DNA of 64,000 nucleotides. Origin: Treponema sp. GTDB lineage: Bacteria > Spirochaetota > Spirochaetia > Treponematales > Breznakiellaceae. This document shows, piece after piece, positions 1-64,000 of the stretch. The position numbers and the translations under genes are program-made. The notes below the pieces were generated by a model. That model had not been told where the DNA came from and did not search any database. It saw nothing but the letters and a program-made list of their open reading frames with translations. The first letter of the stretch is position 1. Every line of letters starts with the position of its first letter. The stretch is taken from assembly GCA_031276295.1 (NCBI GenBank), contig JAISNI010000072.1, forward strand, positions 1 through 64,000, written 5' to 3'.

Positions 1-1218
1 GAGAATGCCAGTAGGGATATCAAGATATTGGTGAGGGATACACAAGGCGTAGCGTTTGTCGGTATTGGCGTTCCGGAAGGAGACGCCGTTGGACAGCCTG
101 TTTCTCTGGATTATAATGCAGATAGGCAGGATGGTAATCGCTTGCATGTAACGATTGGCGCCGCCACCGTCAATTCCGGGCTTTACGATTGGGAGATAGT
201 GCCGCTTGCCCGCTATGCCAATAGAAATTACACGTCGGCAGTAACTTTTTTTGGTAGGGAGACCGACAATGATGATCCAAAACTGAAAGACATAGCGAAA
301 GCCGCCAAAAAGGAAGGTAAGAGGGCCTTCTGGATTAGCTACCATCCTGATCTGGTCAATACCTTGGTAGGGTACAATTTGTTCCTGGTAGACGCCATGC
401 TTTGCGGTGATCCGATAAACACCAAGATTATGGATTTTACCAATCGTTCCAAGAACCACACATTCCCGGTCATAGAAGGGTATAATGATTACGATTACAC
501 AAGCAATGAATCAACCGTGGCGGAATTCGTGCAAAAAACACTAGAGAAAAATATAGATTATATTGATACGTACTTCGATGAAAATCTCATGATGCCTTAC
601 ACAACCTACATCTATAGCGATGGTGAGATGCCTATAACATATCAGTTGAATGGCGATAAGATTGAGTTTACAGGGTATCCGGTCTATCACAACATGATAC
701 GCGAATCTGATACATGGACTTTAACCCTGACAAGGGGAAAAAGCAGTTTGCTGGATCAATTAAGAGAGAGAAAACTAAATCAAAAATTAAACCGGAAGTT
801 ACCGCCCCAAGTTACCGTCACGGTAAAAACATGGCCCAACTTGGACTTTTTGGGTATGCTTGCTTATCTTGTAGTGTATGAAGCTTCAAAAAGTGCATTA
901 CTTGACAGCTATTTAGAAATGGGTTACGAATTTGAAGATATTACATCTGAAGAGAATTTCGAACCTATTCCTGAATTAGTAGATTTTATGAGTATGCAGG
1001 AAAGTTATGAGGCGATGAAGCTGGTAAATCCTGCTGTTTTCAATTCTGCAGAAAGGACCTGCCACTGGCTGGCGTTTTTTCGCGCGGTAAAGGGAGAACA
1101 CGAAAACAAAACGGCAGAATGGGAAAGTTTTATAAAAACGGTTAACGCCAAGTACCCCGAAGGATCCGAAGATCCCGTGTATTCGTATAGAACACCCAGA
1201 CTATGGGTAGCGGACTGA
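1..1218 (+). CDS. hypothetical protein, 5'-truncated by window edge
   Basis: Frame +1 is open from base 1 (ENASRDIKILVRD...), so the listed GTG at 28 is probably internal; no family recognised. Confidence 0.7.
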   Translation, partial: ENASRDIKILVRDTQGVAFVGIGVPEGDAVGQPVSLDYNADRQDGNRLHVTIGAATVNSGLYDWEIVPLARYANRNYTSAVTFFGRETDNDDPKLKDIAKAAKKEGKRAFWISYHPDLVNTLVGYNLFLVDAMLCGDPINTKIMDFTNRSKNHTFPVIEGYNDYDYTSNESTVAEFVQKTLEKNIDYIDTYFDENLMMPYTTYIYSDGEMPITYQLNGDKIEFTGYPVYHNMIRESDTWTLTLTRGKSSLLDQLRERKLNQKLNRKLPPQVTVTVKTWPNLDFLGMLAYLVVYEASKSALLDSYLEMGYEFEDITSEENFEPIPELVDFMSMQESYEAMKLVNPAVFNSAERTCHWLAFFRAVKGEHENKTAEWESFIKTVNAKYPEGSEDPVYSYRTPRLWVAD

Positions 1219-1365
1219 AAGATTGATTACAGCCGGGCTCCTGCAGATACTAACGTCTGGACAACAGCGTGTCCGGCTCCAAGGTCTTTGATTAAGGGAT
1301 AAAAATTGCCCCGGATATGACTGTTTGAAAAATATGGGGAATTAATACTCATAAGGAGAATTTAT

Positions 1366-2076
1366 ATGTATACTTTTGATGATCCGGTCTCCTGGTATGA
1401 GGCGGGTGTCTATCACGTTGCCAGACAGGAATATGACGAAGCAATGAAATGCTTTAATGATGCGTTAGCGGCGTATAAACCTTATTTCTCTGTTTACTTT
1501 AACCGCGGAATAATATTGGATAGATATTATCGCAATTATGACGGGGCAATTGCTGATTACCGGACAGCGCTTGATATAAAACCTGAAGATGATTATCTGG
1601 AGGTAATAACGAAAGAAAAGATTGCCGAAGTATATAAGTTCATCGGCCTGGCTTATCGGCAAAAGGATAATTATAACGCCGCGCTTGAAAATTATAATAA
1701 ATCAATAGAGCTTAATCCTGATAATTGGAGTGTATTTAGCAATCGGGGATTCTTATATGACAAAATGGGTAAGAATGCCCTCGCATTGGCGGATTATATC
1801 GAAGCAATATATATTAAGCCGGATTATGCCATAGCGTATAATAACCGGGGTATTATCCTTGAACGAATGGGGAAATACGATGAGGCGCGGGATGATTACC
1901 TGGATGCAATTAGGCTGGATCCCAAGTTTCCTGAACCTTATAACAATTTGGGTAATATTTATTGCAAACAGGGGAATTATAAAAGCGCAATTCAGTATTA
2001 TAAGATAGCGTTAAAATTGAACCCGAATTATACTGTTGCCCGGCAAAACCTTAATTCGATAATGGGCATGGATTAG
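1366..2076 (+). CDS. TPR repeat protein
   Basis: Repeated TPR pattern (YNAALENYNKSIELNPDNWSVFSNRGFLYDKMGKNALALADYIEAIYIKPDYAIAYNNRG); RBS-like AAGGAG upstream. Confidence 0.9.
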   Translation: MYTFDDPVSWYEAGVYHVARQEYDEAMKCFNDALAAYKPYFSVYFNRGIILDRYYRNYDGAIADYRTALDIKPEDDYLEVITKEKIAEVYKFIGLAYRQKDNYNAALENYNKSIELNPDNWSVFSNRGFLYDKMGKNALALADYIEAIYIKPDYAIAYNNRGIILERMGKYDEARDDYLDAIRLDPKFPEPYNNLGNIYCKQGNYKSAIQYYKIALKLNPNYTVARQNLNSIMGMD

Positions 2077-2101
2077 AGAGAGCCTATAAGTGTTATAATT
2101 T

Positions 2102-3463
2102 TTAACTGCGCCCTACGGATATTATCATGCAAAATATATCACTGTCCTCTGTTATGTCGATGGTATATCCAAGCGCATGGGGTTCATATTTAACATGATA
2201 AAATGATACAAAATTGGCGTCCATTGATTCGTTTAAAAAACATGTAAGCTTTTCGTCCTTTTTATTCTCGTTAAACTTCCTCTGAATATCTCCAAGGGAA
2301 AACTTATCACTGCGGGAGAAGAATAATACAAAAATATCACCATCGGTCTCCGTATTAAGCCATCTCCCTTCACGCGGTATTTCATCATCAATTCCCTGGG
2401 ATATAGACAAAGGTCCTTCACCAAGAGGAAAGACCGGGGAAAGATTAGACATGTCGCCTTTAACGGTAAAAATATAACAACGAAGCGTTAAATTTATATT
2501 GAAGCTAAACCGGAATTTTATTTCTCCTCTATAATTAGATGTGGTTCTATAATAGCCATTTTCTATAAGTTTGAAATGAGGCTTATCACTCGTTCCTTTA
2601 AATAATTTAACATCAATTTTTCCTTTATATTCAGCGGGCAGTTGATAATTATCTTCGTTGTCCTCCATATAGAAAGCACCGACAGTATATTCCGCCAATG
2701 TATCATAATTAACCCATGTACAGCCATTATTTCCCCAATCCACACCCCAGCTATTCTGAATTTCAAACGCTTTTCTGTTCTCATCAAATCCTATTATACA
2801 TACGCCGTGCAGCTTATAATTTTTTTCCGGGGATTCGCCGCGCTTAATCTTCCAGTATTCCTTCGCAATCTTAAAAGATTCCGGTACCTTTAGCGCAACG
2901 ATAACCGGATGAGCCGTTGCTATATAGAACTTTATTCTAAATACTTTTTCTTCGTTTGTTGAATAAATTCCCCAATAGTCCTTTATGCGAAATTTCCGGC
3001 TTCTTTCATATTGAGAAATCGGTGCGTTTGTTATTCCGTGGCTCATTTCCCATTCAGACATTTTTGGCGATCCGATATCTTTTATTTTTTCAAGGGCTTT
3101 GAGTATTTTTAAATCATCATTATACCAATTAGGGTTTTCATCAAAGGACTTACAATACACAAAAGCCGGTGACAATGCGTTTCGGGTAGTAAGATCTTCA
3201 TCGGTACGTTTTAATCTTATCGACATCATTATAGTTTGAGCTGTATATACGGCAGCCCATGTGGCACAGGTGTGGGTTTTACCCTGATGTCCCGGTCGGG
3301 GAGCGTATTGTTTCAGGGAGACAACAGGAGAAACCTCAAGTTTTTGCTTTATTTCCCTTTTTGCAGCATTTTCTATTTTTTTTACCGGTACCTTTTTATA
3401 TTCAGCCTCATCAAGAAGTAAACCGGTACAGTATTCTTCTTTTGTGAAAAAATTCTTAATCAT
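2102..3463 (-). CDS. papain-like (C1 family) cysteine protease with C-terminal DUF4384-like region
   Basis: Catalytic motifs HTCATWAA (Cys), LHGVCIIGFD (His), IQNSWGVDWGNNG (Asn). Start at internal Met (MIKNFFTKEE) avoids overlap with the upstream gene; listed ORF extends to 3520. Confidence 0.85.
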   Translation of the reverse strand: MIKNFFTKEEYCTGLLLDEAEYKKVPVKKIENAAKREIKQKLEVSPVVSLKQYAPRPGHQGKTHTCATWAAVYTAQTIMMSIRLKRTDEDLTTRNALSPAFVYCKSFDENPNWYNDDLKILKALEKIKDIGSPKMSEWEMSHGITNAPISQYERSRKFRIKDYWGIYSTNEEKVFRIKFYIATAHPVIVALKVPESFKIAKEYWKIKRGESPEKNYKLHGVCIIGFDENRKAFEIQNSWGVDWGNNGCTWVNYDTLAEYTVGAFYMEDNEDNYQLPAEYKGKIDVKLFKGTSDKPHFKLIENGYYRTTSNYRGEIKFRFSFNINLTLRCYIFTVKGDMSNLSPVFPLGEGPLSISQGIDDEIPREGRWLNTETDGDIFVLFFSRSDKFSLGDIQRKFNENKKDEKLTCFLNESMDANFVSFYHVKYEPHALGYTIDITEDSDIFCMIISVGRS

Positions 3464-3474
3464 AAATACGGTCC

Positions 3475-6360
3475 TTATTCGTATAATATCAATCCGGCCC
3501 AATACATAGGGTGTTTCCATTTTTCTTTCTCTTCGTCTTCTATTTCAATTTTTTTTCCTTCGTCACCATAGACCTCAATAGTCCCCTCGCGGAATTCATT
3601 TTTTACTTCATAGTAGGCATCTCGAAAGGTCTTGTGCTTCTGCAACACCTTGGTATAAAGGCTAACTATAAAAGCACTTGTTGCTTTATCATCCAGTGCC
3701 CAAAGGCTTACGCCAACGCTTTTTGCCCCTGCAGTCATAAAAGAAATGGGGAGCCCTACAAAACCGCTACCGCGTATATACTCGCCAAGCCCCGCGTTAC
3801 AGATTGACAATTCCACCATTTCGGCTTTTAATCGAACCTGTGCAATATCTTCTATGGATAAGTAGCCGTCTTCTTTAGCCCCCGGTCCGGATGCTTCTGA
3901 AAGCACAATGCCCCACTTGTCAACATTTTCTTTATCGTAATGTCCATGCCCCGAAAAATGTACAATGCTATATTTCTCTAATTCTCCGTTTCGGGATAAT
4001 TCTTTGACCATTGTTTCACTAGCCTCGGATCCCCGGTAAATATTAATACGCTTTCCTTCCCTTAAAGCGATTCTTTCAAGGTTATCTATTTCAATTTTTG
4101 TCCATGGGAGATTTGGTATAATTTCTTCCGGATTGGTATTCGGGTCATTTGGATCGGGTTTTGCAATAAGCCTGGTAGTCCGCCGATCAGCGTTTTCATC
4201 ATGGGTATTATTATATTCTATATCGCCAAACGCAATAATCGATTCATCCTCCGGTTTCCAATCTTTTCTCTTTGCACTTATAGTAACCGAGGGAGAGAAC
4301 GATATTTTATATTGTTTACCCAATTGCGGACTCTGAGCGTCTTCCTGGAGTATATCAAACGGCAGGAAGGGAAGAGAACCGTCTGGCACAACGATAATGT
4401 TTTTTACATTACCGCCTATAAGTTTTCTATCAAACACCGGCTTTATAAGTTCGGCATAGAGATTGCCGCAATATTCTTCAAATCTTGTTCCCTTATCTTC
4501 TTTTGCTATCAGATCCAAAATTCCTTTTATTTCCTGTTCCAGGCGGTCATCTTCATAGATATATTTAAAGTTAAGCGGTATTGCGGTAACGCCGTCATTA
4601 GAAAGAACAAAACAATAAGAATTAATGCATGGATGAATAATAGATTCTGGAATTTCGTAAGAATGAGACTCGGACTGTTCTCTGACCCACTTCCATGTTG
4701 CGGCATAGTCTTTTAGAGCAGACTGATCCCATAGCACATATTCAAGCACAACGGTATCGTTTCCACAAAATTTCTTGGCTTCAGCTATATCTATGGGCCG
4801 GGGATTTATCTTTTCCAAATAACCCGGAATACGCGAATCTATTTCTTCATGAAGTTCTTTAAGTTCCTTTTCAATTTTATTAAGATTTTCACAGGCATAT
4901 AAAAACCTGTTCTCTTTATCTCTATTATTTTCAACAAAACTATAATTCCTACCCAGATATTCATTTATAACATTCTGAGAAAAATCTCTTTCGTTCGTAA
5001 GCCGTAATACTTCTTTTCTTTCATCCTCAGTAACTTTGCAAGGGTCCAGCGCTATGGCAACGCCTATTTGCTCCAAAATATTTCGGCCTCGCAGAGATTC
5101 AGAATACCCAAACGCTTTTTCGCTGTTTCCCGCGGAAGTCTCCATATCCACGCCCACATAGTATAAATACAAGTAGTTAAGCATTATCTGTTTGCCCCGA
5201 CTGTCTTTCCGTAACTGTTCAGTCTTGCTTATGCCGCAGCCAAGCGCATCCTTTGTCAGCTCATACAATTTACAATAAAAAGGATCTGAGAAATTTTCCT
5301 TGTCTAGTTTCCCCTGCTGGTATATTTTCAGCACGAAGGACCATGTTCTATTAACCAAGACAACGGTCGTGTTGCTTTCTTTTGCGGTTTGTATGGAATC
5401 CTGATAATCAGCCAGAGCCTTTTCGTAATCATGTATTCTTTCATACGTATCACCCCGTTCAAAATGGTTTCTTGAAATCCCCGGCCCCCGTTTTATGGAT
5501 CGAGAAATATCCTTTAAGGCTTTGGCGTACTCGCCGATAGCTTTATAAGCCAAACCCCGGTCACGCCAAACCTTAAAATCAAGCGGGTTCAATTCAATTG
5601 CCCTGGTTAAATCCGCCAGGGCATTTCTGTGATAATTTCTTATTAGTTCCTCATCTTCCGTTCCTTTGGCCATATCAAAATATATTTTACTCCGGCCGCT
5701 GTAGGCCAAATAATATGAAGATGCCTCATCAATAATTTCATTAAACAAGTTTAATGCGCTGTCACGATCGCCAGAATACGCAAAGGCATTTGCAAGATTG
5801 CATTTATACATCGGATAATTTTTATTTAAATTAAGGGCCGCTTTGAATGCGGTGATAGCATTCTTATAATTATCCATATGGAAATAAACGCTTCCTAAAC
5901 TATTATACGCTTCAGTATATTTGTCATTGAGGGAGATGGCTTTTAAATAGTTCTCTATCGCCCTGTTGTAATCACCCATATATGTATAAGCATTCCCCAG
6001 GCTGACATACACATAATCATCCTTAGGGTTTAATGTCAGGGCATATTCAAAATCAGAAATGGCCTTACTTATTTCTCTTTTATAGTAATATGACAATCCT
6101 CTGTTGCCGTAAAGCATGAAATCTTCCGGTCCTTTATGCTGCTTTGACAGGGATATGGCCTTATTAAACGCTTCTATTGCCCGGTCCTGATCGCCCAGGT
6201 ATGAATATGCGTTACCAATATTGCCATAGGCGACAGCAAAATCAGGTTTAAACTCAAGGGCTTTATACGAATAATAAAGGGCTTTGGAGTATTGGCCTTT
6301 GCTTCCAAACTCTGTTCCCTTAATAAAAAACATTCTTGCCTGCAAATCATTAGGACTCAT
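3475..6360 (-). CDS. TPR-CHAT caspase-like protease
   Basis: N-terminal TPR array, C-terminal CHAT domain with HFSGHGHYD (His) and VELSICNAGLG (Cys) motifs and GLPISFMTAGAKSVGVSLW. Confidence 0.93.
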   Translation of the reverse strand: MSPNDLQARMFFIKGTEFGSKGQYSKALYYSYKALEFKPDFAVAYGNIGNAYSYLGDQDRAIEAFNKAISLSKQHKGPEDFMLYGNRGLSYYYKREISKAISDFEYALTLNPKDDYVYVSLGNAYTYMGDYNRAIENYLKAISLNDKYTEAYNSLGSVYFHMDNYKNAITAFKAALNLNKNYPMYKCNLANAFAYSGDRDSALNLFNEIIDEASSYYLAYSGRSKIYFDMAKGTEDEELIRNYHRNALADLTRAIELNPLDFKVWRDRGLAYKAIGEYAKALKDISRSIKRGPGISRNHFERGDTYERIHDYEKALADYQDSIQTAKESNTTVVLVNRTWSFVLKIYQQGKLDKENFSDPFYCKLYELTKDALGCGISKTEQLRKDSRGKQIMLNYLYLYYVGVDMETSAGNSEKAFGYSESLRGRNILEQIGVAIALDPCKVTEDERKEVLRLTNERDFSQNVINEYLGRNYSFVENNRDKENRFLYACENLNKIEKELKELHEEIDSRIPGYLEKINPRPIDIAEAKKFCGNDTVVLEYVLWDQSALKDYAATWKWVREQSESHSYEIPESIIHPCINSYCFVLSNDGVTAIPLNFKYIYEDDRLEQEIKGILDLIAKEDKGTRFEEYCGNLYAELIKPVFDRKLIGGNVKNIIVVPDGSLPFLPFDILQEDAQSPQLGKQYKISFSPSVTISAKRKDWKPEDESIIAFGDIEYNNTHDENADRRTTRLIAKPDPNDPNTNPEEIIPNLPWTKIEIDNLERIALREGKRINIYRGSEASETMVKELSRNGELEKYSIVHFSGHGHYDKENVDKWGIVLSEASGPGAKEDGYLSIEDIAQVRLKAEMVELSICNAGLGEYIRGSGFVGLPISFMTAGAKSVGVSLWALDDKATSAFIVSLYTKVLQKHKTFRDAYYEVKNEFREGTIEVYGDEGKKIEIEDEEKEKWKHPMYWAGLILYE

Positions 6361-7346
6361 AACAGACCTCCTTTGTCCAATTCCTTCAGCATCAATGCCG
6401 CTTCCTCATAATCAGGCTTGTCCTTTAAGCCCTGCAAACAAGATGCCCCTGATTGAATGTCACCAAGGGTAATATACAACATTCCAAGCTGATAACAGAT
6501 GTCATCTATAATGTCTTTATCGGTTACTGATTTATCGCGGGCAGTTTTAAAATCTTCTATGGCATCTTCGAAACAACCTTTTTTGCAAGAAACCATGCCT
6601 CGGTTATAATAAGCATCCCGGTTATCATGATCTAGTTCTATCGCCTTGTTAAAATAATTAATCGCGCTGTCGAAATCATCCTTAAGGGTATACGCGATGC
6701 CAAGACTATTATAAACGGATGAGTTTTCATAACCTCGCGGTATCAACTGACTATAATAATCTATTATCCGCTGACATTCCACGTCACCGGAATCAGTATT
6801 GCCGTCAAATACGCCTGCCGCCACCTCGCCCCGGGCATTTTTTATTCTTTGATAAGATTTCCAGTTATTGCTCTTGTCCTTCTCTGACGGGAACAAAAAC
6901 ACGAGTCCTATTGTCATTATTCCTCGGGCAGAATCCGAGAATTTTTTGGCCTGTTTGCTCTGCTCTGCCTGATCCTCTTCCACAGAATCCTCTTCATCTT
7001 CCCCTGAATACGTTTCAAGATATTCCTCAAAGGTTATTCCCGCTTTTTTTATCTCATAACGAATCATGCCATAAAGATTGTATAATTTACTGCGGAACGG
7101 CAGGGAATATCTTATGGCAGTTAAAATATTAAGCATATTCTTCTCGACAAATTCTTTATCGGAAGTCAAATCTTCACAGTTAACTATCCGTAGCGCCGCA
7201 CGAATCAAACGTTCGCTGTTATCATCTTCTTCCCAGAAAGCGTCTTCCAGAAAACCAACAATCTCTTTCCCTGAATTATAATGATGTTCTGTTTCATCCA
7301 GCGAAATTTTCCATTTTTTGGCCAAAACCTTAATGTCTCTATTCAT
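6357..7346 (-). CDS. TPR-containing protein, translationally coupled to the CHAT gene
   Basis: TPR motifs (SVYNSLGIAYTLKDDFDSAINYFNKAIELDHDNRDAYYNRG); 4-bp overlap with the CHAT gene. Confidence 0.85.
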   Translation of the reverse strand: MNRDIKVLAKKWKISLDETEHHYNSGKEIVGFLEDAFWEEDDNSERLIRAALRIVNCEDLTSDKEFVEKNMLNILTAIRYSLPFRSKLYNLYGMIRYEIKKAGITFEEYLETYSGEDEEDSVEEDQAEQSKQAKKFSDSARGIMTIGLVFLFPSEKDKSNNWKSYQRIKNARGEVAAGVFDGNTDSGDVECQRIIDYYSQLIPRGYENSSVYNSLGIAYTLKDDFDSAINYFNKAIELDHDNRDAYYNRGMVSCKKGCFEDAIEDFKTARDKSVTDKDIIDDICYQLGMLYITLGDIQSGASCLQGLKDKPDYEEAALMLKELDKGGLL

Positions 7347-7366
7347 AATTGAACCTCCATTTATCT

Positions 7367-9700
7367 TTAGTCAAAATTACCAATTATATCTTTGAATTCT
7401 TCCCTCCACTTTTCAAAATTGTTTTCTGTAATAGCAGGATTATTAACACGGATGGGATTTCCACTATTTCTATCAAAGCCCTGACCTTTTTTAAGGAATT
7501 CTTTCAAGGCTTCGATAAATTCATCCGATTCCGATGTCTCAAGCCAACTGATAAAGCCTGGAAACACACCTCTGTCATTGTAGTATTTAAGAAATCTACG
7601 GCGAAGTTCTACTATTTCATCTTTGTTTTTTTCTATATAGGGTATTTTTTTTTCTAATAAAAAGTTAGCACGCAAATTTTTAAGGTCCGACAGTAATAAC
7701 GCAAAAGTACCGGGAAAATTTTGAGAAAGGGGGTTGTTCTGATTTGCCTTGACGCCGGAATTGTATTTCATAATACTGGAACAGTTCAGGGCAAATTCTT
7801 CCGGCGGCATATCATTCAAGCAGGAAATAAAAAGACCATAAAGAAGAATATCTTTATTTGTATAATAAGCGACTAAATATTTTTTAAAATCAACATAATC
7901 TTCCAAACGGTTATAAATCGATTCCGGTTTAGGATACGCTTCATCTTCAACTGATGTGAAATCAAAAGAATCGGCGCTTCCTCCTTTGCGGGATTCAAGT
8001 TCCCTCTTAGATGAAATTTTGTTTAAATCACCCCTGGAAGAAAGACTATCATTATCAATACGCGGATATTTGTTTTTGATGTTACGCAACTTTTGATTTT
8101 GCAATCTAAAAAATATTATGATTTGTTTCAAATTCACCTCTTTTTCCCCGGATACATCCGGAACAAAAAAATCCATATCGCTTTCAAGAACATAATACAA
8201 AGCCGGAAGATACACCGTGTCAATTTCAAACAACGGCGTCTCATTTTTTTTAGTCTGCACTAATTTTTCTGTTTTAGTCATATTCACACTCTCCTTATTT
8301 TTTGGATGAAATTCCTGTAATATAGTCATAAAAAAGGCATCATCGATTTGTAAATATTTCTCGCTTTTCAATAAAAAAGGATCCTCCTTGAATACCATCT
8401 TATAACGTACCTTAAAATAACAGTAATGAACCTCATTATATTCCCTCAAGGTCTCCGCCTTTACACTGCCTAGAATAGAGGGTGAAGAGTCTTTTTTCCT
8501 GTATTGTAATTCAATGGTTTTATGGTCCGTATTATAATAAAGACAATTTATTTCTTTATGGTCTTTAAGAAACGTTTCAAGATCCATGTTTGGCGTTCCT
8601 AAGAGCGGTATAACCTTTTTGCTATTAATAAATTCAGAGACCTTCTTTCCAATGATAGTCCTGCGAAACATAAACCTATAATAATATTCAAATGCAATAT
8701 ATATATCGATCTTTTCTTTTGTTTCGGTCGCTCTATGCTCAATAGTAATGAATTTCCATTTGATATAAGGAGCCCTGGCAGTATCCACATGGCAGATATA
8801 ATGAGAGGCTTTGCTATCGATGCCTTTGATGGATTCATAAAACATATTCGTTATATCGGCGCCAGCAGGAAATACACCGCTATAAGCCGCATAGTCTGAT
8901 GCCTTCTTCATGTCTGCTTCTTTCAGTTCATTAAAATATCCAAATACATCAAAGGTTCGACCGGATTTAGACTGACTGTCTGCCTTGGCAATGAATGCTT
9001 TAAACTCAGATGTCTCTTCGCCGCCATTTAGTCTGAAATTAAGAAAACCTTTGGGGAACAATCCCCAGTACTTCTCGTGGGCACAATCCGTTAATTTCTT
9101 GACATCTACTTCGTAAACAGTGCAAGTTATATGAATTCCCTGGCTGTTAATACGGTCATGCGTAACCTTTCTCTCCAAATCAATAAAATCCAAAACACCA
9201 ATATCAAGCTCGTTTGTCCGGGAATCAAAAAATTGAACGCCATAGAAATAAGCATCCAGCGTATTCGTTATACGCCAATGATGAATTATAGTAGGCATCT
9301 TATTCCTCCTTATACTCCTGACACGGACAGGACGAAACTTCCTCCCACCCGGTTCCCCACTAATATAAGGCAAATGAAAGGATGGCGCAAGCCCCCAGAC
9401 GTTGTACTCCGGCGTGAAAGGGGCGGTCTTCGCTACCCGGTTGGCAAAATCGGAAATAAACAAGACGTGGCGGTACCGTTTGCCCGAAACTTCAACATGG
9501 ACAACAAGCGGCGCGGGGTAATGGTCTTCCCGCTCATACCTAAAGGAGACCACGATGTAGTTATCCTCGGCGTTATACCGGACATCCAGCTCCCCGACCA
9601 GGCCGTTTTCATCGACCCGCCTGGGAAAGGGGGCCAGAGGTATATAGGGCGCGGTAACCATAGCCTCAAGTTCTTTCCTGTCTTTTTCCGCCAATACCAC
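7367..9700 (-). CDS. hypothetical protein (777 aa), first gene of the CHAT/C1 protease operon
   Basis: Long ORF, GTG start preceded by GAGGAGG, 20 bp upstream of the TPR gene, same strand; no family recognised. Confidence 0.85.
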   Translation of the reverse strand: MVLAEKDRKELEAMVTAPYIPLAPFPRRVDENGLVGELDVRYNAEDNYIVVSFRYEREDHYPAPLVVHVEVSGKRYRHVLFISDFANRVAKTAPFTPEYNVWGLAPSFHLPYISGEPGGRKFRPVRVRSIRRNKMPTIIHHWRITNTLDAYFYGVQFFDSRTNELDIGVLDFIDLERKVTHDRINSQGIHITCTVYEVDVKKLTDCAHEKYWGLFPKGFLNFRLNGGEETSEFKAFIAKADSQSKSGRTFDVFGYFNELKEADMKKASDYAAYSGVFPAGADITNMFYESIKGIDSKASHYICHVDTARAPYIKWKFITIEHRATETKEKIDIYIAFEYYYRFMFRRTIIGKKVSEFINSKKVIPLLGTPNMDLETFLKDHKEINCLYYNTDHKTIELQYRKKDSSPSILGSVKAETLREYNEVHYCYFKVRYKMVFKEDPFLLKSEKYLQIDDAFFMTILQEFHPKNKESVNMTKTEKLVQTKKNETPLFEIDTVYLPALYYVLESDMDFFVPDVSGEKEVNLKQIIIFFRLQNQKLRNIKNKYPRIDNDSLSSRGDLNKISSKRELESRKGGSADSFDFTSVEDEAYPKPESIYNRLEDYVDFKKYLVAYYTNKDILLYGLFISCLNDMPPEEFALNCSSIMKYNSGVKANQNNPLSQNFPGTFALLLSDLKNLRANFLLEKKIPYIEKNKDEIVELRRRFLKYYNDRGVFPGFISWLETSESDEFIEALKEFLKKGQGFDRNSGNPIRVNNPAITENNFEKWREEFKDIIGNFD

Positions 9701-10065
9701 GTATGCCTCCTCGGAAGAAACGGTTGGGTTCTTATACCTTTAAAGGGGAAATTAGGGGGAGTAATTTTGGCGAATTGCTTAAATTTTTTGAAAATATTTT
9801 TGGTAACCATTCAACCAGGAGGCTTTTCATGCCTCCAGAATGAAAAATTTACCTCGAAAATATTCTCAACAGTCAATTTTTTCATCTACAATGGCTTAAA
9901 GAGCAAAAAAATCAAAAAAAACAACTTAACATTCGTTTATATCTGAATAGTTACTATTTTTGTAATAAACGTAAAACATTCGTTAAAAATTTCCCTTTAT
10001 ATAAATAACAGCGGCTCCTAAGCAGTTTGTTGCGCTTCAGCGCAAAATCGTATAAAAATTCACAA

Positions 10066-10146
10066 GCGCAACAGGCTCAGGCTGCCGGGCGAATGAAGGC
10101 CAAGCCGCCAACGGCGTGAAGCATGTACAGAACGCCCCTGTTAGGC
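10066..10146. other. possible integron attC-like imperfect palindrome
   Basis: GCGCAACAGGCTCAGGCTG ... CAGAACGCCCCTGTTAGGC; the right end GTTAGGC fits the GTTRRRY core and the ends are an imperfect inverted repeat. Confidence 0.25.
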
Positions 10147-10163
10147 GAAGCAGCGTTCCGCCT

Positions 10164-10515
10164 TCATTTCTCCACATATACCGCCGTTATGCTTTTTATT
10201 ATACCTTTATCTTTTTTGTATACTATTATTTCTTCATCAGGTATTATGATGCTTTTTTTTCCTTATTATGTTGTTATATTCTTAAAACCTGCCTCTTCTA
10301 TATATTTTAAGTATATATCTTTTTTAATTGCGCCGGCTACACAACCGGAATACATTTCTACCGCCGTTTTTATCTTTTCAGGTAAATCCCCCATAAGAAC
10401 AATGCCCGAAATACTAAAATGCCCATCGGGTTTTAACACTCTATACATTTCATTAAAAAAAGCTTTTTTATTCGGAATAAGATTCAATACACACTTCCTA
10501 CTATACAATCCTCCT
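10164..10515 (-). pseudogene. remnant of an ArsM-like (arsenite methyltransferase) C-terminal half
   Basis: CVLNLIPNKKAFFNEMYRVLKPDGHFSISGIVLMGDLPEKIK...YIEEAGFKNITT then two in-frame stops; after a frame change the tail continues KSIIIPDEEIIVYKKDKGIIKSITAVYVEK*. No N-terminal half is present. Confidence 0.75.
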
Positions 10516-10527
10516 TTTTTGACGGCT

Positions 10528-10953
10528 TTAATCGGAAGGCGGGGGGCCATCCCCCGGCTCTTGCCCCGGTCCCATCCCTGTTTTAGCGGGGAAACGCCGT
10601 CTGAAAGCATAGAAACCGAGCGCGGCGGCAAACATAGCTACGGCGCCCAGCGCAGTCCTGGCCGCCTCGCCCAATCCGGGGAACGTATATGCGGAAAGTA
10701 CATAAGCGGCGGTAAACCCCAGGACAGGCGGGAGCAGGGCGGAAAGAGTCTGAACGGCGAAGGCCCGTGGGGAAAGGTTAATCTCCACCGAATCCCCCGG
10801 ACGCAGGATCCGCCCCGAGCTGTTCTCCAGGGTAAAAAAATTCCGCACCTTTTTACATTCCGTGTTCATACACCCAAAACAGGCCGTCGTATCCTTCTGC
10901 ATTAAGGTAAGGGTATTACCGGATACTTTACAGACCCGAACCGTTTCTTTCAT
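10528..10953 (-). CDS. RseC/MucC-family (SoxR-reducing system) membrane protein
   Basis: MKETVRVCKVSGNTLTLMQKDTTACFGCMNTECKK Cys cluster followed by two TM segments, typical RseC/MucC architecture. Confidence 0.75.
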   Translation of the reverse strand: MKETVRVCKVSGNTLTLMQKDTTACFGCMNTECKKVRNFFTLENSSGRILRPGDSVEINLSPRAFAVQTLSALLPPVLGFTAAYVLSAYTFPGLGEAARTALGAVAMFAAALGFYAFRRRFPAKTGMGPGQEPGDGPPPSD

Positions 10954-10964
10954 TATGGTATCGC

Positions 10965-11837
10965 CTACCCTTCAAGTTCCTCTTCTTCCGAGCCATCCTC
11001 TTCGCCCGCCCTGTTCCGGTCATTCGTTTCAGGGGGCATATCGGGAACCGATACCGGCACACGGACCCTCTCTATGGAAGCGGCCTTGCCGTTCGGCTTG
11101 AGCTCGATAAGAACACCCTGTAGTTCCGGCTTGTCCCAGGCTTCATGGGTCCAGCCGCGTATACCGGAGAGGTATTCCTGTATACGCGGGGCGCTGCTGC
11201 TGCCACCTACCGACTCGGTGCTGCCGGTACGGCCCGCATCGGTTATCACTGCGGTACCCAGGGGAAGCACCCGCTCGTCGGCGGTCTGTACCCTGGTATG
11301 GGAGCCTATCACCGCGGAACAGCGGCCGTCCGCCGCGGCAAAGAAGGTCTGCTTCTCCGCGGTGGGCCCCGCGTGAAAATCTATAACGATGTAAGGGGTT
11401 TCCTGACGTATCCTTTCCATAAGCGTGGAGAGGCCAGAGACGGGGCTGTTGCCGTGCATCCTTGAGAATCCGCTTTGACCCAAAAAAACGACAACGGCAA
11501 TTTTGACATCGCTCTTGTCCCCCAGCCTGAAAACCCGTATTCCAATTCCCGGAGCTTCGGGGTTAAGGTTTGCGGGCCTGAGCACATAGTTGATTTTATC
11601 GAAGTTTTCGACAAGATCCTTCTTATAAAAGCAGCATTCGCCGGTCGTAATCACCTGAGCGCCCAGTTTGTGGATACGTCCCGCGTGGATCCTCCCGAGC
11701 CCGCTGCCGCCGGTAGCGCCGTCGGCACAGACTATCGTAAAATCTATCTTTCTCTGGCGCTTTAACTCGGCAAAGCCTTTCCTGAAGGCATAGACTCCTG
11801 CCTTTCCTACTAATTCGGCGGTATACAGTACGGTCAT
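10965..11837 (-). CDS. YmdB-family (TIGR00282-type) metallophosphoesterase homologue, divergent metal site
   Basis: YVLRPANLNPEAPGIGI, YIVIDFHAGPTAEK, AVIGSHTRVQTADERVLPLGTAVITDAGRTGS align with YmdB; N-terminal motifs are altered. Confidence 0.8.
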   Translation of the reverse strand: MTVLYTAELVGKAGVYAFRKGFAELKRQRKIDFTIVCADGATGGSGLGRIHAGRIHKLGAQVITTGECCFYKKDLVENFDKINYVLRPANLNPEAPGIGIRVFRLGDKSDVKIAVVVFLGQSGFSRMHGNSPVSGLSTLMERIRQETPYIVIDFHAGPTAEKQTFFAAADGRCSAVIGSHTRVQTADERVLPLGTAVITDAGRTGSTESVGGSSSAPRIQEYLSGIRGWTHEAWDKPELQGVLIELKPNGKAASIERVRVPVSVPDMPPETNDRNRAGEEDGSEEEELEG

Positions 11838-11854
11838 TGCTTTAGCGCCGCGCC

Positions 11855-12424
11855 TTATCTGTTTTTCAGGGTACTATCGGCAAGGCCCGAAAGAGTCTGA
11901 TAACCCGAATTCCGCGAGGCGGTCGAAAGTATACGCTCGAATTCCGCCGCCGCACGGTAATCCTGCAATTCACGGCAGGTATCCCTCAGATTAAACAGGG
12001 CATCGTAGTAGAGAGGGGAAAGGCTGACGGCCTCTTCAAAACAATGCCGGGCTTCCTCATAACTGCCCTCCTTAAAGTAAAGCACCCCCAAGTTATTCCA
12101 CGTTTTAGGAGCGACCCCATCCCGCAGCAACGCGGAATGGTAGCACTCTTCGGCTATTTGAAATTGTTCCAACTCATAGTAGATAAGCCCCATAGCCGTC
12201 CAGGCTTCCGCCATATCGTCATCTATGCAGATAGCGGACTGAAAGCTGTTTAAGGCCTCGTCGTAGTCCCCGGTGCGCTGCTGAGCAATGCCCAGGTTAA
12301 ACCAAAGCAGAGGATTCTCAGGTTCCATAATCAGGGCCCTGCGAAAAAGCGGGATAGCCTCGTTAGGTCTGTTCGCCTCCGTTAATACAATGCCGGAATC
12401 GTTTAAAAATGCAGCAGTTTCCAT
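11855..12424 (-). CDS. TPR repeat protein
   Basis: NPLLWFNLGIAQQRTGDYDEALNSFQSAICIDDDMAEAWTAMGLIYYELEQFQIAEECY. Confidence 0.88.
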   Translation of the reverse strand: METAAFLNDSGIVLTEANRPNEAIPLFRRALIMEPENPLLWFNLGIAQQRTGDYDEALNSFQSAICIDDDMAEAWTAMGLIYYELEQFQIAEECYHSALLRDGVAPKTWNNLGVLYFKEGSYEEARHCFEEAVSLSPLYYDALFNLRDTCRELQDYRAAAEFERILSTASRNSGYQTLSGLADSTLKNR

Positions 12425-12654
12425 AATACCCTCTTATAGTTAGTATATCTGAAATGTTTCCTTATAACCAGAGAAATTCCCCTGTTTTTTCTATTTTTTT
12501 CTATATTTACGATCCTTAAGAAATTTTAACGGGCGGTTCAATTCTTCTATAAATTGTACCTGTCTTGTATTGAAGTATTACATGAATTACAATAAGATAC
12601 ATATAAAGCCCCGTAAAGGGCCCGCCTCATTTGAATAATCTAAAGAAGTGAAGA

Positions 12655-14163
12655 GTGAAAGACATAAGTGAGTTCTCCGTAACAACCACGGAATTTGAAT
12701 TGTTCTCGTTCCTTTACGATAAGATAGTGAACCGGGAAATTATTACATTTTCAACCTTAAAACAGCAGGTTATTCCGATTATAAAGGAAAAACGGATATA
12801 TCCTGTGCTCATGCGTCTTTTCGAGCTGATCAAGCGTTTGTATTGGGGTTTTTTTTCCGACATATCCCCTACCGCTTACCGGAAACTCTGGGAAGAGATG
12901 GTCATTCCCGACAGGCATTTTTCAGAGGCGGGGGACCTCAAGAGAACCCTTTCCATATCCAATCTGTATATCGGCATACTGGATATACACGGCTACACCA
13001 AATTCTGCCAGGATGCCCGCAAGAATCTGTCCATGCTCCACGCTTTAGATAAGGCTATCAACGGGGATATATACCGGATCTGCTCAAAATGCGGTGTCGT
13101 AAGCCACCGGGAACGGGGGGACGAGATTGTGCTGACGGCAGCCTCCGCTACGGACGCGCTGACGGCCGTCCTCTGTATTATCGACTATTTTGCCCGAACC
13201 AAGGTGGTAAACGATCCCGCCATTCCTACCTCACGGTCGGGAGATTTTGCCGCGCTTCCCGAATTTAAAATTTCCGCCGGAATATCGGGGGGCAATACCA
13301 GAATTCCCCTCGTCGTTACCGCCGATGGGGACCTGTCCGGTTTTCTTCTTAATATAGGCGCACGCCTCCAGGTACGGGCCAATGAACTTTCGCCCAATAG
13401 TTCACGGGTAATGGTAAGCCGGCAGGTTTTTCTTAGTTTTACCAAAGAGAATGCCCAAGAGAAATGCGCCCTTGCAAAAAACAATGCCGTCTTTTTCTTT
13501 GATACCGGGAAAATCAGGTTTAAGGGTGTTCTGCTGCCTACCTGCGAGGTCGTTTTTGCGGAAAAAGAACGGTACAAGAGAGAGATAGCCGATGAAATGT
13601 TGAACCTTTACGGCTCGCTCAATGAAGCCCTGTGGGAGCAGAAGGTCTTCCTGAACCTTGTAGAACTCATCTTCAAATCCGTTTCCGTCATGCCGCCCTT
13701 TAAAGTCGTACCGAATAAACCGGTAAAAAACCTAACGCCGCCCGTTACCAACGAATCGGTTAAAAAGCTCTGCCGGATCATGGTAAAGGCATACAACGAC
13801 GAAGAGGATTACGCAGCCGCCACGAATCTGCTCCACGATCTTATTACGATTCTTGAAGCAGTCCCCCAATACGACCATCTTATCCTCGACTACCTGCGGG
13901 GGATAACCGAAAAATACGACATGATACTCAAGTCTTTTCAGGCTTCCATTGATAAAGAGATTGACGAGAACGCGGCAAGCGTCTTCAGCGGCAAGTTCCT
14001 TAATATCTATGTTCAGGCTAAAAAATACTATTCTCTTTATGAACAGTTGCTCCTCTTGGGCCGCAGGAGCAGGGACATTACCAAAAAGAAGACCATCTGG
14101 TATAATCTCGTCAAACAGTACAAGGATAAAATGGCATTCACGCTCTATTCAGGGAAACAGTAG
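12655..14163 (+). CDS. class III nucleotidyl cyclase-like domain protein
   Basis: GILDIHGYTKFCQDARKN ... SHRERGDEIVLTAASATDAL ... FKISAGISGG resembles the guanylate/adenylate cyclase fold; GTG start. Confidence 0.65.
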   Translation: MKDISEFSVTTTEFELFSFLYDKIVNREIITFSTLKQQVIPIIKEKRIYPVLMRLFELIKRLYWGFFSDISPTAYRKLWEEMVIPDRHFSEAGDLKRTLSISNLYIGILDIHGYTKFCQDARKNLSMLHALDKAINGDIYRICSKCGVVSHRERGDEIVLTAASATDALTAVLCIIDYFARTKVVNDPAIPTSRSGDFAALPEFKISAGISGGNTRIPLVVTADGDLSGFLLNIGARLQVRANELSPNSSRVMVSRQVFLSFTKENAQEKCALAKNNAVFFFDTGKIRFKGVLLPTCEVVFAEKERYKREIADEMLNLYGSLNEALWEQKVFLNLVELIFKSVSVMPPFKVVPNKPVKNLTPPVTNESVKKLCRIMVKAYNDEEDYAAATNLLHDLITILEAVPQYDHLILDYLRGITEKYDMILKSFQASIDKEIDENAASVFSGKFLNIYVQAKKYYSLYEQLLLLGRRSRDITKKKTIWYNLVKQYKDKMAFTLYSGKQ

Positions 14164-14269
14164 CAGGGAGAGGCCTTCTATTGGCCGTTGACGCCTCTCT
14201 ATTTACTATTGACAGATTTGATTTTTAGGTAGAGAATATTGAATTATACTCATTATTTCCGGAGAACGT

Positions 14270-15442
14270 ATGGCATTTATTGATTTTGTTGAATGGAATG
14301 ATGCTACAAACGATGTTTTTGCGTGGAAGTACGGTCAAAATAAAAACAATAATTTGAGTACCTTTACCCAGCTTGTCGTCCGGGAATCGCAGGAAGCGGT
14401 TCTCTTCTCAAAGGGACAGATACTCGGAAAATTCGGCCCCGGAAAGCATACCCTTAACACGGAGAATCTGCCCCTGTTGCGGAATCTGTTTGGAATACCC
14501 TTCGGAGGGAAGAATCCCTTTACCGCCGAGATTTGGTTTGTAAACAAGACGGCCCCCCTTACCATTAACTGGAGGACCGATACCATGCGCTTCCATGACC
14601 CCGATTACGGCGAAATGGTTCCGCTTGCCGCCGCGGGCAGGTACGGTTTAAAAGTAGAAGATGCCGAACGATTCTTGGTTCAACTGGTCGGTACCCTTAC
14701 CGAATTCAATGCCGCCCAGCTTACCAATCATTTTCTGGGGGCCCTTATCGCAAAAACTAAGAGCGTCATCATCTCTTTTATGCAGGTCAACCAGATAGGG
14801 ATTCAGACCATTTCGGCGCGGCTTGACGATCTCTCCAAATTCCTTGAACAGCCCCTGAAAGAGTTCTGGGAATCCTACGGGATGTTTCTGACGGGCTTCT
14901 TTATAACCTCCGTGGATCTTGACACTTCTACCGAGGACGGCAGAAAGATAGCCGCCGCGCTCAGCGACAGATCGGCGCAGAATATCGCCGGTTATACCTG
15001 GCAGCAAAAGCAGTCCTTCGGCGTTGCCGGCAGCGCGCTTTCCCGGGGCGGGGATATGGGCATATTGGGAGCGGCGGCCATGACCGGTATGCTGGGCGGC
15101 GGAGGGATGGGGCAGGCTCTGATGCAGCCCGCCGGGTTTACCGGAGGCGGAATGCCCGGAAGCGCGCCGGCGACCGGACGGCGGGAAGTGTTCTGCGCTA
15201 AATGCGCCAGGAAGTACCCCGCAACTTCAAACTTCTGCCCTTTCTGCGGGAACAAGTACAATCCCTGCCCGAGATGCGGAAGCGACAACCTTGCAGGCAC
15301 GAGGCGTTGCGTCTCGTGCGGATCGGAGCTTGTTCAGCAGCCGCTTCCCGGAGCCGGTTTCGGTACTGTCTGTGCACGCTGCGGGCAGCAGGTTGAGGCG
15401 GGGCTCAGGTTCTGTCCCTCCTGCGGAAATAAAATCACCTAA
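14270..15442 (+). CDS. SPFH/virion-core-like protein with C-terminal zinc ribbons
   Basis: N-terminal LVVRESQEAVLFSKGQILGKFGPGKHTLNTENLP...; C-terminal CxxC pairs (CAKCARKYPATSNFCPFCG, CPRCGSDNLAGTRRCVSCG, CARCGQQVEAGLRFCPSCG). Confidence 0.85.
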   Translation: MAFIDFVEWNDATNDVFAWKYGQNKNNNLSTFTQLVVRESQEAVLFSKGQILGKFGPGKHTLNTENLPLLRNLFGIPFGGKNPFTAEIWFVNKTAPLTINWRTDTMRFHDPDYGEMVPLAAAGRYGLKVEDAERFLVQLVGTLTEFNAAQLTNHFLGALIAKTKSVIISFMQVNQIGIQTISARLDDLSKFLEQPLKEFWESYGMFLTGFFITSVDLDTSTEDGRKIAAALSDRSAQNIAGYTWQQKQSFGVAGSALSRGGDMGILGAAAMTGMLGGGGMGQALMQPAGFTGGGMPGSAPATGRREVFCAKCARKYPATSNFCPFCGNKYNPCPRCGSDNLAGTRRCVSCGSELVQQPLPGAGFGTVCARCGQQVEAGLRFCPSCGNKIT

Positions 15443-15455
15443 ATGGGGAGAAAAT

Positions 15456-16172
15456 ATGACTAAAAATTCGTCTTTCTTTTTTAAAACGCTCCTGTTTGTT
15501 ACGGGGATTTTCATCATTGCTTTAGCTTACAATCTTATACAGGGGGGGCATGAACCGTACGCGGGGGATGCTTTTATGTGGGCGTCCATTGTCGTCATGT
15601 ACCTTGTCCTTTTCTGCCCCTTTTTGTTTTCCGCAATCACCGTCAAGAATTTTTCGGGGAAGATACCCTCCCTTACGGCGGTATGGACCGGTATATTTCT
15701 ATACATTCCCCTTTCGATTGTCGTTATCTTCCTCTTAAAAAATTTTATTCTTTCTATAAATGCGGCTTTGATTGTGCAGGCCGTTTTGCTTTTTCTATAC
15801 GCGCTGAATATCTATTTCGGATACTTTGCGTCTTCCCATGCCGTACAGGTTGCCGAAGATGAGGCGGAAAAGAAGATGTACCTTACCGAGATTAAATCGA
15901 AGGCGGCATCTTTGGCGCTCAAAGCCGGCGCCCTTCCCCCCGAATACGAACAGATACGGAAAGAACTTAAACAGACGGCGGAAGACATCAGGTATATTTC
16001 CCCGGTAGACGGCGGTAAAGGCATGGAGTTGGAGCTCCAGATAGTAAGCTCCCTGGATCTCCTCATTCAGTACTGCGGCGCCGCTTCTCAAGGCAGCCGC
16101 CACATATATTTTGAAGAAGAAACTAAAAAACTGCGGACGATTGTCAAGGAAAGGAAAATTTTGCGTAATTAG
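15456..16172 (+). CDS. hypothetical membrane protein with C-terminal coiled region
   Basis: Starts MTKNSSFFFKTLLFVTGIFI after GGGGAG; about four hydrophobic segments. The upstream part of the listed ORF overlaps the SPFH gene and is unlikely. Confidence 0.75.
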   Translation: MTKNSSFFFKTLLFVTGIFIIALAYNLIQGGHEPYAGDAFMWASIVVMYLVLFCPFLFSAITVKNFSGKIPSLTAVWTGIFLYIPLSIVVIFLLKNFILSINAALIVQAVLLFLYALNIYFGYFASSHAVQVAEDEAEKKMYLTEIKSKAASLALKAGALPPEYEQIRKELKQTAEDIRYISPVDGGKGMELELQIVSSLDLLIQYCGAASQGSRHIYFEEETKKLRTIVKERKILRN

Positions 16173-16188
16173 TGGCAGGAGGTATGCC

Positions 16189-18075
16189 GTGCAGGGTAAA
16201 GTGTTTTCGGAATCGATGAATCTATATCAGGATCAAGCCCGTATACTTTTTAATTACTATAAAAAGGCGGCGGAGAAGATCGTAAACGAAGAGATTGCAT
16301 TGGAAAAATCAATTGAAAATGCAAATCTGGAGATAACCGGCGCGAAAAAGAATAAACTATTCGGAATAGTCTGTATCTGTATATTTGCGGCCGCCGGTCT
16401 GGCTCTTGGTATTCTTTTCCTTTATGGATTCGTTTTAGTTCTCGGCAGTATCTGGGGTATCGTTACCCTGGTTAAAGCGAATAAAACAATTAAAGAAAAT
16501 GAAACCCGGATAACCGGTTTTGAGGAGGCCCACCGTGATGTCCGCCGGAATTACCGGGTAAAAAAACTCGGCGTAGCCTATGTGCCGGTTGCCACCAAAG
16601 TTCCCTTTGAGAACAAGAGTTTCATGGTGGATCATACCGGTATGGTCCAGGATACCGATTTTACCATGTCGGTTGTGAGGAAACCGGAAGAACTGCTCTC
16701 CGCCCTTTCGGAATTGGAGGAAGGCATTAAAGACGCCCCTATTGTTGAACAGGCGTCAAACCCTGAGGAAATAGATACCGCCGATTATTCAACTTCAATG
16801 CAGCACGTCGTCATGTATGACTACATGGGCAATATAGACCGGCAGGTGCGGAACATACGCTATCTTTTAAAGGATAATGATACGGTTGCCTTGTCCCTGC
16901 CGGTAATACTGCCGGAAAGCGATACCGCCCGGTTTATCAGGGAGTATACCGCTTCCGATCCCGGGGATAAGCCGGTTATTCCGGTGTTCAATACCGAGGG
17001 CTTTAAGGAAAAGGTTGACGGTTTCTATTCTTTAAACGAAGTGAAAAAGAATTTTGAAAAGAGCACCAACGAAAACCAGATTCAGTATTTTAAAAAGCTG
17101 ATGAAACGCCTGGGCGAGTCGGTACAGATTCTCAGCCGTTCAAAGATGAACGGTTCCGGTCAAATTATTGATTATTCAAACATGATCTTTTCGACCGTGT
17201 TAAAGTCGGCCTTTAACCATTATTCGCCCGCGTTGGAAGCGGAAGAAATCGAAAGAATACGCTCGGCAAGTTTCAATTACCAGGATTCCGTAGACGATTA
17301 CACGCCGTTCTCGTTAAAATCCAGTTCGCGGGTAAAATTCGATCTCTTCTCAACGGCATGGATAGCCGAAGATCAGTCCCGTACTTCAATGCCCTTCGGT
17401 ATGCACCAGATCCAGGAAGAAATTTTTTCGCCGGTTATTCAAAACCTTATGGCGGAAAACCGTGTCGAACGGCTCAAGATATACAACGGCATTAAAGATC
17501 AGAAGATCGACTACCTCAACCAATGGCATCGTGATACCGAAGATTTTTACGGCAGAAACCGCGCCGAAGCGGCGGATCTTATCAACCGTATGCGGGAAAC
17601 GTATGCGGACTATATCCGTTCCCTTAATACGTACAAGGCCCTGCAGGAAACCCAGAATACCATGAGTAAAACCCGCTCCCTTGATGACACGGAGGTTCAG
17701 CAGCAGAATAAGGATGCGGAAATCATTGCAGGTTTTGAGGTCCAGGCCGCGCAGTTTAACCGGAAACAGGAAGAATTCAGCGATTTTATGGACCGCCTGA
17801 AGGACGATATAGAGGCTAAAGCGGCTGAATTTGGGTATATTCCGTACTATGAGGCAACCCTGCGGGATCAGGAATACCGCGACATCGCGCAGTCAACCGA
17901 TAACCTACAGGATATGGACAGCCGCCGTAAAAGGCTGCTGGCCGTCAGCCCATACGTGGCAAAATTTGCAAAACTTCCCCCGATGCCCCGTGTTGAACAG
18001 CAGATGTACGATGATTTTTCAATCGATCTTATTCAAGAGGTGAAAAATTCCGAAGCCGAGGGAGAGGAGGAATAA
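16189..18075 (+). CDS. hypothetical membrane-anchored coiled-coil protein
   Basis: GTG start at 16189 following AGGAGG; TM hairpin (LFGIVCICIFAAAGLALGILFLYGFVLVLGSIWGIVTLV) and long helical region. Confidence 0.8.
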   Translation: MQGKVFSESMNLYQDQARILFNYYKKAAEKIVNEEIALEKSIENANLEITGAKKNKLFGIVCICIFAAAGLALGILFLYGFVLVLGSIWGIVTLVKANKTIKENETRITGFEEAHRDVRRNYRVKKLGVAYVPVATKVPFENKSFMVDHTGMVQDTDFTMSVVRKPEELLSALSELEEGIKDAPIVEQASNPEEIDTADYSTSMQHVVMYDYMGNIDRQVRNIRYLLKDNDTVALSLPVILPESDTARFIREYTASDPGDKPVIPVFNTEGFKEKVDGFYSLNEVKKNFEKSTNENQIQYFKKLMKRLGESVQILSRSKMNGSGQIIDYSNMIFSTVLKSAFNHYSPALEAEEIERIRSASFNYQDSVDDYTPFSLKSSSRVKFDLFSTAWIAEDQSRTSMPFGMHQIQEEIFSPVIQNLMAENRVERLKIYNGIKDQKIDYLNQWHRDTEDFYGRNRAEAADLINRMRETYADYIRSLNTYKALQETQNTMSKTRSLDDTEVQQQNKDAEIIAGFEVQAAQFNRKQEEFSDFMDRLKDDIEAKAAEFGYIPYYEATLRDQEYRDIAQSTDNLQDMDSRRKRLLAVSPYVAKFAKLPPMPRVEQQMYDDFSIDLIQEVKNSEAEGEEE

Positions 18076-18078
18076 ACA

Positions 18079-19080
18079 ATGGCCCAACTCCATTTTGAAG
18101 TTGATACCTCCCCCATGGCCAGGACCGTTGAATCGGTAAAGGGCCATGTGAACGGGGTAACCGCGGCGGTAACCGTTATGGAAGCCGCGGTTATAGCGGC
18201 GGAAAGGGAATCTTCAAGAACCATCTGCGAAAATGTAGATAACGGTTTTTACGTGATGGTTAAATCGCAGATAAGCCAAAAGGCAATCGCCGCCTATACC
18301 GAAATGACCAGTAAACAGGGAATACTCCTGCAACTGGCAAAGGCACTGGATAATGTTAAACAGCAGATGCTTGCCGATTTTAATATGATAAGCCGGCGTT
18401 ACTTTAAACTGTTCCAGTCCCTCAATAAGGCGCTGGAAACACGGATAAAGGAACTGGATCGCCCCGCGATAAAAATGGCCGAAATAAAGAAGTCCCTGGT
18501 CTATGACAGGCTCAAGGATAACAGTTCCACGGCCTTGAGCGCGGCAAACGAGACGACGGCCGTCATGCAGACCGCCCTCAGCGGGAAACTTAAAGTAAAA
18601 ACAAGAGATGCGATAGAAACACTCTACTCATCGGCAATGGAAAGCAAGTCGTACAACGATAAGCTCGCCGGTATACTTATTAAAGAAAGCTCCGAAACGG
18701 ATACCGGTAAAAACGCAGGCTCTCCGCTTGATTCCTCCAAGAATGACTACCGTTTTCTTCCCGTCATCTTTTGTTCCACGGAAAGCCTTCTTAACGGTAC
18801 GGAATTGATTGAAACCATACACACGGCCCAAACCGATTCATGGCAGAGTGCGGCGCCGATTATCAACGAGGTGAACAGGCGCGGTAATTCCCTGCCCTGG
18901 ATACGGGTAAGCGAAGAAGAAAAAAGTCTGGTTAAGGGTGAATTTGTTTCTCTTTGCGAAAGAGATGCTAGCGATACGGGAAATACCGGTACGGGAAACA
19001 CTATCGATGAAAGATTGGCCCATGAAATATTCCGCTTGTTCGATGAATCTTCCTGGGAGGTTCTAAAAAATGAGTTATAG
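18079..19080 (+). CDS. hypothetical helical protein, paralogue of the next gene
   Basis: Shares DFNMISRRYFKLFQSLNKALETRIKELDRPAIKMAE and LPVIFCSTESL...VSEEEKSLVKGEF with the 19070 gene. Confidence 0.85.
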   Translation: MAQLHFEVDTSPMARTVESVKGHVNGVTAAVTVMEAAVIAAERESSRTICENVDNGFYVMVKSQISQKAIAAYTEMTSKQGILLQLAKALDNVKQQMLADFNMISRRYFKLFQSLNKALETRIKELDRPAIKMAEIKKSLVYDRLKDNSSTALSAANETTAVMQTALSGKLKVKTRDAIETLYSSAMESKSYNDKLAGILIKESSETDTGKNAGSPLDSSKNDYRFLPVIFCSTESLLNGTELIETIHTAQTDSWQSAAPIINEVNRRGNSLPWIRVSEEEKSLVKGEFVSLCERDASDTGNTGTGNTIDERLAHEIFRLFDESSWEVLKNEL

Positions 19081-20140
19081 ACAGCAGTTTCACGATTCTA
19101 TCGAGGTAAGCGGCGTTGTATCAAGATCCGTAGGCCCAAGTCAAAACAGCCAGACCGTAAGCATTTCCTACAGTCAAACGGTCCCGCTCAATATAACCAT
19201 TGATGTTATTACCGATCCTTTTGACAACAGCATCGACCGCTGTAACGGTTCGCTGGATATGCTTACCGGCGCCGTTGCGGGTATGCACTCCGCCCAATGC
19301 GGGGCCATTCGGCAGACCGCGGCGGAAGTATCCCAATCCCTTATCAACGGTTTTTTCGGTACGATACGGACGGAGTTGTCCCAGCAGATACAGGCTTTGA
19401 ATAGTGCGATACAGGCCGACGAGGGGCTTATCCTTGAACAGGGCAAGGCGGTAAGCAGTCAGAAAAACGTTATGGAAACGGATTATAACCGTATCGGTTC
19501 CCGTTATGTCGGTATTTTCCGCGATTTGGACGATGAATGCCATAAAAGAATATACGCGCTTGATAAACCGGCGTTTATGCTTTCGGAAAAGGTCCTTAAA
19601 AAAATTATCGGTGAAGCGGGGCTAAACGCTTCGGCAAAATCTCTTATCACCATACAGGAAGAATCATCGGCCAAAACGATGCTCGTTATTTCCAGCCTGG
19701 CAAGAAAGGTCCATGACGTACTGGAAACCCTGCGCAACTATATTACCCAGGAAAAGAGGTTCTCGTCGCTTACCGATTCTTTTATGGAAAATGAAAAGAT
19801 TGAAGAAAAGAAAACCTTTCTCATGCCCGTCATATTCGTAGAACAGGACGGCCTTGAAAGGGATGCAAGCGAGTACGCGGAATTTCTGCCGGAAAGCGTA
19901 CCGCCTGACAAAAGGAAGGAAATCGGCGGAAAGGTACGGTCGGTTTGCGGGGACGATTCTGTTTCCTCATGGGCCCCTGTATCAGAAGAGGAGAAGGAAC
20001 TGTTGAACAGGGAATTCGGCGCGCTTTCGGAATCCGCGTTTGCTGAATCCGACGGGAATACGGAGCGGCGTATTTACAATACGCTTATGGGGCTCTGGCA
20101 GAACAGTTCGTTGTTTACCGTGTCAAGGAAAAATCATTAA
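19070..20140 (+). CDS. hypothetical helical protein, paralogue of the previous gene
   Basis: DYNRIGSRYVGIFRDLDDECHKRIYALDKPAFMLSE and MPVIFVEQDGL...VSEEEKELLNREF; 11-bp overlap with upstream gene. Confidence 0.85.
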   Translation: MSYRQQFHDSIEVSGVVSRSVGPSQNSQTVSISYSQTVPLNITIDVITDPFDNSIDRCNGSLDMLTGAVAGMHSAQCGAIRQTAAEVSQSLINGFFGTIRTELSQQIQALNSAIQADEGLILEQGKAVSSQKNVMETDYNRIGSRYVGIFRDLDDECHKRIYALDKPAFMLSEKVLKKIIGEAGLNASAKSLITIQEESSAKTMLVISSLARKVHDVLETLRNYITQEKRFSSLTDSFMENEKIEEKKTFLMPVIFVEQDGLERDASEYAEFLPESVPPDKRKEIGGKVRSVCGDDSVSSWAPVSEEEKELLNREFGALSESAFAESDGNTERRIYNTLMGLWQNSSLFTVSRKNH

Positions 20141-20202
20141 CACGGCGTGTTAATGTTCGATTGGACATAAGCGGCAATGCCGCCGTTTTATAGGAGAAGA
20201 TA

Positions 20203-21180
20203 ATGAGAGAGATGACGGAGATCCGTTTGGGAGAATCCATTGTCGGTTTAAAAGATAATATCGTAAAGACAAATATTCTTCCCAGAACCTCAGCGGAATT
20301 GGACAGGGATATTAATTTACAAGGGAATGTGCTTGTGGAGGGGGCTGTTTACGCACGTAACCTCATTATCGATTCAGGCCCCGCCGAATTTAACGGGGCG
20401 GTTTATGCGCATAATGAACTCCATATAAAGAACGATTCCCGTGATACGGTTTTCTTTAAAAAGGCCGTTGCCACAAATGACAGTATCGTCTCGCTTTTGA
20501 TTTCGGGCAGATGTATATACGGCGCCGATGTAAACGGGAACAGCGTTAAGCTCAAGAATTGTTTTGTATGCGGAAGTATTTTTGCCGATGAAATACAACT
20601 GGAAAATTCCGTTGTTTTAGGCGGCTGTTTTGCCTCAAAAAAAATCTCGTTTCAGAACATCATTACCGGTACTTTTAACGCGCCTGAAGTGAGCGCCGGA
20701 GGGGTCAACTACCTTCTGTACCCGACAGCCTTTTCCGTTGAACCTATAGCCCTGCTTCCCGGGACCGAGTTTTACAATATTACCCTTGCGGACCTTGGTT
20801 CACTCTATAAAAATGAAAAGGCCCGCCAATGCACGGGAAAGATCCGTCTTGATATGCAGGCCGATTCGCAACGGACGGTTCTTGTTGATGATTCGGATAC
20901 CAAGATGCTCTTACACAGTTATTCGGTTGCCTCAAGGATACTCGTAAGCGATCTTTTAAATCTGGACAGTCTTGAGAATCATTTTCTTATTATCTCCGCA
21001 AGCCTCGGTTCCCAAATTCTAAAAACTTATTCACTGCCGAGGGAAGACGGGGGAAAGAGTGAGGACCTGACGATTCCGAACATTGTGAATTTCTTCTTCA
21101 AAATACTGAGCGGTGTTGTTACCATCGAGGAAATTTCCGGCTCTATCCCCTTTGATGAATTAAAGAAAAAATACGCATGA
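20203..21180 (+). CDS. bactofilin-like/polymer-forming beta-helix protein
   Basis: Repetitive short beta-rich pattern LQGNVLVEGAVYARNLIIDSGPAEFNGAVYAHNELHIKNDS...CFVCGSIFADEIQLENSVVLGGCFASKKISF. Confidence 0.6.
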   Translation: MREMTEIRLGESIVGLKDNIVKTNILPRTSAELDRDINLQGNVLVEGAVYARNLIIDSGPAEFNGAVYAHNELHIKNDSRDTVFFKKAVATNDSIVSLLISGRCIYGADVNGNSVKLKNCFVCGSIFADEIQLENSVVLGGCFASKKISFQNIITGTFNAPEVSAGGVNYLLYPTAFSVEPIALLPGTEFYNITLADLGSLYKNEKARQCTGKIRLDMQADSQRTVLVDDSDTKMLLHSYSVASRILVSDLLNLDSLENHFLIISASLGSQILKTYSLPREDGGKSEDLTIPNIVNFFFKILSGVVTIEEISGSIPFDELKKKYA

Positions 21181-21263
21181 AGCAACGGATGGTATAAAGA
21201 AAGGTTCAATTTTTACGTTCCTTATAAAATTGGATTTTCACAGCCTGTAGGCGGGAAAATCCA

Positions 21264-22874
21264 ATGCAGGCGCCGATTATGGATGATGATGAAGGATTTG
21301 AAATTGCGGTTGTTGATGATGAGGAATGGGTCCGCCGGGGACTTATCAGCAAGTTGTCTAAAAGCGGATTGCCGATAAGGAATATCAAAGAGTTTGCCGA
21401 TGGCGGACCGGTTCTGGCGTATATCAAAGCGGGCGGCCGCCCGGACATTATGATCTGCGATATCCGTATGCCCGGTCTGGACGGCTTGCAGCTTGCGTCC
21501 TTGGTACGGGAATGGCTGAGGGATCTGAGGGTTATCATCAGCAGCGGATACGGCGAATTTGAATATGCAAAACGGGCTATTCAGGCCGGGGTAAGCGAAT
21601 ATCTTTTAAAACCCATTGACAACGTTGAGCTCTTTACGGCGATCAGGGCCTGTATGGAAGCTATCTCCCTGTCACGGCGGAATGTTGAACATCTGGCACG
21701 GCTCCAGAGGATAGAGCGGGAAGATAGGGCCCGGCGTTCCCTGTGTGCCGGGGACCTGCGGGATATTTTTCCGGCCTACGGCAGGGACGCGGACGGTAAA
21801 GACGCCGGCGGCGCAACCCAATTTATCTGCGGTTATTTCAGAGTTCCCCGCATCAGGGAAGCCGTTTTTTATGACCTTGTAAGCAAGATGGAAGTGAAAT
21901 TTCTGGCGCCTCAAGGAGTGGATAATTCGGTACTCTATTCCTGCACTTCCGACGAGTATGTACTCCTCTTTCTCGCCGTCCAGCCGCTTGAAGCTATCAG
22001 AACCTTTGCCGAAGCCCTGGCGGTGCGGGTACGGGATATGGTTCCCCCGGATGTTTCCCCTTGTCCGGGGATTCTTCCCGACACCCCGGCGGCCGCGGGT
22101 TTAAGCGGCCTTCGGGGAAGCGCCGATGCGGCCGTGGTGGATGCCCGGGAATTGATGAAGTACCGGATACTTATGGATAAACCGGCCCTGATAAGCGCCG
22201 GGGATATAGCTGATTATACGGAAACCTATACCATTCCGGAGCATCATATATCCGCCCTGCGACGTGCCCTGGAAGGAGGGAATGAGAAAACCCTGAACGC
22301 CATTTTAGGAACCATTGAAGCGGAAATCGCCGCCCTCAAGCTATCCTACCGGCGGCTGGAACATGCCTCTTTGCAGTTGTTCCTGCCCGTAAATGAATAC
22401 CGGCCTGCCGCCGAGGGAACCGCCCTGTTTATGGACCCCTATAAATTCGGCAGTCTCAAAACCTTCTTTGCCTTTGTACGGGAACTCTACCGGGGATGCG
22501 CCGAAAGATACGGCGGAACAGCCCCGGACACAAAACCTGCCTTGACAGGCAAGGCCGCGGTCATCAGGGACATTGCTTCCAGTATTGATACCCACTTTAA
22601 TGAATATTTAACCTTGGATCTATTCGCGGCGGATTACGGCATCAATTCCAGTTATTTAAGCCTCCTTTTTAAAGAGGTAATGGGTATAAACTTTCAGGAC
22701 TATCTTACCCATGTACGGATACGGAACGCCAAGGAATTTCTTGCCTCCGGCCGTTTTAAAGTTAGCGAGGTGGCGGAAAAAACCGGCTATACCAACCGTT
22801 TCTATTTTTCCAAGGCTTTTAAGAAAATAGAAGGGCTGAGCCCCAGCGAATTTATGGGTATGGCCCCCAAGTGA
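21264..22874 (+). CDS. response regulator with AraC-type HTH output (YesN-like)
   Basis: Receiver domain (AVVDDEEWVRRGL, MICDIRMPGLDGL, EYLLKPID) and C-terminal AraC HTH (NSSYLSLLFKEVMGINFQDYLTHVRIRNAKEFLASGRFKVSEVAEKTGYTNRFYFSKAFKKIEGLSPSEF). Confidence 0.95.
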   Translation: MQAPIMDDDEGFEIAVVDDEEWVRRGLISKLSKSGLPIRNIKEFADGGPVLAYIKAGGRPDIMICDIRMPGLDGLQLASLVREWLRDLRVIISSGYGEFEYAKRAIQAGVSEYLLKPIDNVELFTAIRACMEAISLSRRNVEHLARLQRIEREDRARRSLCAGDLRDIFPAYGRDADGKDAGGATQFICGYFRVPRIREAVFYDLVSKMEVKFLAPQGVDNSVLYSCTSDEYVLLFLAVQPLEAIRTFAEALAVRVRDMVPPDVSPCPGILPDTPAAAGLSGLRGSADAAVVDARELMKYRILMDKPALISAGDIADYTETYTIPEHHISALRRALEGGNEKTLNAILGTIEAEIAALKLSYRRLEHASLQLFLPVNEYRPAAEGTALFMDPYKFGSLKTFFAFVRELYRGCAERYGGTAPDTKPALTGKAAVIRDIASSIDTHFNEYLTLDLFAADYGINSSYLSLLFKEVMGINFQDYLTHVRIRNAKEFLASGRFKVSEVAEKTGYTNRFYFSKAFKKIEGLSPSEFMGMAPK

Positions 22875-24235
22875 TCCCCCTTCAAACCGGAAGAGCGGCT
22901 CAACAAGGATGTTCCGCTTATTTCCGTGAATCATTCAAACCCCGGACGCGGGGGTTAGAGGCATCCTTTTTTCTGATCTCCGTCCTTATTGTGAATACCT
23001 GTTCGGTCTATACCGATGTGTCCGTAAAATCCATTTCTGAAACCGGGTATACCCTCAAAATAGTTACCCCTTCGGCGCAGAGTGTAAAGGCGATCTATGA
23101 AATTGCCGGACTTTTTTCCCGGAACTATCCGGTTGCGGCTATGGAAGTTTCGGTTGTTTCCGGAGGCATACCGATCAATACCTTTTTAGCCTCAAAATTT
23201 GCCGTGGGGGACGTACCGGATATCCTTATCTATCAGGCGGGGAGCAGCATCGAACTTTTTGCGCAGGGAGGCCACCTGCTGAATCTCTCCGATTCCGGTT
23301 TTGAAGGCCGGTTTTCTCCAGAAGCCGAAGCGATATGCCGTTACGGGGGCCGCATCTATGCCCTGCCCCTGGATATTACCATATCAGGACTTTTTGTCCA
23401 GATGAGCGTTTTATGGCAAGGGGCGGTACGAAACAGCGTTGTCCGAATCATCCCCAAAACTTTTGACGAATTTATCATATCCTGCGCGCAGCTCCGCAGG
23501 GCGGGGATTAACTACCCGGTGGTCATAGGCGCATCGGGGGATATCGGAGCCGTCGTCTTTTTATATCAATATATGCACCAGTATCTCTATGCTGAAAATC
23601 CCCGTATCTACGAAGACATACTCAGGGGAAAGCGAAAATGGACGGATCGGGAATTCCAGGAAATGTACCGGGCCTATGGACAGATACGGGAATATGTGAA
23701 CCCTGACGCGACCCGTATCGGCGAGGTGGAAGCGATGCGGCGTTTTGCCGGAGGGGAGGCCGCCTATTATATCGGTCAGAGCAGGGATATTGCCGCCATC
23801 AGACGCTTTAAACAGACCCTGGATATGGTCATGGTAACGCCTCCCTGGGGTAACGAATCCCAGGGGGTTCCCCTTGTCGGGGTGGACACGGTGGTTTCTA
23901 TTTCCGCCGATACCTGGTATCCTGATGAGGCAAAGGCATTTCTCCGGGAATTAACCTCCGTATACGGGGCGGATATCTACTCCCAGGCGGCAGGTTCCGT
24001 CTCCGCGACCGCCGGTTCTTCCATGTGGTACGATTTCTGCCTGGGCCCCCGAAGCGAGATGTTCAGGATAAGAGGCTTAACCCAATTTATGTCCCGTGAA
24101 TGGCTTCCGGGTTTTGAAGAAACATTCAAGCGGCTGAACCGTGAATGGTTTACCGGGCGGCCCGCGGATTCCCTGTTGGAAGAACTGGAAAGCCTTCACC
24201 GGAGTATGATAGCGGTAAAAACCGGCGGTATCTGA
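22871..24235 (+). CDS. extracellular solute-binding protein (sugar family 1 type)
   Basis: GGIPINTFLASKFAVGDVPDILIYQAGSSIELFAQGGHLLNLSD...LPLDITISGLFVQMSVL; 4-bp overlap with the regulator. Confidence 0.85.
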   Translation: MIPLQTGRAAQQGCSAYFRESFKPRTRGLEASFFLISVLIVNTCSVYTDVSVKSISETGYTLKIVTPSAQSVKAIYEIAGLFSRNYPVAAMEVSVVSGGIPINTFLASKFAVGDVPDILIYQAGSSIELFAQGGHLLNLSDSGFEGRFSPEAEAICRYGGRIYALPLDITISGLFVQMSVLWQGAVRNSVVRIIPKTFDEFIISCAQLRRAGINYPVVIGASGDIGAVVFLYQYMHQYLYAENPRIYEDILRGKRKWTDREFQEMYRAYGQIREYVNPDATRIGEVEAMRRFAGGEAAYYIGQSRDIAAIRRFKQTLDMVMVTPPWGNESQGVPLVGVDTVVSISADTWYPDEAKAFLRELTSVYGADIYSQAAGSVSATAGSSMWYDFCLGPRSEMFRIRGLTQFMSREWLPGFEETFKRLNREWFTGRPADSLLEELESLHRSMIAVKTGGI

Positions 24236-24296
24236 TGGGGATTTTCCGGTTTTTATACGGTTCCTGCCGAAAAGTCTTACTACCAAGATCATCCTT

Positions 24297-26072
24297 TTGG
24301 TGTTTCTCCTGGTTTCTTTAAGCACAAGCCTGGGAGCACTGCTCTTTTATACCCGGTCGGTTAATCTTATCCGCGCTCAGTCTGAAATGTATGCCCGTAA
24401 CCTCTGTTTCAACCTCAGCCGGGACATGGATAACTATATCGGGGAGATGGAACGGATATGCCGTATCATCCTGGGGAACCCGGAGATTCAAAATATCCTG
24501 GAACGGCGCCGAAGCGCAGGTTACAGCGACTATCAGTACCTGATGGATCAGAGAATAGCCCAAAATCTTACCCTGAGTTTTACCTCCGTCAGAGATTCCT
24601 TTGTCATCCAGCTCTTTGATGAAAAGGGGTTCGGCATTTACACCAATTCCAAACATTTTATGTCCTATCAGCAAACGCTTTTTGAAAATCCCTGGACCTT
24701 TGCCCGGAAAAACGATATCGATGCCCGGCGCCTTTTTATTGTTCCCGCGCTGTATTCCGGGCTCACTCTTTTTTCCCGGCGCCCCGCCTTTTATGTCATA
24801 CGGCCGGTAAAACGGGTGCGGGACAACCAGATTCTCGGGTATATGACGGTAACGGCGGACAACCAATTACTCCTCGATATTTTACGGCGTTATGCCCCGC
24901 CCCTGGAGGATGCGGAACTGCGGGTACTTTCCCAGGAAAATGCGGTACTCCTTTCCCTCAAGACAAGCGAAATCGGTCTTGACGGCCGGGCCGGCGGCGG
25001 GATAACGGTTTCCCATACCTCGAATTTCAGTTTTTGGCGTACTGAAATCAGAACCGGACGGCTCTACGGGCAGAAGGAGATGGCGGAAACCGGCCTTTTC
25101 GCGGTATGTATCATCGGATTAACCGCGGCAGCCTCCCTGCTTTTCGCCTGGCTGTTTACGGTATACCTTATGCGTCCGGTACAACGCCTTACCGAAGGTA
25201 TGATCCGGGTGGGAAAGGGGGATTTTAACGTCAGTCTTAACGAAGATACCGTTGACCGGGACCTGCACCGGATATTCCTGGGCTTTAACACTATGGTAAT
25301 CGAGATACAAACCCTCGTCAGGACGGTACAGGAAGAAAAGCTCCTGGTAAAATCCGCCCAATTGGAAGCCCTCCGCTACCAGATAAACCCGCATTTTTTA
25401 TACAACACCTTCCAGACTATGGATGCCATTGGGGAAATCCGCGAAGTGGAGGAGGTGCAGATTATCGCCCGTTCCCTGGGGAAATTGTTCCGGTACAATA
25501 CCCAGGGTGCTTCCGAGGTTTACCTGTACGAGGAAATTGAGCAAATGGATAACTATTTCAGTGTGGAGAAGATCCGCTTTGGGGATAAGATCGCCTGGGA
25601 ATTCCTGGTTCCTCCGGAAACCCGTGAATGCCGCGTACTGAAATTCATTCTCCAGCCCCTCATCGAGAACGCGGTTGTCCACGGTTTTCGTTCGATAACC
25701 CGCAAAGGGTTTGTCCGTATATCGGTAGAACTGAAAGGGCCCGATCTGGAAATCGCCGTGGAGGACAACGGAACGGGCATGGAGGATGATACCTACGAGG
25801 CGGTAAACACCATTCTCTCCGATTCCGCGGGGGATGGATGGCCTCCCGCGCCGGAAGGTTTTTTGGGTATCCTTAACGTCCACCGGCGGCTCGTCAACTA
25901 TTACGGGACCCGCTACGGCCTCCGCTATGAACGCAACCGGGACGGCCCGGGGCTTACCGCCTTGCTGCTGCTTCCGGCGGTTTTCCGCTCCGTTCCGGCC
26001 AAGGCCGCTAATCGAAACGAATCCGGGGATCGACAAGGGCTAAAAGAATATCCGAGAGCAGCGTCCCGATAA
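24297..26072 (+). CDS. YesM/LytS-type sensor histidine kinase
   Basis: HAMP-like region then QLEALRYQINPHFLYNTFQTMDAIGEI and LQPLIENAVVHGF; start ambiguous (TTG at 24297, no in-frame ATG at the expected N-terminus). Confidence 0.92.
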   Translation: MVFLLVSLSTSLGALLFYTRSVNLIRAQSEMYARNLCFNLSRDMDNYIGEMERICRIILGNPEIQNILERRRSAGYSDYQYLMDQRIAQNLTLSFTSVRDSFVIQLFDEKGFGIYTNSKHFMSYQQTLFENPWTFARKNDIDARRLFIVPALYSGLTLFSRRPAFYVIRPVKRVRDNQILGYMTVTADNQLLLDILRRYAPPLEDAELRVLSQENAVLLSLKTSEIGLDGRAGGGITVSHTSNFSFWRTEIRTGRLYGQKEMAETGLFAVCIIGLTAAASLLFAWLFTVYLMRPVQRLTEGMIRVGKGDFNVSLNEDTVDRDLHRIFLGFNTMVIEIQTLVRTVQEEKLLVKSAQLEALRYQINPHFLYNTFQTMDAIGEIREVEEVQIIARSLGKLFRYNTQGASEVYLYEEIEQMDNYFSVEKIRFGDKIAWEFLVPPETRECRVLKFILQPLIENAVVHGFRSITRKGFVRISVELKGPDLEIAVEDNGTGMEDDTYEAVNTILSDSAGDGWPPAPEGFLGILNVHRRLVNYYGTRYGLRYERNRDGPGLTALLLLPAVFRSVPAKAANRNESGDRQGLKEYPRAASR

Positions 26073-26994
26073 CCGTCAGGGTGCTTAACATCAGGATAAA
26101 GCTCCCCGCCAGGTACATATCCTGGGACTGCAATGCCCTCAGGAGCAGGGGGCCTGTGGTAGGCAAGTTGAGGACGATGGAAACCACCGTGGACCCCGAC
26201 ACCAGGGTCGGCAACACCCATCCTACGGTACTGATGAAGGGGTTGAGGGCTACCCGTACCGGGTATTTGATGAGGAGCTTATTCTCACTTAAACCTTTTG
26301 CCCGGGCGGTTACCACGTAGGGCTTTTTCAGTTCATCCAGCAGATTGGCCCGCATGGTTCTGATAAGGTTTGCGGTCCCCGCCAGCCCCAGGACTATCAT
26401 AGGGATCCAGATATGCTGCAAAAGGTCGATGAATTTCCCCCAGGTCCAAGGGGCCTCGGTATATTTTGGGGAAAAAAGCCCTCCCACGCTGAGGCCGAAT
26501 TGGGAGAAGGCAATATACATGAGGGTAAGGGCAAAGAGAAAATTCGGTATCGCCAATCCGATAAAACCCAGGAAGGTAAAGACATAATCCCCCGCGGAAT
26601 ACTTCTTTACCGCGGAATAGATGCCGATGGGGAAAGCCAGAATCCAGATGAAGATAAGGGTAATAAAGGAGAGGGCAAAGGTGAGCCCCAGCCTGCCCCA
26701 GATCATTTCCGTTACCGGACGGTTCCATTCAAAGGATTGGCCGAAATCACCCCTGAATAGAATGCCGCTGACCCATTTCCAGTACTGGATAGCGATGGGC
26801 TGATCCAGACCGTACCGCGCCTTGAGGGCCTCTATCGTGGACACGTCAATGGTTTCTCCCTGCTCCATCATCCCCGCAAGTTTAGAGGTAAGAAAATCTC
26901 CGGGCGGCAGTTGAATGATAAAGAAGGTTAAAAAAGAAATCCCTATTATCGTGGGGATCATGTAAAGAATCCGTTTAACAATGTACTTTATCAT
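26008..26994 (-). CDS. Opp/Dpp-type ABC transporter permease (OppB-like)
   Basis: [34 protein letters not shown]...; EAA-like loop VVTARAKGLSENKLLIKYPVRVALNPFIS. Confidence 0.95.
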   Translation of the reverse strand: MIKYIVKRILYMIPTIIGISFLTFFIIQLPPGDFLTSKLAGMMEQGETIDVSTIEALKARYGLDQPIAIQYWKWVSGILFRGDFGQSFEWNRPVTEMIWGRLGLTFALSFITLIFIWILAFPIGIYSAVKKYSAGDYVFTFLGFIGLAIPNFLFALTLMYIAFSQFGLSVGGLFSPKYTEAPWTWGKFIDLLQHIWIPMIVLGLAGTANLIRTMRANLLDELKKPYVVTARAKGLSENKLLIKYPVRVALNPFISTVGWVLPTLVSGSTVVSIVLNLPTTGPLLLRALQSQDMYLAGSFILMLSTLTVIGTLLSDILLALVDPRIRFD

Positions 26995-28025
26995 ACTTCG
27001 ACTCCTTTGAGTTTAAGCGTTTCGGCAAAATGGCAGGCGCACAGATGACCGCCTCCCAAATCACGGATAACGGGAACCTCGGTACGGCAGCGATCCTGAA
27101 CGTATGTACACCGGGGATGGAAGAGACAACCCGGAGGCGGTTTAGCGGGGTCCGCCACTTCCCCTTCAAGCCGGATCCGCTCGGTACGATGCCGCAGCCG
27201 GGGGTCCGGTTTGGGTACCGCCGACATCAGGGCCTCCGTATAGGGATGCTGAGGGTTAAAGTAAAGCTCACGGGTATCCGCCAATTCCATAAGACGGCCC
27301 ACGTACATAACCGCCACCCGGTTGCAGACATATTGGACCACGCTGAGATTATGGGCGACAAAGAGGTAGGTAAGGGAAAAATCCTTCTGTATATCCTGGA
27401 GCAGGTTCAGGGTTTGGGCCTGGACCGACACGTCCAGGGCGGAAACCGCTTCATCGGCCACCACGAGCCGGGGGTTCAGGGCCAGCGCCCGGGCGATGCC
27501 GATACGCTGCCGTTCCCCGCCGGAAAAGGCGTGGGGGTAACGGCGGAGGTATTCGGGTCTCAGTCCCACCCGGCGGAGGAGGGCCGTTACCCGGTCTTCC
27601 AGTTCGGAACCCGAGGCGATTTTATTCACCAGCAGGGGTTCCCCGATTATGTCCAGAATGGTCAGCCGGGGGTTGAGGGAGGACTGGGGGTCCTGGAAGA
27701 TCATCCGTATCTCCCGGCGGAAGGGTTTGAGGTCCCGGTCGGGAATGGCCGCAAGATCGGTAGCGGTTCCGTTTTCAGCCCGATAGATGATACTGCCCGC
27801 GGTGGGCCGGTATACCCGGAGCACACAGCGCCCCAGGGTGGTTTTTCCGCACCCCGATTCCCCCACAAGACCCAGGGTTTCCCCCTCATAGAGGGAAAAA
27901 CTGACATCATCCACCGCTTTAACGCTGCCTATCTGACGGCTAAAAAACCCTTTGGTGATGGGAAAGTGCATCTTGACCGAACGGATATCAAGAATGGTTT
28001 TTCCCCTGGCTTCAGACTCGCTCAT
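26991..28025 (-). CDS. Opp-type ABC transporter ATP-binding protein (OppF-like)
   Basis: Walker [13 protein letters not shown], signature [15 protein letters not shown], Walker [16 protein letters not shown]-terminal oligopeptide signature. Confidence 0.95.
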
Positions 28026-29026
28026 TTTCCCTCCTCGTATAAAAAGCAGGTAACTTCCCGTTCCGGCCCCAGTATCACCCGGGGCGGCGTTTCCGTATCA
28101 CAGCGGCCCGGCATGACACGGTCGCATCGTGGATGGAAGGGACATCCCTTCGGTCTGTTGAAGGGATGGGGGACCATACCCCTGATGGAATCCAGCCGTT
28201 CTATCCTATCGGCGCTGAGTTTCGGTATGGATTTAAGCAGGGAAACCAGGTAGGGATGTTTCGGATCATGGAAAACGGCATCTACCGGCCCCCGTTCAAC
28301 CACCTTGCCCAGGTACATGACCATAGCGTCATCGGCAATTTCCGCCACTACTCCAAGGTCATGGGTGATAAACATCACCGCCATATCGTATTCTTTTTGA
28401 ACGTCCCGAATCAGATCCAGGATATTCGCCTGGGTCGTAACATCCAGGGCGGTTGTCGGTTCATCGGCGATAAGCAAACGGGATTTACAGCTTAACGCCA
28501 TAGCGATCATAACCCGCTGCCGCATACCCCCGGAAAGCTGGAAAGGGTAGCTGTCGTACCGTTCCTCCGCCTTGGGGATGCCCACTTCCTTGAGTACCGC
28601 AACGGTCCGTTCTTTCGCATCCTCCTTGCTGAGCTTCAGGTGGAGCCGTATCGTTTCCTGTACCTGTTCCCCAATGGTATGGACCGGGGACAGGGAAGAC
28701 ATGGGTTCCTGGAATATCATGGATATCTCCGCCCCCCGCACATTCCGAATTTCAGGGCTTTTCGGGGAAAGGGCGGTTATATCCAACTCGGTCCCATCGG
28801 TTTTACGCATTTTGATGGAACCTTCCACAATCTTACCCGGAGGATCGATGAGGCGGAGTATGGACCGGGCGGTTATGGATTTTCCGCATCCCGATTCTCC
28901 AACCACACAGAGGGTTTTGCCCTTTTTAATAGCAAAACTCACGCCGTCTACGGACTTAACAACCCCTTCGTCGGTAAAGAAGTATGTTTTTAACCCCGCC
29001 ACTTCAACCAAGGTATCTTTATTCAT
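28022..29026 (-). CDS. Opp-type ABC transporter ATP-binding protein (OppD-like)
   Basis: GESGCGKSITARSIL, LSGGMRQRVMIAMAL, LLIADEPTTALDVTTQ, C-terminal GCPFHPRCDRV. Confidence 0.95.
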   Translation of the reverse strand: MNKDTLVEVAGLKTYFFTDEGVVKSVDGVSFAIKKGKTLCVVGESGCGKSITARSILRLIDPPGKIVEGSIKMRKTDGTELDITALSPKSPEIRNVRGAEISMIFQEPMSSLSPVHTIGEQVQETIRLHLKLSKEDAKERTVAVLKEVGIPKAEERYDSYPFQLSGGMRQRVMIAMALSCKSRLLIADEPTTALDVTTQANILDLIRDVQKEYDMAVMFITHDLGVVAEIADDAMVMYLGKVVERGPVDAVFHDPKHPYLVSLLKSIPKLSADRIERLDSIRGMVPHPFNRPKGCPFHPRCDRVMPGRCDTETPPRVILGPEREVTCFLYEEGK

Positions 29027-29037
29027 GGAACATCCTT

Positions 29038-30165
29038 TTACTCGTAGGGATCCGCCGCATCGCGGAGCCCGTCCCCCAGGAAATTGAGGGACAGGACGGC
29101 GATAACCACCGAAAGACCGGGGAAAAACAGAAGCCAGGGACAGGCCGCGATAGAACGGATATTCTGGGCTTCCTGGAGCAGCACCCCCCAGCTTACCACC
29201 GGCGGCCTTAAGCCTATGCCGAGGAAGCTCAGGGAGGTTTCGCTCAATATCATCCCCGGAATCGACAGCGTTACCGAGGCAATGATATGACTCACAAAGG
29301 AGGGAACCATGTGGTGCAGGATGATACGGATCTCGCCCGATCCGTCCAGCCGGGCGGCGGTAACAAAGTCCTCCGTTTTGAGGGCAAAGAATTTACCCCT
29401 GACGACCCGTGCCAGACCCGTCCACTGGATGAGGGACAAGATAAGGGTAATGGCGAAATAAACCCGCAGAGGCGGCCAGGACAGGGGAATAGCCGCCGCT
29501 AAACCCATCCAGAGGGGTATCGTCGGTATGGAGCGGAGGAATTCGGTGATACGCTGGATAAGGTTATCGATAGGCCCCCCGTAATAGCCGGATATGCCCC
29601 CCAAAAGTATCCCAAGAAAGAGGCTGATAATAACGCCGATAAGCCCTATGGACATGGAAATCCGGGTTCCGTGGATAACCCTGCTGAACAGGTCCCGTCC
29701 CAGGCTGTCGCCGCCGAAGAAATACATGGGCGTATCCGCCTCTACAGGGCTTACCAGATGCAGCCTGGTGTCAAAGACGGCCCACATTTTATAGGGTTCA
29801 CCGGGGGCAAAGAACCTGACCGGATAGACCCTGGACGTATCCTGGACGAACCGCCTCCGCAGGGATTGGGGATCGATGGTCATGGTATATCCGTAGACAA
29901 AGGGAGCCACTATTTTTTTCCCGTTTTCATCGGTCCTGAAAAAGCGCAGCCGTTGGGGAGGCATATTTTTACAATCCGCCAGATAGGATACCGCGGAATA
30001 GGGCGCAAGGAATTCCGCAAACAGGGCTATCAGATAAATGAGAATAACCACCACACCGGAGGCCATAGCAAGTTTATGTTTGCGGAACCGCCACCACATA
30101 AGTTTCCATTGACCGGCAACGTCAACCCTGGTTTCTCCGCCGCTTGTTTGTATGTCTTTTTTCAT
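29038..30165 (-). CDS. Opp-type ABC transporter permease (OppC-like)
   Basis: FFGGDSLGRDLFSRVIHGTRISMSIGL and RLDGSGEIRIILHHMVPSFVSHIIASV. Confidence 0.95.
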   Translation of the reverse strand: MKKDIQTSGGETRVDVAGQWKLMWWRFRKHKLAMASGVVVILIYLIALFAEFLAPYSAVSYLADCKNMPPQRLRFFRTDENGKKIVAPFVYGYTMTIDPQSLRRRFVQDTSRVYPVRFFAPGEPYKMWAVFDTRLHLVSPVEADTPMYFFGGDSLGRDLFSRVIHGTRISMSIGLIGVIISLFLGILLGGISGYYGGPIDNLIQRITEFLRSIPTIPLWMGLAAAIPLSWPPLRVYFAITLILSLIQWTGLARVVRGKFFALKTEDFVTAARLDGSGEIRIILHHMVPSFVSHIIASVTLSIPGMILSETSLSFLGIGLRPPVVSWGVLLQEAQNIRSIAACPWLLFFPGLSVVIAVLSLNFLGDGLRDAADPYE

Positions 30166-30183
30166 ACCTTCACCTTGGAACCT

Positions 30184-32304
30184 CTATTTGAGTTCGTATA
30201 TGATCACGTCCCGTCCCGGGACGGTAACCGTCAAGGCATTGTCTTTCCATTCCGCATCGGGCCCTAGGACAGGGCTTGCCCCCGCGAAGGGCGCAAACAT
30301 AACTTCGACTTTGACGGGAATGGGTTGCCGCTGGGGATTGGCTATCCAAAGATAGGTCCCCCCCTGTCCATCGTGGATGCGGGCCTGTATCTGGAAGTCG
30401 GAGACCCGAAGCCGGGGCTTTTTTCCGGCGAATTCGAGGATCCGCTCAAAGAAGAAACCCTTCGTCCATCCGGGGCTATGGTGATTGCCCTTGTCCCCGC
30501 CGTGGGCGGCATAGCCGTATCCAATCATGGTACCCACCAGCAGGGTACGGCCCCGGCCGTAACGGTTCTCCACCGCGGCTATCCTGCCGTCTTCGTATCG
30601 GCCGCAGGCGCTGCCGGTGGTGGGGGTATAGCTTTGCAGGTATTCCCCTCCCCAGACCCGTTCCCCGACGGCAGTTAAAATAAGGTTCTCTAAGAGGTCA
30701 GGGGTAAATTCCACATAGGACTCGGCGGCGCCGAAGAGTTCATCCAGACCGTAACCGGGCTGCCGGGGGGACACATGGCCCCGGTCCCCAAAATAGGCGG
30801 GACAGCCCTCGGCAACGAGGACGCCGCCCCCGGAAACCCATGCTTTGAGGGCCCCGGCGGTTTTTTCGGAGAGCATCACCGGATAGGGAAGGTAGAGCAG
30901 GTCCCAGCCCTGAATATCGTCGATATGTACCCAGTCGGCCTGGATATTCCGGTCAAAGAAACCCTGGTAGACCCCCTGAACGGATTTGGCGTAGGGCACG
31001 GTGGAACGCCGCAGGGCGTAGGTAAAAACCTGGCTTTCCGGCGCATAGATAATACCGATTTCACCCTTAACCGGCCGGGAGGAGAGCATCCGCCGTCTAT
31101 CCGGCGAGGTTATCCACCGGGCGGAAGCGGAGACCGCCGCGGATCTATCGGTACGGCTTCCGTCCATGCCGTAAGGTCCGAAGGCCCCGAAGAGGTCCCC
31201 GTCCAACAGGGGACGCCAGCGGAGGTACATGATCCCCGATGCCCCTCCCATATAACTGACAAAATTCCAGTACCGAGCGTCTTCCGGGGACGGAATGCGG
31301 CCTTCGTCCCGGGGCTTGCCCTCCACCTGGGGCTGGAGCCAGAGGGGGCCCGCGTAGGATTCGGCGTGCCAATAGGGTTTGCCCCGGCTTGCAGATCGGA
31401 TCAGGTCAATGGCGTGGAACTGCTTCCAGGGTTCGTCCCCGTGCCGGGAGGAACCCCAGGTCATGCCGTAAATTTCCACTTCCCCGGCGGCCCGCCAATC
31501 GTCGGCCCCCCGGTTCGCCGCCAGGGTAAGGCTTCCGGCTATCCCGTGGGCCGCGATGGCGCAATCGCCGTCGATACCGCGGATAATTTCCGCCCGGCGG
31601 CGCATATAGCCGTAGGCGTTTTCTATTTTGAATTGCTGCCAATCCAGGGTATCGGGATAGGGGCCGGGACTTTCCGGGGGCAGGACATCCTCCCAGGAGG
31701 CAAAGCCGTAGCGATACCAGGCTTCGGAAACCGCCCGGGGGCTGCCGTATTTTTTTTGCAACCATTCACGGAATTTTTCCAGGGTAGCCGGACAATAACA
31801 GGTGGATTCGCGGTAATTACATTCGTTCCATATATCGTAGCCCCCCAAACCCGGATGCCCCTTGTATCGTTTCACGAGTTCGGTAATAAAACGCTCCGCT
31901 GCCGCCCGGTAATCATCGTTATCCCAGCAGAGCCCCGGTATCCCGCCGATGGCGCAGCTTACCTGCATGGTACTGCCCAATTTGACCCCTTCCGCCGTGG
32001 TAAACCTGGCATGGGCGAATTTTCGGTAGGCCCATTCGGGAACAATCGTGGACATCTCGGCAATGATGGTCTTCATACCGTTTTGCGCCGCCAGTTCAAG
32101 CTGTTTATCGTACTCTTCCCACTCGAACACCCCCGGAGCCTGTTCGACGGCGGCCCACATAAACCAATGCCGGAAAATATTCATCCCGTCTTCCCGCGCA
32201 ACCCGGTAATCCCGTTCCCATTCCGCGCGCGGGGGATTGGTTTTTCTAAAATAGACCGCCCCGTAGGGGAAGTCGGGTAACATACCCTGTTTCATACTAT
32301 GCAC
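30184..32304 (-). CDS. GH42-type beta-galactosidase
   Basis: GYDIWNECN (acid/base) and WHAESYAGPLWLQP (nucleophile) motifs; trimerisation-type domain VLVAEGCPAYFGDRG. Confidence 0.88.
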   Translation of the reverse strand: MHSMKQGMLPDFPYGAVYFRKTNPPRAEWERDYRVAREDGMNIFRHWFMWAAVEQAPGVFEWEEYDKQLELAAQNGMKTIIAEMSTIVPEWAYRKFAHARFTTAEGVKLGSTMQVSCAIGGIPGLCWDNDDYRAAAERFITELVKRYKGHPGLGGYDIWNECNYRESTCYCPATLEKFREWLQKKYGSPRAVSEAWYRYGFASWEDVLPPESPGPYPDTLDWQQFKIENAYGYMRRRAEIIRGIDGDCAIAAHGIAGSLTLAANRGADDWRAAGEVEIYGMTWGSSRHGDEPWKQFHAIDLIRSASRGKPYWHAESYAGPLWLQPQVEGKPRDEGRIPSPEDARYWNFVSYMGGASGIMYLRWRPLLDGDLFGAFGPYGMDGSRTDRSAAVSASARWITSPDRRRMLSSRPVKGEIGIIYAPESQVFTYALRRSTVPYAKSVQGVYQGFFDRNIQADWVHIDDIQGWDLLYLPYPVMLSEKTAGALKAWVSGGGVLVAEGCPAYFGDRGHVSPRQPGYGLDELFGAAESYVEFTPDLLENLILTAVGERVWGGEYLQSYTPTTGSACGRYEDGRIAAVENRYGRGRTLLVGTMIGYGYAAHGGDKGNHHSPGWTKGFFFERILEFAGKKPRLRVSDFQIQARIHDGQGGTYLWIANPQRQPIPVKVEVMFAPFAGASPVLGPDAEWKDNALTVTVPGRDVIIYELK

Positions 32305-32345
32305 TCCTTTACCGGTTTACCCGATTTAAAACCGTATTCCATAAT

Positions 32346-34466
32346 TTACCCTCTGTCAATGGCGATAACTTCGTGATCGGGGAACGAAGGGACCTGTAGT
32401 TTGAGCCTTTGCCCTTCAAGCCGGTATTCGGCCTGCCTCCCGGTGGAGAGGAACCGTACCGTCGCCGGTTTTACCCCTTCGGGGAGGAGGAGGGAAAGTT
32501 CCTGGGGGTGGGAGGGAATGAGTTCCCGAACCGCCCCCCGCATGAACATAGGGTTGGTCATATTGACCAGATGCACCGTCAGGGACCTTTCCTGCTTCCA
32601 AACCGCCACGTCAAAGACCCCCGGCCCGGTTATGGTGAGGAGCCGGTCTTCCCGTGAAAGCCAGTCCAGGGTATTAATGAAAAGCCGCAGGTGATCCTCC
32701 GTGAGAAGTTCCCAAAACAGCCGGTCAATATCCCAGGGGAAGTAGGCAGCCCGGCCTGAACCATAATCCCGCAGGTACAGTTCCGCCTTATCCCGCAGAT
32801 CCTCCCGGGGGTAGACTTCTTCCATAGGCAGGTCCGGATAGGGGGGGATAAAAGTTACCGGCTTGTCCTGAAAGGGGGTATTTTCCCGTACCGGCAGCCG
32901 GTAAACCCCGTTGATAATCCGGTCGGTATCCCCGAATCCCGCGATAACCGGATGGACGGCCCCGGCGGAACCGGCGTTAAGCCGCAGGTAGGAATTTTTG
33001 AGGGGGCCCTGAACCTCCCCCGCACGGTCAACGCCGAAGATATCCGCCAGGCCGAAATTGGCCCGCTTATTGCCTTTTTCGTCGTAAAGGGAGGTTTCAC
33101 AGGTGGCCAGAAGGCCGCCGCCCGATGAAACAAAGGCTTTAAGCCCTTCGTTTTGTTCATCGGAAAGACAGGCAATGTTCGGGAGTATAAGGGTTTTATA
33201 GGCCGAAAGATGCCCCGGATCTTTCAGGTAACTGGCGTGTACCATTTCAAAGGGAATACGGGCCTCGATGAGGGACTGATAGGCCCCCAGGATGTGATCC
33301 TCCACCTTTTCCCGCCCCTGTTCCCCTCCGTAGTAAAGCCCGGTTTCCTGGGAATAAACCAGGCCCACCCGTGCGAGGTTTCCGGTATTCCGTAAATAGG
33401 GCTCCCACTCGGCGTAACGCCGGTAGAGGTCCTTTACCGTATCCATCCAGCGCCGGTCATATATCTTCCCGTGGAATTTGGTAAACCAAACCGTTAATCC
33501 CTGGGCAACCCCGTCGGCCACCCATAAACGGATTTCCTCGTTATCCTGAACCGAATCCTTCCACCGGTAAGCGGCCTCCGCGCCCATGCTGAATATGCCC
33601 CCGATGGGTTTATTCCCCATCACCGCCCTGAATTCCTTGCCGTTTTTACCGTTCGCCCACAGGGGCATGGTCTTGGACCGGGCCTGCTTATCCGCAAAGA
33701 GGATGTCGGAATAATCCCCCAGCCAGCGCATATCCAATCCGCTTAAAGAACCTCCGCCCGAATTGGGGATAAACCGGGCGTAGGGGCTTATCTTTCTGAT
33801 CTCCCCGTCCCAGTGCCGGCAGATTTCAAAAAGCCGTTCCTGCCGAAAGGCGATATAGGCTTTATAGGCAGGGTCCGACAGGACCGGCGCCGCGGGCAAT
33901 TCAAGGCCGGTTTTTTCCCGGAACATATTCCGGCAATTCTCACAATAACAGAGCCCCGAACCTGCCCAGCGGTTGGCGAAAACCCCCTCTACCCCGTAGG
34001 CCTCCACAATTTCTTTATACACATCGGTCATAAAGGAATAATTGTAGGGGCCCAGGGCGCAGGTAACCCAAACATCGGGCATGGACCAGTGGGGTCGGAG
34101 TTTGCCGTCCGCGGCGGTGAATATCCATTCAGGATGGGCTTCCTTCTGTTCCCGGTGGACCGCGTGGGGATCGGTCCGTACCAGGACGGTCATGTCCATT
34201 TTCCGGCACCCTTCCACCATATAGCCAAAAACATCGTTATCATCATTGACCTTGGGGCTCACATAGTGCAGGGGTATCTTTGACGGATGGTAGGCAATAT
34301 ACCCGCCGGTACTCAACACCGCTCCCTGGGCTTTAATATCTTTGAAGTAGGCAAGCCACCGGTCCGGGTCGAAGGTTCCCGGATCATCATCGGTAAGGGT
34401 TAACTGCGCCCAGCGCAGGGGCTTTAAAAACCAATTTGGTTTGGTATAACCGGTAAATTGAAACAT
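32346..34466 (-). CDS. glycosidase-like protein (GHL6/beta-galactosidase-trimerisation-like)
   Basis: MFQFTGYTKPNWFLKPLRWAQLTLTDDDPGTFDPDRWLAYFKDIKAQGAVLSTGG ... VEGVFANRWAGSGLCYCENCRNMFREKTG; internal Met start more likely than listed 34550. Confidence 0.75.
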   Translation of the reverse strand: MFQFTGYTKPNWFLKPLRWAQLTLTDDDPGTFDPDRWLAYFKDIKAQGAVLSTGGYIAYHPSKIPLHYVSPKVNDDNDVFGYMVEGCRKMDMTVLVRTDPHAVHREQKEAHPEWIFTAADGKLRPHWSMPDVWVTCALGPYNYSFMTDVYKEIVEAYGVEGVFANRWAGSGLCYCENCRNMFREKTGLELPAAPVLSDPAYKAYIAFRQERLFEICRHWDGEIRKISPYARFIPNSGGGSLSGLDMRWLGDYSDILFADKQARSKTMPLWANGKNGKEFRAVMGNKPIGGIFSMGAEAAYRWKDSVQDNEEIRLWVADGVAQGLTVWFTKFHGKIYDRRWMDTVKDLYRRYAEWEPYLRNTGNLARVGLVYSQETGLYYGGEQGREKVEDHILGAYQSLIEARIPFEMVHASYLKDPGHLSAYKTLILPNIACLSDEQNEGLKAFVSSGGGLLATCETSLYDEKGNKRANFGLADIFGVDRAGEVQGPLKNSYLRLNAGSAGAVHPVIAGFGDTDRIINGVYRLPVRENTPFQDKPVTFIPPYPDLPMEEVYPREDLRDKAELYLRDYGSGRAAYFPWDIDRLFWELLTEDHLRLFINTLDWLSREDRLLTITGPGVFDVAVWKQERSLTVHLVNMTNPMFMRGAVRELIPSHPQELSLLLPEGVKPATVRFLSTGRQAEYRLEGQRLKLQVPSFPDHEVIAIDRG

Positions 34467-34601
34467 GCTGTTTCCCCTCTTTACTATATTGATTGCGGGC
34501 GGTGCAATGAAAACACCGTCCGGCTTTATAAAACAAGAATAAATCCACAAGGCCGCTCAAAATCATGTTGAACGGCCCAAATTGTTCAATCGTCCAATCG
34601 T

Positions 34602-36578
34602 TCAATTTGCCGATGGATCAATATAGAACTGACAGGGATTCTCCGGGCCCGGATGGGGATATTCGTAGGAGAAGGGCATAACGGGCGGAGCGTTTTTGAA
34701 GTTATTTCTTACGATACCGTAACCGTTCGCATCCCAAAGGATACCAATGGTGTAGAACTGATCCGCGGCAATCTCCAGTATCTGCTGCATCAGCCTAATC
34801 TGTTCCTGGGTATCACCGGTCTGTTTAATCCTATTGTAAATATCCATTGAACGTTTAATTTCACCGGGGGGTTCTTCCGGTTTCATCCGGGCGCCTGTTC
34901 CGGTGGGATTGTTATACCAGACCTGCCAGGCCGGCGCGTAGACCGAATTCCCGCTGAAGGGGAAGTAATACCGGGGATCTATCAGAACCGCCTGTCCGAC
35001 ACCGCCGCCGAAACGGTGGATGGTGGCGTCAAATTCCCAGTTTTGCCGCACCCGGATTTCCCAGAGGGAACGGTCCATGGTTCTAACCTGGGCGTCGATG
35101 CCGACTACTTTAAGATAACTTATGAGCAGTTGAACCATCTCAACGAATTCGGTACGGCCCACGTCAAGCTCAAAGGTAAAGGCCACCCGCTTGCCGTCGG
35201 GTCGGAGCCGGTAACCGGCGGCGTCCCTGCCGGTTAAGCCTGCTCTGTCAAGCGCGGCGTTGGCCGCGTCCACATCGTACTCAATGTACTGTTTTGCCAG
35301 CCGTTCATTGTAGAATTCCGTGCCCGGACGGGGAGCAGCCTGGGCGGGCGTGCCCTGACCTGAATAAATGATATTGATGATTTCCTGACGGTTAAGCGCG
35401 TGGGAAACCCCGATACGGAAATCCTTGTTGCCGAAAAGAGCCCGCTGAGCCGGATCCGGATGATTCAGGTTGAACTGAACAATGGCCACATTGGGTTCCG
35501 TGGGGGTGGTTTCAAAGAGATGATAGCCGCCCTTCTCCTGGTTTTCATAGATAATGGCCTTGTTATTCGGCAGGGCAAAATACTGATCCATCCAGTCGAT
35601 TTCTCCGTTCAGTATCTTGAGGATAAGGACTTCCACATCCTGAAGCAGATCGTAAACTATCCGGTCAAGGTAGGGGAGCTGGTTCCCCTCGGTATCGACC
35701 TTCCAGTAATAAGGATTCCTAACCGCAATCGCCTGGGAAGCGGACCCGACTCCGGGGGCAATTTCCCACATCCATGCGTTAATGACCGGCCGTTCCCCGT
35801 TCTGAAAGATTACATCCTCAGGCTCGGGAACCCCGCCTTTGGCCTGGAACCAGGCTACCCAGTCGGCATAACCGGCGGCCTTGGCCTGGCTGTCCGCATC
35901 GGGGTTGTACTTGATATGGAACCGGCTGTAGTAGTGCTTGGGGACATACTGCTTATTGAGGTTGCCCACCTGGGCAAGCTGCTGGAGGAAAAGGCCGTTC
36001 GGTCCGGCGAAGACGAACTTGAACGTGTACTGATCGATCTTTTCAAATTTTACAATATCGTCTCCCTGACGGTACATAAGAGCTATGGAAGGGGTTAGTT
36101 GGGGGTTGCTTAACACATCGACAAACCAAAATTCCACGTCGTCGACACTGAAGGGCTGCCCGTCGGACCACTTCATCCCTTCCCGCAAATAAAAGGTATA
36201 TTCACGGGAATCCGCGGAGACCTCGTAGGACTCCGCCACGTTCGGTTCAATGCCGCCCCAACCGGGGGTCCAGTTGACCAGATTCTCGTAATACTGATAC
36301 CGCTGCATGTGGGTCAGATGCCCCCCGACCTGGGCAACCCGCCAGTCCCCGCCGTAGACCCCGACTTTTTCGTAGGGGGTAATAACTCTGGGATTCTTCG
36401 GGAGCCGTTCCTCCAGCGGCGGAAGTTTCCCCTCGGCTACCAGTTGAACAAATTCCGGGGCTTCGCGGGCGGTATTTACCTCAACCCCGGCATCCGCCGC
36501 GCTCCCGCCGCCGGTTCCGCCCTTGCAGGCCAGTATCAGGAACGCGGAAACCGCCGTCAACAGAACAATCTTCTTCAT
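34602..36578 (-). CDS. family 5 extracellular solute-binding lipoprotein
   Basis: Lipobox LILACKGG; SBP5 signature (ESYEVSADSREYTFYLREGMKWSDGQPFSVDDVEFWF, FRIGVSHALNRQEIINIIYSGQGTPAQ). Confidence 0.95.
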   Translation of the reverse strand: MKKIVLLTAVSAFLILACKGGTGGGSAADAGVEVNTAREAPEFVQLVAEGKLPPLEERLPKNPRVITPYEKVGVYGGDWRVAQVGGHLTHMQRYQYYENLVNWTPGWGGIEPNVAESYEVSADSREYTFYLREGMKWSDGQPFSVDDVEFWFVDVLSNPQLTPSIALMYRQGDDIVKFEKIDQYTFKFVFAGPNGLFLQQLAQVGNLNKQYVPKHYYSRFHIKYNPDADSQAKAAGYADWVAWFQAKGGVPEPEDVIFQNGERPVINAWMWEIAPGVGSASQAIAVRNPYYWKVDTEGNQLPYLDRIVYDLLQDVEVLILKILNGEIDWMDQYFALPNNKAIIYENQEKGGYHLFETTPTEPNVAIVQFNLNHPDPAQRALFGNKDFRIGVSHALNRQEIINIIYSGQGTPAQAAPRPGTEFYNERLAKQYIEYDVDAANAALDRAGLTGRDAAGYRLRPDGKRVAFTFELDVGRTEFVEMVQLLISYLKVVGIDAQVRTMDRSLWEIRVRQNWEFDATIHRFGGGVGQAVLIDPRYYFPFSGNSVYAPAWQVWYNNPTGTGARMKPEEPPGEIKRSMDIYNRIKQTGDTQEQIRLMQQILEIAADQFYTIGILWDANGYGIVRNNFKNAPPVMPFSYEYPHPGPENPCQFYIDPSAN

Positions 36579-36822
36579 CTTCTCTAATCCTCCATAATTC
36601 TTGGTATAAAGGATTATACCGCCGGTATTTTTAAAAAGGAAAGCGTAAAAAGTTTTGGAAATGACGTGTTGTTTTTTTGGATTTTTTTAAGGCGGGCTTA
36701 TGATGCAACACGGTAATTGACACGGTAATCAGGTATGGCACATAATGATCTTAATTAAGATTTTTGAGCTTTTCCTAAAACGCGGGGCCGCGGGGAAATT
36801 TTTTTAATGAAAATTACGGAGG

Positions 36823-37890
36823 GTGCTTATGAATAAGGGCGGAACCTTGAAAAAACGATTACCGGTACTCTGGTTTGGCGTGTGCGTACTGGTTTTTTCC
36901 TGCGCCAGCACGGGCGGGGGCGGTGTTTCCGTACCGCTGGATCAGGCCATACAGACGGCGGCGGGCGCTATCGACGGCGGCCTGGAAAAAGGCGTAAAAA
37001 TAGCGGCGCTTAACTTTAGTTCCCCTTCGGAACAGCTTTCCGGTTACGTGCTGGACGAACTGTCCGGCCACCTCGTGAACGCCAGGAATCTGGTGGTTGT
37101 TGACCGTACAGAGCTGGACCTGCTCCGGCAGGAAGAACAATTCCAGATGTCAGGCGAGGTAAGCGACGAATCCGCCCTTTCCATAGGGCAAAAGCTGGGC
37201 GCGCAGTTCATTGTGTCGGGCGGCCTCTCCAGCATGGGGAATGCATACCGTTTCAGGATACGGGTCCTGAACGTTGAAACCGCCGCGGTGGAAGCGTTTT
37301 CCGCTTCCGATTTGAGCGCAAAGGAGGAGAAGCTGGTCTACCTGCTTGCCGGCGCCAGGCCCGCCGCCGAAACCGCGTCTGTACCGCAAAGCCCCCGTTC
37401 CGCGCCCGCAAAAAAGTATCAGATCGGGGATACCGGCCCCGCCGGGGGCATCGTGTTTTTTGACAAGGGGGTATATGAGTCCGGCTGGCGTTATCTGGAG
37501 GCGGCTCCCCAGGATTTTCCCGCGGTACAGTGGGGCGCTTACGGAACCGTGGTGGGCGGAACCGATACAGGTATCGGCAGCGGAAAAGGGAATACGGAGC
37601 TTATTGTTCAAAAACTCAAAAAACTGGGGGAACAGGGCCGGGCGGCCCAGCTTTGCGCCGCCCTTGACGCCGGGGGTTATACGGACTGGTTCCTGCCCAG
37701 CAGGGATGAATTGAATTTGATGTATCAGAATCTCAAAAAAAAGAAATTGGGCGGATTTTTAAATGGATGGTACTGGTCCTCGTCGGAGAACAGTTATTAT
37801 TACGCGTGGTATCAGAGCTTCAGCGATGGCAGCCAGTCCAACTACGACAAGGATAATCCGGATTCGGTTCGGGCCGTCCGGGCTTTTTAA
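36823..37890 (+). CDS. lipoprotein with CsgG/LpoB-like domain and C-terminal DUF1566/C-type-lectin-like domain; candidate DGR target
   Basis: Lipobox VLVFSCAST; LNFSSPSEQLSGYVLDELSGHLVNARNLVVVDRTELDLLRQEEQFQMSGEVSDESALSIGQKLGAQFIVSGGLSS; C-term YWSSSENSYYYAWYQSFSDGSQSNYDKDNPDSVRAVRAF. Confidence 0.85.
   Translation: MLMNKGGTLKKRLPVLWFGVCVLVFSCASTGGGGVSVPLDQAIQTAAGAIDGGLEKGVKIAALNFSSPSEQLSGYVLDELSGHLVNARNLVVVDRTELDLLRQEEQFQMSGEVSDESALSIGQKLGAQFIVSGGLSSMGNAYRFRIRVLNVETAAVEAFSASDLSAKEEKLVYLLAGARPAAETASVPQSPRSAPAKKYQIGDTGPAGGIVFFDKGVYESGWRYLEAAPQDFPAVQWGAYGTVVGGTDTGIGSGKGNTELIVQKLKKLGEQGRAAQLCAALDAGGYTDWFLPSRDELNLMYQNLKKKKLGGFLNGWYWSSSENSYYYAWYQSFSDGSQSNYDKDNPDSVRAVRAF
37765..37890 (+). other. 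candidate DGR variable repeat (VR)
   Basis: GAG AAC AGT TAT TAT TAC GCG TGG TAT CAG AGC TTC AGC GAT GGC AGC CAG TCC AAC TAC GAC AAG GAT AAT: consistent with adenine-directed change of AAY codons, followed by an invariant-looking SVRAVRAF end. Confidence 0.6.
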
Positions 37891-37916
37891 CACTTGAGCC
37901 CTTTAACCCTTTTATT

Positions 37917-37932
37917 CCCGCCGTAAGGCGGG
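37917..37932 (+). other. GTAA-tetraloop hairpin downstream of candidate VR
   Basis: CCCGCC-GTAA-GGCGGG, 6-bp perfect stem, 26 nt after the stop codon. Confidence 0.6.
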
Positions 37933-37956
37933 CGAAAAAATTTTTGTTCGGAAGGC

Positions 37957-38003
37957 CGGGCGCATACCCCGCCGAACCTTATGTTCGGCGGGGTATGCGC
38001 CCG
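37957..38003. repeat. 21-bp perfect inverted repeat
   Basis: CGGGCGCATACCCCGCCGAAC-CTTAT-GTTCGGCGGGGTATGCGCCCG. Confidence 0.9.
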
Positions 38004-38076
38004 CTCCTGGTTTCTTCATTTTTTTTGAATAACCGCCACTCGACTTTTACCCGTATTTTATATATTATAATGACAG

Positions 38077-39819
38077 ATGAAAAAATTTATAGGTATTCCC
38101 GCTTCCCCGGGAATTGTTATAGGAAACGCGTTTCTGTATCTGGAAAATGAAAACGGTGAGATTCCGCGTTACGGCATAAAGAAGAATCAGGTTGACTCCG
38201 AATGGAAGCGCCTCCTCTCGGCCTTTGAAGAAGCGGCGGACGAGATCCGGGGTTTGCAGGAAAAGGCGGAGATCGAGATAAGCAGGGAACAGGCGGCCAT
38301 ATTCGCGGCCCACCTTCTTATGCTGGAGGATGAGGAACTGCTCGGCGAGATACAGGAACGGCTTAAAACGGAGTGCCAGAATATCGAGTGGGTATTCTGG
38401 CATATAACCCATGATCTGTCGCAGAAACTGATGGCCGCCGCCGATCCCTATCTGCGTGAACGGGCGGTGGATATAGCCGATATATCCCGCAGGGTCCTGA
38501 ACATCCTGCTCAAAATAAAAAAATTCTCCCTGGCCGATCTTAACCGCGATGCCGTCCTGGTCGTCCACGATCTTCTGCCCTCGGATACGCTTACCATGAA
38601 CAAAGAACGGGTTAAGGGCCTGGTTATGGACGTAGGCGGCCGTACCTCGCATACCGCCATTCTGGCGCGCGCCTTCGAGATACCGGCGGTGCTGGGGCTT
38701 TCCAACATCACCCGCGAGATACAAAACGGGGAAAAAATCGTGATGGACGGCGCTTCCGGGGTCGTGATCATAGAGCCGGACAGGGCCGCTCTCAAACAGT
38801 ACGAAAACGCTCTGGGCCGGTACAAAAAAATGGTGGCGGGTTTCTCCTTAATGCGGGATCTTCCGCCTGAAACAAGGGACGGGTACCGTGTACGGCTTAT
38901 GGCGAACATAGAGATCCCCGATGAGGCCGGGACCGTCCTTAACTACGGCGCCGAGGGGATAGGGCTGTACCGTTCGGAATTCCTCTTTATTTCGCCCGGA
39001 AAGACGGCCGAGGAGGAGGAACAGTACCGCGCATATTCCGGCGTACTCAAGGCTATGGGGAATCTGCCGGTAACGATACGGACCGTGGACGTGGGGGGCG
39101 ACAAGATCATCCCCGAATTGCAGAACACGGACGAAAAAAACCCCCTGCTGGGCTGGCGGGCCGTCCGTTTCTCCCTGGCCCATCCTGAAATATTTAAAAC
39201 ACAGCTAAGGGCCATACTCCGTTCCAGCGTTGAAGGGAATGTGCGGGTTATGTTCCCCATGATCTCCGGCATTGAAGAACTGGAACTGGCCCTGGGCCTG
39301 TGGGAAGAGGCCAAAGCCGAGTGCCGTACACGGGGGCAGGCTTTTGCGGGCGATATTCCCGTGGGAACCATGATAGAGATACCCTCCGCCGCCGTAAGCG
39401 CGGATATTCTGGCTGAAAAATCAGATTTTTTCTCCATCGGAACCAACGATCTTATCCAATATACCCTCGCCGTAGACCGCAGCAACGAAAAGGTAACCTA
39501 CCTTGCCCAGCCGTCCCATCCCGCCGTGCTCCGCCTCCTTAAAACGACGATAGACGCCGCCCACCAAAGGGGCATACCGGCGGCCATGTGCGGAGAAATG
39601 GCCGGCGATGCCGATATGAGCCCCCTGCTCCTGGGGCTCGGCCTTGACATATTCAGCATGAACGCTTCGGCCATTCCCGCGGTTAAGCGGGTTATCCGCG
39701 GCGCAAGCATGGAAAGCTGCCGGGCCCTGGCGGAAGAAGCCCTGAAGCGCCGGTACACTCAAGAGGTAAACGCGCTGCTGGAAGAATGGCGGGAGCGTGA
39801 AGAAGAAAAGGCCGAATGA
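38077..39819 (+). CDS. ptsI: phosphoenolpyruvate-protein phosphotransferase (enzyme I)
   Basis: Active-site GGRTSHTAILAR, GIGLYRSEFLF, FSIGTNDLIQYTLAVDRSN. Confidence 0.97.
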   Translation: MKKFIGIPASPGIVIGNAFLYLENENGEIPRYGIKKNQVDSEWKRLLSAFEEAADEIRGLQEKAEIEISREQAAIFAAHLLMLEDEELLGEIQERLKTECQNIEWVFWHITHDLSQKLMAAADPYLRERAVDIADISRRVLNILLKIKKFSLADLNRDAVLVVHDLLPSDTLTMNKERVKGLVMDVGGRTSHTAILARAFEIPAVLGLSNITREIQNGEKIVMDGASGVVIIEPDRAALKQYENALGRYKKMVAGFSLMRDLPPETRDGYRVRLMANIEIPDEAGTVLNYGAEGIGLYRSEFLFISPGKTAEEEEQYRAYSGVLKAMGNLPVTIRTVDVGGDKIIPELQNTDEKNPLLGWRAVRFSLAHPEIFKTQLRAILRSSVEGNVRVMFPMISGIEELELALGLWEEAKAECRTRGQAFAGDIPVGTMIEIPSAAVSADILAEKSDFFSIGTNDLIQYTLAVDRSNEKVTYLAQPSHPAVLRLLKTTIDAAHQRGIPAAMCGEMAGDADMSPLLLGLGLDIFSMNASAIPAVKRVIRGASMESCRALAEEALKRRYTQEVNALLEEWREREEEKAE

Positions 39820-39853
39820 GAAAAGCAGAACCATGATTTTAGGAGGTGATTTT

Positions 39854-41215
39854 TTGGAATTCGATCCTGAACTAAAGTACCGCAACCTTCCTGTGGTTGT
39901 GCTGGCCGGAAGGCCGAATGTTGGAAAATCGACCCTCTTCAACCGGCTGCTCCATAAGCGCAGGGCCATCACCGATCCTACGCCGGGGGTTACGCGGGAT
40001 CCGGTGGCGATGGACGCCTTTATTGCCGGCAAGCCCCTCCGCCTTGTCGATACCGGCGGTTTCAAGCTCGACCGCGACGGGGACGAGGGGCTGGACGATC
40101 TTGTGGCGGCCAAGACCCTGCAAACCCTGGAAAAGGCCGATCTTATCATCCTGATACTGGAAGCCGGCGCCCTGACCCGCGAGGATGAGGAATTCATCGA
40201 ATTTCTAAGGCCGTACCGGGACCGTCTTCTTGCCGTGGTAAACAAGACCGAGGGGGGCAGGCTTGAAAGCGAGGCCTGGAATCTCCTTGCCTGCGGTTTT
40301 GAAAGGGTCTGGATGATTTCCGCGGAGCACGGCGATAATGTGGGGCTTCTGGAGAACGCGATTATCGAACGCGTGGACTTTTCCCGCGTTGAAGTTGACG
40401 AAGGCAAAAGGCCCATACGCATAGCCCTTCTGGGCAAGCCCAATACCGGCAAGTCCACCCTTTCCAACAGGCTGACCCAGTCGGACGCCTCCCTGGTAAG
40501 CGAGATTCCCGGTACAACCCGCGATGTGGTTGAAGGCATTTTCCGTTATAAAAACAGGACGTTTCAGGTTCTTGATACCGCGGGTATCAGACGGAAGAGC
40601 AAAGTTACCGAAGACATTGAGTATTACTCGGTGAACAGGGCCATTAAAGCCATAGACAATGCGGATATTGTTTTTCTTCTTATCGACGCGCAGGAAGGGC
40701 TTTCGGAACAGGATAAGAAGATAGCCGCGCTTGCCCACGACAAGGGCAGGGGCATTATCCTTGTCCTCAATAAATGGGATACCATGCCCACGGTAAAGAA
40801 TACCTTCCAGGCCGTCTCCGATCACATACGCTTTAGTTTCGGCAAGATGGAATATGCCCCCATAGTACCGATAAGCGGCCTGGACGGAAGCGGCGTGGAG
40901 AAACTTCTGGATACCGGCATACGCATGTACGCCCAGCTTGAAACACAGACCGAAACCGCCGCCTTAAACCAGGCCCTGGAAGGCTGGCTTGCCGAGAATC
41001 CGCCTCCTTTCGGCCCCAGAACCCGCTTTAAGATACGCTATGCGGTCCAAAGCTCGGCCAATCCGGTTAAATTCATCTTTTTTGTATCAAGGCCCCAGGC
41101 GGTCGGCGAACCCTATCTATCCTACCTGAAAAACAAGATACGCAAAACGCTGGGCTTCTCCCAGATTCCGGTTGCCATAGAGCTGCGTCCTTCGCGGAAG
41201 GAACGCGGCGCATGA
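39854..41215 (+). CDS. der: ribosome-associated GTPase Der (EngA)
   Basis: Two G domains (AGRPNVGKSTLFNRL and LGKPNTGKSTLSNRL); AGGAGG 7 nt before TTG at 39854; listed ORF starts 39797 inside ptsI. Confidence 0.95.
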   Translation: MEFDPELKYRNLPVVVLAGRPNVGKSTLFNRLLHKRRAITDPTPGVTRDPVAMDAFIAGKPLRLVDTGGFKLDRDGDEGLDDLVAAKTLQTLEKADLIILILEAGALTREDEEFIEFLRPYRDRLLAVVNKTEGGRLESEAWNLLACGFERVWMISAEHGDNVGLLENAIIERVDFSRVEVDEGKRPIRIALLGKPNTGKSTLSNRLTQSDASLVSEIPGTTRDVVEGIFRYKNRTFQVLDTAGIRRKSKVTEDIEYYSVNRAIKAIDNADIVFLLIDAQEGLSEQDKKIAALAHDKGRGIILVLNKWDTMPTVKNTFQAVSDHIRFSFGKMEYAPIVPISGLDGSGVEKLLDTGIRMYAQLETQTETAALNQALEGWLAENPPPFGPRTRFKIRYAVQSSANPVKFIFFVSRPQAVGEPYLSYLKNKIRKTLGFSQIPVAIELRPSRKERGA

Positions 41216-41532
41216 CCTATTCCATCGGCGAGCTGGAACGCCTTCTGCGGGTTAAGATCCATGTTATCCGCTATTGGGAAAAGGAAATTCCCCTTATCCA
41301 GCCTAAAAGGGACGGCCAGGGCAGGCGGGCCTATTCAAACCGCGACCTGCAACTATTCCTCCGCCTCAAGTACCTGCTCTACGACCGCCGTTTTACCGTT
41401 GAAGGGGCGCGGGAACAGCTTTTCCGCGAACTTGCGGGCGAGAGGCAGGACCTCCGCTCCCAAATTGCCGACCTCCGCTCCGGCCTGCTGGATCTTTACT
41501 TTATAGTCCGGCGCGTCAAGACCGATGTTTAG
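41212..41532 (+). CDS. MerR-family transcriptional regulator
   Basis: YSIGELERLLRVKIHVIRYWEKEIPLIQPKRDGQGRRAYSNRDLQLFLRLKYLLYDRRFTVEGAR. Confidence 0.9.
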   Translation: MTYSIGELERLLRVKIHVIRYWEKEIPLIQPKRDGQGRRAYSNRDLQLFLRLKYLLYDRRFTVEGAREQLFRELAGERQDLRSQIADLRSGLLDLYFIVRRVKTDV

Positions 41533-41540
41533 GGGCCGCC

Positions 41541-42812
41541 GTGATATTCCCCCATCTTGACGCGGAAACCCGCCGTGCGCTTGAAGGCTTCCTCCGCCTT
41601 ATCGACAGGACCTTCCCCCTACCCCGCCGCCGTGCGGGCAGCCTGCCCCGCGACATTGCGGAACTTTCCCGCCTTTTCACCGGCGCCCGCGGCGAACGTA
41701 CCGTAACCTACCTGGGAAAGCCCGCCTTCCTCTCGGCCTATCTGCGCTACTTCCTGCCCTGGAACCTCTACCGCCTCTGCCGTTTGCTCCCCGGCCTTGT
41801 CCTGCCCCTCGAAGACGGCGACGCGGTTACGGACCTGGGTTCCGGCCCCCTGAGCCTGGCCCTGGCCCTCTGGATTTCGAGGCCCGATCTCCGCGGCCTC
41901 CGCCTTGAATTCCGCTGCATAGACCATACCGCCACGGTCATGCGGGCGGGGAAAAAACTCTTTGAGGCTTTGGCCGGAGGTGATTGTCCCTGGATACTCC
42001 GCCTGGAGCGGAATTCCCTGGGGGGAAGAGCGGGAAAAGCCCCAATCGTTTGGAAAGGCCCGTCCGCGGAAGAAAAACAGCCCGCGGGGAAGGACGCGCG
42101 CCGGCAGGAGAAGCCCGCCCGCCTTGTAACGGCGGTGAACGTGTTCACGGAGCTTGGCCAAAACATACCCGCCGCGGACGGCGGAGGGCTCAAACGTTTC
42201 GCGGAAAAGAGCTTTAAGACGCTTACAAGTTACCTCGCGGACACCGGGTATCTCCTGGCCGTTGAGCCCGGGAATCCGCAGGGCGGGGCCTTTATTGCAG
42301 GGCTGCGGGGCGCCCTTATTGAAAGCGGCGGTTCCGTTCTTGCGCCCTGTCCCCACGCCCAGCCCTGCCCCTTCCCCGGCGGCAAGGCCCCGCGGCGGGA
42401 ACGGCGGACGGAAGGACGGGGTAAGGGTAAGTGGTGCCACTTCGCCTTTAGTACCGAAGAAGCCCCCGCCGCCCTGCGCACCCTCTCCTCCCGTGCGGGG
42501 CTGCCCAAGGAACGGGCCGCCCTGAGCTTCCTCTTTGCTGGCCTTGGGGGCCAGGAAGGGCCGGAACCGGAGGCTTTGACGGGCGGCCTGCGCCTACGCG
42601 TTATTTCGGACGCGTTCCCCCTGCCGGCGGCCGGTGGCGCTCCCGCCGCACGGGACGCGCGTTTCGGAAGGTACTGCTGCTCGGAGCAGGGCATGGCGCT
42701 TTTAACCGGCAAAAGATCCGCCCTTGAAAAAGCCGAATCAGGCGCGCTGTTTAAAGCTGCCTGCACGGGGGCGCGCGATCCCAAAACCGGCGCGGTGATT
42801 GCGGAGATCTAA
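41541..42812 (+). CDS. putative SAM-dependent methyltransferase-like protein
   Basis: AVTDLGSGPLSLALALWISRPDLRGLRLEFRCIDHTATVMRAGKKLFE resembles a class I MTase motif I region. Confidence 0.6.
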   Translation: MIFPHLDAETRRALEGFLRLIDRTFPLPRRRAGSLPRDIAELSRLFTGARGERTVTYLGKPAFLSAYLRYFLPWNLYRLCRLLPGLVLPLEDGDAVTDLGSGPLSLALALWISRPDLRGLRLEFRCIDHTATVMRAGKKLFEALAGGDCPWILRLERNSLGGRAGKAPIVWKGPSAEEKQPAGKDARRQEKPARLVTAVNVFTELGQNIPAADGGGLKRFAEKSFKTLTSYLADTGYLLAVEPGNPQGGAFIAGLRGALIESGGSVLAPCPHAQPCPFPGGKAPRRERRTEGRGKGKWCHFAFSTEEAPAALRTLSSRAGLPKERAALSFLFAGLGGQEGPEPEALTGGLRLRVISDAFPLPAAGGAPAARDARFGRYCCSEQGMALLTGKRSALEKAESGALFKAACTGARDPKTGAVIAEI

Positions 42813-42830
42813 CAGCCTGTTGCACTTGTA

Positions 42831-42858
42831 GATTTTTTGCATATTCATGCAAAAAATC
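42831..42858. terminator. bidirectional hairpin between convergent genes
   Basis: GATTTTTTGCAT-ATTC-ATGCAAAAAATC, 12-bp perfect stem between convergent stop codons at 42812 and 42968. Confidence 0.6.
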
Positions 42859-42967
42859 CCGATTATCGGGGCTGCGCGGACATTCCGTCCGATTACACCC
42901 TCCCCCGTAAACCCGTGGGAGGGTTCCCGTGTTTAATACCCCGCGCCGCCTGATCTGTTGAGATTGC

Positions 42968-44281
42968 CTACCCTCCAAAAGCCTGTTCAAGATCGGCAAT
43001 AATATCCTTGATATTCTCCGTTCCTATGGAAAGACGGATGGTGTTCGGCTTGATGCCCTGCTCAAGAAGTTCCGCTTCGGTGCACTGGGAATGGGTGGTG
43101 GTTGCCGGATGGATGACAAGGGACTTAACATCGGCGACATTAGCCAAAAGGCTGAATATCTGCAAGCGGTCGATGAACTCGTGGGCTTCCCTGACGCCGC
43201 CCTTGATCTCGAAGGTAAAGATGGAACCCGCCCCATTGGGGAAGTACCTCTTGTAAAGGGCATTGCTGGGATCGTCGGGCAGGCTGGGATGGTGCAGCTT
43301 CTCTACCTTGGGATGCTTTTTAAGATAGTCCAGCACCTTGAGGGTATTTTCCACATGGCGTTCGACACGCAGGGACAGGGTCTCTACCCCCTGGAGCAGG
43401 AGGAATGCGTTAAAGGGGGAAATTGCGGCGCCGGTATCGCGGAGCAGAATTGCACGTATCTTTACCGCAAAGGCCGCCTTGCCGACGGCCTTGGTAAAGG
43501 AAATGCCGTGATAGCTGGGGTTAGGCTGGGTAATTGAGGGGAACTTCCCGCTGGCTTCCCAGTCGAAGGCGCCTGAATCCACGATGACGCCGCCCAGGGT
43601 GGTGCCGTGCCCGCCCAGGAATTTGGTGGCCGATATTACCACGATGTCCGCGCCGTAATCAAAGGGCCGGATAAGAAAAGGTGTGGTAAAGGTATCGTCA
43701 ACTACAAGCGGAATCTTGTGGGTGTGGGCCAGTTTGGCAACCGCTTCAATGTCAATTATGTTGGAATTAGGATTGCCCAGCGTTTCGATAAAAATCGCCT
43801 TGGTATTGGGCTGTATTGCCTTGGCAAAAGCCTCCGCGTGATCCTTGGCGCCCGGCTCCTCCGGGTCCACAAAGGTAGTCGTGATCCCGTACAGGGGCAG
43901 GGTATGGGCCAGCAGGTTGTAGGTTCCGCCGTAAATGGTCTTGGCGGAGACTATATGATCCCCCGCCTGGGCCAGGTTGAGAAAGGTATAGGTTACCGCC
44001 GCCGCGCCCGAAGCAAGGGCCAAAGCCGCGACGCCGTTTTCCAGTGCGGCAACCCGCCTTTCCAGCACGTCCTGGGTGGAATTGGTAAGGCGTCCGTAGA
44101 TATTCCCCGCATCGCTCAGGTTGAAACGCGCCGCAGCGTGCGCGGAATTGTGGAACACATAGGACGTAGTCTGATAGATAGGTACGGCACGGGCATCGGT
44201 TACCGGATCGGGCTCTTCCTGTCCGACGTGCAGTTGTTTTGTCTCAAAGGCCCATTTATCCGTATCGGTCTTCTTTGCCAT
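42968..44281 (-). CDS. metY: O-acetylhomoserine aminocarboxypropyltransferase/sulfhydrylase
   Basis: PLP-dependent Cys/Met metabolism enzyme: FETKQLHVGQEEPDPVTDARAVPIYQTTSYVF, SATKFLGGHGTTLGGVIVDSG. Confidence 0.93.
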   Translation of the reverse strand: MAKKTDTDKWAFETKQLHVGQEEPDPVTDARAVPIYQTTSYVFHNSAHAAARFNLSDAGNIYGRLTNSTQDVLERRVAALENGVAALALASGAAAVTYTFLNLAQAGDHIVSAKTIYGGTYNLLAHTLPLYGITTTFVDPEEPGAKDHAEAFAKAIQPNTKAIFIETLGNPNSNIIDIEAVAKLAHTHKIPLVVDDTFTTPFLIRPFDYGADIVVISATKFLGGHGTTLGGVIVDSGAFDWEASGKFPSITQPNPSYHGISFTKAVGKAAFAVKIRAILLRDTGAAISPFNAFLLLQGVETLSLRVERHVENTLKVLDYLKKHPKVEKLHHPSLPDDPSNALYKRYFPNGAGSIFTFEIKGGVREAHEFIDRLQIFSLLANVADVKSLVIHPATTTHSQCTEAELLEQGIKPNTIRLSIGTENIKDIIADLEQAFGG

Positions 44282-44308
44282 AGTTATTCTCCTCGTTAAA
44301 CTTAGTTA

Positions 44309-44331
44309 ATACTTATTAATCTTATAAGTAT
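44309..44331. promoter_or_regulatory. candidate operator upstream of metY
   Basis: Inverted repeat ATACTTAT-N7-ATAAGTAT 28-50 nt upstream of the start codon. Confidence 0.45.
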
Positions 44332-44486
44332 ACTAGGATTATACATCAAATAAAAAAAAATGTCAAGAGAGAAAAATACAGACCTTCCGTCCGATTATAC
44401 ATTTCCCTGCGAACCGGAGGGGTATTATACCGGATTTTCACCTGAGGCGGTTAGAAAAAATTTTCGGCGAAAAGTTAAAACGGCTC

Positions 44487-44711
44487 CTACCGTTCGCGGT
44501 AGATGATCCTTCCCCGGCTTAAATCGTAGGGGGAAAGCGCTATCCGCACCCGGTCACCGGGCACAATGCGGATATAGTGTTTACGCATCTTACCCGAAAG
44601 ATGGGCCAGGATAAGATGGCCGTGCTGGTTATCAAGTTCGACTCTAAACATGGTATTGGGGAGGGCTTCCTTGACCACTCCTTCCACCTCAATTGCTTCT
44701 TCTTTAGCCAC
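44487..44711 (-). CDS. infA: translation initiation factor IF-1
   Basis: [64 protein letters not shown]. Confidence 0.97.
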
Positions 44712-44839
44712 ATATACTCCTTGTATTATAATAATATATCATAGCTCTACAAATTGCAAGACCCCGCGTTGCATTCTCGGTGTAATAACGAAGACGGGAC
44801 GGCCTTTACCTGCCGGCTGTAAACAAGGCGGAACAGATC

Positions 44840-47467
44840 CTACTTACTTAATATCTTCAATATGCCGTTGAGTACAGGGTTAGTGGACAGGGCTATATTT
44901 CTGATCTTCACCCAATTATTCATGATCTCCTTTTCGTTTTCAAAGCGGGTGTTCATTTGTTTTTCCAGTAGCTCCATTTTTGATTTATTCAGTTTGCTTA
45001 AATTCTTCCCTGTTTCCATGAACACATCGGCATCGTCAAGAGAAGAGATAAAGACAAGATATTCGCAAAGCGGTTTAAATTTATTTATTTCATTGCTTTG
45101 CTTCAAATTGTACTGCATACAATTATCCAGGAATTTCCGGCGGGATTTTTTGGTCATGTTAAACAAGGCATAGACGGTTTTTACATCTTCCGCCTTTGTG
45201 CAATATTCGGAAATAACCGGTTCAATCCATTCAATGTACTTGATCTGTTCTTCTTCACTTAAACATTCCAAATCGTACCGTTCATAACCGGAATAGCGGA
45301 TAAGTTTGTCTTTTCCGTTATTAAAATCTTCGGGCAGATACTCGGTAACAATAATCCCCGCCGCAAAGAGTTTAAGCCTTTCCCCAAGCTTTTGTTTATT
45401 TTTAATAATATTAATAATAATATTTTTAAGCATTTCAATTTCTTCACCGGATGGTTTTGCAAGATCGATATTTTTGATGATATGTTCAGAAAGCTCATTT
45501 ATAAAATCCGCTTTGAGTCTATGTTTTAAAATCAGATACAGAAGACCGCGTTTGGCCTGTTCAACATCCCCGGTATTGGATTTTAATAATTTATTATAAT
45601 AGCCGGTGAGGATTCTGTCGGAATATTCGGTTCTGTACCGTTCATATTTCATAACAATTCTTTCCAGATGTTCCTCAAAAATTTCTCTGCAACTCTCCAT
45701 ATCCCTTGTATCACTCAGCATTACATCAAAAAGACAATAAACACGATCATAGCTTTTAACTTTTAAAAGACAATCAAAAACAATTCTCTTATGGTCATTC
45801 GGATATCTGCTTACGGTTTTATAATAATATTCCCATAATGTTTTTTCATTGACGTAATCGTTAGGATGCCTGTTCAGCACATTGTTTATGTTACATATCA
45901 CCGATACAAGATAGGCGCATTCTACCCCAAAAGTATTGATAATATAACGGACGAGAGTTTCACTCATCTCAGGGTGGGATATAAAAACAGATTCCAGTAT
46001 CGCATTGAACAGCGCGTCTACATCCGGCCCGGACGGAACGGATTCGGAAGTTTTCTTCCTGACATACCGGAATATACAGTAAATTATTACTTTTATTTTT
46101 CCAATATCGGCGTCATTATGCCGTAAAAACGCTTTTAACTGTTCCCTGTTCACATCTTTTGCAAATTCAGGTATAAGGTTATATCCATACCGGCTGCACA
46201 GGGAATCGAAATCATTAAACACATCCTTAAATTCAAGGTCTTTAAAATTCGGATCGGAAAAATTGTTTAATATTCTGTATATAATACAGTCTCTGATGCC
46301 TAATCTTTCTTCATTTGAAAAATCTTTATACGATTTAAGGATAAAATACAGAACATCCTTAAAATAGGCTCCGGGTAAATTAACAATAGCCCGCATCTGC
46401 TTTAAAAGTTCCCTTACAAAATTGAGCAGTACGTTTTCTTTTGAATATTTTTCCGCAAAGACGGAAGCCTTCATGAAAATTTCATGGGCGCTGTTTTCAA
46501 TGCCGTCGCTTCGCAGGACATACAGCGAGTATGCGTCAAGATATTCAAGATCGGCTTCGGTATAGCTATAACCTTCACCGAGGAATAGGTGAAAGGACTG
46601 CATAAGATCGTAAGAGATAGACATGGATAACTCCAAAAATTCGATAAAATCGTTTTTAAGATTAAATTCCGCTGTTTCCCCTTTGATAATGTCAAAAACA
46701 AAGTACTGTGAAGGATTATCCCTGCCGTAGGAAGTTCCGTCCGGAACTACTCCACATATCTGCGAATTCGACAGGGACGGGGTACTTTCGTATGTAGTAA
46801 AATTAATGTTCCGTATATTTTTTAAAGGCAGGGCAAATTCAAGCGCGGCAATCCAGAAGATGATATTCTCACTTTCATCACAGATAACAATACGTTTTTT
46901 TTCGGTATTGAAAGATAGAAGCGCATAAAACATATTTTTGTATATATCCATTCTGTTTTCATTATTGAGGAATGCAATAACCGAATCGACGGTTATCTTT
47001 GTTCCCTTTGACAGAACGGGAACGGGAAGAAAGCCGGGCGGGTCGGGGTTATTCACTTCGTCCTTATCCATAGAACTGCGGAGCATTTCACTTTCAAAAA
47101 ATTCGCACGGATAATTCTGAAAACATCTGTCATTGAAAATGACCGAATGGCTTAAATAATTACCGAATCTTCCCCCGGCAGGCATATAATCTCTACCGAT
47201 ATAGGTATTAAGCGTAACCGCGTATGTACCATCGTCAATTTTTCTGAACGTAAAAGCCCGCGGCATGGTTTTTGCAATTTCTTCCGTCATAATAAGGCCC
47301 GGTTTTAAGGAGGGCGGCTGGTAACCAAACAGGCTCCTCACATTGTCCGATTTGGAATATTTAAAATCCTTATCATAGGAGAAGACCTGCTGTCCATCGT
47401 TGACCCCGTCAATACCCCGCTTGCAGGAGGTATATATTATCTGATGTAATTTGCTATCCGTTTCCAT
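44840..47467 (-). CDS. GTPase-associated protein 1 (GAP1-N2-like)
   Basis: N-terminus LHQIIYTSCKRGIDGVNDGQQVFSYDKDF...VRSLFGYQPPSL...RFGNYLSHSVIF resembles the GAP1 N-terminal domain; last gene of the GTPase/Hsp70 operon. Confidence 0.65.
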   Translation of the reverse strand: METDSKLHQIIYTSCKRGIDGVNDGQQVFSYDKDFKYSKSDNVRSLFGYQPPSLKPGLIMTEEIAKTMPRAFTFRKIDDGTYAVTLNTYIGRDYMPAGGRFGNYLSHSVIFNDRCFQNYPCEFFESEMLRSSMDKDEVNNPDPPGFLPVPVLSKGTKITVDSVIAFLNNENRMDIYKNMFYALLSFNTEKKRIVICDESENIIFWIAALEFALPLKNIRNINFTTYESTPSLSNSQICGVVPDGTSYGRDNPSQYFVFDIIKGETAEFNLKNDFIEFLELSMSISYDLMQSFHLFLGEGYSYTEADLEYLDAYSLYVLRSDGIENSAHEIFMKASVFAEKYSKENVLLNFVRELLKQMRAIVNLPGAYFKDVLYFILKSYKDFSNEERLGIRDCIIYRILNNFSDPNFKDLEFKDVFNDFDSLCSRYGYNLIPEFAKDVNREQLKAFLRHNDADIGKIKVIIYCIFRYVRKKTSESVPSGPDVDALFNAILESVFISHPEMSETLVRYIINTFGVECAYLVSVICNINNVLNRHPNDYVNEKTLWEYYYKTVSRYPNDHKRIVFDCLLKVKSYDRVYCLFDVMLSDTRDMESCREIFEEHLERIVMKYERYRTEYSDRILTGYYNKLLKSNTGDVEQAKRGLLYLILKHRLKADFINELSEHIIKNIDLAKPSGEEIEMLKNIIINIIKNKQKLGERLKLFAAGIIVTEYLPEDFNNGKDKLIRYSGYERYDLECLSEEEQIKYIEWIEPVISEYCTKAEDVKTVYALFNMTKKSRRKFLDNCMQYNLKQSNEINKFKPLCEYLVFISSLDDADVFMETGKNLSKLNKSKMELLEKQMNTRFENEKEIMNNWVKIRNIALSTNPVLNGILKILSK

Positions 47468-47480
47468 AATACATTTCCTT

Positions 47481-49832
47481 TTAGTTGAATGTACGTACAA
47501 TCCTGAAGCCGACCGTATTGTATTTTCCCTCGGGTTCCCTTGCGCCGCGGAACGCCGAACGAAGATTTACGGCCTGTTCGCCCCACGAGCCGCCGCGGAC
47601 AACACGCCGGAGGCGTTGCGGGGGCGGAGAAGGCGGAGATGGAGGCGTCTGATAGGACGGCGGGTACGGCTGCATCTGCCCCCGCGCGGGAATTATATAG
47701 TAACCGGAGGGAGCATCCGGTTCGGCTATCGCGCTATAATTTCCGTAAACGTCAAAACACCATTCCCTGACATTTCCGTGCATATCGTAGAGCCCCCAGG
47801 CATTCGATGAAAAGGATTGAACGTGGACCGTTGCCGATCCGTTGTAGTTGGCCGAATCTGTTGAAATTGTATTTCCGGTATTAAAGGCCGTTGCAGTACC
47901 GGCGCGGCAGGCAAATTCCCATTCCGCTTCCGTAGGCAAACGGTATCCGTTTGCGCCCGTGTTCCATGTTACCTGTGTACCGTTTACCGTATACGCTCTT
48001 TCAAGCGCCTCAAGGTCGCTCAATGCGTTACAGAAGTTAATCGCGTCATACCATGTTACCATTTCTACCGGCCGGTCCGCCCCTGTAAAATAACTTGGAT
48101 TGTATCCCATAACTTCCGCATACTTAGCCTGTGTTATCTCAGTCTGCCCCATATAGAAACTATCGACACCCACATCATGCGGTGTTTCATCATCCTCCCG
48201 GCCGGGCTCGGTAACGGAACTCCCCATCGTGTATACTCCGGCAGGGATATAATTCAGGTCTATACCGATAGTATTTACAAAAAAACCGCGGAACGAGAAT
48301 GTTAGATTAAATTCACGGTTGCTTTCTATATTTATATATTCTTCTTCAAAGAAATACTGATAATCTATCCTGACCAAATGTTTTCCCTCGTCTATTCCGT
48401 TTATTCTTTTAGGCTCGTCCGGCGAGACTGTACCGATTAGTTTATCATTAAGATAGAGCGTGCCCTCTTCCTGAACATGAACAATAAGGCTGCCTCTTGT
48501 AAGAGCGTTGTTTATGAAGAACGCGGCAATACCGAGAATACCGAGGATGCCGCAGAAGACCAGACCTGCAATTAAGGCTTTTACGGCAACTTTCGGTTTC
48601 CTGGGCGGACGGTAGAATCCTTTGCCGTCAAAGACGCCATTCTCTTTCATAAGAAAGAGGAAGGGATCTTCTATGCGGTGCGGGCGAGGCCGGTCGATGG
48701 TACGGTCGGCTTTCGGATTATTATGGAGGCCGAGCGCGGATACGGCAAAATAGGCGTAATGGGAGTAGTTTACGTTAAGTTCCGTTATAAACGCGTCGGC
48801 GCCCCAGTTTTTGAGCAGGCTCTGTATTTCGCTGCTGACGCTATGACAGTCCGATAATACCAAAGACCGCGCATTACAATGGGGGCTTGCTTCGGATATG
48901 GTACAACCCGGAGGCACAATGCCCGCTATAACATCATATTTGGAAAATACGACGGCAATCGGCGTTTTTATTTTCTCAGTAGTCTTAATGTTTCTATCGT
49001 AACGTATAAGCCGGGAAACCCGGTTTATTATATCGCCGGGATTTGCCGCAAGCCGCCAGTCAACCGAAGAAGCCCGGGTGATAATATTCTCATCAAGCTG
49101 ATTCGCCACCGCGGGTATCTGGAGAGGATCAATAAGAAAAATGATTCCGGCGGATTTACAAATATACCTGTTTACCGTATTCATGGTATCTTCGTCATTA
49201 AGATCTTCACCCGCGGTATCAAAAAAAACAAAGGTATAGGAATCGATAGTTTCTTTAAAGATCAATTTACGTCCGACATTCAGGGTGAAGATAAGGGGCC
49301 GGTATGCGCCGTTGTTGACATCAACCTGGGAACTTCTGGTAAGATCCAGCTTCTGCAAATCCACATACAAACGCCGGGCAAAATTCTGCTGGTAGCGCTG
49401 CATGGTATCGTCAAAGCCTACAAGCGATCCCCCGAACAACTGCGGGGCAATTCGGTTTATCAGTTCGTTGATGATAACGCCGACAAAATGGCTCTTGCCG
49501 GTATCGCGGGAACCTACAATCGAGATGATCATATCCCTGCCGGTCAAGGTGCTTTCGGGCAGGGCATTATGACAGGAAGGGCATATTACTTTGTATGTAG
49601 GTTTTCCGCACTGCGGGCAAACGGCGGTTTTTGGTACACCGAAGGATGTATTTGAAGTAACGGGAAATGTTTTTTTACCCTTTTTGGGCATATTGATATT
49701 ACCATTTTCGTATTTGGTCATCTCTATATCATCAAAATCCGGGCACCTGGTATTTATACAGCGGAATTGTATCTCCGAGAGAGCGTGTTTTTCAAAACAA
49801 TACGGACAGGTAAAGGTTTTGCTGCTTGCCAT
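47481..49832 (-). CDS. zinc-ribbon/TRAFAC-type GTPase with TM segment, PEGA-like region and FGE-sulfatase-like domain
   Basis: Two zinc ribbons; P-loop SIVGSRDTGKSHF; Walker B FFDTAGEDL; FSKYD; TM VKALIAGLVFCGILGILGIAAFFI; FGE-like YIPAGVYTMGSS...RLPTEAEWEFACRAGT...VRGGSW. Confidence 0.88.
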   Translation of the reverse strand: MASSKTFTCPYCFEKHALSEIQFRCINTRCPDFDDIEMTKYENGNINMPKKGKKTFPVTSNTSFGVPKTAVCPQCGKPTYKVICPSCHNALPESTLTGRDMIISIVGSRDTGKSHFVGVIINELINRIAPQLFGGSLVGFDDTMQRYQQNFARRLYVDLQKLDLTRSSQVDVNNGAYRPLIFTLNVGRKLIFKETIDSYTFVFFDTAGEDLNDEDTMNTVNRYICKSAGIIFLIDPLQIPAVANQLDENIITRASSVDWRLAANPGDIINRVSRLIRYDRNIKTTEKIKTPIAVVFSKYDVIAGIVPPGCTISEASPHCNARSLVLSDCHSVSSEIQSLLKNWGADAFITELNVNYSHYAYFAVSALGLHNNPKADRTIDRPRPHRIEDPFLFLMKENGVFDGKGFYRPPRKPKVAVKALIAGLVFCGILGILGIAAFFINNALTRGSLIVHVQEEGTLYLNDKLIGTVSPDEPKRINGIDEGKHLVRIDYQYFFEEEYINIESNREFNLTFSFRGFFVNTIGIDLNYIPAGVYTMGSSVTEPGREDDETPHDVGVDSFYMGQTEITQAKYAEVMGYNPSYFTGADRPVEMVTWYDAINFCNALSDLEALERAYTVNGTQVTWNTGANGYRLPTEAEWEFACRAGTATAFNTGNTISTDSANYNGSATVHVQSFSSNAWGLYDMHGNVREWCFDVYGNYSAIAEPDAPSGYYIIPARGQMQPYPPSYQTPPSPPSPPPQRLRRVVRGGSWGEQAVNLRSAFRGAREPEGKYNTVGFRIVRTFN

Positions 49833-49851
49833 AAGTATTTACTCCTTTTCA

Positions 49852-51666
49852 TTAACCTTTAAGGACCCCGTTCTCCTTCATAATCCAGAGCAGCGGATCC
49901 TCAATACGGTGCGGGCGGGGACGATCTATCGTACTGTCATCCTTCGGGTTATTATGCATTCCCAACGCCGATACCGCAAAATAGGAATAGGCGGTGTAAT
50001 TTATATCGAGTTGGGTCATAAAGGAATCGGCTCCCCAGGTTTTCAGTAGGCCCTGTATTTCCGAACTAACATTGTATGCGTCCGTCGAATCAAATGTTTT
50101 TTTCGCGCAATGCGGGCTTGGATCGGATATGGCGCAACCGCGCGGGACAATGGGTTCTATGACGTCATACTTTGAAAACACCGCGGCGACAGGAATTTTA
50201 ATCTTTTCATTGGATCGGATGTTTCTGTCATACCGGATTAAATTCGATACACGGGCAATTATATCGTCAGGCCTTGCCGCCCGGCGCCAGTCAACCGAAG
50301 AAGCCCTGGATACGGTCCAGGCATCGAGCTGATTTGCTACCGCGGGTATCTGGAGAGGATCGAGCAGAAAGATAATGCCCGCCGATTTACAGATATACTT
50401 ATTCACCGTGTTCATGGTATCCTCGTCATTGAGGTCCTCGCCCGCGGTATCAAAAAACACAAAGGTATACGAATCTATGGTGTTCCTGTTGAACATTGAT
50501 TTATGGTTGACATTTAGGGTAAAGATGAGCGGCCGGTATGCGCCGTTGTTGACATCAACCTGGGAACTTCTGGTAAGTTCCAGCTTCTTCATATCCACGT
50601 ACAGATTCCGGGCAAAATTCCGCTGGTAACGCTGCATGGTGTCGTCAAAGGCCGCCATAGCCCCACCGAAAAGTTTCGGCGCAATTCTCTCTATAAGTTC
50701 GTTGATAATGACCCCTACAAAATGGCTTTTACCGGCATCACGCGAACCGACAATGGAAATGATCATATCCTTTCCGTTCAGGGTACTTTCCGGCAGGGTG
50801 TTGTGGCAGGAAGGGCAGACGATCTTGTACGTGGTCTTGCCGCATTCGGGACAGGCCGCCTGCCGTGGTAACGCGCGTGAAGATGCGCCAAAGGTCTTTT
50901 TCCCCTTTCGGGGTACGCTGAGATTCCCGTTTTCGTACCTGGTCATTTCAATGTCGTCAAAATCCTTACAGCGGGTATTGATACACCGGAACTGGGCGGA
51001 GGAATGTTTATGCTTTTCAAAACAGTAGGGGCAGATAAAATCGGGTTTAAACATCATAAAATTGTTCCTTTCTGAGATAGAAAAAAATGCTTTGAGGGCT
51101 ACTAATAATTTTCTTAATAGTCCTCCTGCTACTGCTAATAATTTTCCTACTAGTCGTCCTACTAGTCCTCCTCCTACTGCTGCTGTTGCTCCTACTCCTA
51201 CTCCTACATCTGCTATTTTTACTGCTGGTACTTCTGTTCCTACTACCAGTCCTACTACTATTGCTACTGTTACTACTAGTCCTACTACCAGTTCTACTCC
51301 ATCTTGTACTGCTAGTAGTACGCATGTTGTTATTACTCCTCCTACTGTTAGTAGTCCTAGTATTCCTATTCCTCCTACTAGTCCTACTACTACTGCTACT
51401 ACTTCTCTTGCTGTTTCTACTACTGCTTCTCCTGTTACTAATACTGCTTCTGCTGTTTCTACTACAGTTTCTATTGCTGTTCCTACTTCCGGTATTACGA
51501 GTCCTACTAATCCTATTACTGTTCCCGCTACCGCTTCCAGTACTACTTCCAGTTCTGCTTTTAATCTTTTTCCTGGTAATCTTATTTCTACTGCTAGCAA
51601 TCTTACTACTACCCCTGATAATAATGATAAACCGAATAATAATGATAACGCCGAATAAAAACCCAT
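49852..51666 (-). CDS. zinc-ribbon/TRAFAC-type GTPase, possibly with an N-terminal ~200-aa hydrophobic V/G/A-rich extension
   Basis: Close paralogue of the 47481 gene (SIVGSRDAGKSHF, FFDTAGEDL, FSKYDVI). Core could start at MMFKPDF (~51056, upstream AAGGAA) or at 51666 (upstream AGGGGG). Confidence 0.85.
   Translation of the reverse strand: MGFYSALSLLFGLSLLSGVVVRLLAVEIRLPGKRLKAELEVVLEAVAGTVIGLVGLVIPEVGTAIETVVETAEAVLVTGEAVVETAREVVAVVVGLVGGIGILGLLTVGGVITTCVLLAVQDGVELVVGLVVTVAIVVGLVVGTEVPAVKIADVGVGVGATAAVGGGLVGRLVGKLLAVAGGLLRKLLVALKAFFSISERNNFMMFKPDFICPYCFEKHKHSSAQFRCINTRCKDFDDIEMTRYENGNLSVPRKGKKTFGASSRALPRQAACPECGKTTYKIVCPSCHNTLPESTLNGKDMIISIVGSRDAGKSHFVGVIINELIERIAPKLFGGAMAAFDDTMQRYQRNFARNLYVDMKKLELTRSSQVDVNNGAYRPLIFTLNVNHKSMFNRNTIDSYTFVFFDTAGEDLNDEDTMNTVNKYICKSAGIIFLLDPLQIPAVANQLDAWTVSRASSVDWRRAARPDDIIARVSNLIRYDRNIRSNEKIKIPVAAVFSKYDVIEPIVPRGCAISDPSPHCAKKTFDSTDAYNVSSEIQGLLKTWGADSFMTQLDINYTAYSYFAVSALGMHNNPKDDSTIDRPRPHRIEDPLLWIMKENGVLKG
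51057..51666 (-). repeat. period-3 low-complexity tract (A at almost every third base on the minus strand)
   Basis: Minus-strand reading e.g. GTA GTA GCA GTA GTA GTA GGA CTA GTA GGA GGA ATA GGA ATA CTA GGA CTA CTA ACA GTA GGA GGA GTA ATA ACA ACA. Confidence 0.95.
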
Positions 51667-51677
51667 TCACTTTCCCC

Positions 51678-54674
51678 CTAATTTATCCTGTTCTCCGATC
51701 CGGTCTTCAAGCGCAGTTGGTTTTTCGCATAATCCGCATCGTCTTTAAAAAAGGCTTTTATATGGGTATCCCGCAGCAGGTTTTTTGGAATGGGAAAACT
51801 TACCTGAAAACCGCCGTTTATCTGCCTGGACGGTATCTCGCAGAAAAGGTTTGACGACGCTTTAAACATGGGCGTCTTACCGGTATCGGAGTATATTTCA
51901 ATATCGGGCAGCATACAAGCGGGGCTGTCCGCGTTGAATTCAAGGATCACCCGGCTCTCTCCGATGAGTTTTTTAGAAACGCTGACGGAGTAGGTGATGG
52001 TTTCCTTTGCGGCGTTATCAAAGCGGTAATCGGCCCCGCCTGAATAATCTTTCTCCGTTCCCGCGTAAAATTCGGCAAATACCGAAAAAAAATAATTTTT
52101 CTTTTCAATCTGATCGATGACAAGTACGCCGTCGTGCAGGTACTGCCTGACGGGGATAAATTTTCTTGAAGCGTTTTTATCGTTTATGTCTTTGGGGAAA
52201 CAGTCAAAACGGTACAGTACGATAAACCCGTTTGCATTTTTGGGCGGATCAATATAGATGTTGATCCTGTTATTAACTATCTTGACATCCTGTATCCGTA
52301 CGGATTCACGATTGCTGATCCGGCGTATGGTTCCGATAACCGCAGCCCCGGACTTTATAACAACCGGACATATAAATAAAACGTCTTCTTTACTATACTG
52401 AAAAACCGCTCCGGTAAGGCGTGCCGTCTGTAGGGGCAGCTTTCTCATGTCCTTTTCAAGCGCGTTAAGCGGAACCGTATCGCCGGGGTTGAAGGGCGGA
52501 TTTTTCTCCGCGCAGTAGAGCGTTACATTTTCCTTGTTCGGATTAATCCAGACCGCCTGGTACCTATCATTTTTTTGCGGCTTGATTTCAAACTCTTCAA
52601 CGGGCAGGGGCGGACTGGAAGGTATGCCCGATACCAGGACGCCGGGTGTTGCCTGCTTCCTGCCGTCTATGATATAGGCCAGCCGTACCCTGTACCGGTA
52701 TTGCCGGTCGTTGACAAGGCCGCTCTCGGTAAAGCTAAAGGGGGAATTGCATTGCAGGGCATCTTCCCTGCCGCCGTCAATCCTGAATATCTCGACAGAA
52801 GACCCCGGGGGGACGGCGTCCCATTCAAAGTGCAGTACGGCATTGCTGCCGCTTACCCTTACACCGGCAATTTCAAAAAGGTTGAGCGCGGGGGTCTTTG
52901 TTTGCAGGGGGTCGGAATAAACGCCGGCCCATTCGGCAAACACCGCATAGAAATACGGAGCGCCGGGAAGAATGGTTTTGTCGTTAAACGCGCACACGCT
53001 TACCCTTCCAAGCAATTCCCCGTCCTGTATGTTGACAGGTACGGCGTCTTTCTTTCTGACAACGGAATAAAAGATGCTGCTGTCCACCTGAGCGGGCGTC
53101 CAGCTTAAAACATTGGTGCGCATGGCGCCGTCGCATAGAACATTCAGCTCCGTCGGTTTCGGCGGAGGATTCTTTGCAAGCAGGTCCCGAATACCCGGTA
53201 GATCTTTGCAGATTTCAAAGGCTTTTACACAATTTTTGATGAGATCGGGTTTTGACGGAGCGGTCTGGGCCCTGGCAAAAAAGGTTTTGGCCTGGTTGAC
53301 GGCCGTATTAATTTCCTCTTCCAAATCGGCATCGTGAAACCCTGAATAGGATTTTTGAACGGCCTCGTACTGCCTCTTCGCGTCATAGTACCGTTTTTCC
53401 AGGGCCGATTTCCGCAGAGCCTCAATTACGGTACCGGCGCGCTTCTTATGCTCTTCCAGGCGGGCATACAGTTCTTTGATTTTTCCGTATCCGCTCCAGT
53501 GCGCTTCAGCTTCTTTAAGATGCAGTTCGGCAACGGCAAAGTTCATATCCGCGACGGCATAATCCGCCTGCTCGCAAAGGGCTATGGCCTTATCAATATT
53601 TTCAAATTTAAACCCGCACGTGCATACTTTGATGTTTGAATCGTTCTCTACCCCGCACGCGGGGCATTTAATGACAAGGTTCTGTCCGCAGTTCCGGCAT
53701 TGCTTCCGTCCGTCGCCCGTATCATTGATGGCGCCGCACCGGCCGCATATCTTGACGGCGTCGTTTTTTGCCGTGCCGCCGCTCTGAGGATTGTAGAATA
53801 TTTTTTCTGTTTTACAGAAGGCAAGCAGCAATTCTTCCGCGCGCGCTTTATCTTTGAAAAGTTTCGTCAGTTCTTTAATATACTCATTACCCTGGTCGGG
53901 GGTAAGTTCGTTATTTATCGATATTCGCGCTATTTCTTTTACTTCATCCAGTATTGTTTTACGCTTACGGTATTCAAGGTACTCGTCATAAACAGCCTTG
54001 CCTTTTTCATCCTTAAAGGTAAGTTCGCATTGGCCGCAAAGTTTCGATCCGCTTCCGTTTATGGATTTGTTTGTTTTATCATAATCGGCCTTCATCTCTT
54101 TCGCTTTTTGTAAAAGATCCTTACAGGGGAGCTTATCGGCATTTGTACCTTTGAAAAGAAATTCGTAGAGGTTCGCGGCGCTAAAGGAATCCAGGAGCGG
54201 TTTTATTCCGTCAAAAACAGCCGCGTTTTGCGGTTTGTTTTTATAGTATTTATCGTAAACGCCCTGATAATCAACCGTTACCGCGGCAATTTTCATTCCC
54301 AGTTTCCTGATCCGGCTCTTTACCATCTCCTCGGTTACACCGGATTTTGCCATACTGTCCGCAATTCTTTTTATTTCCTCCGCCTGTATATCACGGTTTC
54401 TTCCCAGTATTTTAAGTTTTTGATCAACGGGCCCGTATACGCCGGCGCAGGCTTCGTGGATCAACTGTCTGCGTTTTTCAGAATTGGCCATATCCTTACG
54501 GATCTCCGGCAACAACTGATGGTACCTGCGGTACTCAGGCCCATATTTAAAATGGTTAAAGTTGCTTGACCAGAATTGCGCTTTCTCTTCTATCCGTTTG
54601 ATGATTACGGCATCGTCTTCAACCGGGCGGGGATCAAATTCAAGTTCAAGGATTAAATACCAGTTATCGGCCAC
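51678..54674 (-). CDS. J-domain-like (no HPD)/zinc-ribbon/FN3-like multidomain protein
   Basis: N-term NWYLILELEFDPRPVEDDAVIIKRIEEKAQFWSSNFNHFKYGPEYRRYHQLL; CGRCGAINDTGDGRKQCRNCGQNLVIKCPACGVENDSNIKVCTCG; beta-rich repeats C-terminally. Confidence 0.7.
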   Translation of the reverse strand: MADNWYLILELEFDPRPVEDDAVIIKRIEEKAQFWSSNFNHFKYGPEYRRYHQLLPEIRKDMANSEKRRQLIHEACAGVYGPVDQKLKILGRNRDIQAEEIKRIADSMAKSGVTEEMVKSRIRKLGMKIAAVTVDYQGVYDKYYKNKPQNAAVFDGIKPLLDSFSAANLYEFLFKGTNADKLPCKDLLQKAKEMKADYDKTNKSINGSGSKLCGQCELTFKDEKGKAVYDEYLEYRKRKTILDEVKEIARISINNELTPDQGNEYIKELTKLFKDKARAEELLLAFCKTEKIFYNPQSGGTAKNDAVKICGRCGAINDTGDGRKQCRNCGQNLVIKCPACGVENDSNIKVCTCGFKFENIDKAIALCEQADYAVADMNFAVAELHLKEAEAHWSGYGKIKELYARLEEHKKRAGTVIEALRKSALEKRYYDAKRQYEAVQKSYSGFHDADLEEEINTAVNQAKTFFARAQTAPSKPDLIKNCVKAFEICKDLPGIRDLLAKNPPPKPTELNVLCDGAMRTNVLSWTPAQVDSSIFYSVVRKKDAVPVNIQDGELLGRVSVCAFNDKTILPGAPYFYAVFAEWAGVYSDPLQTKTPALNLFEIAGVRVSGSNAVLHFEWDAVPPGSSVEIFRIDGGREDALQCNSPFSFTESGLVNDRQYRYRVRLAYIIDGRKQATPGVLVSGIPSSPPLPVEEFEIKPQKNDRYQAVWINPNKENVTLYCAEKNPPFNPGDTVPLNALEKDMRKLPLQTARLTGAVFQYSKEDVLFICPVVIKSGAAVIGTIRRISNRESVRIQDVKIVNNRINIYIDPPKNANGFIVLYRFDCFPKDINDKNASRKFIPVRQYLHDGVLVIDQIEKKNYFFSVFAEFYAGTEKDYSGGADYRFDNAAKETITYSVSVSKKLIGESRVILEFNADSPACMLPDIEIYSDTGKTPMFKASSNLFCEIPSRQINGGFQVSFPIPKNLLRDTHIKAFFKDDADYAKNQLRLKTGSENRIN

Positions 54675-54683
54675 GATGTCCCC

Positions 54684-56789
54684 CTACCCGGCGCTTAACC
54701 CGGCAGCTCCCGTATTAATCGCCTGGGCTATCTTTGAAAATGAATGCCCCAGATCGGAAAGGCCGGTAAGCGCCGCAAATTTATCCACCGACGCTATCTT
54801 TTTAAGGAAGCTGTAATCCGCGGATCCAAACCCGATGGCCATAACTTCAATTCCGGCCTTATGGCATTTCTGTGCGGCTTTAACGGCTTTATCCTGGTAA
54901 CTCCATACTCCGTCGGTAAGCACCACGATATACCTGATTTGACGTTCCTTCTTTAACAAACCGCCCCGCAAAACGGAATAGGCTGTTGTAAAAGGTTCCG
55001 CGTCATTACATCTTCCTACATCGGCATCCCATATTCCATCCACCGCCTGTTTAGCCGAGCCGAAATTATCGGTAGGTTTAACCGTACAATCCGCTTTATC
55101 GGCAAAGGGGATAATGCCGATTCTTGTATAAGAATTATCCATCTCGTCGATGAATTTCTTCATGGCTTTTTTGGCTTCCCTGATAGGCGTACCGCTCATG
55201 CTCCCCGACACGTCGACGCAGAGCAGCACCTCAACGGAAGGCGGTTCCTGAACCGGAGCCTGATCTTGAGGGCATCCGTCTGTCCAGCGCATATCGCCGG
55301 GGATAGGTTCCGACCGTACCGGCAGAACACGGTTTGTCGCCTTTTGTACCGCGGAAACTTCTATGACGCCGTCAGCCGTATAATGATACGAAACGTCAAT
55401 TTCGGAAATGCTCGGATTGGTACGTTCAATGTTGGAAACCACGTATTTATAGAGGATACTGTTGTCCAGAGGGCGGCGTTCATCTCCCTGGAGAACGTAC
55501 ACTTCAAGCTCGCTTGACCTGGTGTTAAAATTGAATGTTTTTGTTTTGGAAGAAGGAATAGGCGTATTCTTTCTTATGATGGATTCATTGATATACTTTT
55601 CCCTGCCGGCGCTTTCCGCTATCATGCCGAGGGTATGAGCGCTGACATCCCGTACCTTTTTGGCCCCCCTTATGATGAGAAGCCGCCCCGCATTCCGGCT
55701 TGTACCGGGAAGCGTAAGCAAGCTCTGCCCTTTCTCGCTGATATTGGCTTTAATCGCCGCGCCCAGGGCTACCGCCTCGTCAACATTTACACCGCCCAAA
55801 GGTTCTTTTCCCGACATTTCCTTTATGTACTTGCCTATCATACGCATCCTTGTTGATCCCCCCACAAGGATGACGCCGTCAATGTTATTCCAGGAAAGGT
55901 TAATATCGTCAAGCAATCTTTCGGTAATATCCTTCGTCGTTCCCAGTAAAAATTCGGAAATGTTTTCAAAAAGTTCTTCGGTAATTTCGACGTTTCCCTT
56001 GACGCCTTTATAATTGAGAGGAACAGTAACACTGTCCCGCGCGGTAAGCTGTTTCTTGACATTCTCCGCGGTTACAAGGATGGAGGCGGTCATAGCGGCG
56101 TCTTCGGTAATATCCGCGCCGTACCGCTCCTTAAATTCGGAGGCAAGGTACCGCGCTATGGAGTCGTCCCAGTCTTTACCTCCCAGTTCATGGTTGCCGT
56201 CGCTTCCCCGTATGTTGATCTCGTCCCTATTAATTTGAGCGACGGTAACGTCAAAGGTGCCGCCGCCCAAATCATAGATTAAAACGGTTTGCTCGTCCGC
56301 TTTATCGGTTAATCCATACGCCAATGCCGCCGCGGTAGGTTCGTTGATTATTGCAAGCACGTTAAGCCCTGCCCGTTTACCGGCCTCGATGGTTGCCTGC
56401 CGTTCCTTCTCCGCGAAATAAGACGGAACGGTGATAACAGCCGCGTCAATTTCCGCTTTCGCCTGCCGTTCGGCTTCCGTCTTTAACTTTTCAAGCAGTA
56501 TGGCGGAAAAGTCGGTTGCCGTATAGTTTTTGCCGTGTATGGGTACGGAAAACGAATCTTTGCCCATGCTGCGTTTAAAAAAGGAGACGGTATGCTCCTC
56601 CCCCGCAAGCTGCATGTCCTTGGCCTCTTCGCCGTAGAGAATGGTTCCGTCGGATTTAAAACACAGCACGGACGGCGTTATCGCTTTACCGTAACCGTTC
56701 TTTATAACAACCGGTTTTCCCGCCGCCTCGTCAATCATGGCAACCACGCTGAAGGTGGTGCCCAAATCAATTCCTACCCTGATACCCAT
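54684..56789 (-). CDS. Hsp70 (DnaK-like NBD + SBD-beta) fused to a vWA domain
   Basis: MGIRVGIDLGTTFSVVAMID, IYDLGGGTFDVTV, VGGSTRMRMIG; C-terminal VLLCVDVSGSMSGTPIREAKKAM (MIDAS DxSxS) and VVLTDGVWSY. Confidence 0.93.
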   Translation of the reverse strand: MGIRVGIDLGTTFSVVAMIDEAAGKPVVIKNGYGKAITPSVLCFKSDGTILYGEEAKDMQLAGEEHTVSFFKRSMGKDSFSVPIHGKNYTATDFSAILLEKLKTEAERQAKAEIDAAVITVPSYFAEKERQATIEAGKRAGLNVLAIINEPTAAALAYGLTDKADEQTVLIYDLGGGTFDVTVAQINRDEINIRGSDGNHELGGKDWDDSIARYLASEFKERYGADITEDAAMTASILVTAENVKKQLTARDSVTVPLNYKGVKGNVEITEELFENISEFLLGTTKDITERLLDDINLSWNNIDGVILVGGSTRMRMIGKYIKEMSGKEPLGGVNVDEAVALGAAIKANISEKGQSLLTLPGTSRNAGRLLIIRGAKKVRDVSAHTLGMIAESAGREKYINESIIRKNTPIPSSKTKTFNFNTRSSELEVYVLQGDERRPLDNSILYKYVVSNIERTNPSISEIDVSYHYTADGVIEVSAVQKATNRVLPVRSEPIPGDMRWTDGCPQDQAPVQEPPSVEVLLCVDVSGSMSGTPIREAKKAMKKFIDEMDNSYTRIGIIPFADKADCTVKPTDNFGSAKQAVDGIWDADVGRCNDAEPFTTAYSVLRGGLLKKERQIRYIVVLTDGVWSYQDKAVKAAQKCHKAGIEVMAIGFGSADYSFLKKIASVDKFAALTGLSDLGHSFSKIAQAINTGAAGLSAG

Positions 56790-56804
56790 GATGATCCTTT
56801 ACAG

Positions 56805-58436
56805 TTACAGTACGACAATTCGGCTTGAATGTTTCTTTGCCTCTTCAACCTCTTCCGTAGTCATAATGCCCTTTGCGTGCATTTCCGCCGTTATTTCCCT
56901 GTTGCCGGTTAGATCTTTCCCGTGCACCCTCAGCATACCTTCCTTGTTAAGGGTAAAGGTAACGTCAATGGGGGCATAGGACGGAAGATTTTCCGGCAGG
57001 GCAAGAACCGCAGTCCCGATAATCAAATCGTCATCAACATCGTAGTATTCATTCATATCGTCGCTTTCATAGACCACCAGTTCCACCGTTTCCTGATTCG
57101 CTTCCTGTGTTCCGAAATGTCCGGTAACATTGATCTCGTCCCCATCCATCCGGGTATTTTTGATTATAAGATTATTGCATTTCTCATCCTTATTATCAAC
57201 CAGGACTTTTAAGGCATAACTTTTAGTCGTTGTAACAATTATCTTCCGCGCCTTCCGCGTCTTTACGGCGCCTGCAAGGGTCTCTTTAAAAGCGCCCGCA
57301 TTCTCCACCGGCGGGAGCGCGGCGTCCCCGCCGCCGTTTTTAACATTCTCCTCCCAAGTGAATATGCTCTTCTGCTTGTTTATGTATACATCCACCGCAT
57401 AGAGGGCCGCACCCTGCGCCACCGCTTCGTCAGGATCCAGTACCCTCGGTTCCTTGCCGTACTTTTCTTTAAGTATCCTTGGCACCTGGGGCATCCTGGT
57501 TGAACCGCCTACCAGGATGATCTCATCTATTTCAACCCCCTTGGCGCGGGCAATGGTGAGGGCCTTTTCGGTAAGATCGACGGTTTTGTTTAGCAGGGCG
57601 GCGGTTAATTCATCAAAGGTTGCGCGGGAAATGGGGATACGTTCCCTCAAACCGGCCACATCAAGGGTTACCGGGGTTTCTTCCCGGCCTGACAACTGCT
57701 TCTTGGCATTCTCTACTTTAAGCCTCAGATCAGCCTGGGTGGATTCGTCAATGTCGTCATTGTAACCGGTTCTGGAATTGAATTCGCCGGCTATATATCG
57801 CATCACCGTTTCGTCCCAGTCTTTACCTCCCAGTTCATGATCCCCTTCGCAGCAGATAACCTCAATGACATCGGAACTTACCGCCATAACGGTAACGTCA
57901 AAAGTACCTCCGCCCAGATCATATACCAGAATGTTTTTCTTGCTCTGTTCCCTGGTATATCCATAGTAGATTGCCGCCGCAACCGGTTCGCTTATCACTT
58001 CCAGCACGTTAAGGCCGGCTATGTCCCCGGCTTTTTTTGTCGCATCCCGTTCCGCCGTGCCGAAGTAGGCTGGGCAGGTAATAACCACATCCTTCACTTC
58101 CTCGTTGATGAGCTTTGCCGCATCCTCGGTCAGCTTGCGCAGTATGTAGCTTGAAACTTCCTGGGGGGAAATATCCCTGCCGTTGTAACTGATGGCAAAA
58201 TCACTTTTCCCCATAAGGCGCTTAACAAAATCCACGGTCTGTCCCGGCTCGATAATTTTCGCATCCTTTGCAACCTGCCCAACCACAACATTCGTAGGGC
58301 TTGCAAAATTAACGACCGAAGGGGTTGTATTGGTTCCTTCGGAATTATTGATAACCGCCGCGCGGCCCGTTTCATCAACATAGGCAATACACGAATAGGT
58401 AGTACCCAGATCGATACCGTAAACAAATTTAGCCAT
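56805..58436 (-). CDS. Hsp70/DnaK-like protein lacking the helical lid
   Basis: YGIDLGTTYSCIAYVDE, VYDLGGGTFDVTVMAV, LVGGSTRMPQVPRIL; ends soon after SBD-beta (543 aa). Confidence 0.95.
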   Translation of the reverse strand: MAKFVYGIDLGTTYSCIAYVDETGRAAVINNSEGTNTTPSVVNFASPTNVVVGQVAKDAKIIEPGQTVDFVKRLMGKSDFAISYNGRDISPQEVSSYILRKLTEDAAKLINEEVKDVVITCPAYFGTAERDATKKAGDIAGLNVLEVISEPVAAAIYYGYTREQSKKNILVYDLGGGTFDVTVMAVSSDVIEVICCEGDHELGGKDWDETVMRYIAGEFNSRTGYNDDIDESTQADLRLKVENAKKQLSGREETPVTLDVAGLRERIPISRATFDELTAALLNKTVDLTEKALTIARAKGVEIDEIILVGGSTRMPQVPRILKEKYGKEPRVLDPDEAVAQGAALYAVDVYINKQKSIFTWEENVKNGGGDAALPPVENAGAFKETLAGAVKTRKARKIIVTTTKSYALKVLVDNKDEKCNNLIIKNTRMDGDEINVTGHFGTQEANQETVELVVYESDDMNEYYDVDDDLIIGTAVLALPENLPSYAPIDVTFTLNKEGMLRVHGKDLTGNREITAEMHAKGIMTTEEVEEAKKHSSRIVVL

Positions 58437-58441
58437 TTCCT

Positions 58442-59164
58442 TTACTCCTCCTGCCTTGTAATTTCTTTCGGTTCTTCGTAGATATAAACCGAAACTTTCT
58501 CCGCAAAAATAGTACGGTTGTTGTAACTATACCCATAGCTTAAAGATTCCGCGGCTTTTCCGTGTAATTCTTTATTGTCCGTGCTTATCTTTTTGACAAT
58601 CCGCTGCCGTACCGGCGTATAGGCTTCCCCTTCGGCACTCCGGTAGACTTCGACATTGTTCTTTTCGAGTATATCCTGCATTTCCCGTGCGTACCCCGCA
58701 AACCGGTCGTTGGGTACGGCCTGTTCGCCTTCGGCCTTGTCCAGATAAAAGGCGGACACCCGTAAGATGCTTTCCCGTATATCAATGATGTCAAGCAGCA
58801 GAGGCCGCAGGAGCCGCGCGTAGATATCTTCTTTATATTTTTGAAGTTCGCGGTGCATACTATCCATGATCTTCTCTTCATGCTCCGTATAGCGTATCCG
58901 TTCCGTAAAGAGGCCGCTCAACCGGTCCAGCCGTTCCGTAATGCCGGCAAGCTGTTCGTTGACGGTAGGGGAACTCTCGATAGTAGGGGGAATGGGATCC
59001 TCAGACCGCGCTTCCCCTTCCTGCACCGCAGGGGGAACGGCGGCCTCCCCGTTTGTCCCGCCGGTTTTGACGGTTTCGGACGGCGGAACAGGAACTTCTT
59101 TTTCAAGGCCGGATTCCGTAAAAGGCGTCTCCTTTACAGGTATAACGGCATCAGTTTCTTCCAT
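58442..59164 (-). CDS. GrpE-like nucleotide exchange factor
   Basis: Coiled N-terminal region and C-terminal AYTPVRQRIVKKISTDNKELHGKAAESLSYGYSYNNRTIFAEKVSVYIYE; adjacent to Hsp70. Confidence 0.7.
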   Translation of the reverse strand: MEETDAVIPVKETPFTESGLEKEVPVPPSETVKTGGTNGEAAVPPAVQEGEARSEDPIPPTIESSPTVNEQLAGITERLDRLSGLFTERIRYTEHEEKIMDSMHRELQKYKEDIYARLLRPLLLDIIDIRESILRVSAFYLDKAEGEQAVPNDRFAGYAREMQDILEKNNVEVYRSAEGEAYTPVRQRIVKKISTDNKELHGKAAESLSYGYSYNNRTIFAEKVSVYIYEEPKEITRQEE

Positions 59165-59223
59165 AAAAATTACAAACTCCTTTATAGTATTGTATTCCGT
59201 AATTTTACTACGAAATAAGCCGG

Positions 59224-60711
59224 TTAATTCAAGGCGAAAGGCTTGGCGCTGAAAGTAACGTCATTCCATGCTTTCAGCATCGCGGCATCCGCGTTATTAA
59301 AAAGCCACTGCACAACCGGCATGACACCTTCGGGCCGGTAAGCGCCTTTATCCCTGGGATGTCCGATAGCGCTGCATGCAAAAAAACGGTTTCTTCTGAA
59401 TTTGAGGGTAATATTATTGAGGAATCCTTCCATGCCGTTATCAACAAGAAATTTCCTGCACAGGTAATCCTGGGTGTCATAAAAATCATCGTAACCGGCT
59501 GATCCTGAATTCATAAGGCGTGTTACCGCCGTTTTACCGATTTCATTATCAAGGCCCCCCGAATCAATTTTAGCTATCACCAGGGCCAGGGGAACGGAGG
59601 ACATTTTCTGTTCCGAAAGCCCCGTTACTTCCCGCAGCTTATTGAGAAAGGAATTGATTATACCGTTAATATCCGCGCTTCCTATTCCGGCTATATCCTC
59701 GGGACTTAACAGGTGTTCGTACTTATACCTGACGGCGGGAATAGCAAACGGATCAAGCATAAAAACAATGCCGTGGCAGTATTCGTACTGCTTCTGTACT
59801 TCGTTCTCGTTGTTATCGGTAAATACCTCTCCTGCAATATCGTAAATATGAATCAGCCGTTCGGGATTAAACTCGGGAGCTTTTATAAAAAAACTAAAGG
59901 ATACGGAACTTGCCTTGTTTCTGTCCAAACTGCGCTCGGTCATTCGTGTACTGCCCGTGTTATAATCCTTGAGGATTTCACGGTAGATTGCCGACTTCTC
60001 GCTGTTGTAAGGGAGTATTTCCCATTTTTTCTTCCCGGCAACCACTTCGATAAAATCCCGCGAAAAAGCGGTGATGAACGCGGTCTTCCCGACAGAACGC
60101 CCGCCTATCACCGGAATACAGAGGGGAACCGTTTCCCGGTCCATCAGCGGATGCCCGCAATGCGGACATTCGGATTGCAATTCCCGCCTTCCGTTAAAAA
60201 ATACCGCGGGAAGTTTTGCGCCGCAGGGACCGCTTCCGTTGCCGGTACAGGTATGTTTAAGTATCCCGTAAACACCAGGCGTTAGGTTGGTGTGTTGAGC
60301 CCCGCATTGAGGGCAGAGATAGGTCGGTATTAAAGATTTTTCCTTACATTCATGACACGCGGTAAATATCCTGTTCTTTATTAAATATATCCTGTCCACC
60401 GTCCATATCAAAGAAAAAGCGATATACACCAGCAGCATAAACCCAAGCAAAATAACGACGTTGGCGAGGGTCATGAGCAGGGTGATTATAGAACCGAAGA
60501 TAAATACCGCGAGGATTGCCAAACCATTAACGATGAACCCGAAAACCGCGATGATTTTGCCGCCGTCAAAATCAAGATTGGAAATATGAGCTTTATACTT
60601 CCCTATTGACTGAAAATTCCGAACCCACGCTCCCGCAACGGTATTCCCCAGATCACGATACCCCTTCCCAAAAAAATAACTCTTCCTTGACGGTTGTTCC
60701 TCTGCTGCCAT
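59224..60711 (-). CDS. membrane-anchored zinc-ribbon TRAFAC-type GTPase
   Basis: Two-TM N-terminus, Cys-rich ribbon, P-loop PVIGGRSVGKTAFITAF, Walker B HIYDIAGEVF, VIAKID. Confidence 0.85.
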   Translation of the reverse strand: MAAEEQPSRKSYFFGKGYRDLGNTVAGAWVRNFQSIGKYKAHISNLDFDGGKIIAVFGFIVNGLAILAVFIFGSIITLLMTLANVVILLGFMLLVYIAFSLIWTVDRIYLIKNRIFTACHECKEKSLIPTYLCPQCGAQHTNLTPGVYGILKHTCTGNGSGPCGAKLPAVFFNGRRELQSECPHCGHPLMDRETVPLCIPVIGGRSVGKTAFITAFSRDFIEVVAGKKKWEILPYNSEKSAIYREILKDYNTGSTRMTERSLDRNKASSVSFSFFIKAPEFNPERLIHIYDIAGEVFTDNNENEVQKQYEYCHGIVFMLDPFAIPAVRYKYEHLLSPEDIAGIGSADINGIINSFLNKLREVTGLSEQKMSSVPLALVIAKIDSGGLDNEIGKTAVTRLMNSGSAGYDDFYDTQDYLCRKFLVDNGMEGFLNNITLKFRRNRFFACSAIGHPRDKGAYRPEGVMPVVQWLFNNADAAMLKAWNDVTFSAKPFALN

Positions 60712-60794
60712 TTTCGATTACCACATTCCTGCCGCAGAATGCTGCTCCCTTAAAACGTTTTACCGCGCAACCTATAATTTCAACACGGTACCCA

Positions 60795-60980
60795 TTACCG
60801 GTTACTGTCAATAATATTCTCCTTGATGGAAATAATATAATTAACCAGCGCCGTCCCTCCTCCCCAAATAAAACCGACCGCCGCCGCGATGATGAGCGCG
60901 GGTATGACAACATACTGAATAAACTTAATGATAAGCCAGATGACAAATATGATAATAACCAGATAAATAATAAATTCCAT
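60795..60980 (-). CDS. small membrane protein (61 aa)
   Basis: MEFIIYLVIIIFVIWLIIKFIQYVVIPALIIAAAVGFIWGGGTALVNYII; first ORF of the minus-strand operon. Confidence 0.6.
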   Translation of the reverse strand: MEFIIYLVIIIFVIWLIIKFIQYVVIPALIIAAAVGFIWGGGTALVNYIISIKENIIDSNR

Positions 60981-61213
60981 AACAACCTGCCCGGTACTAT
61001 TCTATAATATGCTGAAGTGATAAATCACAGGGAGCGCCTACCCTCCCTGCGGCCTCAATACTAAACCGCGCCGGGGAAAAAACAGTCCTCATTATTATTC
61101 GTTAAAGCAGCGGCAACAACAGTTATTGTACAAGTCGTGTAAAAGGGTTACCGTTTCCGGGGTTTAAACCCGACGGAGGTTTCTTTGAAATAAAATAGAT
61201 ACCCAGGATAATA

Positions 61214-61241
61214 ATCATATATGAACAGTATCATATATGAT
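61214..61241. promoter_or_regulatory. tandem palindromic repeat, candidate operator
   Basis: ATCATATATGA-N5-ATCATATATGAT, copies 16 bp apart, in the divergent gap between the GTPase/Hsp70 operon and asnS. Confidence 0.45.
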
Positions 61242-61397
61242 TTCATAGTGTCAATCTTATTCCTTAAATGCCGCAGGCGTTCTCAACGGGGGAAAAGGAG
61301 GAAAAACCCGTCAACATTCGGTTCTATTCTTTAATTATTGCCCCATACCCCTTATCCTCCCTTCCCCAAAAAACAAAAATACCCTATACTTATAGGT

Positions 61398-62783
61398 ATG
61401 CGTCCCCTCGTTAAAGAAATTCTCGCCCTCAGCCCCGAATCCCAGGAAGTAACGGTTCAGGGCTGGGTAAAAACCAAACGGGAAACGAAAAACCTTGTGT
61501 TTCTCGATGTCAACGACGGTTCCTGTTTTGCCGGTATTCAGTGTACCTTTAACCGGCTGGAAACGGAGGCCGATCCCGCCCTGTCCGGCATTTCTACCGG
61601 CGCTTCGGTAAAGATATGGGGCCGTCTTGTCCCCTCCCCCGCTTCAGGCCAGGCGGTAGAGATAGCCGCCGCCGGCATGGAGGTCCTGGGCGGCGCCCCG
61701 CCTGAAAGCTACCCCCTGCAGAAGAAGAAACACTCGTTCGAGTTCCTGCGGGAAATAGCCCACCTCCGGGCCAGAACCAATACCTTTGCCGCAATCGCCC
61801 GTGTGCGCAGCCGTATGGCTATGGCTGTGCATGAATTCTTTCAGTCCAGGGGTTTCTTCTATATAAATACCCCGATAATCACGGCAAGCGATGCCGAAGG
61901 CGCAGGCGCCATGTTTCAGGTAAGCACCCTGGACACGGAGGCCCTGCTCAAATCTGGTAAGGCGCCCGATTATACAAAGGACTTTTTCGGCAAGAGGGCA
62001 TACCTTACCGTTTCGGGTCAGCTTGAAGCCGAAACCTATGCCTGCGCGGTCGGCAGGGTTTACACCTTCGGGCCGACCTTCCGCGCCGAAAATTCCAACA
62101 CGGTCCGGCACCTGGCCGAATTCTGGATGATAGAACCGGAAATGGCCTTTGCCCGCCTGGAAGACAATATGGACCTTGCCGAAGATTTTCTAAAATTCAT
62201 CTTTAAGACCGCGTTACACGACTGCGAAAGCGATCTTAAATTCTTCGATGAACGCATAGAACACGGCATCCGCGACGTGCTGATATCCGTTGCCGAATCG
62301 CGGTTCAGCCGTATAAGCTACACCGATGCGGTACGGGAACTTGAGAAAAACGCCGGCGCCTTTGAATTCAAACCTTACTGGGGTTGCGATCTCCAGAGTG
62401 AACACGAAAGATTCCTTACCGAAAAGGTCGCGGAAGGGCCGGTCATCGTTACCGATTATCCCAAGGACATCAAGGCGTTCTACATGAAACTAAACGACGA
62501 CGGAAAAACGGTCGGGGCTATGGACGTGCTGGTTCCCCGGCTCGGCGAAATTATCGGCGGCTCTGAGCGTGAGAACGATCTTTCAAGGCTTGAAGAACGG
62601 ATGAGGAGCCTCAATATGGAGAGCGATCACTACGAATGGTACCTTGATCTGCGGCGTTACGGTACCGTTCCCCATGCAGGTTTCGGCCTTGGTTTTGAGC
62701 GGCTTATCCAGTATATTACCGGCATGGCCAATATACGGGATGTGATCCCCTACCCGCGCGCCGTGGGTCAGGCGGAATTTTAG
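61398..62783 (+). CDS. asnS: asparaginyl-tRNA synthetase
   Basis: [44 protein letters not shown]; class II motifs [28 protein letters not shown] and [27 protein letters not shown]. Confidence 0.95.
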
Positions 62784-62792
62784 CGGGATACC

Positions 62793-64000
62793 ATGCGCAC
62801 AGGTAAACATCGTATCTTTAAACGCGTATTCCTTCTTGTCCTGTTCTTTGCCCTGTCCGGCCTCTGTTTATCTATCTGTTCAGTGCCTTTTCCTCAATAT
62901 TCGGGGCAGGAAGCTGCGGATCAGAACGAAAAAGAAGAGGCCCGGGCCCGGCAGGAACTCCTCGCGGGCCCCTGGTCATGGTCGCTGCCCCTCGGCCTGC
63001 CCGACGCGCCGGAGCTCGGTTCGCGTTCCGCCGTCGTGATGGATACGTCTACCGGCGCCCTGCTTTTCAGCAAAGACCCCGACGTGGAAATTCCGCCCGC
63101 ATCGCTTACCAAACTGATGACCATCCACATCCTGCTTGAGGAAATTGCCGCGGGGCGGGCCAATCTGGAGGAGGTATTAAACCCGCCGGAGGCAAGCTGG
63201 GCGGAAAACCAGCCTGAACATTCCAGCCTGATGTTTCTCCACGCGGGCCAAAGCCTGACACTGCGGGAGCTTATCATGGGCCTTGCCGTTCCTTCCGGGA
63301 ACGACGCGGCGGTTGCCGCGGCCCTCCGTGTTTCTCCAACCATGGAAGAATTTTCCGCGCTTATGAACAGGGAAGCCCAAAAATTCGGCCTTTCCAGGAC
63401 GCGCTTTGTAGAATCCTCCGGCATTTCCGAAAAAAACATGACGACGGCAATGGAATTCGCCTTGTTCTGCCGTGAATATATACGGCTTCATCCCGAAACG
63501 CTTAAAGAATTCCACTCGGTACGGGAATTCGCCTACCCCAAGGCGGCCAATGTGGGCGCGGCCCTTAAATCAAGGCCGGGAACCATAGTTCAATACAACC
63601 GCAACAACCTCCTCTACAGGTTTCCCGGTACCGACGGACTTAAAACAGGCTACATCGACGAATCAGGCTACAATATCGCCCTTACCGCCGAACGGGAAGG
63701 CTTCCGTCTTATCGCGGTGATCCTCGGCGCTCCGGCCAATTCAACCGGGATAAGGATCCGCGACGATGACGGCGGCAAACTCCTTACCTGGGCATTTGAA
63801 AACTTTAAAACGGTCAAACCGGAAATCGCGCCCCTGGAACCGGCGCCCGTCTGGAAGGGAAACCTTGACTTTGTCCATATAGCCCCCGCGGGGGATCTTG
63901 CCTTTACCACGTTAAAAAACCGCGCGGAGGAACTTTCCTGCGCAGCCGTTGTAAAGGAGCCCCTTATGGCGCCCCTTGCGGCCGGAACGGAGGTTGGCGC
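62793..64000 (+). CDS. D-alanyl-D-alanine carboxypeptidase (penicillin-binding protein), 3'-truncated by window edge
   Basis: ASLTKLMT (SxxK), PSGNDAA (SxN), GLKTGYI (KTG); ATG at 62793, frame open to the window end. Confidence 0.92.
   Translation, partial: MRTGKHRIFKRVFLLVLFFALSGLCLSICSVPFPQYSGQEAADQNEKEEARARQELLAGPWSWSLPLGLPDAPELGSRSAVVMDTSTGALLFSKDPDVEIPPASLTKLMTIHILLEEIAAGRANLEEVLNPPEASWAENQPEHSSLMFLHAGQSLTLRELIMGLAVPSGNDAAVAAALRVSPTMEEFSALMNREAQKFGLSRTRFVESSGISEKNMTTAMEFALFCREYIRLHPETLKEFHSVREFAYPKAANVGAALKSRPGTIVQYNRNNLLYRFPGTDGLKTGYIDESGYNIALTAEREGFRLIAVILGAPANSTGIRIRDDDGGKLLTWAFENFKTVKPEIAPLEPAPVWKGNLDFVHIAPAGDLAFTTLKNRAEELSCAAVVKEPLMAPLAAGTEVG

Follow-up and report, generated by a model that had tools for sequence, protein, structure and literature searches.

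Organization of the operon

The window analyzed here is a stretch of 64,000 nucleotides from contig JAISNI010000072.1 of a draft Treponema sp. assembly (GCA_031276295.1; 83% complete, 247 contigs). Four genes on its minus strand encode a 777-aa protein, a TPR protein (referred to as the adaptor), a TPR-CHAT protease, and a papain-like C1 protease (Table 1). An earlier note, made from the sequence alone, had described four tightly packed genes with one 4-bp overlap and intact catalytic motifs in both proteases; all of these ORFs were recovered at the same positions, and the CHAT His/Cys and C1 Gln/Cys/His/Asn motifs are all present. The G+C content of 0.38-0.39 over 2-10 kb is below that of most of the contig (0.47-0.59), which suggests, on composition, that the operon region may be foreign in origin. 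No direct repeats of at least 22 bp within 200 bp were detected in positions 1-14000, and PADLOC returned no cas matches among the operon proteins.

Table 1. Features of the operon and its surroundings in the window
Feature	Position	Strand	Remarks
Flanking gene	28..1218	plus	Paralogue L007:16507-17835 flanks the second locus of the genome; phmmer E 5e-121; DNA 68-75% identical
TPR protein gene, convergent neighbor, candidate member	1366..2076	plus	TPR_1 E 3.9e-46
Papain-like C1 protease gene	ORF 3520-2102 (472 aa)	minus	PF00112; better start 3463, giving 453 aa
TPR-CHAT protease gene, 961 aa	6360-3475	minus	CHAT PF12770 E 4.6e-41; 4-bp overlap with adaptor gene
Adaptor (TPR) gene, 329 aa	7346-6357	minus	N-terminal helical domain and C-terminal TPRs; TPR_1 E 6.4e-18
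Adaptor N-domain, aa 1-115	7002..7346	minus	Predicted six-helix bundle; AlphaFold2 pLDDT 81, pTM 0.75
777-aa protein gene	9700-7367	minus	GTG start, GAGGAGG upstream; beta domain fused to big
Big proper, from about aa 143	7367..9274	minus	Alignment and hhalign; motifs YF..V.F, LFP, W(D/K)F...IY.AF.YY conserved
Small beta domain, aa 15-103	9392..9658	minus	Matches to the small proteins of L007 (phmmer E 9e-47) and L006 (1e-10)
Leader/upstream region	9642..10022	minus	77-78% identical to L007:9236-9455; common to both loci of the genome

Two further observations concern the surroundings. Upstream of the operon, a fragment at 10266-10631 (minus strand) resembles a methyltransferase C-terminus (...MYRVLKPDGHFSISGIVLMGD...) and is probably a gene remnant. 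At 44840-60711, a run of GAP1-N2/GAP1-M, FGE-sulfatase, zinc-ribbon, Hsp70-vWA, Hsp70, and DO-GTPase2 genes is, judged by its gene content, a second conflict system of known type, matching the GAP1-N2/DO-GTPase systems (PMC7159879).

The CHAT domain occupies aa 629-959 of the TPR-CHAT protein, and the domain together with intact catalytic residues His805 (HFSGHG) and Cys854 (SICNAG) places this protein among the CHAT (clan CD) peptidases. No other full CHAT protein was detected in the draft genome, and searching PDB with its CHAT domain gave no sequence match to Csx29. The C1 protease (PF00112, E about 3.4e-7 to 3.7e-7), for which PDB matches included Der p 1 and cathepsins, belongs to the papain family by its Gln79, Cys85, His238, and Asn256. 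Its gene more likely starts at the ATG at 3463 than at the ORF opening at 3520, because an AAGGA ribosome-binding site for the former overlaps the CHAT stop.

The 777-aa protein and the adaptor

The 777-aa protein had been described in the earlier note as an unknown partner. It indeed has no match in Pfam, PADLOC, NCBIfam, or PHROGs and nothing convincing in PDB, but it is not an orphan, since relatives are present in sister loci. It consists of a beta domain of ~90 residues (aa 15-103) fused to a larger part, here called big, that begins at about aa 140-143. The small beta domain is encoded by a gene of its own in L005, L006, L007, L025, L026, and L076, and it resembles the adaptor C-terminus of the Lon-like versions described below (hhalign P 86.8%, E 4e-6). 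The window protein is homologous to big of L005 (E 1.8e-45), and the profile of these two aligns with that of 10 other bigs (hhalign P 96.3%, E 1.9e-9); weaker profile links were obtained for the bigs of L077, L138, and L142 taken together (P 88%) and for those of L078 and L143 (P 49%). An AlphaFold2 model of the 777-aa protein, built on an alignment of two sequences, was unusable (pLDDT 34.6), and PDB profile searches with big, the adaptor, and the Lon-like domain gave nothing usable. We also considered big as a degenerate sigma factor and rejected this candidate, as similarity was undetectable by profile comparison, including against the sigma factor of L040 (see below).

The adaptor N-domain is 47% identical to that of the L005 adaptor and aligns with the other adaptors (hhalign P 94.9%, E 4.5e-8). 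It had no sequence match to anti-sigma domains, and a Foldseek search with its model found no PDB fold match (best E 3.9). A Death-like domain (EAD/bDLD) was considered in view of the six-helix model, yet it was rejected as Foldseek returned no Death-fold match. Neither core protein (big or the adaptor N-domain) has a match in Pfam, NCBIfam, PADLOC, or PDB.

Recurrence of big and the adaptor in related genomes

A search of 394 genomes of the order with the adaptor N-domain gave matches at E ≤ 0.01 in 19 genomes, 15 of which had E < 1e-17. Of the 21 well-supported adaptor loci examined in Spirochaetia-related genomes, 20 have big immediately upstream in the same orientation, with -29 to +52 bp between the two genes; the exception is an orphan adaptor (L139). 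The distribution was sampled in spirochaete-related genomes and, with single queries, in viral contigs and plasmids; core relatives were not found in the latter two, and no sigma gene is annotated beside the cyanobacterial plasmid TPR-CHAT matches in the two records viewed.

The earlier note had stated that a lack of co-occurrence of the genes elsewhere would speak against its reading. Examination of neighborhoods shows that the unknown protein, the TPR protein, and the TPR-CHAT protease do form a recurrent unit: big, adaptor-TPR, and TPR-CHAT are found together in two further genomes (L137 and L141), so that these genes do co-occur. TPR and protease genes are common, with many TPR matches in the window genome itself, and might therefore cluster by chance; however, more than 15 genomes, belonging to several genera and families, have the same gene order, for which reason we reject chance clustering as having almost no likelihood. 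On sequence comparison, big and the adaptor N-domain are the conserved pair of an earlier-unnamed bacterial gene set in which the protease is exchanged.

The core idea of the earlier note, a proteolytic cascade, did not hold up equally well. In such a cascade, the CHAT and papain-like proteases would activate each other and the 777-aa protein would serve as sensor or substrate. The intact catalytic sites of both proteases and the tight packing of the genes speak for it, but the C1 gene is found in no other operon copy: neither of the remaining CHAT versions has it nearby (L137 carries a second TPR-CHAT in its stead, and L141 has none), and the sole other C1 gene near a locus, ~3 kb upstream in L037, encodes a secreted protein and belongs to a different gene group. 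The two-protease cascade is therefore unsupported as a defining feature and appears quite improbable, and the papain-like protease is, by its distribution, an accessory of the window copy.

Exchange of the protease and of the adaptor tail

What follows the conserved pair is of three types. TPR-CHAT proteins are found in the window, L137 (two TPR-CHATs), and L141, and WD40-caspases in L144 (PF00656, E 1.9e-14) and L145 (5.2e-17); L140, which has the same WD40 start before its contig ends, is probably a third WD40-caspase version. A Lon-like domain follows the pair in 11 loci (L005, L006, L007, L025, L026, L037, L039, L076, L077, L138, and L142), where it usually forms the N-terminus of a STAND-type NTPase that carries ankyrin or DUF4116 repeats, or of a degenerate one with LRRs. 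All CHATs and caspases examined retain their catalytic motifs. In the Lon-like domain, Ser84, Thr112-Gly113, and Lys133 match the catalytic Ser, TGE, and Lys of Lon in order and, approximately, in spacing, and Ser84 and Lys133 are kept in 12 of 13 such domains and lost together in that of L078. This domain had no PDB match, and because the comparison of its profile with Lon of related genomes was not significant (20.2 versus a best score of 19.0 in 30 column shuffles), we propose the name "Lon-like" at the level of motifs.

The C-terminal half of the adaptor tracks the protease, being a beta domain with the Lon-like domain (11 of 11) and TPRs with CHAT or caspase (6 of 6; Fisher p 8e-5 for the coupling, although the loci share ancestry and are not independent). 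Adaptors of the caspase versions carry one transmembrane helix between the N-domain and the TPRs, a feature they have in common with membrane anti-sigma factors, and inspection by eye showed lipoprotein-like signals at the start of the L140 and L145 WD40-caspases.

Several other genes were observed beside the system. Homologous NYN-domain genes (PF01936; E 5e-27) adjoin it at L078:9296-10204 and L143:3739-4749; the former locus has the Lon-like domain devoid of Ser/Lys and no protease was seen in the latter. Genes for trypsin-like proteases lie near the WD40-caspases at L140:6153-7766 (PF13365, E 4.3e-17) and L145:173-1780 (by similarity of the translation). Two families of small secreted or membrane proteins are each shared between loci of different genera, one at L006:8897-9863 and L076:3452-4389 and the other at L077:4139-5314 and L078:11029-12998, and it is possible that both are membrane effectors.

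Such surroundings raise the question of cell-suicide immunity, in which big would be a latent toxin that kills the cell once cleaved, like gasdermins cut by bacterial proteases. Conflict systems typically include CHAT, caspase, and NYN RNase genes, the loci are patchy and variable, and membrane-protein families are linked to the Lon-like L006/L076 and to L077/L078. However, of 22 big ORFs tested, 21 lack a hydrophobic segment, and Pfam, PADLOC, and further profile searches matched big to neither a toxin nor a gasdermin; we consider a latent toxin improbable.

Two copies in one genome

The window genome contains a second locus of the system (L007). The leader and the flanking gene are alike in the two copies (Table 1), as is the small-domain sequence (84%), and the interior genes differ. 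Comparison of these two copies thus shows, at the sequence level, a cassette-like swap of interior genes within one genome. An HD-domain gene of L007 (9397-9972), which resembles a small ppGpp hydrolase, lies upstream of the small gene, and its leader and first codons correspond to the start of the 777-aa gene. Because of this correspondence, the window form of the protein resembles the product of a deletion that fused two genes at an APY-coding match; we infer this event from the two copies, its direction being tentative.

A possible sigma connection and a proposed switch

A clue to the function comes from L040, where an ECF sigma factor (TIGR02937, E 1.1e-7) and a possible anti-sigma factor stand in place of the pair before a homologue of the Lon-like N-terminal domain (E 6e-30 against a profile built without L040), the genes overlapping. 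The protein in the adaptor position of L040 has a weak anti-sigma match (NF010501, E 0.016), and its alignment with the other adaptors was not significant. The 1122-aa protein adjoining the ECF sigma gene (L040:8430-11798) combines the Lon-like domain with LRR_5 repeats and a tubulin/FtsZ GTPase domain (PF00091, E 7.4e-34). Among the window operon proteins, no sigma factor match was obtained in Pfam or further profile searches.

We propose, with a probability of about one half, that the operon is a modular switch made up of protease, adaptor, and output. The adaptor N-domain would hold big inactive in a complex, and the C-terminal half of the adaptor (TPRs in the window) would dock the matching protease. 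A stimulus may be felt by the repeat array of the protease, which is TPR in the window and ankyrin, LRR, WD40, or DUF4116 elsewhere, and the activated protease would then cleave the adaptor and/or big, by which an active product would be released. The analogous Craspase/CASP and Calp systems point to a regulatory (transcription-like) response as the most likely output, and a toxic one is possible. As big has no detectable sigma similarity, a transcriptional output is suggested by the replacement in L040 and by this analogy.

The regulatory side of this picture could also be the whole of it, namely a sigma/anti-sigma type of switch that answers stress in the envelope or the cytosol and has no link to invaders. 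The ECF sigma factor in L040 and the transmembrane adaptors accompanied by lipoprotein-like caspases would fit such a switch. However, the strong variability of the repeat arrays and the sporadic distribution (the 15 of 394 genomes above) look more like those of a conflict system, and a purely regulatory role seems unlikely. A more specific form of the modular switch can be put forward tentatively: a CRISPR-independent system in which the protease is a plug-in part (of the unrelated CHAT, caspase, or Lon-like classes, sometimes replaced by an RNase), the adaptor tail switches along with it, and the core is a functional stand-in for a sigma/anti-sigma pair. Such a switch may control stress or anti-virus responses. 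If this is true, the inhibitor logic under protease control that is known from type III CRISPR systems (CASP, Calp) may also occur as a stand-alone module, which would have interchangeable triggers and proteases. A testable prediction is that a matched adaptor tail should dictate which protease each core obeys. In addition, big and the adaptor represent two unnamed families that could be used to find further such systems.

Comparison with known systems

In two published systems with proteases of the CHAT and Lon types, Csx29/Csx30/CASP-sigma (PMC10028731) and CalpL (SAVED-Lon)/CalpT (anti-sigma)/CalpS (sigma) (PMC12751052), the protease cuts a sigma inhibitor. Craspase/CASP comprises the type III-E effector Cas7-11, the TPR-CHAT protein Csx29, Csx30, and CASP-sigma (PMC10028731), and the window operon resembles it in that a TPR-CHAT protease accompanies a protein whose fold is unknown. 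However, the protease is exchanged between loci, and the core proteins appear unrelated by the searches made. As no CRISPR-type direct repeats were detected in positions 1-14000 and no Cas protein among the operon proteins, the operon was rejected as a type III-E CASP/Craspase system, for which Cas7-11 and a CRISPR array are required. With Calp, the gene set shares the three-part logic of protease, inhibitor, and output, as well as the Lon-like Ser/Lys pattern of the sister loci; unlike Calp, it has no SAVED domain or CRISPR, the window copy uses CHAT, and kinship to Lon is not statistically established.

Caspase neighborhoods with an ECF sigma factor and a DUF1822 TPR protein have been described as EACC2-caspase systems (Kaur et al. 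2021, PMC8195603, section 9). These are similar in that a protease with a variable sensor region has a TPR protein and a sigma factor as neighbors, but the constant pair is different and in our gene set the protease clan itself is exchanged; no Pfam match to DUF1822 or caspase (C14) was found in the window operon, and on this basis we did not assign it to the EACC2 systems. Finally, although the window operon contains neither the MoxR-vWA pair nor the EACC1 transmembrane component of the EACC1 and VMAP/iSTAND systems (Kaur et al. 2020, PMC7159879), it shares with them the combination of a constant component with exchangeable peptidases, which in those systems are caspase and trypsin.

Follow-up and report, generated by a model that had tools for sequence, protein, structure and literature searches.

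Among annotated DGR targets, DUF1566 domains ranked first in a survey of the human microbiome (PMC4159848; see also PMC6642488), and in Treponema the TvpA DGR of T. denticola acts on lipoproteins with a C-type-lectin fold (PMC4891356). In Bordetella BPP-1, efficient retrohoming requires a GC-rich hairpin, closed by a GRNA loop of 4 nt, downstream of the variable repeat (VR) (PMC3240598). The ligand face of a C-type-lectin-like domain has been mapped in Legionella Lcl, in which residues K369, S370, S371, A372, N373, N378, K380, K385, and K391 are implicated in glycosaminoglycan binding (PMC10723406). Our literature search found no description of DGRs of termite-gut Treponema or of CsgG/LpoB-fused DGR targets; such descriptions may exist elsewhere.

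Here we analyzed a 64,000-nt stretch of DNA from a Treponema sp. (hereafter the window), which belongs to a draft genome of 3.38 Mb in 247 contigs that is 83% complete. An earlier note on this DNA had proposed that one of its genes is the target of a DGR whose cassette lies elsewhere. Our analysis supports this proposal: with a probability of about 0.93, judged from sequence, this gene is acted on in trans, from a remote locus, by a DGR of the host chromosome.

The target gene and its protein

The ORF, its C-terminal sequence and the candidate variable codons listed in the note were all found on reading the sequence. The gene and its parts are the following:

36818–36822, plus strand: Shine-Dalgarno-like GGAGG, 6 nt before the ATG at 36829 (sequence)
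36829–37890, plus strand: probable DGR target gene, encoding a 353 aa lipoprotein with an LpoB/CsgG-like domain and an Lcl_C (DUF1566) lectin-like domain (Pfam, AlphaFold model)
36829–36903, plus strand: predicted lipoprotein signal peptide with lipid-attachment Cys25 (VFS-C), from the lipobox by sequence reading
36931–37326, plus strand: LpoB-fold domain, residues 35–166 (VIA-align Z 14.7 to 4q6l, rmsd 2.6 over 128 residues)
37417–37887, plus strand: Lcl_C C-type-lectin-like domain, residues 197–353 (Z 15.4 to the Legionella Lcl CTD, 8q4e, 35% identity)

The ATG at 36829 is the more likely start, since it is preceded by the GGAGG at 36818–36822, whereas the GTG at 36823 overlaps this ribosome-binding site. 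A Pfam scan assigned the C-terminal part of the protein to Lcl_C/DUF1566 (PF07603; E 1.2e-11, 45.4 bits against a cut-off of 34.9) and the N-terminal domain to both LpoB (PF13036; E 1e-5, 26.0 bits against 22.3) and CsgG (PF03783; E 4e-6, 26.7 bits against 20.8). In an AlphaFold model built with 19 homologues as input, the C-terminal domain has a pLDDT of ~95 and also matches 4eps (Z 13.8), and residues 190–353 match the snake lectin echicetin (Z 9.9). According to this model, the VR described below codes for the C-terminal end of a C-type-lectin-like fold. The likeness to Treponema TvpA that the note had drawn holds for mechanism and fold class and fails for the domain itself, which is Lcl_C/DUF1566, with Legionella Lcl as the closest solved fold; the same Pfam scan gave, up to E 1, no FGE-sulfatase match of the kind that a TvpA-type target would have.

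The window's own genome contains an enlarged family of CsgG/LpoB-like lipoproteins, including a further paralogue without an Lcl_C match just outside the window (contig C166, 66515–66940).

A matching cassette in a sister species

A search for Lcl_C homologues in the genome of another member of the genus, Treponema sp. Kf353_bin150 (G001), returned one "ORF" that reads WSSSENNNNNAWNQRFSDGSQNNNNNKNNTNSVRAVRGF. The contig that carries it, C249, holds a complete cassette in the order Lcl_C target (1–633), bAvd (698–1102), template repeat (TR, from 1376), and RT (1587–2762). The bAvd was assigned to PF22296 (E 4e-15) and to the PHROG "Avd protein of DGR", and the RT has the DGR-type GxxxSQ motif, in the form LPIGNLTSQ, together with YVDD. 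The neighbors of the cassette include LpoB/CsgG-like genes, and no phage genes were recognized among them, so the cassette looks chromosomal. Isolate codes suggest that the related Treponema MAGs may come from termite guts.

Relatives of this RT with 50–68% identity occur in other Treponema MAGs (L160, L161, and L182), Bacteroidota, Methylobacter/Methylovulum, and Legionella, and ten cassettes of the same lineage, two of them in further Treponema MAGs, have cis VRs with changes biased to TR adenines. The RT relatives examined carry Lcl_C-like TRs, and the lineage therefore appears to be associated with Lcl_C targets. In the TR near the RT of one genome (G026), the Lcl_C motif is represented by its 3′ half alone. 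The sister genome also harbors a second DGR, of FGE type (GGSW...GFRLV; contig C68, locus L234, repeats at 268–414 and 833–979, with 20 adenine-only mismatches), which is thus present in addition to the one of Lcl_C type. A further genome from this family (G008) has an FGE-type DGR with a cis target on contig C10 (L140); it also encodes many Lcl_C proteins, one of them beside an avd homologue on contig C35.

It should be noted that a dispersed repeat that includes a palindrome, TGCACTTGTGGATTTTTTGCATATTCATGCAAAAAATC, has a copy with 1 mismatch at positions 42821–42858 of the window. In the sister genome, the avd reading frame next to the TR ends in this repeat, which possibly truncates Avd there. 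Translated matches that largely reflect this repeat number 26 in the window's own genome and 68 in the sister genome.

The variable repeat

Alignment to the TR on C249 defined the VR of the window gene, and pattern and repeat searches located further elements at and beyond its 3′ end:

37773–37882, plus strand: VR, by alignment to the TR of G001 contig C249
37864–37887, plus strand: IMH-like conserved tract TCGGTTCGGGCCGTCCGGGCTTTT at the 3′ end of the VR, identical in the gene on contig C162 of the same genome (pattern search)
37917–37932, plus strand: GC-rich hairpin CCCGCC-GTAA-GGCGGG, candidate DGR target-recognition hairpin/cruciform, from its recurrence behind VR targets
37957–38003, plus strand: inverted repeat with perfect arms of 21 bp, shortly past the candidate hairpin (repeat search), a probable transcription terminator

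Over 108 aligned bases, and measured against the TR of the sister species instead of that of its own species, the window VR is changed at 14 of 38 adenines and at 3 of 70 other bases (Fisher p = 2e-5), and is one codon shorter. The last ~110 bp of the gene thus read as a DGR variable repeat, near-identical to the TR except at TR adenines. The same bias was found in the VR of the C162 gene (18 of 40 adenines and 4 of 71 other bases; p 1e-6) and in the cis target on C249 (17 of 40 and 1 of 71). In the sister genome, the genes on C196, C374, and C589 have 2 non-adenine changes each. Most other paralogues have 9–25 such changes. The three non-adenine differences of the window VR (37863 C>T, 37869 C>T, and 37875 T>C) are identical in the C162 VR, which makes it likely that the TR of the window's own species carries those bases and so differs slightly from that of C249.

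The note's cue for a DGR had been a run of codons that end in T or C and are derivable from AAY. By itself this cue is not above chance (26 of 39 codons in the tail end in T or C, against up to 25 of 39 in other stretches of the same gene), since any such codon can be derived from AAY by adenine changes. Compared with the sister TR, however, 9 of the 12 listed codons are AAY-derived; the other three are AGC330, for which that TR has AGA, and two codons of FSDGSQ, AGC and GAT, which are invariant. What bears out the reading as a DGR target is that a near-identical TR, differing essentially only at adenines, adjoins a DGR-type RT and bAvd in the sister genome.

A second line of evidence comes from silent sites. 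Among the codons that specify the same amino acid in the window and C162 genes, 22 of 22 are identical within the VR, compared with 31 of 76 upstream in the same domain (p 1.5e-7). Such a contrast cannot be produced by conservation at the protein level, and it indicates that the VR of the window gene is recently overwritten and that the C162 gene probably had its VR rewritten from the same implied template. Comparison of the window gene with the VR-positive genes of the sister genome gave the same contrast in weaker form, whereas VR-negative paralogues mostly gave none, or a smaller one.

The IMH-like tract was found by pattern search at VR ends in the window's own genome, and at VR ends and the TR in the sister genome. 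The hairpin lies 29 nt past the start of the stop codon and is preceded by CCCTTTAACCCTTTT. Like hairpins stand at comparable distances 3′ of the VR targets on C162, C249, C374, C589, C360, and C341 and of the L160 cis target. On C196 there is no more than a degenerate form, and most paralogues without a close VR match have none.

Source of the diversification

As the note had stated, neither an RT nor a TR is present in the 64,000-nt window. A search of the whole assembly for a TR matching the window VR, by BLAST and adenine-degenerate patterns, returned only the gene itself and one A-rich chance match with 3 mismatches. The sister-species RT found phage RTs only, searches for Avd in this genome gave only repeat-derived or weak matches, and a scan of viral contigs with the VR/TR pattern found nothing. 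The placement of the cassette in trans is therefore right for this assembly. The absence of a matching TR and RT, which the note would have held against its own proposal, is not decisive because the sister genome has the cassette and two VRs of the own genome are concordant. We infer that a matching cassette is present, and probably active, in the window's own species.

Two genuine DGR cassettes of another kind do occur in this genome. On C177 (L083), among phage-like genes, a VR (4350–4444), avd (4626–5138), TR (5152–5246), and RT (5414–6646) were identified; VR and TR differ by 12 mismatches over 95 bp, all at adenines, and the target is a tail-region protein. The short contig C187 (L002) carries avd (78–572), TR (575–661), and RT (832–2052) of a prophage-type DGR whose VR was apparently lost at the contig end. 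A third RT match, on C128, is a contig-end fragment and does not look DGR-like.

Of the alternatives to an active DGR, the one that survives best is that the gene was diversified in the past by a DGR whose core has since been lost, a sub-case of the reading as a trans target that differs from it in present activity. The own assembly indeed yielded no core, and some T. denticola isolates are reported to keep their target genes without core components (PMC4891356). This assembly is, however, only 83% complete and split into 247 contigs, and the silent-site agreement of its two VRs points to recent rewriting; we consider loss of the core unlikely. Much less probable is ordinary divergence of a conserved Lcl_C domain with its usual YWSS...VRAVR consensus, with no DGR involved. 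Much of the tail is indeed family consensus, and the codon cue on its own would fit this view, but silent positions are conserved in the VR and not upstream, mismatches to the TR cluster at adenines, and a real cassette with such a TR exists. Gene conversion among paralogues without reverse transcription would also leave identical silent sites in a short 3′ tract; it would, however, copy the variable codons too, whereas the observed differences are almost confined to adenines of the TR, and there is a TR rich in AAY that is accompanied by RT and Avd. This account is slightly less probable still. Diversification by the prophage DGRs on C177 and C187 can be dismissed almost entirely, because their TRs, although part of genuine cassettes of the same genome, match their own phage cassettes only and not the window gene.

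By analogy with characterized DGRs, a remote chromosomal DGR would act on the window gene as follows. An Avd/RT complex would copy the TR RNA and misincorporate bases at random where adenines occur. The cDNA mutated in this way would then take the place of the homologous VR, both in the 3′ end of the window gene and in that of other Lcl_C genes dispersed in the genome, with the IMH-like tract at the VR 3′ end and the downstream hairpin as guides. The product would be a lipoprotein with an LpoB-like domain that displays a C-type-lectin-like head with a diversified ligand face.

Dispersed targets and length variation

The 3′-end pattern of the VR is present in the window and C162 genes and, in degenerate form, on C57 in the own genome, and in nine target-like genes plus the TR in the sister genome. 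The targets of the latter combine Lcl_C with an LpoB-like domain, with an LpoB-like domain and FN3-like repeats, or with a short lipoprotein, where the FN3-like and LpoB-like labels were assigned by eye.

VRs also differ in length. Between fixed anchors, the (AAC)5 tract of 15 nt in the TR corresponds to 12 nt in the window VR, 18 in that of C162, 21 in the cis target, and 18 and 12 in others; an AAT-rich tract of 15 nt is 18 nt long in one VR, and a non-repeat segment is always 12. The VRs of the window, L084, L093, L099, and L100 differ from the TR by whole codons, and only within AAC/AAT tracts, which suggests template slippage. For DGRs, work cited in PMC12875486 had already proposed slippage of AAC repeats in steps of three; it is equally possible that the TR itself changes in length. 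We tentatively propose, at somewhat less than even odds, that one chromosomal Treponema TR feeds dispersed proteins with differing N-terminal scaffolds and varies both the sequence of the lectin head and, through slippage, the length of its loop, as in the length of antibody CDR3.

The ligand face

An ungapped alignment of the last 39 residues places the glycosaminoglycan-binding residues of Lcl at residues 321–325, 330, 332, 337, and 343 of the window protein, all of which, except 332, are AAY or AGA codons in the C249 TR. The DGR would therefore vary the equivalent of a mapped glycan-binding face, and the target may be a lipid-anchored, diversified glycan- or surface-binding protein, a putative surface adhesin whose lectin head would be exposed at the cell surface.

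Comparison with known systems

Taken together, these analyses confirm a DGR target from sequence alone even though its cassette is unassembled, and offer a test for orphan targets in general, namely conservation of silent sites in the VR against divergence upstream, plus a downstream hairpin. They also show that termite-gut-type Treponema MAGs have, besides DGRs of FGE type, one of Lcl_C type with several targets in trans, and, by linking DGR-variable positions to mapped glycan-binding residues of Legionella Lcl, provide a testable glycan-binding hypothesis for DUF1566 targets.

Among known proteins, the Lcl CTD has the same fold (8q4e; PMC10723406), and its glycosaminoglycan-contact residues align with the variable positions of the window protein. 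Descriptions of Lcl give it a trimeric form and a collagen-like stalk, whereas the base of the window protein is an LpoB-type lipoprotein domain, and Lcl itself is not reported as a DGR target in PMC10723406. The candidate hairpin resembles that of BPP-1 in lying downstream of the VR, in its GC-rich stem, and in its loop of 4 nt; the BPP-1 consensus has a stem of 7–10 bp and a GRNA loop (PMC3240598), whereas the window hairpin has a 6-bp stem and a GTAA loop, which departs from GRNA at one position. The T. denticola TvpA system (PMC4891356) also has a Treponema host and remote targets that are lipoproteins with a C-type-lectin fold, several per genome, but these are of FGE-sulfatase type, a type also found in relatives of the window's species (L234 and L140), whereas the window target is Lcl_C. 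Finally, DGRs with DUF1566 (Lcl_C) targets (PMC4159848, PMC6642488) likewise have the VR at the C-terminal end of the domain, adenine-directed variation from a TR, and an RT-containing cassette; the window system differs from them in its Treponema host, in the fusion to an LpoB/CsgG-like lipoprotein, and in its several dispersed trans targets. The window system thus unites a Treponema host with targets of Lcl_C type, scaffolds of LpoB type, and more than one target in trans, a combination for which our literature search gave no paper.

What the first reader, a model, noticed from the sequence alone, without database searches (positions are those of the whole stretch)
51057..51666. 600-bp coding tract with almost exclusively A-ending codons, in frame with a GTPase
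Read on the minus strand from an ATG at 51666 (preceded by AGGGGG, just after the upstream stop), nearly every codon is NNA (GTA, GGA, GCA, GAA, CTA, ATA, ACA), giving a hydrophobic V/G/A/L/E-rich ~200-aa segment that runs without a stop into the zinc-ribbon GTPase. With A fixed in one phase, three of the six frames are trivially stop-free, but the NNA frame could contain TAA or TGA and I see none. That suggests it is maintained as coding. The codon choice differs sharply from neighbouring genes. The paralogous GTPase at 47481 lacks the extension.
Basis: partly seen in the sequence, partly recalled or inferred. Interest (0 to 1): 0.88.

Follow-up and report, generated by a model that had tools for sequence, protein, structure and literature searches.

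The report
A-ending-codon membrane segment fused to GTPase
In a gut-type spirochaete, one GTPase of a known bacterial conflict-system operon carries an extra, unique, greasy 200-residue front end whose DNA has A at almost every third position, spelling it with the codons the genome otherwise uses least; the segment looks like real protein, but why it is spelled that way is unexplained.

Summary
The tract is real. On the minus strand, core codons 51612-51094 are NNA at 158 of 173 positions, against about 40 expected for that protein with local codon usage. All 47 Val are GTA, all 27 Gly are GGA, and one NNA run is 47 codons long (next best in 26 neighbouring genes: 6). Of the three frames where stops are possible, only this one is open. 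It continues without a stop into a zinc-ribbon GTPase.

Independent signs favour coding. Alpha-helical hydrophobic periodicity appears in this frame only. The start codon sits behind the ancestral ribosome-binding site that serves the GTPase in relatives. A sister genome keeps a 14-codon NNA-rich remnant at the same place.

The operon is the HSP70/GrpE flavour of the published DO-GTPase/GAP1-N2 conflict systems. None of about 20 relatives of this GTPase outside the genus has the extension.

Best reading: a lineage-specific, fast-evolving N-terminal membrane domain on GTPase copy 1, partly grown by in-frame duplication. A second good start (51057) may also make a soluble form. Why the third base is nearly always A is unsolved. 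Uniform A gives a weakly structured mRNA, but uniform T would do the same. Membrane insertion and start choice are untested.

The parts
49852..51666 (-). Fused ORF, 604 aa: N-terminal hydrophobic tract plus zinc-ribbon TRAFAC-type GTPase (DO-GTPase copy 1)
51058..51666 (-). N-terminal extension, 203 codons, absent from all relatives outside the genus
51094..51612 (-). NNA core: 158 of 173 codons end in A; V/L/G/A/E-rich; helical periodicity in this frame only
51618..51658 (-). 18-bp in-frame tandem duplication at the start of the extension (LSLLFG/LSLLSG)
   Evidence: period 18, 2.2 copies, 91% matches
51396..51472 (-). Imperfect 21-bp (heptad) repeat VVETAEA/VLVTGEA/VVETARE
   Evidence: period 21, 3.7 copies; codon lags 7 and 14 in excess
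51674..51679 (-). AGGGGG, ribosome-binding site that serves the GTPase directly in relatives (TTAGGGGGA in L075)
51066..51070 (-). AAGGA, internal Shine-Dalgarno-like site 8 nt before ATGATG at 51057: possible second start giving a soluble GTPase
   Evidence: weakly structured start region
50725..50748 (-). Walker A / P-loop GSRDAGKS of GTPase copy 1
   Evidence: invariant columns; GTPase fold hits
47481..49832 (-). GTPase copy 2 (74% identical) with C-terminal TM segment and FGE-sulfatase domain; no N-terminal extension
44840..47464 (-). GAP1 (GAP1-N2 and GAP1-M domains)
   Evidence: 58.9 and 51.7 bits, above curated cut-offs
51678..54674 (-). Zinc-ribbon protein upstream of copy 1 (position of the FNIII/DnaJ component of the system)
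   Evidence: DZR, below cut-off; synteny
54684..56789 (-). HSP70-vWA protein
56805..58436 (-). HSP70 (DnaK) protein
   Evidence: translation; syntenic in L018 and L075
58442..59164 (-). GrpE-like protein
   Evidence: PRK14164, 19.3 bits, far below the equivalog cut-off
59224..60711 (-). Zinc-ribbon GTPase with N-terminal transmembrane segments
   Evidence: translation; small_GTP only 12.3 bits

Best explanation
The tract is a translated, lineage-specific N-terminal extension of DO-GTPase copy 1 in an HSP70/GrpE-type GAP1-N2 conflict-system operon. It forms several hydrophobic and amphipathic helices that anchor or insert the zinc-ribbon GTPase in the membrane, parallel to the C-terminal TM anchor of copy 2. 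It sits between the ancestral ribosome-binding site and the old GTPase start, so translation from 51666 gives a membrane form. Initiation at 51057 may in addition give the ancestral-length soluble form. Its uniform A third base reflects rapid growth from A-ending triplets by in-frame duplication, plus something, selective or mutational, that keeps the third base A. Shown: sequence, frame, synteny, codon statistics, uniqueness among searched genomes. Inferred: membrane insertion, two products, mode of growth, cause of the A bias.
For: A3 158/173, z = 23; the only open frame among those that can hold stops. Hydrophobic periodicity peaks at exactly 100 degrees in the NNA frame (z 2.8-3.0, P 0.0025-0.005), with no signal in the -ANN, +NNT or +NTN frames. 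Hydrophobic stretches with KD up to 2.9 lie at residues 1-30, 38-69, 82-124, 110-154 and 172-195, with basic clusters after the first and before the GTPase. AlphaFold gives helices throughout the tract, at low confidence. The ancestral SD directly precedes the fused ATG, in phase at both ends. Remnant in sister genome G054: 9/14 codons NNA (P = 0.0004) joined to a copy-1-like GTPase tail. In-frame 18- and 21-bp repeats. Membrane association is typical of this system class (PMC7159879).
Against: No homologue of the extension, so no Ka/Ks or conservation test. The tract is nearly or wholly absent in the sister species. The structure models are low-confidence. Exact repeats are not clearly above codon-shuffle expectation (k = 12, P = 0.06). 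A good internal start means the extension need not be made. Duplication alone does not explain why positions 1 and 2 vary while position 3 stays A.
Confidence: 0.66

Rival explanations
1. Low-complexity triplet DNA that expanded between the ribosome-binding site and the GTPase and is translated only incidentally; the hydrophobic protein has no function of its own.
For: Low sequence complexity, with most TRF arrays in the tract at periods that are multiples of 3; no homologues and loss in the sister species; NNA low-complexity stretches occur elsewhere as Q-rich or K/E-rich tracts (L043 and L049).
Against: Helical periodicity specific to the coding frame; codon entropy 3.78 bits with zero stops over 189 codons; the third base is preserved while the first two diversify; a hydrophobic 200-aa N-terminus would probably be costly if functionless (inference).
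Confidence: 0.17
2. Non-coding spacer or leader: the GTPase is translated only from ATGATG at 51057 behind AAGGA, as in relatives where it starts at the CPYCFEK zinc ribbon.
For: Good SD-start pair at 51070-51055 and a weakly structured start region; relatives start there.
Against: The ancestral SD is kept at the fused ATG, in phase over 203 codons with no stop; coding-frame periodicity.
Confidence: 0.08
3. The tract is coding on the other strand: in the +NNT frame it reads as a Pro/Thr/Ser/Ala-rich linker (51062-51658).
For: That frame is open and has a mucin-like composition.
Against: Frames of type NNT cannot contain stops, so openness is trivial; antisense within a tight operon; no periodicity signal; NNT codons such as ACT (8%) are also rare here.
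Confidence: 0.03
4. Codon-level regulatory leader: nearly all codons are decoded by U34 tRNAs, so the rate of translating the tract sets how much membrane-bound versus internally initiated GTPase is made.
For: Extreme use of the genome's rarest codons (CTA 3%, CCA 4%, CGA 4%); dual start sites.
Against: No direct evidence; no comparable arrangement was found in other genomes searched; ATA and CGA are not U34-decoded (general knowledge).
Confidence: 0.04
5. Assembly artefact in a repeat-rich part of a metagenome-assembled genome.
For: Draft genome of 247 contigs, 83% complete; low-complexity DNA is error-prone.
Against: Frame intact over 604 codons; an independent sister genome has an NNA-rich remnant at the same site.
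Confidence: 0.02

Closest known systems
DO-GTPase / GAP1-N2 GTPase-centric conflict systems, HSP70-GrpE theme (Kaur et al. 2020, eLife, PMC7159879)
   Same: Tandem zinc-ribbon GTPases, GAP1-N2/GAP1-M protein, HSP70, second HSP70, GrpE-like protein and zinc-ribbon protein in one operon; a membrane-proximal partner with TM segment and FGE-sulfatase domain.
   Different: Copy 1 carries a 200-aa low-complexity N-terminal hydrophobic extension. The paper reports N-terminal TM segments on about 13% of DO-GTPases; the passages read do not mention this tract or NNA coding. Both GTPases score below the Pfam DO-GTPase2 cut-off.
GTPase of Ruminococcus flavefaciens, Clostridiales and Ca. Paenibacillus intestinavium operons (L075, L073, L072)
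   Same: 64-69% identical GTPase with GAP1 in the same operon.
   Different: The 405-aa GTPase starts at the zinc ribbon a few bases after the upstream gene where that gene is on the contig (L073, L075); no tract.
NNA-coded low-complexity tracts (Q-rich G088:C116, K/E/A-rich G149:C301, Pro/Gly/Ala/Thr linkers in small spirochaete genomes)
   Same: A uniform third base A across several amino acids.
   Different: Hydrophilic or linker-like and more repetitive; none is hydrophobic, as long and varied, or fused to a GTPase.

Membership tests
DO-GTPase/GAP1-N2 conflict system (Kaur et al. 2020) | GAP1 with GAP1-N2 and GAP1-M domains next to the GTPase | tested here: met
   PF20013 58.9 bits (cut-off 24), PF20014 51.7 bits (cut-off 24)
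DO-GTPase/GAP1-N2 conflict system (Kaur et al. 2020) | GTPases of the DO-GTPase family (Pfam DO-GTPase2) | tested here: inconclusive
   PF19993 aligns over profile positions 2-173 of 226 but with 14.6 and 13.7 bits against a cut-off of 27; P-loop and zinc-ribbon Cys invariant in the alignment; GTPase folds among structure matches
DO-GTPase/GAP1-N2 conflict system (Kaur et al. 2020) | Paralogous pair of GTPases with N-terminal zinc ribbons, one membrane-associated | tested here: met
   Copies 74% identical, conserved Cys pairs; copy 2 has a TM-like stretch after the GTPase (sequence)
DO-GTPase/GAP1-N2, HSP70 theme | HSP70 and GrpE genes, with a second HSP70 protein | tested here: met
   HSP70 PF00012 371.8 bits for 54684-56789; second HSP70 at 56805-58436 read from its translation and synteny; GrpE only weak, 19.3 bits
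DO-GTPase/GAP1-N2, HSP70 theme | FNIII-repeat protein fused to DnaJ or TPR | tested here: inconclusive
   51678-54674 shows only a zinc ribbon (DZR 20.8 bits, below cut-off) and no FNIII or DnaJ hit at E <= 1; it occupies that operon position
Any catalogued protein family for the tract itself | Match to Pfam, NCBIfam, PHROGs, PADLOC or PDB sequence | tested here: not met
   No family; only chance PDB hits, E >= 0.38; none in phages or plasmids
N-terminal membrane domain | Insertion in the membrane | not testable with these tools
   Hydropathy and helical periodicity are compatible

The most novel reading that the evidence does not exclude
The tract is a codon-composition device: almost every codon needs a U34 wobble tRNA and is rare in this genome, so ribosome speed through it reports on that tRNA pool (a target of anticodon nucleases and of infection) and sets the balance between a membrane-anchored GTPase (start 51666) and a soluble GTPase (start 51057) in a conflict system.
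Probability: 0.04. Interest if true: 0.88.

Novelty: new variant of a known kind. Interest (0 to 1): 0.5.

Why it matters
The operon type is published, but a GTPase with a 200-residue hydrophobic front end spelled almost wholly in A-ending, locally rare codons is not found in any other genome searched here. The third base is held while the first two vary, the reverse of ordinary coding sequence, so the tract offers a test of whether selection or a mutational process can fix one codon position. It also shows the variable part of these conflict systems reaching the N-terminus of the switch GTPase itself, possibly with two isoforms from one gene.

Tried and rejected
Tract protein against 201 family genomes: only coiled-coil chemoreceptors by composition (G117). 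Tract against phages, plasmids, Pfam, NCBIfam, PADLOC, PHROGs and PDB sequences: nothing useful. L025 A-phase run: a Lys/Glu-rich protein, unrelated. G000:C128 GTA/GGA run: the antisense of a Ser/Gly-rich surface-type protein coded on the other strand. mRNA-structure selection: the tract RNA is much less structured than mixed A/T-ending recodings (-101 versus -153 kcal/mol at similar GC), but all-NNT recoding gives -96, so it does not explain A in particular. FGE variable region: no second copy or template repeat in this genome. A search centred on another species failed because the centre must be a genome handle. Foldseek of the low-confidence tract model was not run, as it would be meaningless.

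Full report
WHAT IS THERE. The minus-strand ORF 51666..49852 encodes 604 aa. Codons 204-604 are a zinc-ribbon GTPase (invariant Cys pairs and P-loop; GTPase folds among structure matches of the model). Codons 1-203 are the tract. In its core (51612-51094) 158 of 173 codons end in A, where the same protein with this window's codon usage would give 39.8 (z = 23). Val is GTA 47/47, Gly GGA 27/27, Glu GAA 13/13, Ile ATA 9/9. These codons are mostly uncommon here (CTA 3%, CCA 4%, CGA 4%, AGA 11%, ACA 12%, GCA 12%). The longest NNA run is 47 codons; in 26 other genes it is 6. The amino-acid repertoire follows the rule too: only 1.7% are residues that no NNA codon can encode, against at least 13% in any other 173-aa window of the set and at least 10% in hydrophobic 60-aa windows.

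IS IT CODING? With A fixed in one phase, three frames are trivially stop-free. Of the three that are not, only the NNA minus frame is open (0 stops versus 63 and 20). Stop avoidance alone is modest (3.25 expected, P(0) = 0.019). A better test is protein periodicity: the hydrophobic moment spectrum of the NNA translation peaks at 100 degrees, the alpha-helix angle, with z 2.8-3.0 against global and local residue shuffles (P 0.005 and 0.0025). The other open frames show no such peak, and two ABC permeases in the window show none either, so the signal reflects amphipathic helices rather than being a property of any membrane protein. The sharpest segments are RLVGKLLAVAGGLLRKLL and the heptad-like VVETAEA/VLVTGEA/VVETARE. 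Part of this periodicity could come from 21-bp duplications, so it is supporting rather than decisive evidence.

SYNTENY AND ORIGIN. In Ruminococcus flavefaciens (L075) and a Clostridiales MAG (L073) the upstream gene's stop, the ribosome-binding site (TTAGGGGGA or TTAGGAGGA) and the GTPase ATG lie within about 20 bp, and the GTPase begins at the CPYCFEK zinc ribbon. In the window the same TTAGGGGGA now precedes the ATG at 51666, and 609 bp of tract separate it from the old start (ATGATG at 51057, with AAGGA 8 nt upstream). None of 12 further family-level loci has a hydrophobic N-terminal extension. The only other genome of the genus held here (G054; its contig matches Treponema sp. isolate Kf353_bin150) has lost copy 1. 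Between the upstream gene and copy 2 it keeps a start followed shortly by ATA AAA AGA AGA GGA GTA CCA (9/14 codons NNA, P = 0.0004), joined out of frame to the last 70 bp or so of a copy-1-like GTPase (LLWLMKEN, as in copy 1's LLWIMKEN). So an A-ending extension probably existed at this place in both lineages, with different sequence, and can be lost. The GTPase duplication is older (fourfold-site identity 0.43) than the species split (0.63-0.71). A rough calculation from these figures (mine, not a tool result) predicts about 79% A3 if the tract predated the split and drifted neutrally; 91% is seen. Either the tract was rebuilt recently or its third base is held.

THE SYSTEM. The operon matches the HSP70/GrpE theme of the GAP1-N2 GTPase-centric conflict systems (PMC7159879): GAP1-N2 and GAP1-M pass curated cut-offs, HSP70 and vWA are clear, GrpE is weak, and both GTPases fall below the DO-GTPase2 cut-off although they align over most of it. 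The paper describes membrane proximity as typical, N-terminal TM segments on about 13% of DO-GTPases, FGE-sulfatase effectors and highly variable components. Copy 2 here has a C-terminal TM-like stretch and FGE-sulfatase domain. In G127 a similar tandem pair has one plain GTPase and one with a C-terminal TM-like stretch and Sel1-like repeats. A membrane anchor on copy 1 therefore fits the theme, but this one is new in position and coding.

HOW IT MOST LIKELY WORKS (inferred). Translation from 51666 inserts four or more hydrophobic helices (stretches; helices in the models, low confidence) and holds the zinc-ribbon GTPase at the cytoplasmic face, near copy 2 and the TM GTPase at 59224-60711. 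Initiation at 51057 may also yield a soluble copy.

THE UNSOLVED PART. Slippage and in-frame duplication explain multiples of three and low complexity, but not why positions 1 and 2 differ between repeat units while position 3 does not. Uniform third bases keep the mRNA open: MFE -101 versus -153 kcal/mol for mixed A/T-ending recodings at similar GC, but -96 for all-NNT. NNA coding also removes almost all start codons in a tract with five AGGAGG motifs, but T or C would do that too. Hydrophobic NNA tracts like this were not seen among the listed matches in 203 family and 395 phylum genomes.

LIMITS. One genome, one tract, no alignable homologue; metagenome collections could not be searched; no experiment. 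Coordinates and statistics are firm. Membrane insertion, dual starts and any role of the codons are inference.

Noticed in passing
L018:9085-9223 (same DNA in L074): Sister species carries a short NNA-rich remnant joined out of frame to the tail of a copy-1 GTPase: apparently a deletion scar of about 1.7 kb.
   Followed up: yes
window 47481-48240 (-): C-terminus of GTPase copy 2 is an FGE-sulfatase domain of the kind diversified by retroelements in other conflict systems; no second copy or template repeat of its last 200 bp was found in this genome.
   Followed up: partly
L072, L073, L075, L087: The closest relatives of the GTPase outside the genus (about 62-69% identity) are in Firmicutes, while other spirochaete homologues are about 30%: the operon looks horizontally transferred.
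   Followed up: no
L015 / G127:C4: Tandem near-identical GTPases, one plain, one with C-terminal TM-like stretch and Sel1-like repeats, paralleling the copy 1 / copy 2 split in the window.
   Followed up: no
window 2102-7346 (-): Genes resembling a papain-like peptidase (2102-3520), a TPR protein with CHAT-like peptidase motifs (3475-6360) and a further TPR protein: perhaps another conflict-type module; judged from translations only.
   Followed up: no
window 14270-20140 (+): SPFH-like protein with zinc ribbons, TM protein and two similar-looking proteins (18079-19080, 19070-20140), function unclear; judged from translations only.
   Followed up: no
L043 / G088:C116 and L049 / G149:C301: Other family genomes contain Q-rich and K/E/A-rich tracts also written almost wholly in NNA codons: uniform third bases in low-complexity proteins may be a wider habit.
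   Followed up: partly
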